Assembly: GCA_021604105.1 (NCBI GenBank)
Contig: BQIW01000029.1
Location: 1 to 45,640, forward strand
DNA from: Nitrospirales bacterium
Lineage (GTDB): Bacteria > Nitrospirota > Nitrospiria > Nitrospirales > UBA8639
Length of the DNA stretch: 45,640 nucleotides
Direction: 5' to 3'
Position numbers and translations under genes: made by a program. Positions 1-45,640 of the stretch are shown piece by piece (position 1 is the stretch's first letter; every line of letters starts with the position of its first letter). Below the pieces are notes generated by a model. That model saw nothing but the letters and a program-made list of their open reading frames with translations, was not told the origin of the DNA and did not search any database.

Positions 1-34
1 GGGAGTGATACCTTAGTCGAAAGGAGTGAGTTAT

Positions 35-223
35 ATGGGACGACCGACAAAAGTAACCCAGGCCAAACGAAATCGTGAGATGGTGAAAAGAATGAAGCAA
101 CAGGATAAGGAAGCCCGTCGTGAGCAACGCAAGTCTGAAAACGGAGAAGCTCCTCGTGTGCTTGATGGGGAAGATCCCGATTTAGTTGGGATACGGCCAG
201 GCCCGCAACCACCGCAATACTAG
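35..223 (+). CDS. small basic conserved hypothetical protein
   Basis: This is a 62-residue, highly charged protein. The first 35 residues are rich in Lys, Arg and Gln, and the tail is acidic then proline-rich, ending in PGPQPPQY. It has no signal peptide or membrane segment, so it is probably cytoplasmic. I prefer the ATG at 35 because AAGGAG lies 8 bases upstream; a GTG at 26 in the same frame overlaps that ribosome-binding site. From memory, short proteins starting MGRP(T/S)K and ending in a PGPQP-like tail occur in Nitrospirota and Deltaproteobacteria, but I cannot name a function. The basic helix could bind nucleic acid (inference only). No gene follows in the next 580 bases. Confidence 0.6.
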   Translation: MGRPTKVTQAKRNREMVKRMKQQDKEARREQRKSENGEAPRVLDGEDPDLVGIRPGPQPPQY

Positions 224-805
224 TGAGTCCTGGATTTTCTCACTGATCGTTTCATTCCTTTACCGGTTTTTTTCTTGGAAAGCTTTTCCCGGTCCAAGTA
301 TATTCTGCCAGGATTGGCATGATTACCCGAACAATCTGCTTCCCTCCTCCTTCATTTCATCTCTGATCCTATCTGCGAGTTATTGAGTATTTCCCTCTCG
401 CTTCTCTCTACAAGAATTGAAGAAGTCCCATGTCCTTTATTTTCTGATGCGTGATGGGGCATGAAGTTCTTTCCTTAGGCACGCCTGTGCGTCTAAGATA
501 TCCGGAGTATCCTCCTAGATCAAAAATAATTTTCGAAGGCAAGGCGGGCCCTGTCTTACCATTTGTCAGTAAGGGAGTATTGAATAATAAGGATGGTCAA
601 GGGCAAATTTGCCCAGGATGAGATTCCTCATCAAAGGCTCCGGGTCGGTTCAAAAAAGCATGCCCTGAGTCTTCCCGAAGGGTCCGTCCAGCAAGGCCGC
701 AGCCGTTTGTACGCGTGGAGCGTACGCTGAGTACGTGAGCACGGGACAAGGGCGAGAACGCCGCTGGCGGCTTTTTTCAACAGACCCCATAAACAAAGGT
801 GGGAG
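224..805. other. intergenic region holding the left repeat copy
   Basis: There is no supported gene in these 582 bases. Bases 224-572 show no recognisable feature. Bases 573-787 are the left copy of the 215-bp repeat. Short frames here look like chance translations of the repeat. Confidence 0.6.
573..787 (+). repeat. 215-bp dispersed repeat, left copy
   Basis: This copy pairs with an inverted copy at 1692-1906. Hand alignment is gap-poor with roughly 8-10 differences in 215 positions (about 95% identity). The ends read GGGAGTATTG and CAACAGACCC, which match as inverted ends at 7 of 10 positions, so the unit resembles a small non-autonomous element. Near its right end GCCGC-TG-GCGGC is followed by six T residues, a terminator-like hairpin. 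Similar sequence with the GCCGCTGGCGG core is, from memory, very common in Nitrospira genomes. The copy lies downstream of the small basic gene and just upstream of the flavoprotein gene. Confidence 0.85.
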
Positions 806-1459
806 ATGAATAAAGAGCAGGAAGACTTGACACCGTATATGAATTCCGAAGGGGAGAGGCAAGCCCAACGCATGTTCGGAACAACCCGACGGGCTATGGC
901 TTTTTATCGGAATCAGATGACGAATGAATTAAATGACAAAATGCAGTCATTTATTGCCAGGCAGGAGATGGTTTTTCTTTCCACTGCCAATGCCAAAAAC
1001 CAGTGTGATTGCTCGTATCGGGCCGGGACTGCCGGGTTCGTCAGCGTGCTCAATGCCAAACTATTGGCGTATCCCGAATATCGCGGGAACGGGGTCATGG
1101 CGAGTGTCGGCAACATTCTTGAAAATCCCCACATCGGGCTGATGTTCATCGATTTTTTACAAAGTACGGTCGGTCTGCATGTCAATGGAAAGGCACGTGT
1201 GGTAACCAATGAAGAAGTCATCGCTATGTCGGAAATTCCTCAAGCCATGCGTGACGCTTCACAGATGAAAGGGGGGCAACATCCCGAATGCTGGGTAATC
1301 GTAGAAGTCGAAGAAGCCTATATTCATTGTTCCAAGCACGTTCCTCGAATGAAAAAGGTTGAAAAGGAACTTCATTGGGGAACGGACGATGAATTGCATA
1401 AAGGCGGGGATTTTTTCCAGCTTCAATCCAATCAATCTAATGCCCTCCCTTCTGAATGA
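806..1459 (+). CDS. pyridoxamine 5'-phosphate oxidase family (split-barrel flavin-binding) protein
   Basis: This 217-residue protein has the layout of the FMN-binding split-barrel superfamily: an N-terminal helix, then EMVFLSTAN (about residue 52), a strand-rich core with GTAGFVSVLN and YRGNGVMASVGNI, and NPHIGLMFIDF followed by a VNGKARVV strand. Members bind FMN, F420 or haem and are usually oxidoreductases or stress proteins; the exact reaction cannot be assigned. There is no signal peptide, so it is probably cytoplasmic. The chosen ATG has AAAGG about 6 bases upstream; an in-frame ATG at 839 is possible but poorly placed. The gene stands alone between two inverted 215-bp repeats, so it may travel or be insulated as a unit (inference). 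Confidence 0.8.
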   Translation: MNKEQEDLTPYMNSEGERQAQRMFGTTRRAMAFYRNQMTNELNDKMQSFIARQEMVFLSTANAKNQCDCSYRAGTAGFVSVLNAKLLAYPEYRGNGVMASVGNILENPHIGLMFIDFLQSTVGLHVNGKARVVTNEEVIAMSEIPQAMRDASQMKGGQHPECWVIVEVEEAYIHCSKHVPRMKKVEKELHWGTDDELHKGGDFFQLQSNQSNALPSE

Positions 1460-1916
1460 TAGAAAAATTCCGTTTTGGATGGATAAGGTACAAGGCTTTC
1501 TTCCAGGACGTCTATGTGCCTGTTGGTCCGTGAAAGAGAAGACACGGAGGCCTTTTTCAACAAATAACAAGGAGAGAAGAAAGTTGTATGGTCATTATCG
1601 GCCGGATTTGGTGCAGGATTGTTCACTTGATATTACGACTAAATGAAGATCCCATCCTTCGGAAAGCTGAGAGGGCATGCTTTTCCACTCTGGGTCTGTT
1701 GAAAAAAGCCGCCAGCGGCGTTCTCGCCATTTTCCCGTGCTCACGTACGAAGCGTATGCTCCGCGCGTACAAACGGCTGCGGCCTTGCTGGACGGACCCT
1801 TCGGGAAGACTCAGGGCATGCTTTTTTGAACCGACCCGGAGCCTTTGATGAGGAATCTCATCCTGCGCAAATTTGCCCTTGACCATCCTTATTATTTAAC
1901 ACTCCCACTTTGTCTA
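1460..1916. other. intergenic region holding the right repeat copy
   Basis: This region carries the inverted right copy of the 215-bp repeat at 1692-1906. Bases 1460-1691 contain no supported gene. A short stretch around 1662-1694 (GGGCATGCTTTTCC...) resembles an internal part of the repeat and may be a fragment of a third copy. Confidence 0.5.
1692..1906 (-). repeat. 215-bp dispersed repeat, right (inverted) copy
   Basis: This is the reverse-complement partner of 573-787, with the same length. Read on the minus strand it runs from GGGAGTGTTA to CAACAGACCC and carries the same GCCGC-TG-GCGGC plus T-tract hairpin. In this orientation it lies immediately downstream of the Amt-kinase gene, 10 bases past its stop, and could act as its transcription terminator (inference). 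Confidence 0.85.
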
Positions 1917-4900
1917 TTATGAAAGGGTCGGAGAGGACTGCTTTAATTCATCTTGCAGAGCCGCTTGTACCCGCTCGAATTCAGATTGAAGCGACACGAA
2001 AATGGATTGAGCTTTTTCAAGGTTTTGAGTTTGGCCCATTTGCTCAAGTTGAAAGGCTAATTCGGCAAGTGGTTTGGCGCCAATGGTTCGTGAGCATCCT
2101 TTGAGCGCATGCGCCACCCTGAGAAGGGAATCACTCTTGTTTTCCTGTATCGCCAGATTGATTCCATTCATGTGTGTAACGGAATCCCGACAAAATTGGT
2201 CAATGACGGAAATAACAAATGTGGGATCCTCATCTCCCCCCAATCGGCGTAGGTCTGCGAGAGTCGCCGAATCCAAAGGTGGCGAAGGGTCTAGTGCGGA
2301 TGTTCCGGATTGGAGTGAGGTCTCTCGATTGTCTGGTTGATGAGATCCTGCTTCACCCTCATGGTGTAGGGTTGAAGCAGTTTGGGTGAGCCATTTCTCC
2401 AAAACTCGACCCAGATCCTCTAATTTCACCGGTTTGGATAAAAAATCATTCATGCCGGCTTCCAAGCATTTTTCCCGATCACCAGCCATGGCGGTGGCCG
2501 TCATGGCAATGATAGGCAAGTGTGGAGGGGTACCTTCACGTTTCCGTATTTCTCTGGTGGCTTCAAATCCGTCCATCTCCGGCATTTGACAATCCATGAG
2601 GACACCGGAATAGCTGGTCCGTGTGATGGCTTCAACAGCTTCACGTCCATTCTCTGCAATATCCACTTGATATCCCAGTGTTTGCAGCATGCGAACCCCG
2701 ACTTTTTGGTTGACGAGATTATCATCGGCCAGGAGGAGTCGGTGCCCTGAGCCTTTGCTCATCTCCTTTGCGGGCGATTGAATCGTGATGGGCGAAGGGG
2801 CCACGTCAGATCGTCTCAGGACATTTAACAGACATTGGTTCAATTGCTTGTACCGAACCGGTTTGTTGACAAAGGCCGCGAAATGCCTTTGATTGATGTG
2901 GGTCTGTTCGATCCGGCTGACCAAAGGATTGAGCAGGATCAAACGAATGGACGCCAACTGCGGATCGGCTTTGATGGCATTCGCCAGTTCGAGACCATCC
3001 ATGCCCGGCATGTTCATATCTATGAGCGCAAGGTGACAGGGTTCTCCTTTCCCTGCCAGTTCCCGGAAGATGGTCAAGGCCTTCTCGCCATTTTCCGCTT
3101 GGATACTTTGCATGCCCCAATAGCGTGTATATTTTTGGAGTACCATTCGATTTGTGGCGTTATCATCAATGATGCCAATACGAACACCTTCAAGTTCACG
3201 AGGCAAAATCTCAACGACCGGGTGAGAATGTTGATTGCCGAAACGGGTGGTGAACCAGAAGCAACTCCCTTGGCCCAGTTCGCTGTGGACTCCGATGGTC
3301 CCTCCCATGAGCTCTGCCAGCTTTTTGGATATGGAGAGACCTAATCCTGTCCCTCCGTATTTCCGGGTTGTGGAGCTGTCTTCCTGGCTAAAGGCCTGAA
3401 ACAGGCGAGCCTGGCTTTCAGGGGATATCCCTATACCGGTGTCGGTAATATTAAACCGTAAGAGGGCTGTTCCGGAGGTTTCCTCTTCGGGGAAAATCCG
3501 AACCATAATTTCTCCCTGTGCGGTGAACTTAATCGCATTGCCAATGAGGTTCATCAGGATCTGGCGGAGTCTTACTGGATCACCCTGGACGGTGGTGGGA
3601 ATTTCCGGATTGATCAGGCTCATCAATTCTAATCCCTTGCCTTGCGCCTGAAAGCCTAACAGATCGATCACGGCATCCACCGTCTCCCGAAAGTCAAAGT
3701 CTATGGTTTCGATTGTCAACTTTCCGGATTCGATTTTTGAGAAATCGAGTATGTCATTGATGATGGTGAGAAGCGCATCACCTGAATCCTTGATTGTGAG
3801 GAGACAGTCTTGCTGGTCTTCCGTGAGATGGGTGCCGAGCAAAATATCCGCCATGCCGATGATGCCATTCATGGGCGTTCGGATTTCATGACTCATCGTG
3901 GCCAGAAAATCGGCTTTCATTTTAGTTGCGGCCTCGGCTTCGGCTTTGGCACGAATCAAGGTGGCTTCTCCTCGTTTGCGTTCAACCACGCGGCCAAGTT
4001 GTGCTCCCACATACCCCATGACTTCTAATAATTTGCCATCCGGTTCTCTCTCATCCGTCGAAAAAAACTCCAATACGCCGACCACCTGTTCCCCGATGAC
4101 AATTGGAAGTCCAAACCCAGCTCTCACGTCAATACCATTGGCCTGTTGGGATCTGAGAAAATTGTGGTCTTGAGTTACATCCCGAATCCAAATGGGCTTG
4201 CCACTGGCCAGTACCCGACCGGGAAGACTTTCGCCGTAGTAAAAGTCGGTTCGTTCGGTCATGGCACGAAAGGGCTCAAACCGCTCAGGGTGTTCAAAAT
4301 GCCAGAGGGTGGTGGGAATGAGTGTGTGGCTGTTATCGTCAGATAGGAGGTACAAGTGCCCGACAGGCCAACCGGTATTCTGACAGATCAACTCCATCGT
4401 CAGTTGCATCGCGTCTTCAATTGTCGAGGATTCGTTTGTGGCTTTGGCGATCTCCTGAAAAAGGGCATTAAGTCTGGCCCCATAGGCCAGGGCGGCATCC
4501 ACATCCTCTCGTCGTCGTTGCTCCGTATTGATCGTGTCTAATACCCGGTTATATTCTTCTGCGATTTGACCAACCTCCGTATGAGGTTCTGAGAGGACAT
4601 GACGGGTAAAGTCATGACGGTTTCGTTGCTCTTCCATTTGGACAAGGAGATCAAAAATGGCAGTGCTGGCCCCATGTTCGGCCATATTAAGACCGGTTCG
4701 TTCCTCCTCGGCTGTGACACGCAGGGGAATCCATTGATTGATAAGCCAGAGGAGGGCGAAACCCATACCAAATGCCCAGATGAAACAGACGGTGCTTCCT
4801 AGGATCTGAATGCCTATTTGTTCCCAGACGGTAAGCCCTGTGCCCCAGGAGTCGGGAGTACTCAAGAGGGGGAAGACGATGGTGCCCCACACCCCCACGC

Positions 4901-5864
4901 AGGCATGAACAGGTACGACGCCAATCGCGTCATCAATGTGGAAACGTTCTAAAAGGCTGGTCGCGCCGACATAGATCATCCCGGCCCCGACCCCGATGAG
5001 GATCGTGCCTTCGGGCGACATGATATTGGCGGAAGCGGTAATGCTGACCAGACCGGCCAGGACACCGTTAAGGGCGTGACCGACATCGGGTCGTTTCAAG
5101 TGATACCAGCTTAATCCAAGGGCTGCCAGAGCACCGGTGGCTCCGGCAAGGGTTGTATTCACCAGAATCTGTGAGGCGTTCTGGGTAAACTCGAGACTAC
5201 TCCCCCCGTTAAAACCGTACCATCCGAACCACAGCAGCAAAACTCCAAGCGTGGCTAACGGAAGATTCTGCCCCTGGATCGGGACGGCCGTGCCGGAAAA
5301 GCGACCATGTCGAGTTCCAATCACCATAATGGCTGCCAACGCCACCCACCCTCCCGTTGAATGGACGACGGTTGAGCCGGCAAAGTCAAGAAATCCGAGT
5401 TGGTTCAGCCATCCTGTGTTCTGCCCTGTGGCCACTCCCCCCCATATCCAATGGCCAACAACGGGATAGATGAGAAGAGACACGATAAGGCTGGTGAACA
5501 AATACCCCGTAAAGCGCATGCGCTCGGCAACAGCACCTGAGACGAGTGTTGTGGCGGTGCCACAAAATACCATCTGAAAGAAAAAAAACGCCCACAACCA
5601 ACCCTGCTCATGGGCATCAAAAAGAAATCCCTCTGTGCCGATGATGCCCGCTGCCGTTGGTCCGTGCATGAAGGCAAAGCCTGCCACCCAAAAGGCGAGT
5701 GAAGAAATACAGAAGTCAATCAGGTTTTTGATCGCGACGTTGATACTATTCTTGGCTCGGACAAAACCTGTTTCCAAACAGGTAAACCCTCCTTGCATGA
5801 GCATGACGAGGACCGCACAGATCAGTAGCCATAAAATATCAATGGTTGAATAATTACCGGACAT
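1917..5864 (-). CDS. ammonium transporter-hybrid histidine kinase fusion (Amt-GAF-HisKA-HATPase-REC-REC-HPt)
   Basis: This 1,315-residue protein is probably an ammonium-responsive phosphorelay sensor in the inner membrane. Residues 8-390 form a full Amt/Rh domain with about 11 membrane spans. D160 (LDFAGSTVVH) and the pore histidines H168 and H320 (VPVHACVG) are present. A GAF domain lies at about 460-630. The kinase has phosphoacceptor H659 (MSHEIRTPMNG), an N box near 773 and G boxes DTGIGI and GGTGLGL. Two receiver domains follow, with D949 and D1091. A C-terminal HPt domain has H1252 (AHALKGCSRTIGA). Amt-kinase fusions are known, for example Amt5 of Kuenenia stuttgartiensis. Whether this one transports, senses or both is not decided by sequence. 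It has no adjacent response-regulator gene, and the right repeat copy sits at its 3' end. Confidence 0.95.
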   Translation of the reverse strand: MSGNYSTIDILWLLICAVLVMLMQGGFTCLETGFVRAKNSINVAIKNLIDFCISSLAFWVAGFAFMHGPTAAGIIGTEGFLFDAHEQGWLWAFFFFQMVFCGTATTLVSGAVAERMRFTGYLFTSLIVSLLIYPVVGHWIWGGVATGQNTGWLNQLGFLDFAGSTVVHSTGGWVALAAIMVIGTRHGRFSGTAVPIQGQNLPLATLGVLLLWFGWYGFNGGSSLEFTQNASQILVNTTLAGATGALAALGLSWYHLKRPDVGHALNGVLAGLVSITASANIMSPEGTILIGVGAGMIYVGATSLLERFHIDDAIGVVPVHACVGVWGTIVFPLLSTPDSWGTGLTVWEQIGIQILGSTVCFIWAFGMGFALLWLINQWIPLRVTAEEERTGLNMAEHGASTAIFDLLVQMEEQRNRHDFTRHVLSEPHTEVGQIAEEYNRVLDTINTEQRRREDVDAALAYGARLNALFQEIAKATNESSTIEDAMQLTMELICQNTGWPVGHLYLLSDDNSHTLIPTTLWHFEHPERFEPFRAMTERTDFYYGESLPGRVLASGKPIWIRDVTQDHNFLRSQQANGIDVRAGFGLPIVIGEQVVGVLEFFSTDEREPDGKLLEVMGYVGAQLGRVVERKRGEATLIRAKAEAEAATKMKADFLATMSHEIRTPMNGIIGMADILLGTHLTEDQQDCLLTIKDSGDALLTIINDILDFSKIESGKLTIETIDFDFRETVDAVIDLLGFQAQGKGLELMSLINPEIPTTVQGDPVRLRQILMNLIGNAIKFTAQGEIMVRIFPEEETSGTALLRFNITDTGIGISPESQARLFQAFSQEDSSTTRKYGGTGLGLSISKKLAELMGGTIGVHSELGQGSCFWFTTRFGNQHSHPVVEILPRELEGVRIGIIDDNATNRMVLQKYTRYWGMQSIQAENGEKALTIFRELAGKGEPCHLALIDMNMPGMDGLELANAIKADPQLASIRLILLNPLVSRIEQTHINQRHFAAFVNKPVRYKQLNQCLLNVLRRSDVAPSPITIQSPAKEMSKGSGHRLLLADDNLVNQKVGVRMLQTLGYQVDIAENGREAVEAITRTSYSGVLMDCQMPEMDGFEATREIRKREGTPPHLPIIAMTATAMAGDREKCLEAGMNDFLSKPVKLEDLGRVLEKWLTQTASTLHHEGEAGSHQPDNRETSLQSGTSALDPSPPLDSATLADLRRLGGDEDPTFVISVIDQFCRDSVTHMNGINLAIQENKSDSLLRVAHALKGCSRTIGAKPLAELAFQLEQMGQTQNLEKAQSIFVSLQSEFERVQAALQDELKQSSPTLS

Positions 5865-6857
5865 GAGATTGGTTAACCCATCATGCGAATAATCCCGTGG
5901 CGATGGTGCGAAAAGAAGTACAGGGAGTATGGTATGGCTTCATACGAACAGCACAGAATACCCTTCAGATAGCTGAGCGGGGGAATATCCACATGTAATT
6001 CGATCTACCATGAAAAAGATGCTCCCCCGGAGTGCTGGGGAAATTTTACCCTTGATAAAAAAGGCATGTCTGTGCGTTGCGAAAGGTTGCCTTTCATTGA
6101 TTTCGGCATTTCGTTGTTTGAAATGAAGGAATTTCCCTGAAATCCTCAGATCAAATGAGTGAAAATTACTCATTGACTCATGGAGGGAGAGCCTTTCATC
6201 AGATGACGTGCAATTATCAAAAAACCCGGGATGTACGGCAGGCTTATGGGTTTAATGAATGGGGTGGGGCTGTTGGGGCTTCTGCTGGAGCGAAAGCTGC
6301 ATTTCCCCCCGTTGGCTGGGAAACGGGGGATTTGGTGGCGGATTCCTGGCTGAATCGGGAATCTGGAGTACGCACGGTCCTATTAAAAAACATTGAATTC
6401 GGAAAGCCATTTTTTTGTGAACCACCCTGGAAATTCAGTGCACAAAATTGCCTTTGCCATGTACAAGACCCTGGGGGAGAGGGCGCCCCTTCCAGGACGG
6501 CCTATTCAACGGAGCTGTTTCCCATGCGCCTGATCTCCTGTTCACGAAACGTTTTGAGCTGCTGAAACGATTTTTGATATCTGCTCAGTTCAGACGGCAT
6601 ACATCAGAAGATGAGTGGTGTATAATGAAAGCTTTGCCGATGTGAATCCGGAATAAGAAAACCCGTAAAGTTGTGACAACAACTCGGGATGGATGGTCGT
6701 GTGGTACCTGTGCTTTGCAGAATACCCCTATGTCTCCTCAGAATTGTTACCAAGGACATAAGGTGATGCGTTGTTCATCACGACCGGGAATGTTCGGGTG
6801 TCAGAACTCCTGCCGGTTTGTTGATTGCTCAGGGTTGTGTACGATGATAGGGAAACG
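5865..6857. other. long intergenic region between divergent genes
   Basis: About 990 bases separate the Amt-kinase gene (minus) from the helicase gene (plus), so promoters of both must lie here. Open frames in it, the longest at 6155-6565, lack a credible ribosome-binding site and resemble no family I know. One hairpin-like inverted repeat stands out at 6662-6688. No RNA gene was recognised. Confidence 0.5.
6662..6688. promoter_or_regulatory. two-tier inverted repeat upstream of the helicase gene
   Basis: The arms AGTTGT (6669-6674) and ACAACT (6679-6684) pair perfectly around GACA, and outer arms CCCG (6662-6665) and CGGG (6685-6688) add four more pairs beyond a three-base bulge. It lies about 170 bases before the helicase start. 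It could be an operator or an RNA hairpin; no T tract follows, so it is not an intrinsic terminator. Confidence 0.3.
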
Positions 6858-9800
6858 ATGTCCGTAGAACCTTTTGGTGTTCTGGAACACCTGAAAGTCC
6901 TCTCTCCGAATCATGTCTACTTCCTGGCCTCCAAGGCGTTTGTCCTTCGCGGATATGAGTATTATGCCCAAGGAAGGCTTGAGTCTTATAGCTGGGACCG
7001 GACGCAGACCTTCCTGTCGGCTACGGTGCGAGGGGCAACCCAGTATCTGGTTCGGTTTGGTGTGCACAACGGGCAGCTGACCTTTTCCTGTAACTGCCCG
7101 GTGTGGACCCCGGAGTCGCATTGCAAGCATGTCATTTGTGCCCTCCTGACCACAGTCAATCTCCTGCTCCCCGATACTTTCCGCATGCCCTCATCCAATT
7201 CCACTCAACGAGCCCTGCTCCTACGGCAACTCATGGAACGCGCCGAGAGCCCTTTGGCGTCAAAACCATCTACCCCGGCAGTTCCTCCACAGTTCGAGAT
7301 CACACTCTGCAACTATCATGGAGGGTCATCCATTCGTATTACCAACCATGGAAATATTTGCCAATCCTTTGCAGGGATGCCAACCGAGTTAGCCGTGCTG
7401 CTTCGGGCCACGCAGGACCCCGCATGGTCCGTTCAGGAAGGATTGCGGGATTTCCTGAAACATCACGGACAGCATCATGCGTTGTTTTTCGAAAATGCGA
7501 ATGGACGAGTTCCTCTGGAATGGGCGCCGGATGCGCTGTATACCACAAAAACGGAACTGGACCTTCTCGGGTCGCAGGTTTCGATTGCCGCCTGTTGTTT
7601 ACGCTTTGGTGAGGTGCAACCAAATACCCACGCCTGTCTGGGATTTGCGGCAGATTTACATGCCAAAAAACTTGGGCCACTCGAACATGAAGGTGGATGG
7701 GCCGTATACGATTTACTGTATGAAAATAGTCAGCGTGAACAGGTCATTGAACCCGCGGATCCTCTGAGCCGACCATTGGCCCTACCGCCTACACCGTATT
7801 CTCGTGACGGCTGGCTTCCCTCGGAACGCCCCGCTGGAATGGCGAGACCCACGTTTTCCATTCCGGTGGAACAATTTATGTCCTTACAACTGGATATCCC
7901 CCTTCAAGAACAAGATCAAATCCTGCGGTTGGTGTTGCTGAAGTGTGCCGGCCAGGAAGTTTCACTCACTGATCACGGCCATTCCGGCAAGGCGCCGACC
8001 TACCAGTATCGCCTCACGTTCATCCCGGAGGCCATTCCGATAGATGCCTCGGTGTTAGACCTGAGAACCGGGGTTCTCCGTGCGGAATGTTGGCTCGGGG
8101 AAAGTCAGGGGCGACCCAGTGTGCCAATTTTCCGGATATTTCCATTTCTTGAACGTGCCAAAACCGTCTCGAGTGGATTGAAGGCGAAGAAACGTCGTGC
8201 ACTCCTCTATGACACCTTTTTCCAATTGATCGGTCAGCATAAACCAACGGATGTCAGGAAACTGGTAAAAGCCTGCATTGCCCAGGATGAATTCCGCCCA
8301 TTCAAACTGAAGGCGGAAGCCGAACAGATTCTTCAGCGATTTTCCTCCCCCGCGTTGGTGCCCAGTGTACGGCTGGTTATCCATGACGGGAACTGGTGTG
8401 TGGTGAGAAACGATTGGGCGAAAGAAGCCTTGCTCTATGCCATTCCGTATACGCTGTGGGGACCATCGCTATTTGAGGGCATGGAGGAACATGATGAAAT
8501 GACCCTGCCGCTCGCCACCCTCTATCCCCTGCTTCCCGAGCTTCATGCCAAATTGCAGGAAGTCGGCATCGGGCTTTTCTATCAAGACCAGCCCATTACC
8601 ACGTCGCAGTGGGATTGCTCGATTGATGCGCGACGGGGGGCAAGCATTGATTGGTTTGAGCTTCGACCGGAACTATTATGTGACGGGGTGCGGATCGAAG
8701 CGAAAGATATTGAAAAAATTCTTGAACGTGGTGGAATGATGGAAGCGGACGGCATCATCCGGATTGTGGACCAGAACACACAGGCCATTTTGCGTGCGTT
8801 TTCCTTCCTCTCCAATAAGCCCAGTATGGAGCACCGGGAACAAAAGGCTGTCGTTCGTGTACCGAAACTGCAAATCCTGGATTGGGTGGCCTTGAGAAAA
8901 CGGGGAGTGACGGTCATGCTCCCTCCGGCGGATGAAGCCTTGATTAACCGGTTGCTGCACTTTGAGCAGATTGAGGCTCTTCCCCTTCCTCACGTCCTGA
9001 ATGCGACGGTTCGCCCCTATCAACAAGAAGGGTATCGATGGCTGGGGTTTCTCTATCAACATCGCCTGGGTGCGTGCCTGGCGGATGACATGGGATTGGG
9101 AAAGACCCTGCAAGCCATTTGTTTATTCGCCGGGATTAAGGAAGGCCTTATCACAGCACCGGAACCGGTTCAAGGCCCACACCTCGTGGTGCTTCCTCCC
9201 AGCCTCTTATTTAATTGGGAACATGAAATTTCCAGATTTTATCCGACACTGACTGTACAGTCGTATACCGGGAAGGAACGGAGGCCTTCATTTGCCGGAA
9301 CCGATGTGGTGCTCACGACCTACGGCCTGATTCGTCGGGACATTGCCATCCTCGAAAAGATCCCTTTCAATGTCATTCTGTTCGATGAAGCCCAGGCGGT
9401 CAAAAACATTGTGGCCAGGACCACCGGTGCCGCAAGACGTCTCAAAGGGTATTTTAAATGCGTGATGACCGGAACACCCTTGGAAAATCATGTGGGAGAA
9501 TATTATGCTCTGATGGATTTGTGCGTGCCGGGTCTGCTGGGAGACTATGAAGAGATCAAGGGGAAAATGAAAACGCCATCACCGGCGTTGTTAGAGACCA
9601 TCATGCAGCGGAGCAGACCCTTTGTGTTGCGTCGAACCAAACGTCAAATTCTCAAAGAACTGCCACCGAAAATTGAGACGGATCTGTATCTGGAATTGAC
9701 AGATCGCCAAAAGAGTTTATATCAACAGACGGTCACCAAAATTCGTTCGACCATTGCTGCCGCCTACCGAAGTCAAACACCCGCGCAGGCCCGGATCATC

Positions 9801-10394
9801 GCACTGACGGCGATTCTCAAACTCCGTCAAATCTGCCTGTCACCGCAATTGCTCAATCCGGCTCATACTGAACTTTCCCCGAAGCTTGAATGCCTCCTTG
9901 ATCGGCTCACGGAACTTCTTGATGAAGGGCATAGTGCGCTCGTCTTCTCCCAATTTACATCGTTTCTGGATATCGTCGAACAAGCTTTCGATACGCATGA
10001 AATTCCTCATGTCCGATTGGATGGCTCCACACCGACGCCCACCCGAAAAAAACTGGTTCAGAAATTCCAGGAGGGAGCGAACCCGTCTATCTTTTTATTG
10101 AGTCTGAAAGCCGGCGGGCAAGGGCTGAACCTCACCAAAGCGTCCTATGTATTTCACCTCGACCCCTGGTGGAATCCCGCTGTGGAAAACCAAGCGTCCG
10201 ACCGCGCGCATCGCATCGGGCAAACGCAGAATGTGTCTATCATGCGGTTACTCATGCGACATACCATTGAAGAGAAAATGATGGAATTGAAGCAGAAGAA
10301 ATTGGATCTCTATCACGCGGTTCTGGAAGGGGCCACCCCTCATGGCGGCGCAGCGTCTCTCTCACAAAAGGATTTTGATTTTCTTTTGGACTGA
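6858..10394 (+). CDS. SWIM zinc-finger SNF2-family helicase
   Basis: This cytoplasmic Swi2/Snf2-type DNA translocase has about 1,178 residues. An N-terminal SWIM zinc finger is visible near residues 76-95 (SCNCPVW...HCKHV; pattern CxC...CxH). A long middle region follows, then the two helicase lobes: Walker A DMGLGKT near 745, DEAQ box near 843, MTGTPLEN, and the C-terminal lobe with LVFSQF, RLDGST, KAGGQGLNLT and the arginine-finger motif DRAHRIGQ near 1115. Bacterial proteins of this build are common and are thought to remodel protein-DNA complexes; the target is unknown. I start at ATG 6858 because an upstream in-frame TTG at 6825 has no better ribosome-binding site. Its last 74 bases recur at 13519-13592. 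Confidence 0.93.
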   Translation: MSVEPFGVLEHLKVLSPNHVYFLASKAFVLRGYEYYAQGRLESYSWDRTQTFLSATVRGATQYLVRFGVHNGQLTFSCNCPVWTPESHCKHVICALLTTVNLLLPDTFRMPSSNSTQRALLLRQLMERAESPLASKPSTPAVPPQFEITLCNYHGGSSIRITNHGNICQSFAGMPTELAVLLRATQDPAWSVQEGLRDFLKHHGQHHALFFENANGRVPLEWAPDALYTTKTELDLLGSQVSIAACCLRFGEVQPNTHACLGFAADLHAKKLGPLEHEGGWAVYDLLYENSQREQVIEPADPLSRPLALPPTPYSRDGWLPSERPAGMARPTFSIPVEQFMSLQLDIPLQEQDQILRLVLLKCAGQEVSLTDHGHSGKAPTYQYRLTFIPEAIPIDASVLDLRTGVLRAECWLGESQGRPSVPIFRIFPFLERAKTVSSGLKAKKRRALLYDTFFQLIGQHKPTDVRKLVKACIAQDEFRPFKLKAEAEQILQRFSSPALVPSVRLVIHDGNWCVVRNDWAKEALLYAIPYTLWGPSLFEGMEEHDEMTLPLATLYPLLPELHAKLQEVGIGLFYQDQPITTSQWDCSIDARRGASIDWFELRPELLCDGVRIEAKDIEKILERGGMMEADGIIRIVDQNTQAILRAFSFLSNKPSMEHREQKAVVRVPKLQILDWVALRKRGVTVMLPPADEALINRLLHFEQIEALPLPHVLNATVRPYQQEGYRWLGFLYQHRLGACLADDMGLGKTLQAICLFAGIKEGLITAPEPVQGPHLVVLPPSLLFNWEHEISRFYPTLTVQSYTGKERRPSFAGTDVVLTTYGLIRRDIAILEKIPFNVILFDEAQAVKNIVARTTGAARRLKGYFKCVMTGTPLENHVGEYYALMDLCVPGLLGDYEEIKGKMKTPSPALLETIMQRSRPFVLRRTKRQILKELPPKIETDLYLELTDRQKSLYQQTVTKIRSTIAAAYRSQTPAQARIIALTAILKLRQICLSPQLLNPAHTELSPKLECLLDRLTELLDEGHSALVFSQFTSFLDIVEQAFDTHEIPHVRLDGSTPTPTRKKLVQKFQEGANPSIFLLSLKAGGQGLNLTKASYVFHLDPWWNPAVENQASDRAHRIGQTQNVSIMRLLMRHTIEEKMMELKQKKLDLYHAVLEGATPHGGAASLSQKDFDFLLD

Positions 10395-11012
10395 CCGATT
10401 GTCCGCTACGAATCATACAACATAATGGATTCTAGCCCCTACAGCTGACCATTCTGCACAGATGAATCCTGATGGGGTTCATACACGATTAAGGATGAGA
10501 AGAAACCAGATGGGAGACACCCTCAACAGAATTGGTCTGCTGAGCAGAGAGAAGCATCTGGGTGAGCCATGCCCTGGTTCCGCCGGGCTCAGATTCTCGT
10601 TTCTCCCAGCATGACAAGCAGAAGCACGGGGCCTTTTAGAGTTTGTCCGGAGAGTAATGTCAAAGGGCTCGGGCCATCATTTCCGTATGATCCTCAGTGA
10701 CGGTCATTTTGGATTGTTGTCGTATTGAAACACCTAAATTTGGTCATGAGGAGGAGGAATGCGATAGTGACCATTGGAGATGGCCAGGCTCTGCTGCCTC
10801 CTGAGGCTTTCAAACTTTCAGGGTGAGCTATCACATTTACCCGGTGGGGATCGTCCAGGAAGCATTAATTAGCTACACAGCTTTAGTCGCTTCAATAACG
10901 TCCAACAGGTTAAGCACACAAATTCGCACGGGCACCACACCAAGAATCGTTCGTTCAAATGCAGACCCATTGAAGAGCCTGCCTGAACCCGGTGGGTCCA
11001 ATGTTTCTACCA
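10395..11012. other. intergenic region, no gene seen
   Basis: These 618 bases between convergent genes contain no supported coding region. I see no tRNA, clear terminator or long repeat. Confidence 0.5.
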
Positions 11013-11933
11013 CTACATCAACACACCATCGATCGGTTCAATTTTAGGCGGAACAGACGTTTCGCCCAATTGTTGCCGCAAATCAATTTCAATGGTTCGG
11101 CAAATCGCCGTCATCGGAACATCTTCGTTTTTCCCATCAAAGGGATCTTCTGTTCGACTTCCCACTCGTTCCATAACCGTAAACATGAACGCCAGCATTA
11201 CATAAATAGGCAGTGTTTCCCATCCCAAATGTTGCACCAATGAGAAGGGAAGAAGTAAGAGAAATGTCCACACAAACACCTTGGTGAAAAACCCATACTG
11301 ACGAGGCAAGGGTGTATTCTTAATGCGTTCACATTTACCTTGAGCAATATAAAAATCCTTGAGAGATTCCATTAATCCCATCACATAGGCACGTGGAGTA
11401 ATCCAGCCAGCATCAAACACTTCCTGTAATCGCTTCGCTTGCCAATGAGTTAGCTGCGTGGCTCTATTGGCAACACCCTCCAACCGAACCAACTCAGCCT
11501 TCGTGATGAACGAAGAAAGGGCGTTCGAGGTATATCCTTCTCGCAGTTGTAAGCGCAAGGCCACCAAAAATGCCAGGTGCCGATAAATAAACTCTCGATG
11601 GAGTTCCTCGGCTTTCCCGGGCTGGGCATCCCCTTGGGGCGGTTGAATATAGACAATCACTTGGGAGGCAAAATTTCTTGAATAATTTGTCAATTCACCC
11701 CAGGTGATTCTGGCTTCCCAATACCGTTCATAGGCAGAATTATTTCGAAACGCTAATAAAATTGCGATAGCCGTTCCAAATACACTCATCCCGGTAAAAG
11801 GAAATGCGAGTTTTTCAAAAAAGAATTCTAAATGAAGATAGCAGATTCCGTAGCCATAGAGGGTATAAAACAAGACAGCCCACCCGTCAATTTGCAGAAA
11901 CCACTTGAACGGAAACGTTCGTCTGACAATCAT
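11013..11933 (-). CDS. bestrophin-like (UPF0187) membrane protein
   Basis: This 306-residue protein belongs to the bestrophin/UPF0187 family. Family members form pentameric anion or cation channels in the inner membrane. The sequence has an N-terminal MIVRRTFPFKWFLQ, a first membrane segment at about 15-35, TGMSVFGTAIAILLAFRNN followed by SAYERYWEARITWG (a family hallmark), two further hydrophobic segments near 215-255, and the late EDPFDGKNEDVPM segment that corresponds to the conserved acidic region of bestrophins. The length matches bacterial family members. The ion carried cannot be predicted. It is transcribed towards the helicase gene and shares no operon with neighbours. Confidence 0.88.
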   Translation of the reverse strand: MIVRRTFPFKWFLQIDGWAVLFYTLYGYGICYLHLEFFFEKLAFPFTGMSVFGTAIAILLAFRNNSAYERYWEARITWGELTNYSRNFASQVIVYIQPPQGDAQPGKAEELHREFIYRHLAFLVALRLQLREGYTSNALSSFITKAELVRLEGVANRATQLTHWQAKRLQEVFDAGWITPRAYVMGLMESLKDFYIAQGKCERIKNTPLPRQYGFFTKVFVWTFLLLLPFSLVQHLGWETLPIYVMLAFMFTVMERVGSRTEDPFDGKNEDVPMTAICRTIEIDLRQQLGETSVPPKIEPIDGVLM

Positions 11934-12851
11934 CGGACAATAATTTCTTTCTCACGCTTAAGAAAAGAGATGAAGCAACGCGACATATTTCCCATAATCG
12001 CCTTTGAGAGCCCTTCAACATGTCAAAAATATACTCAAAAATCAAACAGAGCTTATCAGGAGCAATCAGTTCTCAGATTTCTTCTTAGCCACACAACACC
12101 TGACAACCAAACCGGACGCGTCAGATGAGGTGACCGAGGAAGACAACTCAGCCCTTGTGCTCCGCAACTATTTCCCGACCCCACCGTTGCGTCGGTTTGA
12201 TGATGTGAGCTAGCCATGCCTAGATAGTTGGGTGTATGTTCAGCACTTGAAATCATTGTCACGTACATTCAACGGGTTCGGTGTGCTTTCCCATCTCGTT
12301 CGCACGCTCTTTACAGACGGCATGCATTGTATTTCCTTATGTGCACGATCCCGTACAGCTTTGGCTGCGGAAAATTTCTTCCTGAGGAAACAGCTGGCCT
12401 CCTACTAAAAGCGACAAGTGAGACCGAGACGCTTCGATAACGAGATTGATACTGGTGCTGCTCTCATACGGGTTCGCATGGAAGGAGGCCCTGGTGAATA
12501 ATTCGTCAAAGACTTTAACCGGGTGGCATCGTGCAGGATTTCTTCTGCTCTGGGGTTGGAAGTCGCGGCCGGGTTGGTCACCGCCACCATATAAATCCGC
12601 TTCAGATCAAGCGACAGGTCTTCTCGATCCCCCTCGTACACCGTCATCCCACCCAGGCGCCGGTCTTTTGCAACAGGGAGAACAGGGAGTCCTCCCGAAC
12701 TACGGAATCACACTCAAACCAACCGACCAGGGCGTTGGCTGAGAACATTGATTGTTCTACGATTGGCTACGCATCTGGTGAGGGTTTTTGCGGAAGAACA
12801 GCTTATGGCCGCACCGAATTTCCGTGGAGTGAGAGGGAAGGCACTGTGTCC
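11934..12851. other. gene-poor region with one copy of a diverged repeat
   Basis: No intact gene is supported in 918 bases. Bases 12478-12573 match 15495-15590. A minus-strand frame at 12405-12647 has protein-like stretches, and the adjacent frame upstream also looks protein-like, so this may be a frameshifted gene remnant. The evidence is too weak for a gene call. Confidence 0.4.
12478..12573 (+). repeat. diverged 96-bp repeat, copy A
   Basis: Hand alignment without gaps to 15495-15590 gives about 73 of 96 identical positions. The pair starts with the same 12 bases (ATGGAAGGAGGC) and ends with CGGCCGGG in both. The substitutions show no clear three-base periodicity, so the similarity is not obviously preserved coding sequence. 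Confidence 0.55.
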
Positions 12852-13319
12852 CTAACCACAAGCTGGAACGTCCTGATCCTTGGTCTGGTCCATCGATCTG
12901 CTGTTGACTTCAGAGACGGAGATGGACACGCCACTCTTCTCCTCAACTGCCTGCTGCAAAAGTGGGATCATTTCGCTCAAGAGAGCGTTATAGGTATCGG
13001 CAAAGCGTTCTTTCGTCACTTGCTCCATCGTCAACCGGGAGGCAATCTGTCGCCAGTTACCATCCACTGCTTCTTTCATCAGGTGCGATGATGGAGACGA
13101 TTTTCCATTAGCCAGATCGGACCGGCTGGCCACGATGTAGTACAGCGCTTCAACCGGCCGGCGATCTTTTGTACAGGCCCCCGCCTTGAATACTCTGGTG
13201 TCCTGTTGATTGAAAATGTCAATTTCGCCAGGCTGGGCCAGGAGTTGACCCGCTGTGAGGGCGCCCCCCAGCCCAATAACCGCCACAATAGAGAGAAGGT
13301 ATCTGCTCATGGATCTCAT
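12852..13319 (-). CDS. exported hypothetical protein
   Basis: This 155-residue protein begins with a basic N terminus and a hydrophobic stretch (LLSIVAVIGLGGALTAG) followed by QLLAQP, a likely signal peptide cleaved near residue 29. The mature part holds two separated cysteines (GACTKD and the C-terminal PACG), a helical segment around MEQVTKERFADTYNAL, and no membrane segment, so it is probably periplasmic. I do not recognise the family. An internal ATG three codons in is an equal alternative start. The frame is well formed and longer than its overlapping antisense frames, but there is no neighbour in the same direction to support a role. Confidence 0.55.
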   Translation of the reverse strand: MRSMSRYLLSIVAVIGLGGALTAGQLLAQPGEIDIFNQQDTRVFKAGACTKDRRPVEALYYIVASRSDLANGKSSPSSHLMKEAVDGNWRQIASRLTMEQVTKERFADTYNALLSEMIPLLQQAVEEKSGVSISVSEVNSRSMDQTKDQDVPACG

Positions 13320-14337
13320 GAATGTTTAAGCTCCGAATGGGAACATAAGAGCATTGTACCAGAATGTCCAAGTCAGATCAGCGGCATCAGGTTATGCCGC
13401 AGCAACCTACATCCTCGCCTTGGTGTGCTTGCACGCGGCCCTTACGCCCAAGGCTGTGTTCCCACCCGCAACAGCCCGACTCAAACGGCCGCCGTTGATA
13501 ACAGGAAACCGGGACCCGTTCTTGAAGGGGCCACCCCTCATGGCGGCGGAGCGTCTCTCTCACAAAAAGATTTTGATTTTCTTTTGGATTGAACCGTCGT
13601 TGACCACGGGCATACATGTTTCTGACCTTATTAGTCACCACGCTGCTGGTCGCCTTATCCCTCATGGTTCGTAGTGGAGTCGTCTGCCGTATTTTCATCT
13701 TCATGCCCGCTCTGGAATTGAGCGTATTCTCTTCTGTATGAAAACATCTTCATGACAAATTCATGGCATCTTCATATTGACCAAGTATGATTAAGAAAAA
13801 GAGGAAATGTTTTCCGCTCAAATAGCTGTTGTGAGCCATGCATGCCTTTCCGGTGCTTTGAATTGGGAAGATTACCATTGCCGTGATTGCATTTAAATAT
13901 CTGCTTGGAGAAATTATTTTTATGGAGCCGGCTATTGCAATTTTTTTTAAACGTGCAATCTTCCACTCTAGCCACAGAGCGAAATCGCTCAACCCCAGCG
14001 AACTCCAACAGGCAGATTGCTGTGGAAGGGGTGTGACAAAAGAAAAACGCGCAAAACTTCAATGCCTTAGAGCTGTAGAGAGACTATCAATGACATCAGG
14101 AAGTCAAGGAATATACTTTGCAGCACAACATTACCAAGTGGGACATACATCCTGTTTTTGATTTAGTTGTCATTGAGCACTTGTGATAATGGGCTTGTTG
14201 AGTCCTCTGACAGGGTTTTTTGTGGGCAGTCTGTATCCCTGCACCAAATTGCATTTTCAGGAAGCCCAATGAATGGAGCAAGAAAAAACTCTGGAAAATC
14301 TGAATTACCTCTTTTCAAAGGCGGAGGTGTTCAAGGA
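13320..14337. other. intergenic region with helicase 3'-end fragment
   Basis: The only recognisable content of these 1,018 bases is the helicase-tail fragment at 13519-13592. The rest is AT-rich towards 13750-14000 and holds no supported gene. Confidence 0.5.
13519..13592 (+). pseudogene. remnant of a second SNF2 helicase gene (3' end only)
   Basis: Seventy of 74 bases match the last 74 bases of the helicase gene (10321-10394), including the stop codon. The four differences are CTG/CTT, GCA/GGA, AAG/AAA and GAC/GAT; three are synonymous and one changes Ala to Gly. That pattern suggests the fragment comes from a paralogous gene that was under selection before it was lost, not from a fresh copy of the neighbour. 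The upstream sequence is not helicase-like. Confidence 0.75.
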
Positions 14338-15423
14338 ATGCTATTGAAAGAATGCATGGCGATGACAAAGATTAGTTCCTGGCTACTTGCCATGATTGTC
14401 ACGGTGGCGCTGTTTTCAATGGCTAATCCGGCACATGCCCAACGAACAACCTCCTCTTCTTTCGTACCCGAGATTCCGGAAACCATTTTTGCAGCGGGTG
14501 ACATTGCAAAATGTAATGGCGACCACTCAAAGTGGGAGGAGTTTCTGCAGGTGGTGGGTCTTTTGCCCGAAAGCGTGGGGGAAGAGAAAGAAGAGAAGGA
14601 GCCCGCTCTCCACAAGCTTCTCGAACTCGTAGGTTGGATTGAGGAGACCGACTATCACACGAATGCAGAAAAAACCGCCAACCTGCTTTATGGTCGAAAG
14701 GGCAGAATTCTCGCATTGGGTGATCTTGGGTACCCCACAGGGTCCCCCAGGGTATTCAATAAATGTTATGACCGGACGTGGGGAAGGCTCAAGGACAGAA
14801 CCTATCCGGTACCAGGCAACCATGAATACAAAACCAAGAACGCCGTGCCCTATTTCGCTTACTGGGGCCGCAGGGCCGGGGAGGCGGGGAAAGGGTATTA
14901 CAGTTTTGATTTGGGTGGATGGCACATCATCGCCTTAAACAGCAAATTGGAAAAGAGCCAATATCGCGACACGATCTCAATACAACATGCGTGGCTTCAA
15001 CAAGATTTAGCGGCCACCGACGCCAAATGTATCCTCGCCTATTGGCATCACCCCGTGTTCAGCTCCGGCAAACATGGGGGATCTCAAAGGATGAAAAATA
15101 TTTTGCAAACACTCTATGCTAGTGGGGTCAGCGTGGTGCTCAAGGGCCATGACCATGATTACGAACGGTTTGCCCCCCAGAATGCCGAAGGAGACCTTGA
15201 TCCCGCACGCGGCTTTCGCGCGTTTGTCGTGGGCACGGGTGGCGCTCCCTTGCACTCCCTTGAAACACGACAAAAAAATAGTGAATTCTTCCAAGCAGAC
15301 ACGTTTGGCGTTCTGAAGCTCCAACTCTATTCCGATCGGTACAACTGGGAATTCTTGCCCGTTGGAGGAAAACCACCTTTGGACACCGGGACTGGTTCCT
15401 GTGTCTTACCTAAGAAGGGATAA
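14338..15423 (+). CDS. exported metallophosphoesterase (calcineurin-like, acid-phosphatase type)
   Basis: This 361-residue protein has a dinuclear metallophosphoesterase core behind a signal peptide ending PAHA (about residue 34), so it should act in the periplasm. Metal-binding motifs appear in the expected order: AAGDIA, LALGDLGY, PGNHEY, AYWHHPVF and KGHDHDYER. This arrangement fits phosphatases related to purple acid phosphatase; the substrate is unknown. An unusual charged insertion (EEKEEKEP) separates the first two motifs. The ATG at 14338 has GGAGG 10 bases upstream; a longer frame from 14167 would put the signal peptide inside the protein. A hairpin with a T tract follows the stop. 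Confidence 0.88.
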   Translation: MLLKECMAMTKISSWLLAMIVTVALFSMANPAHAQRTTSSSFVPEIPETIFAAGDIAKCNGDHSKWEEFLQVVGLLPESVGEEKEEKEPALHKLLELVGWIEETDYHTNAEKTANLLYGRKGRILALGDLGYPTGSPRVFNKCYDRTWGRLKDRTYPVPGNHEYKTKNAVPYFAYWGRRAGEAGKGYYSFDLGGWHIIALNSKLEKSQYRDTISIQHAWLQQDLAATDAKCILAYWHHPVFSSGKHGGSQRMKNILQTLYASGVSVVLKGHDHDYERFAPQNAEGDLDPARGFRAFVVGTGGAPLHSLETRQKNSEFFQADTFGVLKLQLYSDRYNWEFLPVGGKPPLDTGTGSCVLPKKG

Positions 15424-15438
15424 ATGGCTGCTTGAACC

Positions 15439-15467
15439 AAACGAACAGAGGTGGCTCCGTTTTTTTG
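15439..15467 (+). terminator. possible intrinsic terminator of the phosphoesterase gene
   Basis: The arms AAACG and CGTTT enclose a smaller GAG/CTC stem and are followed by a run of seven T residues that starts in the right arm. It lies 16 bases after the stop codon. The stem is short and bulged. Confidence 0.35.
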
Positions 15468-15494
15468 AACACATTGGCCCCATTTGATAAGTGG

Positions 15495-15590
15495 ATGGAA
15501 GGAGGCTTTGCTGAATGTGACGCCAAAGACCTTCATCGGGTCGCATCATGCAGGATTCCGACTGTTTTGGCGCTAGAAATCTCGGCCGGG
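15495..15590 (+). repeat. diverged 96-bp repeat, copy B
   Basis: This is the partner of 12478-12573, in the same orientation and 3.0 kb away, with about 76% identity by hand. It lies in the short gap between the phosphoesterase and copper ATPase genes. Confidence 0.55.
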
Positions 15591-15704
15591 ACGACCACGG
15601 AAACCACTTATCATTTTTTCAGAGAGTGTAGCCGGTTCGTTTGCGGACGTTTGGTGCAGTCGCGACTTAACCTTCGGCACGATCAGGCCCTGTTCACGAT
15701 CGTG

Positions 15705-18203
15705 TTAAAGGTTGACTGTTCGTAATCGGAGGGCATTGGTAATGACCGAAACCGAGCTAAACGTCATGGCGGTTGCCGCAATCATCGGACTTAAAAGTAT
15801 GCCGAATGTCGGATAGAGAATACCGGCCGCAATCGGCACCCCAATGGCGTTGTAGAAAAAAGCAAAGAAGAGATTTTGACGAATGTTGCGCATGGTGGCC
15901 TGGCTGAGTCGTCGGGCGCGGGCGATGCCAAGTAGATCGCCTTTGACCAGGGTGACTCCGGCACTTTCCATGGCCACATCGGTGCCGGTCCCCATGGCAA
16001 TGCCGACCTGGGCTTGAGCGAGGGCGGGTGCGTCATTGATGCCGTCTCCGGCCATGGCCACGATTTTTCCTTGTGCCTGAAGTTGTTGAATGATCCGGCT
16101 TTTCTCCTCGGGCAACACTTCCGCTTTCACCTCATCGATGCCGAGCTTCTGTGCGACCGCCTGCGCTGTTTGCTGATGATCGCCGGACACCATGACCACG
16201 TGAATCCCTTCTTCATGCAACAGGCGAATGGCTTCCGACGTTGATGGTTTAATCGGGTCGGCGACTCCGATGAGTCCGGCGATTTGATTGGCGATGGCCA
16301 CAAACATGACGGTTTGGCCGTCACGGCGCAGGTCTTCTGCCTTGTCCGTCAATCGCCCGAAGGCCTCGGGCTTCACGTGATACTCTTCTTCCAAAAACTT
16401 CCGTGTGCCGAGTGCCATGCTGTGTCCCTGGACGGTTCCGGTCACGCCTTTGCCGGTTTTCGACTGAAAGTCCTGAGTCTTCCCTAACTCCAGCCCTTTG
16501 TCTTTCGCGCCGTTCACAATGGCGGAGGCCAGAGGATGTTCGCTGTTGCGTTCCAGGCTGGCGACCAATCGCAGCAGGTCCTCTTCCGCCATATCGGAAA
16601 GGGAAATGACTGACATCAGCTTGGGTTTGCCTTCTGTGAGAGTTCCCGTTTTATCGACGACGAGAGTATCCACTTTTTCCAATTGCTCCAGGGCTTCAGC
16701 ATTCTTCATGAGGACCCCGGCTGTGGCTCCTCGTCCGGTCCCCACCATAATCGACATAGGAGTGGCCAACCCCAACGCGCAGGGACAGGCAATGATGAGA
16801 ACGGCGACGGCATTGACAAGTGCGTGAGCCATGCGAGGCTCCGGACCGACCATCGCCCAGATCAAAAAGGTCAGGAACGCCACCCCGACGACAATCGGGA
16901 CAAAGTAGCCGGCTACCAGATCGGCCATCCGTTGAATGGGCGCACGACTGCGTTGGGCTTCGCTGACCATGCGAACTATTTGCGCCAGGACGGTATCCCG
17001 GCCCACTCGTTCAACTCGCATCACCAACGTTCCCGTCCCATTGACGGTTCCCCCGGTGACCTGGGCCTCTGCCTCTTTTTCCACCGGGATTGATTCTCCG
17101 GTAATCATCGATTCATCCACGGCACTTTGACCTTCAAGGATGACTCCGTCGATCGGAATTTTTTCTCCGGGTCGGATCCGAAGCTTGTCTCCTGGATGCA
17201 CAGAATCCACGGAGACGTCCTCTTCCTCGCCATTCTCGAGAATTCGCCGGGCAGTTTTTGGGGCCAGGCCAAGCAAGGCTTTTAAGGCGCTGCCTGTCTG
17301 GCTGCGAGCCCGCAATTCCAGGACCTGGCCCAATAGCACGAGAACGGTGATCACGGCGGCAGCCTCAAAATACACGGCGACCTCACCGTCCTCTCCTCTG
17401 AAGGAGGCAGGAAATAATTGAGGCGCAAGCGTCGCCACGGTGCTATAGACATAGGCCGTGCCGGTTCCTAACGCAATCAGCGTAAACATGTTGAGACTGC
17501 GGTTCACGAGGGACGCCCACGCGCGCTGAAAAAACGGCCATCCACACCATAAGACCACGGGCGTGGCTAATGCCCACTGTACCCATGACATAACCGAAAA
17601 TGGCAGGATTTCCTGAATAGGTTGGCCGGGAATCATTTCGGACATGGCCAGGAAAAAGACCGGGAAGGCCAACACGAGACCAATCCAGAATCGACGCGTC
17701 ATGTCTTTCAGTTCGGGATTCTCTTCTTCTTCAAGTGTGATTTCCCGGGGTTCGAGAGCCATCCCGCATTTGGGACAGGAGCCCGGCTGGTCCTGTACCA
17801 CTTCAGGATGCATGGGACAGACATATTCTGTTTTAGTGGCCGGGGCGGCTGCGATATCCGGCTCCAGCGCCATGCCACATTTCGGACAAGCCGCCGGTTT
17901 GGCAGATTCCACACCCGGACACATCGGGCAGATGTATTTCGCCCCGGGCTTGACCGGTTCCGCTTCCATCGACTGCTCATGTTTGCCGGTCAGATAGCCT
18001 TCCGGATCATGGCTAAACCGGTCCAGACAGCGGGGATTACAGAAGTAGTACATGGTGCCCGCATGCTCGAATTTGCCGGCAGCGGTGAGCGGATCCACCA
18101 TCATCCCACAGACCGGGTCTTTGACCTGTTCAACCTTGGCCATGCTCAGTTCCCGTCGCCGGGGCTTATCTTTTGAAATCGTGGGTTCTTGTTCCATCTT
18201 CAT
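15705..18203 (-). CDS. copA: Cu(I)-exporting P-type ATPase with YHS and heavy-metal-binding N-terminal modules
   Basis: This 832-residue inner-membrane P1B ATPase exports cytoplasmic Cu(I). The N terminus has a YHS domain (about 27-72; [16 protein letters not shown]) and two short metal-binding modules (92-114 and 129-151) of the CPM-x-P...[10 protein letters not shown] type. It does not have the usual CxxC ferredoxin-like domain. The catalytic core has TGES (368-371), the CPC membrane site (473-475), the phosphorylated D517 in DKTGT, H556-P557 and GDGINDAP (719-726). The YN pair near 784 and MxxSS near 813 complete the Cu(I) signature. The first metal module reads CPMCP where the second has CPMHP. 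An in-frame ATG two codons in has better ribosome-binding-site spacing. No copper chaperone gene is adjacent. Confidence 0.95.
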
Positions 18204-18775
18204 CGTCCTTGTAATTGATCATAGAAACGCAAGCCATGAACGGTAATCAATGCCATACAACTGCAAGAACACAAGAGAATGTTCCTGAAGCCAAACGGTG
18301 TCCAACTTTCCCTTAATATTTATTCAGTATAAAGAAATACTTCAATGATGGGAAAGGCAACCTGAGCGTTGGGATTCAGTCGCACACGACTGGATATCTT
18401 TTAACGTTCCTTGTGTTGCCTTCTTTCTCAACAATGGGAAGGGCCGTTTCCGTATTAAAGAAGAATTCTGAAGCGAGAACATCTTACCCGCACAATTAGC
18501 CAGTATGCGTGATCAGCTGTCGAAACCAAAACCGGCCAAAACCCTGGATAACAACAATTCTCGAATTCACCACTGAAAAACTTCACATATCAAGAATAAG
18601 AATCCAGGGTTTTTATGGGTTTTCCCTACCTTTTTAACAAGCTACCGTCTAACGAGAGGGTATGTATGGTCAACAGAGCCTGAATCCCTGCAAGAAAGAC
18701 TGGTTTGTACGTATAGCACCAGATGCGCATTCCTTGATGCTTTTGCGACGAGGGAGTGCTGCTCGTTGACAATCT
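18204..18775. other. intergenic region between divergent genes
   Basis: These 572 bases must hold promoters for the copper ATPase (minus) and the BCCT gene (plus). I saw no MerR-type palindrome of the CueR kind. The one structural feature is the long-range inverted repeat at 18538-18613. Confidence 0.5.
18538..18613. repeat. 12-bp perfect inverted repeat with a 52-base spacer
   Basis: AAAACCCTGGAT (18538-18549) is repeated in reverse complement as ATCCAGGGTTTT (18602-18613). The right arm runs into further T residues. It could be a stem with a long loop, paired protein sites or the ends of a tiny element. It lies about 160 bases before the BCCT start. Confidence 0.45.
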
Positions 18776-20317
18776 ATGATGTTCAATATTGCTACATCGT
18801 TACGAGAATGGCGGGAAGGTGTGAGTCTTCCCGTATTTTTACTTGCCGCGGGCTTTAATATTCTTCTCATCGCATTCGGAGGGGTCTTTACCGAAACGGC
18901 CGGGAGAGTGTTTCAGCATCTCCTTTCTTTCATTACCACATCATTCGGTTGGTACTATGTGCTCACAATGGCCTTTTTGTTGGGGGTTGTCTTGTGGTTA
19001 CTTGTCAGCCGCTATGGGGACATTCGCTTAGGAAATCCCGATGAAGAACCCCATTTTAGTTTGCCTGCCTGGCTTTCCATGTTGTTTGCAGCGGGAATGG
19101 GAATGGGCTTGGTTTTTTGGGGTGTTGCCGAACCCTTGCATCATTACCAAAATCCACCTCGGGCGGAGTCATTGAGTACAGCTGCTGTCCAGGAAGCCAT
19201 CCGTTTCAGTTTCTTTCATTGGGCTCTTCATCCATGGGCAGTCTATGTCATCTTCGGTCTTGGCATTGCCTTGTTTCACTTTCGTTATAACCTGCCACTT
19301 GCTCCACGCTCGTTGTTATATCCGGTGTTGGGAGAACGAATCCATGGCTGGGTGGGGCATGTGATCGATGCCTTTTGCACCATTGGGACATTGCTGGGCG
19401 TGGCAACCTCTTTAGGATTAGGTGCCATGCAAATTAACGCGGGATTGAGCCAGGTCACGGAAATTGCTTATGACAAACATGCCCAAATATGGATCATCGT
19501 TCTTATCTCCCTCGTGGCGACGATATCGACCGTTACCGGTGTGTCGCGGGGAATTAAATATTTGAGTCTCTTTAATTCAGCCGTGTTCGTCTGTTTGTTA
19601 CTGTTTGTTTTCCTGACCGGTCCTACGTTATTTCAAGTCAAATTGCTGGTCACGGGCTTAGGTGATTATCTCCAAAACCTGATTAGCACGAGTTTATGGT
19701 TGGACACTCGTCAAAATTCGGATTGGCAAGCGAATTGGACGTTATTTTATTGGGGATGGTGGATGTCCTGGAGTCCTTTTGTAGGTATTTTTATTGCTCG
19801 AATCTCGAGGGGCCGGACCATACGAGAATTTGTCTCCTATGTTCTCCTCGTTCCTGCTCTTATCAATTGTCTGTGGTTTTCCGTTTTTGGCGGCACGGCT
19901 TTGTATGTGGAACGCTTTGGAGCCGGACAGCTGCTGGAACCCGTGACGGAGAATGTCGCCATGTCTTTACATCTCTTACTGGAACATCTTCCGTGGACTC
20001 AATTTATGCAGTGGATAGCCTTAGGCCTTATTGTGATTTTCTTTATTACATCCTCGGATTCCGGATCATTCGTTGATGATATGGTCACGTCCGGAGGTAA
20101 TCCAAATCCTCCGGTCGCCAATCGGGTATTTTGGGGAATATCAGAAGGAGCCGCGGCTGCAGTCCTGCTTTTAGCAGGAGGGCTTCAGGCCCTCCAGTCG
20201 GCATCTGTTTCCGCCGGTCTTCCGCAAAGTCTTTTATTAATTATGGCCTGTATTGGCCTGGTGAAAACTTTACGAACGAAGGAAGAGGTGTTCGACAAGA
20301 AAAAATGTCGTTCTTAG
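18776..20317 (+). CDS. BCCT-family transporter (betaine/choline/carnitine type)
   Basis: This 513-residue inner-membrane transporter has about 12 membrane segments and the family signature around residues 322-350 (FYWGWWMSWSPFVG followed by ARISRGRTIREF). The early GMGMGLVFWGVAEP segment corresponds to the substrate-site region. BCCT carriers take up quaternary ammonium compatible solutes by Na+ or H+ symport, so osmoprotection is the likely role; the exact substrate is not predictable. The C terminus is short and lacks the long charged osmosensing tail of BetP. There is no strong ribosome-binding site before the paired ATG codons. The next gene starts 58 bases downstream on the same strand. 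Confidence 0.92.
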   Translation: MMFNIATSLREWREGVSLPVFLLAAGFNILLIAFGGVFTETAGRVFQHLLSFITTSFGWYYVLTMAFLLGVVLWLLVSRYGDIRLGNPDEEPHFSLPAWLSMLFAAGMGMGLVFWGVAEPLHHYQNPPRAESLSTAAVQEAIRFSFFHWALHPWAVYVIFGLGIALFHFRYNLPLAPRSLLYPVLGERIHGWVGHVIDAFCTIGTLLGVATSLGLGAMQINAGLSQVTEIAYDKHAQIWIIVLISLVATISTVTGVSRGIKYLSLFNSAVFVCLLLFVFLTGPTLFQVKLLVTGLGDYLQNLISTSLWLDTRQNSDWQANWTLFYWGWWMSWSPFVGIFIARISRGRTIREFVSYVLLVPALINCLWFSVFGGTALYVERFGAGQLLEPVTENVAMSLHLLLEHLPWTQFMQWIALGLIVIFFITSSDSGSFVDDMVTSGGNPNPPVANRVFWGISEGAAAAVLLLAGGLQALQSASVSAGLPQSLLLIMACIGLVKTLRTKEEVFDKKKCRS

Positions 20318-20375
20318 GTTATGCCTTCAGTAGGTTGGGGAAAGAGGGCAACCTATCACCGCGGTATGTAATTCC

Positions 20376-21572
20376 ATGGAAGCTTTCTTGAAATCTTATC
20401 ATGAGGCAGCCGTCACCAGTTTGGGATTATTTTGGATGGCCTTCTGGGCCTTTGGATTGGGTTATCTTATTAGCAGTATGATCCAAGTGTTTGTCACCCG
20501 TGAGCGGATGAAAAAGGGGATGGGAGAGGCCGGTGCTAAAAGTGTGGCGCTCGCCACGTTTTTCGGGTTTATTTCCAGCTCTTGTAGTTTTGCTGCCTTG
20601 GCGACAACCCGCTCGCTTTTCACCAAAGGGGCAGGGCTCGTTCCGGCACTGGCATTTCTGCTGGCCTCGACCAATTTGGTCATTGAGCTGGGGATTATCA
20701 TCGCCGTGTTTCTCTCCTGGCAATTTGTGGTAGGCGAATACGTGGGAGGCCTCCTTTTGATCCTGCTGATGTGGATCATGGTCAAGCTGACCCTCCCCCA
20801 ACATCTTGAAGACCAGGCCCGCCAACATGCGAAAGAGGCTATGGGAGAAAGCCAGGAAGAAAACATTCCCGATTGGAAAAAATTAATCCGCACGACAGAA
20901 GGCTGGCGCAAAGTGGCCAACCGATATGCCATGGAATGGGCCATGGTCTGGAAAGATGTCACCATTGGATTTACGGTCGCCGGGATTATTGCGGCCTTTG
21001 TGCCAAAAAGTTTTTTTCAAACCTTGTTTGTGGGTGCAGGCAGTTCCCATCCCGCTATGTGGGAGATTTTGGTGCAGACGATTGTTGGCCCGGTCGCGGC
21101 TTTTTTTACCTTTATTGGCTCGATGGGAAACATTCCCCTAGCCGCTGTCTTGTTTAGCAATGGGGTGAGTTTTGCCGGAATCCTGGCGTTTATTTTTAGT
21201 GATCTCGTGGTATTTCCCGTCCTAAGAATTCAGGCAGAATATTATGGGTGGAAAATGGCCCTCTATATTCTTGTGGTGTTTTTGACGGTCCTGATCGGGA
21301 CCGCCATTCTTATACATTTCGGATTTTCATTCATGGGGATGTTGCCGGATTCCAGTGTGGCAAAAAGTGTGACGGACAGAGAATTTTTTAACATTGACTA
21401 TACGCTGTACCTCAATATGGGATTTCTATTGATGAGCGCGGGATTTGTGGGATGGAAGATAAAGGGCAATGGTGGACATGACATGGAAGAAAAATCGTTG
21501 GGAGATAAAATCTTGTTCTGGTTGGCTATCATGGCATTGGTCTGGTTGATCGGTGGGTTGCTTGCCGGCTAA
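20376..21572 (+). CDS. predicted permease (DUF318/ArsP-like family)
   Basis: This 398-residue integral membrane protein has about ten hydrophobic segments. It carries the family hallmark FISSSCSFAALATTRSLF (about 66-83) with its single cysteine, a mirrored GSMGNIPLAAVLFSNG segment in the second half, and a charged cytoplasmic loop between them. It belongs to the COG0701/PF03773 permeases, which include the ArsP exporters of trivalent organoarsenicals; many members have unknown substrates. Its place between copper genes hints at metal or metalloid export (inference). It probably forms a transcription unit with the DUF4396 reading frame, which begins 43 bases after its stop in the same frame. 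Confidence 0.85.
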   Translation: MEAFLKSYHEAAVTSLGLFWMAFWAFGLGYLISSMIQVFVTRERMKKGMGEAGAKSVALATFFGFISSSCSFAALATTRSLFTKGAGLVPALAFLLASTNLVIELGIIIAVFLSWQFVVGEYVGGLLLILLMWIMVKLTLPQHLEDQARQHAKEAMGESQEENIPDWKKLIRTTEGWRKVANRYAMEWAMVWKDVTIGFTVAGIIAAFVPKSFFQTLFVGAGSSHPAMWEILVQTIVGPVAAFFTFIGSMGNIPLAAVLFSNGVSFAGILAFIFSDLVVFPVLRIQAEYYGWKMALYILVVFLTVLIGTAILIHFGFSFMGMLPDSSVAKSVTDREFFNIDYTLYLNMGFLLMSAGFVGWKIKGNGGHDMEEKSLGDKILFWLAIMALVWLIGGLLAG

Positions 21573-21614
21573 GGATTTCTGAAGTCACAAAGTGGCTGTA
21601 CGCTGGAAGATATT

Positions 21615-21992
21615 GTGGCGGAGTGGTTTACTGTTCTCGTGCCGGTAACGCTATTTGGAAAAACGGTGTTCGCGGCATGGGTGATCGATTACATCCTGGC
21701 CTTTCTTTTCGGAATCGCTTTTCAATATTTTACGATCAAACCCATGAAAGGGCTGTCGGCCAAAGACGGACTCCGTGAAGCCCTGAAGGCGGATACGCTT
21801 TCTCTGACACCATGGCAGGCGGGCATATAGGGATGGATGGCGTTGATTATTTTCGTGATCATCGGGCATGAAATGGAAAAGACGAATTCCGTCTTTTGGT
21901 TTATGATGCAGATCGCCATGTTTGCGGGATTCCTGACTAGTATTCCCGTCAACTGGTGGTTAATCAAAAAGGGCATTAAGGAAAAAATGTGA
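21615..21992 (+). pseudogene. DUF4396 membrane protein interrupted by an in-frame TAG
   Basis: The frame opens at GTG 21615, runs 71 codons to TAG at 21828-21830, and continues without a shift to TGA at 21990-21992. Both halves together make one DUF4396-type protein of about 125 residues: membrane helix (VIDYILAFLFGIAFQYF), IKPMKGLSAKDG, ADTLSLTPWQAGI, the stop, then GWMALIIFVIIG, FWFMMQIAMFAGF and PVNWWLIKKGIK. As I recall the family, a Tyr or similar residue normally precedes GWM, so one base change (TAC/TAT to TAG) explains the stop. The conserved downstream half suggests a recent lesion, a sequencing error, or readthrough. The partner permease is intact. Confidence 0.8.
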
Positions 21993-22012
21993 CGACCTGC
22001 GCGCAGGAGCCT

Positions 22013-23461
22013 TTACATATTATGGGTGCGATATTTGCCTTTGGCGATGGCTTCAAAAATGGCACCGGGAGGAATGTGTTCATCGCTATGCATCACGAGG
22101 TCATAGAATTCTTCCGGCAGGACCCGCATAACCGTCATCAGTCCTTTTACTCCTTCATGCCATTTCCTTCGCATTCCGCGAGTTTCCCGCCTGCCGTTGA
22201 TTTTCTGCATGGCTTCCTCACCCATTTCCTGACTTTGCATTTTCTGCGGGTAGCCGGGCACGCCGAACGCCGGATTCTCGAAGGCGGGATCAGCCGGAGG
22301 ACGGTTAGGCAGAGCATTCAGATATGTTGACACGTCTTCTTCGCCGCGGATGCGCGGACCCACCTGTCGCACCATATGGTTCATCATGTGGTGTACCATA
22401 TGGCAATGAAAGATCCAATCGCCGGGATTGAACGCCACAAATTCAAAATCCTGGGCCAATGCTACCCCCACCAATGTTGTGTTTCTGGGAATCCAGGCAC
22501 TGAAGGGAATGCGTCCCCCTTCGGTTCCTGTCAACCAAAACGTGTGGCCGTGAATATGAATAGGGTGATGTTGCATGGGACTGAAATCGATCAATCGAAT
22601 GCGGACCCGTTCCCCATGTTTGCACACCAGCGGGGTGGTATAGGGGCCGCTACGCCCGTTAATGGTATGCCAGTTCCAGTCCATGCCCATGGAATCCGGC
22701 GTCGAGGCATTGGGCGGGATGAAAAAGTTCTGAAAAATAAGTCCGAAATCCCGGTCAACGGGCGGGTCATAGGCAATGCGGGGATGAATGATGAAAAACC
22801 CCACCATCCCGAAGGCTTCCTGCATCGCGACATGGCTGTGATAAAAAAATGTTCCCGTCTGATGCAGGTCGTATTCATAGACATACGTTCCGCCAGGTGG
22901 GATCAAGTTTTGGGTGACACCCGGGACCCCGTCAAATTCCACCGGAAGTTCCAGTCCGTGCCAATGTACCGACGTCGGTTCCGGTAGTTCGTTATGAACA
23001 ATGATTCGGACTCGATCCCCTTGAACGGCCTCCATGGTCGGACCGGGCATGCTGTTGTTATACCCCCAGACGTTCATATACTTTCCGGGAAGAAATTCCT
23101 GTTTGACCGGTGTACAACGCAATTCAAATTCTTTCACGCCATTGACCATTTTCCATGACAATTTTTCCAGATCCGGAGCGAAAAAAGGGACAGGTTCCCG
23201 GCCTGAAGGCCGAAAACCGGGGACGAGTTTTCCTAGATACTCATCGGAATCCGGAGGTCCGCCGAAGCTGGGATGATAGCGTGAATACCGAGAAAATTTG
23301 GAATTGGGATTATTCGAGGATTTTTCTGCATCCTGGGGTGGATGGTCCGATGATTCCGATGCCTGTGTTTGTTCGCTACGACTCGCTCGGGTCGAGAGAG
23401 AACCAGCCGCGGCGGCCGCACCGGTGAGTAAAACCTGCCGTCGTGTTATACCCTCATTCAT
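22013..23461 (-). CDS. Tat-exported multicopper oxidase
   Basis: This 482-residue periplasmic oxidase starts with a twin-arginine leader (TRRQVLLTGAAAAAG). All four copper-binding segments are visible: HWHG (166-169), HSH (208-210), HHPIHIHGH (298-306) and HCHMVHHMMNHM (352-363), which supply the type 1, 2 and 3 copper ligands. Multicopper oxidases of this size oxidise Cu(I), Fe(II), Mn(II) or phenols. The copper-rich surroundings favour Cu(I) detoxification (inference). About 115 residues follow the last copper motif and are rich in Met and charged residues, ending near the start of an unusual tail. GGAGGG 6 bases before the ATG supports the start. A TolC-family lipoprotein gene lies 63 bases upstream on the same strand. 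Confidence 0.92.
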   Translation of the reverse strand: MNEGITRRQVLLTGAAAAAGSLSTRASRSEQTQASESSDHPPQDAEKSSNNPNSKFSRYSRYHPSFGGPPDSDEYLGKLVPGFRPSGREPVPFFAPDLEKLSWKMVNGVKEFELRCTPVKQEFLPGKYMNVWGYNNSMPGPTMEAVQGDRVRIIVHNELPEPTSVHWHGLELPVEFDGVPGVTQNLIPPGGTYVYEYDLHQTGTFFYHSHVAMQEAFGMVGFFIIHPRIAYDPPVDRDFGLIFQNFFIPPNASTPDSMGMDWNWHTINGRSGPYTTPLVCKHGERVRIRLIDFSPMQHHPIHIHGHTFWLTGTEGGRIPFSAWIPRNTTLVGVALAQDFEFVAFNPGDWIFHCHMVHHMMNHMVRQVGPRIRGEEDVSTYLNALPNRPPADPAFENPAFGVPGYPQKMQSQEMGEEAMQKINGRRETRGMRRKWHEGVKGLMTVMRVLPEEFYDLVMHSDEHIPPGAIFEAIAKGKYRTHNM

Positions 23462-23524
23462 CTTCTACCCTCCATCTGCCATAACTTTCATATCTGGCAA
23501 AAATTAGACTTGCCGGGCATCCTT

Positions 23525-24949
23525 CTATCGAGGCTTAGGATTCGCATCGATATGGCCTGGCGGCGTCACACCCTGCGGAGCCTGGAGGCCATCAACGAGT
23601 AAAAGTCCTTCAATGGCCACTCTGGCGGTTCGCCAGGCAATTAATTGATCAATGTATTCCAGTCGGAACATGAAGAAATCCCGTTGCGCTTCCAAGACCG
23701 CCGGCCAGGCTTCGCGGTCCGCTTGATAGCTGAGTAATTCCGTTCGATATCGCGCCTCCGATTCCGGGAGGATTTCATCCCGATACCCGATGATGTGCTG
23801 GAGGGCCGTCAGATATCGCTGAAATTGTTCGGCCAGGCTTCGACGAAGCCGGAGTTCGATGAGGGTGACTTCGGACTCCTGCCGACGGAGGTCGGCCCGG
23901 GCCTGCTGAATCGTGCCTTGATTCCAGTCGAAGATCGGAACTTCAATAAAGGCCATCACGCCATAGACGGTCTGGGTTTCCACATAGTTTCGCCCGGCTG
24001 AACCCCGAATCTTGATATTCGGTATGGGTTCCATTTTTTCCCGTTGGACCATGATTTGATCCGATCGCACATTGGCCCGGGCCAAACCCAACTCTGGACT
24101 CTCCTGGATCAATCGCCGAAGCGATGCATCAAATGTCAGGGGGGGCAACTCTTCTGCCAATTTACCTGCGACCGGTTCGGAGGGAAGCGACGTTCCCACA
24201 AGAGCGAGCAGTCGTTCCCGTTCCAACTGCAGATCGTTGTTGGCCATCATCAGACTCAACTGCTGCCGTTGAACCTGGACCCTGGCTCGATGGATATCAG
24301 CTTTATTGGCTTGGCCGACATTTAATCGTTCTTGCATTGTGACCAATTCATCCTGCCAGCTTTTCAGAAGTTCCTTGTGAATCCCCACGCGTTCCTGAGA
24401 TCCCAGAAGGCGATAATATTGAATGACAATCGCATTTATTACCCGGTACTCCTGGGCAAGGGCCTGATATTCCGAGGCGGACGCGCGCGCCAAATATTTT
24501 TGCCGGCTCAATTCCAATTTTCCCGCCGTGACAAATTCCTGCTGAATGAATCCCCCTTGAAACTCGCCAATGGTTTTTCTTACATTGACCTGATCACCTA
24601 TATACCCCCCGATAGGATTTGGATAAAGACCCGCCTGAAGGGCTTTGGCCCGTTCAACTTCAACTAACGACCAGGCTTGGACCAATGTAGGATTATGTTT
24701 CCGTGCGAGTTTCTTGAGTCGCTGAAGAGAGAGCGGATCCCTGTCGGAGAGACCAACTTCAGTCTGCGTCGGGTTTTCTGTCAGTACGTCGCCCCGGGGA
24801 TCCTCATTCCGGAGATCGGGAAAGGGAGATGGGATCCCTTCGTTTGGGGATATGGTCGGTTCAGGCAATTCGTCCATCTCATTCTGATAAAAAGGAATGG
24901 AAAGGCATCCAGGCAAACCCAGCCCTATGATAAACAAAAAAAGATACAA
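23525..24949 (-). CDS. TolC-family outer-membrane efflux lipoprotein
   Basis: This 474-residue outer-membrane factor has a lipoprotein signal ending LPGC and two repeated OEP halves with long coiled-coil helices (for example RLKKLARKHNPTLVQAWSLV, then QESPELGLARANVRSDQIMV). It is the CusC/CzcC type and would form the exit duct of a tripartite pump. I place the start at TTG 24949. The upstream GTG at 24961 lies inside a near-perfect ribosome-binding site, GGAGGTGATC, whose end is 6-7 bases from this TTG. No RND pump or adaptor is adjacent; the neighbour is the multicopper oxidase, an uncommon pairing. The export partner may be encoded elsewhere, including the island at 33-45 kb. Confidence 0.88.
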   Translation of the reverse strand: MYLFLFIIGLGLPGCLSIPFYQNEMDELPEPTISPNEGIPSPFPDLRNEDPRGDVLTENPTQTEVGLSDRDPLSLQRLKKLARKHNPTLVQAWSLVEVERAKALQAGLYPNPIGGYIGDQVNVRKTIGEFQGGFIQQEFVTAGKLELSRQKYLARASASEYQALAQEYRVINAIVIQYYRLLGSQERVGIHKELLKSWQDELVTMQERLNVGQANKADIHRARVQVQRQQLSLMMANNDLQLERERLLALVGTSLPSEPVAGKLAEELPPLTFDASLRRLIQESPELGLARANVRSDQIMVQREKMEPIPNIKIRGSAGRNYVETQTVYGVMAFIEVPIFDWNQGTIQQARADLRRQESEVTLIELRLRRSLAEQFQRYLTALQHIIGYRDEILPESEARYRTELLSYQADREAWPAVLEAQRDFFMFRLEYIDQLIAWRTARVAIEGLLLVDGLQAPQGVTPPGHIDANPKPR

Positions 24950-25413
24950 TCCCGGGATCACCTCCAGAATTCCCTTTCATACGGTAGGCTTTTACGATTA
25001 CAGCCCATGAACGTGAGAATACCTGGAGGGGCAATCGATGTAATTGGACAAAATTAAAAATTTAGTATGGGATACATACTTTGTCCGAATGGCATTCTGG
25101 GTAAAATAAGAGTTGAGTTGGCCATGGAAAGGATGTCTGAGCAGAGATTCTTCTCCATCGACATAGCGTGAAAACGTGTATATCACGAAGTAGTGAATGT
25201 GTCGGAGTCTTCTCGCAAGCCGCGCATATCTCCGGATAGAGCTCTGTGGATAGTGCCTTTGTGTAGGTACGTCCCTGGCCCACGGAGGTTCTTCTCGCCA
25301 TTCCCAAAAAACAGGCAATCCTGCTTGCTAGGGGACGAGCGTCACAACATATGTGCCTTCTCCTATTCGGGATTAAGGGACACAAATTTTTCGTGATGAG
25401 AATAATATAACCC
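24950..25413. other. intergenic region, no gene seen
   Basis: About 460 bases without a supported gene separate the OMF and HAD-GH65 genes. The AT-rich part at 25040-25080 probably contains the promoter of the OMF/oxidase unit and carries the small palindrome at 25064-25080. Confidence 0.45.
25064..25080. promoter_or_regulatory. small palindrome upstream of the OMF/oxidase unit
   Basis: AGTATG and CATACT pair perfectly around GGATA, about 115 bases upstream of the OMF start in an AT-rich tract. Its size and position suit an operator, but nothing identifies a regulator. Confidence 0.25.
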
Positions 25414-28400
25414 TTAGGGTTTTTGGGATGGTGTAGGTAGGGAATAAGTTCGCGTCATGCCACTTGAGAATGTTTCAATCTGGTCATTGATGCATAAGAA
25501 AATCGGAGATTTTATTCCGTCACGCCCTCGCACGGTGAGATCATTGTGCGTCAACCGCAATTCGAACGTCTGCCCTCGATAACGAACTCGCATATCCATG
25601 CGTGCAATTTCTTGAGGCAATTCCGGATTAAGCCGCAGAACATCGTTTTTGACCTCAATGCCCGTTGAGACGCGCTGCACCAAATCGACCGTGCCCGCCA
25701 TGGCGCCCAAATGAATGCCTTCGGCCGTCGTACCTTGCTGGATATCGTTCACATCGCTCTGCAGCGCCTCGGTAAACAGGTTCATGGCACGTGGACGGTC
25801 GGACCGTGCCAGGACCCAGGCGCACACCACGCGGCACAGCGTCGAACCATGGGACAATCGGTCGGTATAATAGGCGATGTTGCGGGGAATCGTGTCGTAT
25901 TCGAACGGATAGCCCAGTCGTGCAAACAATTCCCCCAGTTCCTCGGAGGAAAACAGGTAAAACAACATGAGCACGTCGGCTTGCTTAGAAAGCTTATAAT
26001 GGTTGGGACTGTCATGCTCCGCTTCCAGAATGAGGTCCAGCCGTTGGATGTTGCCATACCGGGTCCGGTAGTCCTCCCAGTTAAACTCGTGCAATGTTTC
26101 ATAGCCCTCGAATTGACTGATCATTCCATCCCGATGGAACGGCAGGTACATGCGGCGACTGATATCTTCCCAACGGTCAATGTCATGCCGTGATATTCCC
26201 AGCTGCATCGTCAGTTCGGTACGACGCACATCAGAAAGAATGTCGAGGATCTCCAGAGCCCGGCACAGGACCCATACGGCCATCAAGTTGGTATAGGCAT
26301 TGTTATTAAGACCGGGTGTAGTGGCATCGGGATACCCGTCATGGAACTCGTCCGGACCCATGACGCCGTGAATTTCATACCGCCCGCGGGCGTCATTGAA
26401 AGTCGCGATGCTCGACCAGAATCGAGCAATGTCCAGAATCATCTCGGCCCCATAGGACTGGAGAAATTCAAGGTCGTGCGTGACCTGGAAATATTGCCAG
26501 ACGTTGTACGCCACGGCACTGCCCACGTGGCGCTGCAGGTAGGTATGATCCCGCATCCATCGTTGGGATCGTGAATTCAGATTAAATGTCTGAGTTTCTT
26601 CCTGACCGTCACTTCCGCTTTGCCAGGGAAACATGGCGCCCTTATAACCGGCCTGGCGGGCGGCTGCACGTGCCTCACCAAGGCGGCGATACCGGTACAT
26701 CAACAGCGAGCGGGTAATTTCGGGCATGCGGTAATTAAAGAAAGGAAAGATAAACAATTCATCCCAAAAAATATGGCCCTGGTAAGCCTCTCCGGTCCAA
26801 CCCCGGGGCGGGACCCCGATATCACGTCCGATGGAATTCGGCGAAATCGTCTGCAGCAGGTGAAACATGTTCAGTCGAAGCAGCATGGGAACATTTAATT
26901 GAAACTCGGGAGCCGCAGGCTGGAGATGAATATCGAAATGGCGCCACAAATACTTCCACGCGAGCTGATGATCCGCCGTGACGGCCGCAAAAGTTCCGGT
27001 GCGTGCGATGGCCTTGCGCGCCTCCAGCCCGCATTCCGAAGTGGCATGGTCGCGGGAAGTATGGAGCGTGATCAGCTTTTCCAGCACCAATCGCTCCCCT
27101 TCATGAAGGTTCACCTGCAGTTCCTGCCCGATATAACCCGGTTCCTCGACTATTCGACGCTGCCCCTTCACCTGTGTTCCGTTGACGAATATGTGTGTTC
27201 GTGCTGCCTGGGCGACGTGTATCTGTGACTGGCAGGTTCGTACCAGCAGAAAGACGGTCTCCTCGTTCACAACCTCACTTGCCAGCGGCTCCATGTGAGA
27301 ATTGTTGAATGGTCGATAGAGCGTGGCACCGGCGTTGACCACACGGCCATCTATCGCCGAACGGACGGTGACGCGTCCGGACCAGTTCTCGGCAGTCAGC
27401 GCGAGTTGTAGCGCTCCCACATGCATCTGTCGCATGGAAACCAGCCGTTCTTCATCCAAGCGACTGCGTCGCCCTTGTGCGTCTTCGAACCGGATGGACC
27501 GCAAGAGCCTGGCGTGCTTGAGATCCAGTTCCTGGCGGTAGGACAGGAGTTTTACCGTCTTCACATCGAACCACGGCTGATTGGCGATACGAAATTCGAG
27601 GGCGAGCCAATTGGGAAAATTCACCAAATCCTCATTCTCGACAACTTCGCCATTAATGTCGGTGCGCAAACGGTTATAGCCGCCGGAAAGGTACGTTCCC
27701 GGATAATGTGTGCCATCCGCCACGGCCCATGCTGCAGCCCCGCGCGTGGTGAAATACCCATTGCCCAAGGCACATAAGGCTTCGCGCGTGCCTTCCTCGG
27801 CAGGATCGAAGCCCTCAAACACCAGGGACCATGAAGAAGGGGGCTCGACGGATATGTGCACTTGCCCCAGATTGGTGACCACGACATCGGCCCCGGCCTT
27901 ATGGAGTGCCTGAGGGTGCCCGCTTCGGTTAACGCCGATGACGCAACCGAACCCGCCTGCGCGTCCCGCCTCAACACCGGCGATTGCGTCCTCCACCACC
28001 ACGGTTCGAGAAGGCTCCACCCCGAGGCGACGAGTTCCTTCCAGAAAGGCATCCGGTGACGGCTTGCCCTTAAGTTTCAGGTGGATGAGGTCTTTCCCAT
28101 CCACTCGCGTGTCGAACAGCGTGGCGACGCCTGCTGCCTCGAGCACGGCCGCGCAGTTGTTGCTGGAGGATACCACGCCAGTCTTGAGTTCTGTGACCCG
28201 AAGCATTCGCACCAAGGCAATTGCCGCCTCATATAGTTCAATTCCATCCTGTTTCAGGTGATGCAGAAAATACTGGTCTTTGAGATTGCCAAGTGCGCAG
28301 ATGGTGTTGGCTTCGAGTCCGTCTGCAGGGGTGCCATAGGGAAGCGTAATCCCACGCGACTCAAGGAAAGCTGCCACCCCGTCATAGCGGGGTTTGCCAT

Positions 28401-28608
28401 CGACGTAGCGTCGATAGTCCGCATCGAGATCGAAGGGAACGAAAAGTTTTCCCGTCTCTGCAGATCGTAATTTCAGAAAACGGTCGAACAGCCTTTTCCA
28501 GGCCCCCGCATGGACGCGAGCCGTTTTAGTCAAGACACCGTCCAGATCGAACAATACGGCGTCGTAATCCCTTGGAGAGAGGGTCAGGATAGGGCAACTA
28601 CAAGTCAT
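25414..28608 (-). CDS. bifunctional HAD phosphoglucomutase-GH65 glycoside phosphorylase
   Basis: This 1,064-residue cytoplasmic fusion has two parts. Residues about 14-245 are a beta-phosphoglucomutase-type HAD domain: nucleophile D21 with D23 in DLDGVLT, SSSN near 148, K182 in GKPSPDAF, and VEDAIAG near 205. Residues about 255-1050 are a glycoside hydrolase family 65 phosphorylase with GRDIGVPPRGWTGEAY and WDELF near 595-618, the general acid E754 in GPDEFH, KQADVL near 874 and the phosphate-site segment GTTAEGIHLGAMAG near 959. GH65 enzymes phosphorolyse trehalose, maltose or kojibiose to beta-glucose 1-phosphate, which the HAD domain would turn into glucose 6-phosphate. Trehalose is a plausible substrate, but this is inference. 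It lies near the glucan phosphorylase. Confidence 0.92.
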   Translation of the reverse strand: MTCSCPILTLSPRDYDAVLFDLDGVLTKTARVHAGAWKRLFDRFLKLRSAETGKLFVPFDLDADYRRYVDGKPRYDGVAAFLESRGITLPYGTPADGLEANTICALGNLKDQYFLHHLKQDGIELYEAAIALVRMLRVTELKTGVVSSSNNCAAVLEAAGVATLFDTRVDGKDLIHLKLKGKPSPDAFLEGTRRLGVEPSRTVVVEDAIAGVEAGRAGGFGCVIGVNRSGHPQALHKAGADVVVTNLGQVHISVEPPSSWSLVFEGFDPAEEGTREALCALGNGYFTTRGAAAWAVADGTHYPGTYLSGGYNRLRTDINGEVVENEDLVNFPNWLALEFRIANQPWFDVKTVKLLSYRQELDLKHARLLRSIRFEDAQGRRSRLDEERLVSMRQMHVGALQLALTAENWSGRVTVRSAIDGRVVNAGATLYRPFNNSHMEPLASEVVNEETVFLLVRTCQSQIHVAQAARTHIFVNGTQVKGQRRIVEEPGYIGQELQVNLHEGERLVLEKLITLHTSRDHATSECGLEARKAIARTGTFAAVTADHQLAWKYLWRHFDIHLQPAAPEFQLNVPMLLRLNMFHLLQTISPNSIGRDIGVPPRGWTGEAYQGHIFWDELFIFPFFNYRMPEITRSLLMYRYRRLGEARAAARQAGYKGAMFPWQSGSDGQEETQTFNLNSRSQRWMRDHTYLQRHVGSAVAYNVWQYFQVTHDLEFLQSYGAEMILDIARFWSSIATFNDARGRYEIHGVMGPDEFHDGYPDATTPGLNNNAYTNLMAVWVLCRALEILDILSDVRRTELTMQLGISRHDIDRWEDISRRMYLPFHRDGMISQFEGYETLHEFNWEDYRTRYGNIQRLDLILEAEHDSPNHYKLSKQADVLMLFYLFSSEELGELFARLGYPFEYDTIPRNIAYYTDRLSHGSTLCRVVCAWVLARSDRPRAMNLFTEALQSDVNDIQQGTTAEGIHLGAMAGTVDLVQRVSTGIEVKNDVLRLNPELPQEIARMDMRVRYRGQTFELRLTHNDLTVRGRDGIKSPIFLCINDQIETFSSGMTRTYSLPTPSQKP

Positions 28609-28824
28609 GATGGAATTAATCCTGGCTCACGTCGAGAACGGCTTTTGGAATAATTCTGCGAGATGGAATGGTAAAATTGGCAATGTTCGGATTGGCGTAA
28701 ATGTCCATGATCAGACCCCTCGTCATATGCTCAACACTCCACTGGCTTAAAAGGACATGAATCTCCATTCTTCATTTCTTGCAGGTCAAACATCACCTGG
28801 TCTTAGGAACAGAATAGTCAAAAT

Positions 28825-29316
28825 TTAAGAACTCTTCCATTGCATTTCTCTGGCCCCCAACAATGAAAGTCCTTCCTTCATTTCATTGAGACATTGCACT
28901 TCACACTCATCGATAGGTTGATCGAAGTCGGAACGATGCAAAATCTTAATGGTGAGGGTGACGTCCGGGCGATTGCTCCGAACCCGGTCAAACCGGATCG
29001 CGCTATCAAATATTTCTATTTCATAGCGAGAAGCACGGTTTTTCTTCGGAATAATCCGCGTCGCGATTTTTCGAAGGCCTTTGTAAATTGCCTTACATTT
29101 TTCACAGCCTGGAAGCGGGTGATCTTCGATCGCATGCGTTCCATAAAGCCTTAGGTCAAACCCAACTTGGAGCGGCCTGTCCTCAACGACCGGTATTTGT
29201 TCAGGTAACACTTCCCAACAAACCTGGTGCTTATTGACAAAGGTTTTTAACATTTCTACCGTACCCAAATTTTCTGACTGGCCATCAGAAACAACTGGTT
29301 TTCTGGACTTTCCCAT
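28825..29316 (-). CDS. conserved-looking hypothetical protein
   Basis: This is a 163-residue soluble protein with no signal peptide. A central segment carries HPLPGCEKCKAIYKGLRKIA, whose CxxC could bind metal, and a short region of alternating charged and hydrophobic residues follows (ASRYEIEIFDSAIRF, DVTLTIKILHRSDF). I do not recognise the family. The start is well supported: GGAGG lies about 8 bases before the ATG. It sits between two sugar phosphorylase genes in the same direction, so co-transcription and a role in storage-sugar metabolism or its control are possible (inference). Confidence 0.7.
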   Translation of the reverse strand: MGKSRKPVVSDGQSENLGTVEMLKTFVNKHQVCWEVLPEQIPVVEDRPLQVGFDLRLYGTHAIEDHPLPGCEKCKAIYKGLRKIATRIIPKKNRASRYEIEIFDSAIRFDRVRSNRPDVTLTIKILHRSDFDQPIDECEVQCLNEMKEGLSLLGAREMQWKSS

Positions 29317-29465
29317 TATAGAGCCTCCTTCCGTTTAGAAGCCTTAATCGTAAAAACAACTCGTAGGTCAAACCTCTCTTTTCAAAAGTTAAGTTTTTCT
29401 CACAGGAATCAGATGCACATCATCCTTACTATGCACTTCCTTTTAAAAGTTGTTGGGCCATTATC

Positions 29466-31319
29466 TTAGACATAAGCATTCGCCGCATATTGCTGAACCA
29501 TCCGATGTGTGTTGAAAAACGACGCATTAAAGGCGATGGATTGCCGCATCATATCAATCCATCGCTCTCGGTCCTGGTAAAACATGGGGACAATGACGTT
29601 TCTCAATTTTTGGTAGAGATCCATGGCATCTTCATGGGCCGTCTCTTCGGGCTTGGTTTGGTTAAGAGCGGCAGGCCCAATCGACCAGCCTGTGACGCCT
29701 TCAATATGACCTTCGATCCACCAGCCGTCCAGCACGCTAAAATTTGGTATGCCGTTATGCGTGGCTTTCATGCCTGAAGTTCCCGAAGCTTCTAAGGGTC
29801 GATGTGGGGTGTTCAGCCAGAGATCAACACCGGAAATAATGAGTTTGGCTAACGCGATGTCATAATTCTCCAAATACGCAATTGCCACCTCGGCTTGAAG
29901 CTGTTGGGCCATCCTAAAAATTCGTTGGATAACCTCTTTTCCTCCACCATCTTTAGGGTGCGCCTTCCCTGCGAAGATAATCTGAATCGGGCCGGCGTTT
30001 CGTGCAATGTCTTGTAATTGGTTAGGATCAGAAAAGATGAGATCAGCCCGTTTATACAAGGCCGCTCGGCGAGCAAATCCGATGGTCAGTATTTCAGGTT
30101 TGAAAGAGAGGTCGGTTTGATTGTTGATTTCTTTGATGAGCTGAGCCTTGGCTTCCACGTGGGCTTTCCAAATTTCTTGTTTCGGAATGCTGATGGCATG
30201 TCGAAGTGAGAACGGGTCCTTTGTCCACCCCGGAATGTGCCGATCATACAAGGTTTTGAAGCTAGGGCATGTCCATGTGGCTGAATGCACGCCATTGGTA
30301 ATAGAATCAATTGCGTAACCAGGGAACATCTCCTGGGAGACCTCCCCATGCCTTTTGGCTACCCCATTGACATAATCGCTCATGTTCAAGGCAAGAAGCG
30401 TCATATTCAACTGATCTTGTCCTCCGAGCATTTGTAGGAGTTCCAGAGGCAGGGAATCCCCCAACACCTGCTTCACGAGATCGTACGAAAACCGGTCGTG
30501 CCCGGCAGGAACAGGGGTGTGGGTGGTAAAGATGCATTGGTTGCGAATACCCGAAAAATCCCAGTCCAACGTTCCTCCATGTTTATGGTCTGCTAAAAGT
30601 TTCAACACCAGGAAGGCGGCGTGCCCTTCATTCATATGGAATCGCTCGATCTCGGTGTATCCTAACGCATGAAGCATGCGCATGCCTCCGATGCCTAACA
30701 CGATTTCCTGGGCTATCCGATACCCGTTGTCTCCACCGTACAACCAGCCGGTCAACTCCTTATCGGATGGGGAATTTTCTTCAACATTGGTATCAAGCAG
30801 AATCAGGGGCACCGTAAAGCCGGAGGAGCCGACGATGTCATATTGCCAGGCCCGGACGGTGACCGATCGACCTTCGAGAGGAATCTGAATCTGCCCGGGG
30901 AGAAGCTGCGCGAAGCGAGAGGGATCCCAGCTCGTGGGCAATTCTTGTTGATTGCCGGATTCATCCAGTTTTTGATCAAAATATCCATGGGCATACAGCA
31001 AGGTGACCCCGACGGTCGGAATCTTCAGATCGGAGCAGGATTTTAATGTATCTCCGGCCAGGATTCCCAAGCCGCCACTATATATGGGCATGCTGGATTC
31101 CACTCCAACCTCCATGGAAAAATACGCAATCCGTCTGGAGATTTTTCCCAGGACAGAAGGAAGGCTAGCACCCGTACCCACAAATTTCTCAGTATCTTCT
31201 AGGAAAGTCCGCTTGCAGAGATCAGAGCAAAAATGAAAAGACTCTTTTTGATAAACCACTGTAAGACTGGTATCCGGGTCGACCATCATGCCGCATACAG
31301 GGTCTTTAACCATGTTCAT
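29466..31319 (-). CDS. alpha-glucan phosphorylase (GT35) with N-terminal YHS domain
   Basis: This 617-residue protein should cleave alpha-1,4-glucans such as glycogen to glucose 1-phosphate in the cytoplasm. Residues 4-48 form a YHS domain ([19 protein letters not shown]9, C31, C35) of the type found in copper ATPases. From about 60 on it is a short-form glycosyltransferase-35 phosphorylase: RIAYFSMEVG, SGGLGILAGD, HMNEGHAAF, THTPVPAGHD, TNGVHSATW, and the PLP-binding K518 in GTSGMKATHNG. The core is about 550 residues, as in the short archaeal/bacterial phosphorylases, not the 800-residue glycogen-phosphorylase form. A YHS domain at this position is not a usual arrangement; it may be a redox or metal-responsive module (inference). 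Confidence 0.9.
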   Translation of the reverse strand: MNMVKDPVCGMMVDPDTSLTVVYQKESFHFCSDLCKRTFLEDTEKFVGTGASLPSVLGKISRRIAYFSMEVGVESSMPIYSGGLGILAGDTLKSCSDLKIPTVGVTLLYAHGYFDQKLDESGNQQELPTSWDPSRFAQLLPGQIQIPLEGRSVTVRAWQYDIVGSSGFTVPLILLDTNVEENSPSDKELTGWLYGGDNGYRIAQEIVLGIGGMRMLHALGYTEIERFHMNEGHAAFLVLKLLADHKHGGTLDWDFSGIRNQCIFTTHTPVPAGHDRFSYDLVKQVLGDSLPLELLQMLGGQDQLNMTLLALNMSDYVNGVAKRHGEVSQEMFPGYAIDSITNGVHSATWTCPSFKTLYDRHIPGWTKDPFSLRHAISIPKQEIWKAHVEAKAQLIKEINNQTDLSFKPEILTIGFARRAALYKRADLIFSDPNQLQDIARNAGPIQIIFAGKAHPKDGGGKEVIQRIFRMAQQLQAEVAIAYLENYDIALAKLIISGVDLWLNTPHRPLEASGTSGMKATHNGIPNFSVLDGWWIEGHIEGVTGWSIGPAALNQTKPEETAHEDAMDLYQKLRNVIVPMFYQDRERWIDMMRQSIAFNASFFNTHRMVQQYAANAYV

Positions 31320-31633
31320 AGCCAGTGCCTTCTTTCATTAAGCCTTTTCAATATTTTGTTCTCTTCTCAATCCCTTGCAAATAGAAGACAGGAATCTGGT
31401 CAAATTTATCCTTCACAAGTGCCTTCCCTTTTTTGGGAAAACAGAATCAACTGTTAAACCCCCCTGCGAAAATCAAACGGACTTTCAGGCAAACTCGTGA
31501 GAGTTCAACGGGACGTTTACTTGGCCCATTCATCCTTCTCCGCACGAGCGGATCTTAAACTGTGTGGAAAATTTTTGTCAGCAGTTTTAGCCGCTGCTAC
31601 TCTCCCTTTTTCGCACCAACAGCCTGGGATTTT
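31320..31633. other. intergenic region, no gene seen
   Basis: These 314 bases separate the phosphorylase gene from the DUF2934 gene. They contain no supported coding region or obvious structured RNA. The promoter of the phosphorylase unit should lie here. Confidence 0.45.
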
Positions 31634-31843
31634 CTAGAGTTTAACCTTTAGGATTTCTTGTTCTGCGTTTAGCCAGTGGTCAAGATCATGTCCGTGACAA
31701 CAACCCCCTTGCTCATAAAGCTCATAGGCCCGTTGGGCGATGCAGGCTTGAAGATCATCCACTCCCGGTGCTTCCTGACCGCCCTGTGGTGCCTCTGGGA
31801 CTCCCTCATTGGGACGTTCCTTCTTGAACAGTCGATTTTTCAT
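31634..31843 (-). CDS. small DUF2934-domain protein
   Basis: This is a 69-residue cytoplasmic protein. The DUF2934 signature is clear: IAQRAYELYEQGG, two cysteines (GCCHG) and HDLDHWLNAEQEIL. The domain is short, function unknown, and frequent in Nitrospirota and Deltaproteobacteria. The ATG at 31843 has AGGAG 7 bases upstream; the frame extends 28 codons further up but without support. It is the last gene of the minus-strand copper operon, separated from the sigma-factor gene by about 170 bases, so it may have its own transcript. The CC pair in the loop is unusual and could bind copper (speculation). Confidence 0.72.
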   Translation of the reverse strand: MKNRLFKKERPNEGVPEAPQGGQEAPGVDDLQACIAQRAYELYEQGGCCHGHDLDHWLNAEQEILKVKL

Positions 31844-32012
31844 GATGCTTCTCCTTGCTAAAGTTCCCTGCCTCCCTAAGCCGACACATACACATGGCCT
31901 TGCGTGTGTGGGCATAATCTCTATCAATGGTGCCCTCTTACTCCACTCAACAAGCTTTTTCCCCCGTTTGAGTAAAACTCACCTAACATAAGACGGGAAT
32001 TGCCTCGCCGGG

Positions 32013-32690
32013 TTACAGTTGACTTGATGAATACAGGTTCTTCCCCCCTTTTTTTTCGTGCTCACATTCGCAGTTCATAAAACCTGAATCATGACAGGAC
32101 TTACAGCAAGACATGAGTAGTACTCGCTTAAGGGCCCGTCGGGCCCTATGGAGACGAACTTTCACCAAGATGGGGGTGATTCCTAGTTCACCGGCAACGG
32201 TTGCGTGTGATTTTCCATCAAGATCGATCCGCTGCAAGATATCGGAATACTCCGGTTTGAGCGTCGGGATAAGCGTATAGAAGCAGGTACAGACTGACGC
32301 AGGATCCACATCGAAATTTTGTGAATGAAGAGGTTGCAGGCGAGCATATTCGGCCTCCCCTTGACGTCTCTTTTCTTGGCGACGATGAAAGTCCGCCAGC
32401 GTGCTGTTCAGCACGCGATACAACCAAGCCACCACACTTTCCGGTTTTTTGAGATCGCCTCCTTTAGAGAGGGCTCTCATGCAGAATTGCTGTAGTATCT
32501 CCTCGGCAATTTCCATATTTCCCACGCGTCGGTTGAGAAAGTGAAGGAAGGCTTGACGATTCTGAATAAGAGCCATCTTTAAAATTGGGTCCGATGTAGA
32601 GCGCCCCGAACGGGATGCGGCTTTTGATGTCGCTTTTTTGCTGGTCATTTTTAGAGCCATCTTTTTGGGGTTGGCGCTAAACTTGCTCAT
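32013..32690 (-). CDS. ECF sigma factor with CTC linker motif and cysteine-rich tail (CorE-like)
   Basis: This protein of about 225 residues has a basic low-complexity start, region 2 (about 40-105; ILQQFCMRALS, WLYRVLNSTLADFHRR) and region 4 (about 145-192; a helix-turn-helix with TVAGELGITPILVKVRLHRARRALKR). Between them lies CTC (134-136). After region 4 comes CCKSCHDSGFMNCECEH, with five cysteines at 195-209. This layout matches the ECF44 group typified by CorE of Myxococcus xanthus, where the cysteine-rich tail senses copper directly without an anti-sigma factor. I infer that it controls the copper operon that contains it. I prefer ATG 32690; an in-frame TTG at 32720 has a poorly spaced ribosome-binding site. 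Confidence 0.87.
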   Translation of the reverse strand: MSKFSANPKKMALKMTSKKATSKAASRSGRSTSDPILKMALIQNRQAFLHFLNRRVGNMEIAEEILQQFCMRALSKGGDLKKPESVVAWLYRVLNSTLADFHRRQEKRRQGEAEYARLQPLHSQNFDVDPASVCTCFYTLIPTLKPEYSDILQRIDLDGKSHATVAGELGITPILVKVRLHRARRALKRVLLMSCCKSCHDSGFMNCECEHEKKGGKNLYSSSQL

Positions 32691-32726
32691 CTTTAGGGGC
32701 CCTGCTTTCTTTTGGTCCAATTCCTA

Positions 32727-33158
32727 TTAATGCTGATGTCCCATGTGGCCATCGGACGAGGATGCGGGAGTACTTGATTCAACCGTGCCATATTTTCGGA
32801 ACGGGGGAGCATTCCAAATGACGGGGTGGCCGGGAGCCAAATCGGCCGCTTCGATAAAATGAGGCCGCGCGCCTGAAACAGGCCCTTTCTTGTAAAGGGC
32901 CATTCCCAGATTGTAATGGGCCTCTGCCAATTTGGGCTGGGCTTGAATGGCTTCTTCGTACTTCCCAATCGCCGCCGTCCACCGGTGTTCCGTAAACAGG
33001 CGATTGCCCTCGATAATCAGTTGTGCGACCAGGGGGGTTGCGTTCTCAGGTGGCGGGAGGGGGTCGTCTTGAGGGGATTGAGTTACCCCTCCACAGCTCA
33101 CTAGCAACACGACTACGATCATACTTACAACATATTGAAGGATGTTGATCTGTTTCAT
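32727..33158 (-). CDS. TPR lipoprotein with His-rich tail, copy 1
   Basis: This 143-residue protein has a lipoprotein signal (VVVLLVSC), a proline-rich spacer, a TPR region (about 50-110; EHRWTAAIGKYEEAIQAQP, KLAEAHYNLGMALYKKG), then a conserved end, HPVIWNAPPFRKYGTVESS, and a final GHMGHQH. It should be anchored in the periplasm. The His/Met end could bind copper (inference). Its start overlaps the stop of the cusA-like gene by 4 bases (ATGA), so translation is coupled to the pump. A paralogue lies at 42578-43015. I know no named family for it. Confidence 0.82.
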   Translation of the reverse strand: MKQINILQYVVSMIVVVLLVSCGGVTQSPQDDPLPPPENATPLVAQLIIEGNRLFTEHRWTAAIGKYEEAIQAQPKLAEAHYNLGMALYKKGPVSGARPHFIEAADLAPGHPVIWNAPPFRKYGTVESSTPASSSDGHMGHQH

Positions 33159-36100
33159 GGTGTTGAATTCCTATCTTCGGCCGAAGCCTTGTGTTGGTGT
33201 TTGAGTTCCCAGCCTCTCCAAATAATATAGATACAGGGAATGACGAGAAGCGTCAGAATGATGGTGGTGAGCATGCCTCCCACCATGGGAGCGGCGATTC
33301 GTTTGGCCACATCCGCGCCACTGGCTTGGGTCCACATGATGGGGAGGAGGCCCAGGATTGTTGATGCGACCGTCATTGTGATCGGTCGAACCCGTTTCAC
33401 ACTTCCGTCAAATACCGATTCGATCAGGTTCTGGATGGATTGCAGGCGCCCTTCTGTCTTCCACTTGGTATACGATTGGTCGAGGTAGGTGATCATGATG
33501 ACCCCCGTCTCGGCTGCTACCCCGATCAAGGCGATGATCCCAACCCAGACGGCGACACTGAGGTTATATTCCAACAAATACAGGGACCAAATGGCCCCCA
33601 CTGCTGCGAAGGGAACCGAAAGGAGCACGATGAGTGTTCGAGCCACAGATTTGAAATTGAGGTAGAGCAACAGAAACACAAGGAGAAGAGTCAGCGGGAC
33701 GACATAGAGGAGCCGGGCTTTGGCGCGTTGCATGTATTCGTATTGTCCACTCCAGCCCAGATAATATCCTTTGGGCAATTCCACGGTATCAGCAACCACC
33801 TTCTTGGCCTCTTCCACATAACTGCCGAGATCACGTCCGGCGACATCCACGTAAACATACCCGACGAGCATCGAGCCCTCGCTTTTTACGACGGCCGGCC
33901 CGGTGATGAGCCGGACATCGGCCAGTTGCGTGATGGGAATTTGTTGCCCCTCCTCTGTGGAGACGAGAACCCGTTTGAGATCTTCCAGGCTGTTGCGAAA
34001 TCCCCGGGAATACCGGAGGTTCACCGGAAACCGTTCCCGACCTTCAATCGTTGTGGAGATATTTGTTCCGCCGATGGCGGATTCGATGACTTGTCCGACA
34101 TCGCCGATGGTCAACCCATATCTGGCGATTTGGTCACGTTTAATTTTAAAATAGACATAATACCCGCCCGCCGTCCGCTCAGCGTAAATATTTCGTGTGC
34201 CAGGTACTTCCCGAAGCGCGTTTTCAATGTTCCCTCCGATCTGTTGGATCGTTTCCAGGTTGTTCCCAAAAATCTTAATGCCCAGTGGTGTCCGGATTCC
34301 CGTGGTGAGCATATCGATGCGGCCTTTGATGGGCATGGTCCAAGAATTCGCGAGTCCCGGAACTTGAAGGGCTCGATCGAGTTCGTCCTCCAGCCGGTCC
34401 GCAGTCATTCCCGGCCGCCATTGGTCATCGGGCTTCAAGTTAATCACGGTCTCGATCATGGTGAGCGGGGCGGGATCGGTTGCCGTCCTGGCTCGGCCCG
34501 CCTTTCCGAAGACCTGCTCGACTTCGGGGAATTGTTTGATGATGCGGTCGGTCACTTGGACGAGTTGTTGCATTTGTGTAATGGAGGCCCCGGGAAGCGT
34601 GACAGGCATGTACATCAACGTCCCTTCATACAACGGAGGCATAAATTCCGATCCAAGTTTGGCGAATACCGGCCATGTGGCAAGAAGGCACACCATCGCA
34701 AGGAGGATGGTGGTTTTCCGGAAACGAAAGACCAACTGCGCGAGAGGCTTATAGAGCGCCATCAACACGCGAGTCATCGGATTGCGGTCTTCTTTGAACA
34801 TGCGTCCTCGAATCAGGAGGACCATGAGCAGCGGCACCAACGTGATCGCCAAAAACGCCGCGGAGCCCATGGCGAAAGTTTTTGTAAACGCCAGGGGACG
34901 AAACAGCCGGCCTTCCTGGGCTTCCAGCGTAAAGACGGGAAGAAAGGAGACGGTGATAATCAGCAGGGAGAAAAATAACGGCTTGCCGACTTCCTTGGCC
35001 GCCTCAATGATGAGATCGACTCGATTGGCCTCCGGCCCTCCCTGCTCCAATTTCTTATGTGCGTTCTCGACCATGACGATGGCGCCATCCAACATGGCGC
35101 CGATCGCAATCGCGATGCCGGCGAGAGACATAATGTTCGAACTCACCCCCAAGTAATACATGGCGGTGATGGACATGAGAATGGCCAATGGAAGTGTCAA
35201 GATGGCCACGAGGGCACTTCGAATATGAAAGAGGAATAGGATAATGATGACGCTGACGATGAGGCTCTCCTCAATGAGGGTTTCTTTGAGGGTAGCGATG
35301 GAACGATGAATCAATTGGGAACGATCATAGGTTGGAATAATCTTGACGCCTTCCGGCAGGGCGGGGGAAATTTCTTCAATCTTGGCTTTGACCCGTTCGA
35401 TCACGTCCAGGGTGCTGACTCCGTAGCGGATGACGACGATGCCGCCCGCGACTTCCCCGTTGCCGTTCAATTCGACGAAGCCTCGCCGGATATCGGGTCC
35501 CAGCTCTATTTGAGCGATATCTTTGAGCAGAATGGGTGTTCCCTTGGCATCGGTGCCGACGGCGACCTGCTCAAGGTCTTGGACAGACTCCACATAGCCT
35601 CGGCCCCAGACCATGTATTCCCGTCCGGTAAACTCGACCACCCGCCCTCCGACATCGTTATTGCTCGTCCGAATGGCCCGAACGACCTTATCAACCGGCA
35701 AATTGTAGGCCAGCATCGCGTTGGGATCGATGTTGACCTGATATTGCTGCACATAGCCACCGATGCTGGCCACGTCTGACACGCCGGGAACGGCCTTGAG
35801 CCAATAGCGGATATACCAGTCCTGTAAGGTTCGGAGATCCGCAAGGGTCTGTTTCCCGGTTGTATCGACCACGGCATATTCGAATCCCCATCCGACGCCG
35901 GTGGCATCAGGGCCCAGCGTGGGGGTGACGCCGTCGGGTAAGGATTTCAGGGCTTCGTTCATGTATTCCAGAATGCGGCTGCGAGCCCAGTACATGTCGG
36001 TCCCGTCTTCAAAAATGACATAGATGAATGAAAGGCCGAAGTAGGAATAGCCGCGAACGACTTTCACTTGTGGAGCCGCCAGCATCGTGGTCACGATCGG

Positions 36101-36301
36101 ATACGTAATTTGATCTTCCACTAATTGGGGAGCTCGTCCTACCCATTCGGTGAAAATAATTACCTGGACGTCGGAGAGGTCGGGAATAGCATCCAAAGGC
36201 GTCGAGTTCACAGCCCAGACTCCCCATGCGGCCAGAAATCCAACCATCAGCAACACCAAAAAAGGATTCCTGGCACTCCGTTCGATGATTTTTTCAATCA
36301 C
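33155..36301 (-). CDS. cusA: CusA-type RND heavy-metal efflux pump
   Basis: This 1,048-residue inner-membrane antiporter is of the HME-RND class. It has 12 membrane segments, the first at about 14-30, and two large periplasmic loops. The periplasmic three-methionine site that binds Cu(I)/Ag(I) in E. coli CusA (M573, M623, M672) is conserved as M565, M615 and M664 with the same 50 and 49 residue spacing. The TM4 motif IAIGAMLDGAIVMVENAHK carries the proton-relay acidic residues. The start is a GTG at 36301 with a GAGGA 10-11 bases upstream. It follows the cusB-like gene by 83 bases and overlaps the TPR lipoprotein gene by 4 bases. Substrate Cu(I)/Ag(I) is well supported; Zn/Co/Cd pumps lack this triad. 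Confidence 0.96.
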   Translation of the reverse strand: MIEKIIERSARNPFLVLLMVGFLAAWGVWAVNSTPLDAIPDLSDVQVIIFTEWVGRAPQLVEDQITYPIVTTMLAAPQVKVVRGYSYFGLSFIYVIFEDGTDMYWARSRILEYMNEALKSLPDGVTPTLGPDATGVGWGFEYAVVDTTGKQTLADLRTLQDWYIRYWLKAVPGVSDVASIGGYVQQYQVNIDPNAMLAYNLPVDKVVRAIRTSNNDVGGRVVEFTGREYMVWGRGYVESVQDLEQVAVGTDAKGTPILLKDIAQIELGPDIRRGFVELNGNGEVAGGIVVIRYGVSTLDVIERVKAKIEEISPALPEGVKIIPTYDRSQLIHRSIATLKETLIEESLIVSVIIILFLFHIRSALVAILTLPLAILMSITAMYYLGVSSNIMSLAGIAIAIGAMLDGAIVMVENAHKKLEQGGPEANRVDLIIEAAKEVGKPLFFSLLIITVSFLPVFTLEAQEGRLFRPLAFTKTFAMGSAAFLAITLVPLLMVLLIRGRMFKEDRNPMTRVLMALYKPLAQLVFRFRKTTILLAMVCLLATWPVFAKLGSEFMPPLYEGTLMYMPVTLPGASITQMQQLVQVTDRIIKQFPEVEQVFGKAGRARTATDPAPLTMIETVINLKPDDQWRPGMTADRLEDELDRALQVPGLANSWTMPIKGRIDMLTTGIRTPLGIKIFGNNLETIQQIGGNIENALREVPGTRNIYAERTAGGYYVYFKIKRDQIARYGLTIGDVGQVIESAIGGTNISTTIEGRERFPVNLRYSRGFRNSLEDLKRVLVSTEEGQQIPITQLADVRLITGPAVVKSEGSMLVGYVYVDVAGRDLGSYVEEAKKVVADTVELPKGYYLGWSGQYEYMQRAKARLLYVVPLTLLLVFLLLYLNFKSVARTLIVLLSVPFAAVGAIWSLYLLEYNLSVAVWVGIIALIGVAAETGVIMITYLDQSYTKWKTEGRLQSIQNLIESVFDGSVKRVRPITMTVASTILGLLPIMWTQASGADVAKRIAAPMVGGMLTTIILTLLVIPCIYIIWRGWELKHQHKASAEDRNSTP

Positions 36302-36384
36302 GCTGACATCCTCGCTTGAGGGTTAATGACCCGTCGCTGAAAATTTTGTCGGAGGATGTGTGAGAAAAACAGGACACGTGCATG

Positions 36385-37740
36385 TTACTTTTCCCCTCGC
36401 GACATTTGAGATGAAGAGGTGGGTTCCTTCGAGGGTTTCTTTTCATGGCCGCCATGCATCATCCCCGTTGCAGCTTTCAGGCTACTTTCAGAGTCAATCA
36501 GGAAGTTCCCATAGGTCACGACTTGTTCGTCCGGCTCCAGACCTTCAATGATTTCGTACCAGTCTCTGGTGCGTATACCGGTTTTCACCGGTCGGGGATC
36601 AAACATGCCCTCTCCTGTATCGACGAAGACGAGCTGCTCGGTTCCTGAATCCAGGACAGCCGTGTTAGGTACCACCAGGCGTTCACCCAGTGGAATCTTC
36701 ATTTCCACGTTGGCAAACATTTGAGGCTTCAGTTTCCATTTCGGATTCGGAAGCTCATATCGTACTTTCACGGTCCTGGTCTTGGGCTCGAGGACAGGAT
36801 AGATGTATGTCACTTTTCCCTCAAAGACTTCACCGGAAAAATAGGGCAACGTGATAGTCGCCTCCTGGCCCAGTTCCACGTCTTGAATTTCATATTCATA
36901 GAGGTCCGCCAGTACCCATACTCTGGAAAGATCAGCCAGGGTATAGACCTCCATCTCCGGAGTCACATACATCCCATCGCGAACATGCATCTTCAGCACA
37001 TAGCCGGACATGGGGGCGTGCAGCGGTAGGGTTCGGAGGACCATTCCTGACTTTTCCAGATCTCTAATATGATTCGGGGTGATATCCCAGAGCGCGAAGC
37101 GTTCACGGGTCGATTGCAGCACGCGTTTCGAGGCGTTGGCGACTTGAGGGAATTCACTTGCTCCTAAGGCACGAACCGCTTTCAACGCGAGCAAGTATTC
37201 TTCCTGCGTCGCCACTAATTCCGGACTATAAATCTCGAACAACTTTTGATCTTTTCGAACTTTTTCTCCCGTGAATTTGACATATAATTTTTCGATCCAC
37301 CCTTTGAGTTTGGTGTGCACGTGTTCCAATAGCCGCTCGTCCACCTCTACCAGTCCGACGGTACGGATGGTCCGCGTGAGTGTGCGGACTCGGACTTGTT
37401 CGGTTTCCACTCCGATCATTTGCTGCTTTCGAGGACTGACCATGATGCCGGGAGATGACATGGCATTTCGTGGTCCGTTTGTTGACGGGGCCGGAGTATC
37501 GCGTTGTGTAGTCGGAGCAGACGAGCCAACGATTTCTGTCAGCCCGCTCATGGGGCCTTCGCCTCCTTTCCCAAGCCAATACAGCAGGCCGAGCAACGCT
37601 ACTGCTGCTACGATGAGGCCCCCGATCACCCACATCCGGCGAGAGGGCGTTCCGGTAGGCTTGGCAGGCGGCGGATGAGGATTCTGGTTATGCTGTTGGG
37701 CTGTATCGGAACGATCAGGCATCGTTGATGGCTCTTTCAC
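36385..37740 (-). CDS. cusB: CusB-type periplasmic adaptor (membrane fusion protein)
   Basis: This 451-residue adaptor links the RND pump to the outer-membrane channel. A basic, proline-rich cytoplasmic start precedes one membrane anchor (MWVIGGLIVAAVALLGLLYW, about 36-55). A barrel-sandwich/lipoyl domain follows, with GWIEKLYVKFTGEKVRKDQKLFEIYSPEL starting near 147 in two parts, then a helical hairpin and a beta-barrel (YEYEIQDVELGQEATITLPY). The C-terminal tail is His- and Met-rich (MMHGGHEKK). The start is GTG at 37740, overlapping the cusC-like stop as GTGA; ATG 37722 is an alternative. Pairing with a CusA-type pump sets its role. Confidence 0.93.
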   Translation of the reverse strand: MKEPSTMPDRSDTAQQHNQNPHPPPAKPTGTPSRRMWVIGGLIVAAVALLGLLYWLGKGGEGPMSGLTEIVGSSAPTTQRDTPAPSTNGPRNAMSSPGIMVSPRKQQMIGVETEQVRVRTLTRTIRTVGLVEVDERLLEHVHTKLKGWIEKLYVKFTGEKVRKDQKLFEIYSPELVATQEEYLLALKAVRALGASEFPQVANASKRVLQSTRERFALWDITPNHIRDLEKSGMVLRTLPLHAPMSGYVLKMHVRDGMYVTPEMEVYTLADLSRVWVLADLYEYEIQDVELGQEATITLPYFSGEVFEGKVTYIYPVLEPKTRTVKVRYELPNPKWKLKPQMFANVEMKIPLGERLVVPNTAVLDSGTEQLVFVDTGEGMFDPRPVKTGIRTRDWYEIIEGLEPDEQVVTYGNFLIDSESSLKAATGMMHGGHEKKPSKEPTSSSQMSRGEK

Positions 37741-39005
37741 GGCTGGACCTTGTGCAAGGGAATCCCCACGGCTTCCTCCAGTCGTGCAATAGCGATTTCA
37801 TGGGCGGCCCGCTCCTGATGGAGATCAATTTCATCCCGCTGCAGTTTGAGAAGGTTGTCGAGCATGGTGAGGAAGTCCACATTCCCGACGGAATAACCCG
37901 CGATAGAAGACTCCAAAGCCAACCCCGCCTGCGAAAGAATCGCATTGCCTAACAACTTGATGAGTCGAGTGGCACGCTGCACTCGGGCAAAGTTGTCCTT
38001 CACCCGAAAGAGAAGATCCTGACTGACCGTCTGATAATTTTTCCGAGCTCCTTCGAGCTTGGCTAAGGCTTCCTCCACCCCATACCGTTGTTTGGTCGCA
38101 TAATAGAGGGGGACTTTAATCCCCAATGTCCCAAAGGCATCCGTTAGGTCACTGGAGCGAAAGGATTGCATGGCCCCGAGGCCCACAAAGAAATCGGGAT
38201 AATACTCACGGTGGGCCAAATCGAGAGCTGATTTCCCACTTTCCACACTTTTGACCTGGGCTTTAAGGAGTGGAGAGTGTTGGAGGGCTTGCTCGTTGAG
38301 TTGATCCAGCGAATATGGAAGCGGCGTGATGTTCACCTCCTCGGGAGTGCCCAAGGGGGCGGCAGGGGGACGGTTCAGCAACCGATTAATGTCGGCATGT
38401 AACGTCTCCTTTTCTTGTTCGAGGGTCGTGAGCCGTTCTAATTCCCGGGAAAGTTCGACTTGAGCCCGGAAGAGGTCCTGCTGAATACCTTTTCCAACTT
38501 TGTAGCGCGCTTCCGCCGTTTTTTCGAACTCATCCAGAATTTTGATGTTTTTCTGGACGATCTCAATAGACTGATGAATAAAGTGAAGGGTGTAGTAAGC
38601 CTCTTGCAGTTGGGCCAGGACTCGCAGTCCCGTCGCTTTATATTCTTCACGCACCTGATCGGCCACATTCCCCGCCACCTGTCCGCGAAGACCTAACTTG
38701 CCAAAAAAGGGAAATTCCTGCTGAAACGCGATTCTTCCCTCCCGCATAATGTCAGGGCCACGGTAGGCAAACCCGATAATGGGATCGGGCAGGGTCTGTA
38801 CCTGGGGAATCAGGGCCTTCGCCGCTTCCCATCGCTGTCGAGCCGCTTGAATCTCAGGATTCTGCTGCTCCGCTTCTTCAATGAGCGTCTGAAGTTTGAG
38901 CTGGGTCTCGGCAGCCAAGAGTGGCGGTCTAAGAAGAACGATGAACAACAGTAGACTGGTGATGGCAACCGACATGAATACATGTCGGCTCTGGAAAAGT
39001 TGCAT
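37737..39005 (-). CDS. cusC: CusC/CzcC-type outer-membrane factor
   Basis: This 422-residue TolC-family channel has a signal peptide (about 1-32, ending PLLAAE) and two OEP repeats of coiled helices (LIEEAEQQNPEIQAARQRWE; LNEQALQHSPLLKAQVKSVE). It has no lipobox cysteine, unlike the TolC-family lipoprotein at 23.5 kb. It would form the outer-membrane exit of the CusCBA-like pump and is the first large gene of the operon. The downstream cusB-like gene overlaps its stop by 4 bases. A small exported-protein gene ends 90 bases upstream on the same strand. Confidence 0.93.
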   Translation of the reverse strand: MQLFQSRHVFMSVAITSLLLFIVLLRPPLLAAETQLKLQTLIEEAEQQNPEIQAARQRWEAAKALIPQVQTLPDPIIGFAYRGPDIMREGRIAFQQEFPFFGKLGLRGQVAGNVADQVREEYKATGLRVLAQLQEAYYTLHFIHQSIEIVQKNIKILDEFEKTAEARYKVGKGIQQDLFRAQVELSRELERLTTLEQEKETLHADINRLLNRPPAAPLGTPEEVNITPLPYSLDQLNEQALQHSPLLKAQVKSVESGKSALDLAHREYYPDFFVGLGAMQSFRSSDLTDAFGTLGIKVPLYYATKQRYGVEEALAKLEGARKNYQTVSQDLLFRVKDNFARVQRATRLIKLLGNAILSQAGLALESSIAGYSVGNVDFLTMLDNLLKLQRDEIDLHQERAAHEIAIARLEEAVGIPLHKVQP

Positions 39006-39095
39006 AAATTTCCCTCACGGAATGAAGGACAGATAATGGGTGAGCCTGGTTGTGGCGGCTCCCGGATCATTACAAAGCTCGTTTGTATGGAGAAC

Positions 39096-39455
39096 TCAAT
39101 TCAGAAGAACAGAAAAACGCAGGAAGAGGAGCGGATAGGATGAGGATGGTGTCGTGTGTGCAAACGCGATTTTCTGAGTAGAGGCATTGGTGAAGAGATC
39201 AAGAATGTGGAAATGTGTGACGGGCAAAGCGACAGGAGTTAATTCCTTCAATTGCTCGTTGGCGGTGCTGAGTTGTTCCGGGCACACCTTGCTGTGGTCC
39301 GAGGGAGAGTGGGGGGATGCCGGCTGCGAAGAGTGACCGGCTGCTGCAGAAGAGGACATCGGGCAGTACACACCCGCTATCCCGCATAGGACAAAAGACA
39401 TGATAACCACGATGGGAACCAAAACTCGGGCCTTCTTTTGGTAGTCTTTCTTCAT
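39096..39455 (-). CDS. small exported Cys/His-containing protein at the head of the cus-like operon
   Basis: This 119-residue protein has a basic start and one hydrophobic segment (VLVPIVVIMSFVLCGIAGVY), then a Ser/Pro/His stretch (AAAGHSSQPASPHSPSDHSK), HFHIL and a hydrophobic C-terminal end. It is probably periplasmic or membrane-anchored. I chose the ATG at 39455, which puts the signal at the N terminus; the frame extends 53 codons upstream without sense. Its size and place before an efflux operon recall CzcI-type leader proteins of metal-resistance operons, but the sequence match is not established. Compare the His-rich gene at 43502. Confidence 0.55.
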   Translation of the reverse strand: MKKDYQKKARVLVPIVVIMSFVLCGIAGVYCPMSSSAAAGHSSQPASPHSPSDHSKVCPEQLSTANEQLKELTPVALPVTHFHILDLFTNASTQKIAFAHTTPSSSYPLLFLRFSVLLN

Positions 39456-39746
39456 TGGCCGGTTTTTTCTTTTGACATTATTCGACAGCGTCAATGTGAG
39501 GTTTAGACATCTCCTTAGATAGAAAGGCAAACGTAATGCCACACAGAAGCTCATGTTCATTTTAAAAGCTTTTTTGGATTGCCATAGGCCAAAGATTAAA
39601 CCAAAGTGTAGCAATTCTACCCAAAGGGTGAATTGCTAGAAGTCCCTAAAGGCAACACTTTTTATAGTTGAGCTGCTACACCATCTCGTGAGGGATGGAA
39701 CGAGGACATATTCCACCTTGCCACTAGTGTGCGAGCAGGGCTTGCG

Positions 39747-40655
39747 TTAAAACCAGAGCCTTACGCCCACCACGAATCGAATTTGACTTGGATTTCCCCC
39801 TTCCTCCCGCACGAGTGAGGCGGTATCTCCAAAACTTTTGTCCAAGGAGATTCCCACGTAGGGGGCAAATTCCCGTCGGATTTCATAACGCAGCCGAAAC
39901 CCCAATTCAAGGTTATTCAGTCCTGAACCCGTTGTGAACTTTCGTACACGTTGAATCGCGGCATTCGTCTCAAAGCGAGGCTGAAGGATCAGCCGTTGCG
40001 TGAGGGAGAGGTCTTTGGTCGCGGTCAATCGTGCAGACAGGTCCCCATGTTGACTCATGAAGATAGCGGGCTGAAGTTCATAGTTATACGGGACGAGACC
40101 TTGTAGACCGATCACCGCCAGCCCTCGTGTGACGTTCCGTCCCCGATAGGATTGTGTTTCGATGCGCCCCCCTGCTTGGAAATCGTAATACTGCTGAATG
40201 AAGCGTCCGAAGAGGAGTTGTGAATCTATGTCGTAGTCGGCCTTAAATGCCGTGTCCCGCTGGCCCTCGCTTTTGAACCAGATTCGATTGTAATCACCGC
40301 CGTACCAGCCTTCGATGTCCCACCGGTAGTCGTCATGACTTCCGTCCCCACCAATGTTCGGTCGGTATTCAAGGACGTCGGCAAGGAAAAACCCGTGGTT
40401 CTCTTCATCCATGACAGGACTGGGCCAGTCCGCTTTTTGGGATACAGGTGATCCCGTGTCCGACATTTCTCTGAATACCCCGGATCGGGTGTCAGTCTGG
40501 CCTTCTGGCTGTATCGTTTGGGGGTGGGATTTGTGTTTATGAGTGGACATTAATTCGTCGGGGATGGATTGGGAAAAGATAACTGACGAATTGAAATCCC
40601 AAATAAGAAGACTGATGATCATGAGTGAGAGGATGCATCGAAAAAATTTCCTCAT
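39747..40655 (-). CDS. copB: CopB-type outer-membrane copper resistance protein
   Basis: This protein of about 303 residues has a signal peptide (MRKFFRCILSLMIISLLIW) and, after a His/Pro linker, a C-terminal beta-barrel. The CopB family (PF05275) is recognisable from DVLEYRPN, WDIEGWYGGDYNRIWFKSEG, QYYDFQAGG, NNLELGFRLRYEIRREFAPYVG in part and the terminal VVGVRLWF. CopB sits in the outer membrane and sequesters or exports copper with the CopA oxidase. ATG 40655 overlaps the oxidase stop by 4 bases (ATGA), which argues against the longer frame starting at 40745. The linker is shorter and less Met-rich than in Pseudomonas CopB. Confidence 0.9.
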   Translation of the reverse strand: MRKFFRCILSLMIISLLIWDFNSSVIFSQSIPDELMSTHKHKSHPQTIQPEGQTDTRSGVFREMSDTGSPVSQKADWPSPVMDEENHGFFLADVLEYRPNIGGDGSHDDYRWDIEGWYGGDYNRIWFKSEGQRDTAFKADYDIDSQLLFGRFIQQYYDFQAGGRIETQSYRGRNVTRGLAVIGLQGLVPYNYELQPAIFMSQHGDLSARLTATKDLSLTQRLILQPRFETNAAIQRVRKFTTGSGLNNLELGFRLRYEIRREFAPYVGISLDKSFGDTASLVREEGGNPSQIRFVVGVRLWF

Positions 40656-42526
40656 GAACGCCCTGTAGGTTCCTCGGCGGAAACCTCGACGACGCGGAAC
40701 ATGCCGGCTTCCATATGGAAGAGGAGATGGCAGTGAAAGGCCCAACGTCCGGGAGCGTCCGCCGTGATGGCGACGGAGACCCGCTCGGCCGGTTTGACGA
40801 TGACAGTGTGTTTGCGGGGCAGGAATGCCCCTGCTCCGTTCTCAAGGTGCATCCACATCCCGTGCAAGTGAAGGGGATGCTCCATCATCGTATCGTTGAC
40901 GAAGGTGAAGCGCAGCCGTTCGCCGTGACGAAAGAAAATGGGCTCCTTGGCTTCTGAATATTTTTTGCCGTCGAATGACCACATGTAACGTTCCATGTGA
41001 CCCGTGAGGTGGACCTCAATTTCGCGCCCAGGCTCCCGCTGGTCCGGGTAGGGCGCAAGACTTTTTAAGTCGGTGTAAACCAGCACCCGTGTGCCGGTAT
41101 CTGTCAACCCGATGCCAGGCTCATCCAGCTGTTGACGCGAAAATTCGGCGACGGATTGATTGCCGGTACCATGGTGGCCTGGAGCGTGCCGGACCGGTGT
41201 GCTGCCGGGAATCATCGAATGACGCGATTCACCAGGTGGAAGGTCTGACATGTCGTGCTTGTCATGCATGTGTTCCTTGGCGTGTCTTTGTGACCCGTTC
41301 AATTCCTGGTTGTTCAACGGTGTCTCTTCATGATGATTGAGATTCTTCATGTCGGCCATGTCCATGCCGTCCATGTGCATGCCCATGGCGGCCATGGTCC
41401 GGAGCGGCCGAGGACGACGGTCGGGGAGTGGGGCGGTCATTCCTGTGCGCGGGGCCAGTGTGCCGCGCGCGTACCCGCTCCGATCCATCGTTTCGGCAAA
41501 GATGGTATAGGCCCGCTCCTCGGTGGGTTGGACGATCACATCGTAGGTTTCTGCCGGTCCGATACGAAATTCATCCACCGCCACAGGCTGCACATTTTGT
41601 CCGTCGGCCTGAACAACGGTCATGGTAAGTCCAGGCAGACGTACGTCATAAAAGGTCATAGCGGTGGCGGCGATGAAGCGCAATCGCACCCGTTCGCCGG
41701 GCCTAAACAATCCGGTCCAATTTTGGTCAGGTGCCAATCCATTCATTAAATAGGTATAGGTATACCCGGTGACGTCCGCGAAGTCCGTGGGGTCCATCCG
41801 CATCCGGTCCCACATCAGATAGTTCTGCAATGCCGGCCCCAATCCCATTCGTGACACATCGGAAAAGAACTCGGGAGCGGCGCGCTTCTGGAAATTATAG
41901 TAGTCACTTTGCTTTTTGAGATTGGCAAAAACCGATTCCGGCGACTCGAAGGTCCAATCCGAGAGCACCACAACATAATCCCGATCGTAGTGAACCGGCT
42001 CCGGCTCAATCGGATCGATGATGAGCGGTCCGTATACACCCGATTGTTCCTGGAAGCCGGAATGACTGTGGTACCAATAGGTTCCGCTTTGCCGGATGGG
42101 GTAGCGGTAGCTAAAGGTTGAGGCCGGCTTGATGCCGCCGAAACTGACGCCCGGCACACCGTCCATGTCCGGCGGAAGAAGCAATCCATGCCAGTGAATG
42201 GAGGTATCTTCCATTAACCGGTTCGTGACATTGAGTGTCACATTGTCACCTTCCTTCAAACGAATTAATGGACCGGGTAACGTGCCGTTAATGGTCTTGG
42301 CTATTCCGGTCAACTCTCCGATTTGAACCGGAGATTTGGAAATGCGTAAATCAATGGTCTTTCCCTGTAGTTCTGAAGGAGATCCCGCTTTTGCCATGGT
42401 TGTGCCGGCCAGAACATAGGAAGGAAGGAGGCGACCAACAGCGGTCATGATTCCCAGCGCACCGACCCCTTTCAGTAACGAACGCCGTGTCATTCGGGTG
42501 TCTTGACTATCCCTGTTAATGCTCAT
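40652..42526 (-). CDS. CopA-type multicopper oxidase (PcoA/CopA family)
   Basis: This 624-residue periplasmic oxidase carries a Tat leader (MTRRSLLKGVGALG). Copper motifs are complete: HWHGLLLP (111-), HSHSGFQE (153-), HPLHLHGMW (550-) and HCHLLFHMEAGM (598-609, with axial M609). Between domains 2 and 3 lies a Met/His-rich stretch at about 377-452 (MAAMGMHMDGMDMADM, HMHDKHDM), the hallmark of CopA/PcoA, which binds extra Cu(I). It oxidises Cu(I) to the less toxic Cu(II). The symbol copA in the Pseudomonas sense would clash with the P-type ATPase, so it is left blank. It is translationally coupled to copB, and the second TPR lipoprotein gene lies 51 bases upstream. Confidence 0.95.
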   Translation of the reverse strand: MSINRDSQDTRMTRRSLLKGVGALGIMTAVGRLLPSYVLAGTTMAKAGSPSELQGKTIDLRISKSPVQIGELTGIAKTINGTLPGPLIRLKEGDNVTLNVTNRLMEDTSIHWHGLLLPPDMDGVPGVSFGGIKPASTFSYRYPIRQSGTYWYHSHSGFQEQSGVYGPLIIDPIEPEPVHYDRDYVVVLSDWTFESPESVFANLKKQSDYYNFQKRAAPEFFSDVSRMGLGPALQNYLMWDRMRMDPTDFADVTGYTYTYLMNGLAPDQNWTGLFRPGERVRLRFIAATAMTFYDVRLPGLTMTVVQADGQNVQPVAVDEFRIGPAETYDVIVQPTEERAYTIFAETMDRSGYARGTLAPRTGMTAPLPDRRPRPLRTMAAMGMHMDGMDMADMKNLNHHEETPLNNQELNGSQRHAKEHMHDKHDMSDLPPGESRHSMIPGSTPVRHAPGHHGTGNQSVAEFSRQQLDEPGIGLTDTGTRVLVYTDLKSLAPYPDQREPGREIEVHLTGHMERYMWSFDGKKYSEAKEPIFFRHGERLRFTFVNDTMMEHPLHLHGMWMHLENGAGAFLPRKHTVIVKPAERVSVAITADAPGRWAFHCHLLFHMEAGMFRVVEVSAEEPTGRS

Positions 42527-42577
42527 GGTTGAACTTTCATTATATTCCGGCCATATAAAAAATCGTTGGGTTTCGGA

Positions 42578-43015
42578 TCAATGCTGATGTCCAAAATGAC
42601 CATCTGGTGCCGATGTTGGCGTGCTCGACTCAACCGTGCCATATTTTCTGAACGGGGGAGCATTCCAAATGACGGGGTGACCAGGCGCTAAATCGGCTGC
42701 TTCGATAAAATGTGGGCTCGCGGCTGAAACGGGCCCTTTCTTGTAGAGGGCCATCCCAAGGTTGTAATGGGCTTCCGCCAATGTTGGTTGGGCTTGAACG
42801 GCTTCTTCGAACTTCATAATCGCAGAGGTCCACCGGTGTTCGGCAAACAGACGATTGCCATCCAGGAGCAGTTGTGCGGCCACTGGAGTCGCATTCCCGG
42901 GTGGCGGGAGGGGTTCGTTTTGCGGCGGTGGAGGTGCGGTGGCACAGGCTCCTATGAACCATAAAGCAAAAAGGGCGCTCACCCAAGGACGATATCTCGA
43001 GGTTTTGCCGTTCAT
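42578..43015 (-). CDS. TPR lipoprotein with His-rich tail, copy 2
   Basis: This 145-residue paralogue of the 32727-33158 gene has a different signal peptide (LFALWFIGAC) but a near-identical mature part: PLPPPGNATPVAAQLLLDGN, the TPR helices, HPVIWNAPPFRKYGTVESS and the terminal DGHFGHQH. Identity in the mature region is above 75% by eye. It is the first gene of the oxidase-copB unit. Preservation of the aromatic/proline end and of the His tail in both copies points to a shared function in copper handling or assembly of the periplasmic copper proteins (inference). Confidence 0.82.
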   Translation of the reverse strand: MNGKTSRYRPWVSALFALWFIGACATAPPPPQNEPLPPPGNATPVAAQLLLDGNRLFAEHRWTSAIMKFEEAVQAQPTLAEAHYNLGMALYKKGPVSAASPHFIEAADLAPGHPVIWNAPPFRKYGTVESSTPTSAPDGHFGHQH

Positions 43016-43501
43016 GAACTAAGTTTGTTGAAACTTCGGTTGAATGCCATTTTAGGGCGCATATGAGTGGATTAAAAAATGGCTGAATTTTGGTCAAACA
43101 GGTTGATCCTTTATCTGCTTTGATGTCAGATGAAATACAGACTGGTGATGACCACCGGTGCGAGCAGAGTGGCTATTACGGTTTTGCATATCAGGGCAGG
43201 CGCGATTCGTTTCATCACCTCCAGTATCTTAACTAATCTGTATAATAGAAAGCTCTGGAAACGATTCTATTCCGGGTAATCTCATCCCTCGCTCCTTTGA
43301 ACGGGCTGTCTGTTTTCTTCCTATTGATTAAAGGTATCATGGGTTTAATCTAATCCATCAATAACTATAAGACTCTCCCCATTTTACTAACCAGGCCTCA
43401 ATGAACCTTTGCCGGTCGGAAAAATGGTGTTTTGTCATCTCTAGCTTTGTGCTAAGCTTTAAGCATCCAATTTTGATAACCGATCAGATAAAATAAGAAA
43501 T
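43016..43501. other. divergent promoter region of the copper island
   Basis: These 486 AT-rich bases lie between divergent copper units and have no supported gene. An inverted repeat stands at 43326-43350. Promoters for both directions should be here. Confidence 0.5.
43326..43350. promoter_or_regulatory. operator-like inverted repeat in the divergent intergenic region
   Basis: GATTAAA (43326-43332) and TTTAATC (43344-43350) pair around an 11-base spacer, and the match extends outward imperfectly with ATT/AAT. It is about 150 bases before the His-rich gene. The size fits a dimeric regulator site, but no regulator is identified. Confidence 0.3.
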
Positions 43502-43996
43502 ATGGCATATCAGGTGAACACACGTCGTACCTTTCTCACGGTAAGTGGAAAGGTCTGGTTGATCCTCTGGGTTATTTGTCTACCCTTAATTCACATCCAT
43601 CCAGAAGCCGATCATGCCCATGGGATGCCTGGACATGTTCATGGGGGAACCTTTCACACCGATTTGACCGATTCTCCAGTTTGTGCATATGAGGATCATC
43701 GACATCATCATGATTCTTACTCCGCAGGGAAGCCGTTTGGAACTCCTGGTTCCTCAGCCCACCCTCTTCATGGTTTGGAACACTCTACCTATAGTTTTTC
43801 TGTCCTCAACTCGTCGATTGATCCCATTATTGAAGGAAATGGGTCATCCACCATTAGTGCTGCCGCAGTTTCTAGGAGGCCGGAGACGCCCGGTACATTT
43901 TTTGTTTCGAGAATTGATCTCTTTTTGCCCGAAATGCAATTGTTCGTTTTGTCCTATATCCTTTCGCCTCGTGCTCCTCCCTTCCTTTCCTTCTAA
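43502..43996 (+). CDS. His-rich exported protein ahead of a CzcCB-like unit
   Basis: This 164-residue protein has one N-terminal hydrophobic segment (VWLILWVICLPLIHIH) followed by a very His-rich part: HPEADHAHGMPGHVHGG, then EDHRHHHD and HPLHGLEHS. The C-terminal half is hydrophobic and ends LSPRAPPFLSF. It probably lies in the periplasm and binds metal. Position before a TolC-family gene and an apparent adaptor gene resembles CzcI/CnrY-region small proteins of metal operons, but no homology is claimed. The start codon has only a weak ribosome-binding site. Confidence 0.65.
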   Translation: MAYQVNTRRTFLTVSGKVWLILWVICLPLIHIHPEADHAHGMPGHVHGGTFHTDLTDSPVCAYEDHRHHHDSYSAGKPFGTPGSSAHPLHGLEHSTYSFSVLNSSIDPIIEGNGSSTISAAAVSRRPETPGTFFVSRIDLFLPEMQLFVLSYILSPRAPPFLSF

Positions 43997-44217
43997 ATTT
44001 TCTTCAAATTTCTGACTCCTCAACACTATGAACGCTCCGAATGTGCGTAGTGGGGGAGATTATTATGTTCCTCGTGTGATTCATGGTCCAATTTCCTGAG
44101 AGGTAAGGTTCAAGTTCTTCAGGTCAAACGGACAAATACCCATTTGTGGAGTCAGAAAATTCTGGTCAATCTTTTAAAGAGTCATTGTTGGATCTCCTGG
44201 CAAGGTGGAGTGGCATA

Positions 44218-45471
44218 ATGAAGCAAAAATATTTTGTAGCCATATTGTTTTCTTTCCTGTTCTGTAACCTGCAGTCCTATCCTGTTAAGGCTTCCGAGTC
44301 TTTGACTGTTGAGCAGGCCGTCCAGGCGGCTCTGGAGGCGAATCCCGATCTTTTGGCCGCCCGCCAGGACCTTGAAGTCGCGCGAGGACGGAAAGTGAAT
44401 GCCTTTCTGTTCAACCGGTTTAATCCAAGGATCGGAGGCCGGCTTTGGAATCGGAATAACCCGGGGTCAGATAACGAAATCGACTCCCAGGTGATGCTCC
44501 AACAGGAAGTCGAAGTTGCCGGGCAACGAGGACTTCGAAGGGAGGAGGCCGATCGAAATATGTCCCGAGTCGCAGCTCAAATACAAAATCGCGAGCGACT
44601 TATCATCGGACAGGTAAAACGTGCCTTCTTTCAGGCTCTCACCCTGAAAAAAGCTTTAAGCCTGAGGGAGAAAATCGAAACCTTGAACCGACGTATCCGC
44701 GATGCCTCTCAAGCACGGTTCAAGGCAGGGGTGATTCCGATCATGGAGTACAATTTAGCGGAAATCCGGTATGGGCAAGCCCGGAAAGAAGCGTTCGCCG
44801 CGGAGGCCTCATTCCAAAATAGCTTAGTGGACCTTCGCCGCTTATTGGGGTGGAAGCCTGATCGCTCAATAGAACTGAACGGCCAACTCAGGGCTTCAAC
44901 CAAAGTCCTTTCATTGCCAGACCTGCTTCAACGTGCCCAAATCCAACGACCGGATCTCATGGCGGCGAAAAGGGAGGTGGCCCGAGCGAAAGCTGCAATG
45001 GATTTGACCCGCCGGCTCATCGTACCAAATCCCACATTGCAAGGAATCTATTGGACGGAAACTGAAGGACCTCAAGGTGCAAGCAAATTGGTGGGTGGAG
45101 GGATCAGCATACCTCTTCCAGTGTTTGATCGAAAGCAAGGTGAGTTGGTCACACAGGGCGGAGAACTCAATCAAGGGCGTCATCAAATTGTGGCGGTGAC
45201 CCGGAATATCGAGCAGGAAATAAAAAGGGCTTTTCAAGCGTACGAAGCCGCTCGCCAATCTGTGGAGGTGTTTGAAGCAGAGGTGCTTGAACGAATTGAG
45301 GAAAATTTCCGGTTTATCGAGGATGCTTACCGTGAGGGTAAAATCGGTTTATTGCAACTTATTGTGGTTCAAGACGATTTGATCGTTGCTCAACTTTCCT
45401 ATGTGAATTCTCTTGGCCAGTATCGTGAGGCTGAAGTGAATTTAGCGCAGGCCGTGGGGGAATCGTCTTAA
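44218..45471 (+). CDS. CzcC-type TolC-family outer-membrane factor
   Basis: This 417-residue channel subunit has a signal peptide (MKQKYFVAILFSFLFCNLQS...KAS) and two OEP repeats (TVEQAVQAALEANPDLLAAR; QRPDLMAAKREVARAKAAMD). The helices around RRIRDASQARFKAGVIPIME and EENFRFIEDAYREGKIGLLQ are typical of CzcC/CusC. I start at ATG 44218, which has GGTGGAG about 8 bases upstream and sets the signal peptide at the N terminus; the frame also opens at 44146. The next gene begins 15 bases after the stop. It is diverged from the other two OMF proteins of the window and likely serves a second RND pump encoded beyond the window. Confidence 0.9.
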   Translation: MKQKYFVAILFSFLFCNLQSYPVKASESLTVEQAVQAALEANPDLLAARQDLEVARGRKVNAFLFNRFNPRIGGRLWNRNNPGSDNEIDSQVMLQQEVEVAGQRGLRREEADRNMSRVAAQIQNRERLIIGQVKRAFFQALTLKKALSLREKIETLNRRIRDASQARFKAGVIPIMEYNLAEIRYGQARKEAFAAEASFQNSLVDLRRLLGWKPDRSIELNGQLRASTKVLSLPDLLQRAQIQRPDLMAAKREVARAKAAMDLTRRLIVPNPTLQGIYWTETEGPQGASKLVGGGISIPLPVFDRKQGELVTQGGELNQGRHQIVAVTRNIEQEIKRAFQAYEAARQSVEVFEAEVLERIEENFRFIEDAYREGKIGLLQLIVVQDDLIVAQLSYVNSLGQYREAEVNLAQAVGESS

Positions 45472-45486
45472 GGAAGAGGAAGGCGT

Positions 45487-45640
45487 ATGAACAATCCAAT
45501 ACTGGGCTCTGTACTTATTTTATTCCTGTTACTGGGCATCGCCTGCCAGGAAAGGCCGACCGAGCCGGCTCCAGAGGGAACAGCGGCCGATCACAAGCGG
45601 GGGCTTGAATCAGATAGGCATGGAGAGCAGGATCGACAGG
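45487..45640 (+). CDS. lipoprotein, probable CzcB/CusB-type adaptor (5' part only)
   Basis: The window ends after 51 codons. The visible part starts with ATG behind AGGAAG, has a lipoprotein signal (SVLILFLLLGIAC) and then a hydrophilic Glu/Pro/His-containing stretch (QERPTEPAPEGTAADHKRG). Many CzcB/CusB-type adaptors begin this way, and the gene follows a TolC-family gene by 15 bases, so an efflux adaptor is the likely identity. The diagnostic domains are outside the window. Confidence 0.6.
   Translation, partial: MNNPILGSVLILFLLLGIACQERPTEPAPEGTAADHKRGLESDRHGEQDRQ

Follow-up and report, generated by a model that had tools for sequence, protein, structure and literature searches.

A YHS domain fused to an alpha-glucan phosphorylase in copper-resistance loci: a candidate link between copper stress and glycogen breakdown

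The window (the whole stretch of DNA analyzed, 45,640 nucleotides from a Nitrospirales bacterium) carries a copper island on its minus strand. Running from position 43097 down to 22013, its genes encode a PcoA-type oxidase, CopB, CusC, CusB, CusA, a TPR protein, an ECF sigma factor and a DUF2934 protein, followed by a fusion of a YHS domain to a GT35 alpha-glucan phosphorylase (YHS-GT35), a 163-amino-acid (aa) protein, a beta-phosphoglucomutase-like domain fused to GH65 (bPGM-GH65), an outer-membrane channel and a second multicopper oxidase. CopA comes next past that oxidase, and cusCBA and the CorE-like sigma factor gene lie just upstream of the fusion. The features are listed below (L numbers denote other loci):

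40652..42526, minus strand: PcoA/CopA-type multicopper oxidase (TIGR01480, 841.5 bits)
39747..40745, minus strand: CopB copper-resistance protein (PF05275)
37737..39005, minus strand: CusC-like outer-membrane channel (PF02321)
36385..37740, minus strand: CusB-like adaptor (PF16576)
33155..36301, minus strand: CusA-like RND efflux pump, recurring upstream of YHS-GT35 in other loci
32013..32720, minus strand: CorE-like ECF sigma factor gene, assigned from its cysteine signature, 694 bp from the fusion gene
31634..31927, minus strand: DUF2934 protein, adjoining YHS-GT35 also in L235, L238 and L245
29466..31319, minus strand: YHS-GT35 fusion protein, a single uninterrupted open reading frame of 617 aa
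31176..31310, minus strand: YHS domain of the fusion, aa 4-48, with D6, C9, C31 and C35 (Pfam PF04945, predicted fold and conserved residues)
31140..31175, minus strand: linker, about aa 49-60, predicted to be flexible (pLDDT under 50, weakest constraint)
29472..31130, minus strand: GT35 catalytic core, aa 64-616, with PLP lysine K518 (TIGR02094 match; invariant K518, R417/R418 and K423)
28825..29316, minus strand: 163-aa protein with no family match, a recurrent downstream neighbor (L036, L155, L159, L237, L238)
25414..28608, minus strand: beta-phosphoglucomutase-like HAD domain fused to GH65 (disaccharide phosphorylase/hydrolase type), near YHS-GT35 also in L036 and L155
22013..23461, minus strand: second multicopper oxidase (profile matches)
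15705..18203, minus strand: CopA copper P1B-ATPase with its own YHS domain, carrying CPC (TM6) and MxxSS (TM8) motifs

CPC and MxxSS are the copper(I) motifs of the P1B-1 group. A scan for sigma-70 promoters and terminators around the fusion gene returned sites no more frequent than in shuffled sequence. Elsewhere in the window (1917-5864, minus strand) lies an Amt-type sensor kinase of 1315 aa, combining an ammonium transporter with GAF, histidine kinase, receiver and Hpt domains.

Residues 4-48 of the fusion matched the YHS family in a profile search (PF04945, 38.9 bits against a gathering cutoff of 30.3), and the core matched the alpha-glucan phosphorylase family TIGR02094 (599.2 bits against a cutoff of 191.7) over profile positions 1-598 of 600. 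The YHS part carries the full ligand set of one Asp and three Cys (D6, C9, C31 and C35). In an alignment of 32 sequences the PLP lysine K518, within EASGTSGMK, was invariant, as were the phosphate-pocket residues R417/R418 and K423, together with H267 and G451/K452; the fusion has the whole catalytic core, PLP lysine and active-site residues in common with TIGR02094 phosphorylases. An earlier note on this DNA had described an intact YHS domain (C9, C31, C35) ahead of a complete GT35 core with its PLP lysine, and the reading frame, both profile matches and K518 confirm that description. The DNA at the junction of the two parts is a straight read-through. The core is of the short form, its nearest solved structures being 9l6i and 20yr (Segatella copri); in contrast to long GT35 forms, it lacks the N-terminal region and the C-terminal extension and has YHS in place of the N-terminal regulatory region. 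In animal phosphorylase, N-terminal input is usual (Ser14, AMP), and by analogy a metal input at the N terminus would be reasonable here.

An AlphaFold2 model of the full 617-aa fusion had a mean pLDDT of 83.6; aa 49-60 fell below 50, which suggests that YHS is a module of its own on a loose tether. Modeled by itself, YHS reached a core pLDDT of 89-95 and matched ribosomal protein eL24 (Foldseek probability up to 0.99, though with an E value of about 0.1) and the equivalent part of diiron hydroxylases (toluene/o-xylene monooxygenase, for example). VIA Z scores were 6.2 to 3rng_A and 4-5 to eL24, modest values that are expected for 50 residues and that point to a TRASH/eL24-like predicted fold. 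In Haloarcula eL24, Cd2+ is bound through four cysteines, the first of which is replaced by Asp in YHS (PMC4626032). The YHS of toluene-4-hydroxylase is metal-free in its crystal (PMC4626032), so the YHS fold alone is no proof of metal binding.

Dozens of other genomes gave alignments, far above chance, that start at residue 1-4 of the fusion and run to residue 617. The same architecture occurs in genomes and plasmids of at least five phyla (Nitrospirota, Planctomycetota, Cyanobacteriota, Acidobacteriota and Thermodesulfobacteriota), including Nitrospirota, Nostoc, Gemmata and other Planctomycetota, an Acidobacteriaceae MAG and a Syntrophaceae MAG. Within the window genome's own genus, family and order, nine more full-length copies aligned from residue 1 at 67-80% identity. 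The fusion is also present in five cyanobacterial plasmid records, and three of the four plasmids examined were typed as conjugative. A drawn sample of 395 Nitrospirota genomes yielded 17 complete copies and one more truncated at a contig end; the samples from the phyla of Gemmata (343 genomes), Nostoc (292) and the Syntrophaceae genome (297) yielded 8, 1 and 2 complete copies, respectively. With the architecture search proposed in the earlier note now run, neither doubt raised there was borne out: recurrence of the same fusion in dozens of genomes rules out an assembly error at the junction, and the frequencies above (17/395, 8/343, 1/292 and 2/297) do not describe a common, context-free fusion. 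Within Nitrospirota, complete matches of at least 63% identity all have YHS, and the listed matches of 58% or less all begin past it. We also observed a partial second YHS-GT35 upstream of an intact one (L038:3968-4838, plus strand), probably a decayed duplicate, and a stand-alone 60-aa YHS gene (L305:974-1153, minus strand) whose start lies a few bases past the end of YHS-GT35. No description of a YHS plus phosphorylase architecture was found in the searchable literature (papers on YHS domains, and on glycogen phosphorylase and copper in Nitrospira; subscription papers lay outside this scope).

Asp and the three Cys were present in 41 of 41 YHS modules taken with a motif filter, which is partly circular for the Cys counts; copies that the filter missed were read separately and also kept all four residues. 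In 60 related pairs, pN/pS was lowest in the core (0.19), intermediate in YHS (0.28) and highest in the linker (0.53), values that are descriptive because pairs share lineages. Judged from these sequences, the fused YHS is kept under purifying selection. That the fusion is neutral or an assembly artefact is extremely improbable: we found no support for it, and the fusion has been kept over five phyla and gained twice (see below). The same residues bear on whether the YHS cysteines form a thiol redox switch with no metal site, oxidation under copper or oxidative stress altering activity. C31 and C35 are invariant and four residues apart, and a YHS-fused pyridine-nucleotide disulphide reductase is encoded in the L087 locus. 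However, the invariant D6 suits a set of metal ligands and not a disulphide, and the ligand set is the same as in a copper-responsive cyclase (PMC4626032), making such a switch very unlikely.

A maximum-likelihood tree was built from 94 GT35 cores after removal of the YHS sequence. Mapping the presence of YHS onto it needs three changes, and the starred branches force three. L078 and L087, titled Deltaproteobacteria and placed by taxonomy in Myxococcota, stand outside the main YHS-bearing group; their YHS modules start DPVCHM or DLVCHM, and the nearest relatives of their GT35 (62-70% identity) have no YHS. As these two stand apart on the tree and their closest relatives are YHS-less, it is well supported on phylogenetic grounds that YHS-GT35 was gained at least twice independently, once in the main group and once in the lineage of L078 and L087. 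The main group itself may represent one gain with a loss, or else two gains. The earlier note had further held that the YHS of the fusion closely resembles that of the window's copper ATPase. The two do have a 12-residue stretch in common, but the overall likeness was overstated: identity is 37% over the 51-column domain. In the module comparison that it proposed, the fusion YHS was up to 90% identical to its counterparts in other phosphorylases and clustered with them, apart from that of the window's CopA. A recent copying of the local CopA module was therefore rejected. Compared with YHS-bearing CopA ATPases, the fusion has the domain family, ligand set and locus in common, whereas the YHS modules of phosphorylases form a separate group.

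Copper markers (CopA, CusA, CusB, PcoA or CopB within 6 kb) were present in 20 of 39 YHS-bearing loci and in 4 of 60 YHS-less loci (Fisher P about 6 × 10−7, kinship ignored), a count that favors YHS-bearing loci because the marker proteins came from them; a tree-corrected association cannot reach significance because the tree holds only three independent pairs. About half of the YHS-bearing loci had no counted marker within 6 kb, L230, L231, L040 and L046 among them. The order CusB-CusA, a few genes, then YHS-GT35 recurs in other Nitrospirota, and the YHS-less GT35 copies that share a Nitrospirota genome with the fusion had no copper marker in 11 loci. Cyanobacterial plasmid copies sit in copper/heavy-metal clusters, with heavy-metal ATPases, DUF2933, DUF5676, an ICMT-like protein, DUF305, a four-helix copper protein and RppA/RppB as neighbors. 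In L078, CopA, a cupredoxin and YHS-GT35 follow in order (25-base overlap, 14-base gap), and L087 has the same order; both CopA proteins have CPC and MxxSS. None of the six YHS-less sisters of this lineage (0/6) had CopA near GT35, so the gain of YHS coincides with a copper-ATPase operon a second time. This independent gain tests the copper link better than the main group does. In G829 and G891 (phylum of Gemmata), the YHS-less GT35 copy of the same genome has Cus-like genes no more than about 5-8 kb away. In Ancylobacter plasmid pC (L119), a YHS-less short GT35 adjoins a copper ATPase, CueR, DUF411 and DUF2934, so linkage of short GT35 to copper genes does not require YHS.

This last locus, a plasmid copper cluster, bears on whether YHS might be a structural site of treble-clef type (e.g. 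zinc) that stabilizes the enzyme or its dimer, the copper surroundings reflecting co-traveling mobile stress islands. The fold match to eL24 is consistent with such a site, as are the fusions carried by plasmids and by diverse islands that also contain general stress genes; however, the closest relatives are complete enzymes without YHS, and both independent fusions are tied to copper loci. We regard a purely structural role as fairly unlikely.

Other gene contents were seen around these loci. In L150 (2517-7687, minus strand) and several close relatives, YHS-GT35 is followed by genes for V/A-type ATPase subunits and an NhaA-like antiporter. One gene away from YHS-GT35 in L087 (8882-9961, plus strand), YHS is fused to a pyridine-nucleotide disulphide oxidoreductase, and a YHS-histidine kinase fusion directly follows a YHS-less short GT35 gene in L114 (6036-6906, plus strand). 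In view of the reductase and kinase fusions, loci of this kind seem to use YHS as a portable N-terminal module.

The ECF sigma factor beside the fusion carries CTC at 144, in the sigma2-sigma4 linker, and a C-terminal C-x2-C-x7-C-x-C made up of CKSC at 206 and CEC at 217. The cysteine-rich domains of CorE have four invariant Cys at 181, 184, 192 and 194, i.e. C-x2-C-x7-C-x-C (PMC3107203), and CXC has been added to the CorE-like signature (PMC8999054). Cys189, which drives activation in CorE, is present in only 11 of 21 (PMC3107203). The window's sigma factor thus has the CXC and the four invariant cysteines of CorE-type copper-dependent sigma factors but lacks a Cys189 equivalent, having phenylalanine at that place, where the sigma factors of L160, L236 and L240 have Cys. 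Given these CorE-type cysteines, the sigma factor of this locus is probably metal-responsive. Similar CorE-like sigma factors lie near YHS-GT35 in other Nitrospirota.

The closest functional precedent is the YHS adenylyl cyclase of Mycobacterium phlei, in which 1-10 μM Cu2+ raised activity sixfold with Mn2+ and switched it on with Mg2+, an effect ascribed to YHS because the isolated catalytic domain was not stimulated (PMC4626032). Both proteins combine an enzyme with one YHS, a short linker and one Asp plus three Cys, whereas YHS is C-terminal in the cyclase, which makes cAMP (PMC4626032), and N-terminal in the phosphorylase, which would mobilize glycogen directly.

Given its two or more independent origins and its place in copper-resistance clusters, the fusion may put the breakdown of sugar stores directly under a copper switch. 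The reading we prefer, to which we give about an even chance, is of a working alpha-glucan phosphorylase whose N-terminal YHS is a copper-binding regulatory module tying glycogen breakdown to copper stress. The earlier suggestion that glycogen breakdown is tied to metal or redox state gains partial support on the metal side from the genomic context, the repeated fusion, the Asp plus three Cys and the analogy with the cyclase; copper is most likely the metal concerned. Rising cytoplasmic copper would be bound by D6, C9, C31 and C35, and the copper-loaded YHS would alter its packing on the GT35 core via the predicted flexible linker. Such allosteric repacking would alter phosphorolysis, most likely upward as in the copper-activated cyclase, and the glucose-1-phosphate released would supply ATP and reductant for copper efflux and repair. 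The fusion gene would belong to the same copper-stress program as cusCBA and copA, probably via the adjacent CorE-like sigma factor. Activation is favored over inhibition, itself possible, because neighboring genes offer uses for the product: bPGM-GH65 in the window, phosphoketolase (L036, L039, L117), glucose-6-phosphate dehydrogenase (L230) and an isoamylase-type enzyme (L046). In the window's genome no GlgA passed the cutoff and GlgB was clear, with other amylase-family matches beside it, so the glucan may come by another route.

YHS might also bind metal but serve as a docking or localization module: with the phosphorylase kept close to CopA or to other YHS proteins, fuel would be released locally and catalysis would be unchanged. 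YHS occurs on CopA, alone, and on other enzymes inside the same loci, and the predicted flexible linker would suit docking. Against this, copper genes are not always nearby, and we know of no YHS-YHS docking. The one measured YHS enzyme that we found shows a catalytic effect (PMC4626032). A docking role is, on balance, unlikely.

Accounts of copper tolerance usually center on efflux, oxidation and storage. With a copper-type module built into a phosphorylase, energy reserves would be linked to metal stress at the enzyme level, beyond transcription, and metal-based control of phosphorylase would join that by phosphorylation, nucleotides and HPr. Copper switching of the kind we prefer for this fusion might extend further: with somewhat less than an even chance, these proteins are a phosphorylase family directly switched by intracellular copper and spread across phyla by copper-resistance islands, one case of YHS making unrelated enzymes (phosphorylase, disulphide reductase, histidine kinase, cyclase) copper-responsive. 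To our knowledge, apparently only one YHS enzyme has been measured so far, and the fusion makes it testable whether YHS is a portable copper switch. A phosphorylase family switched in this way would constitute a metal-gated entry point into central carbon metabolism.
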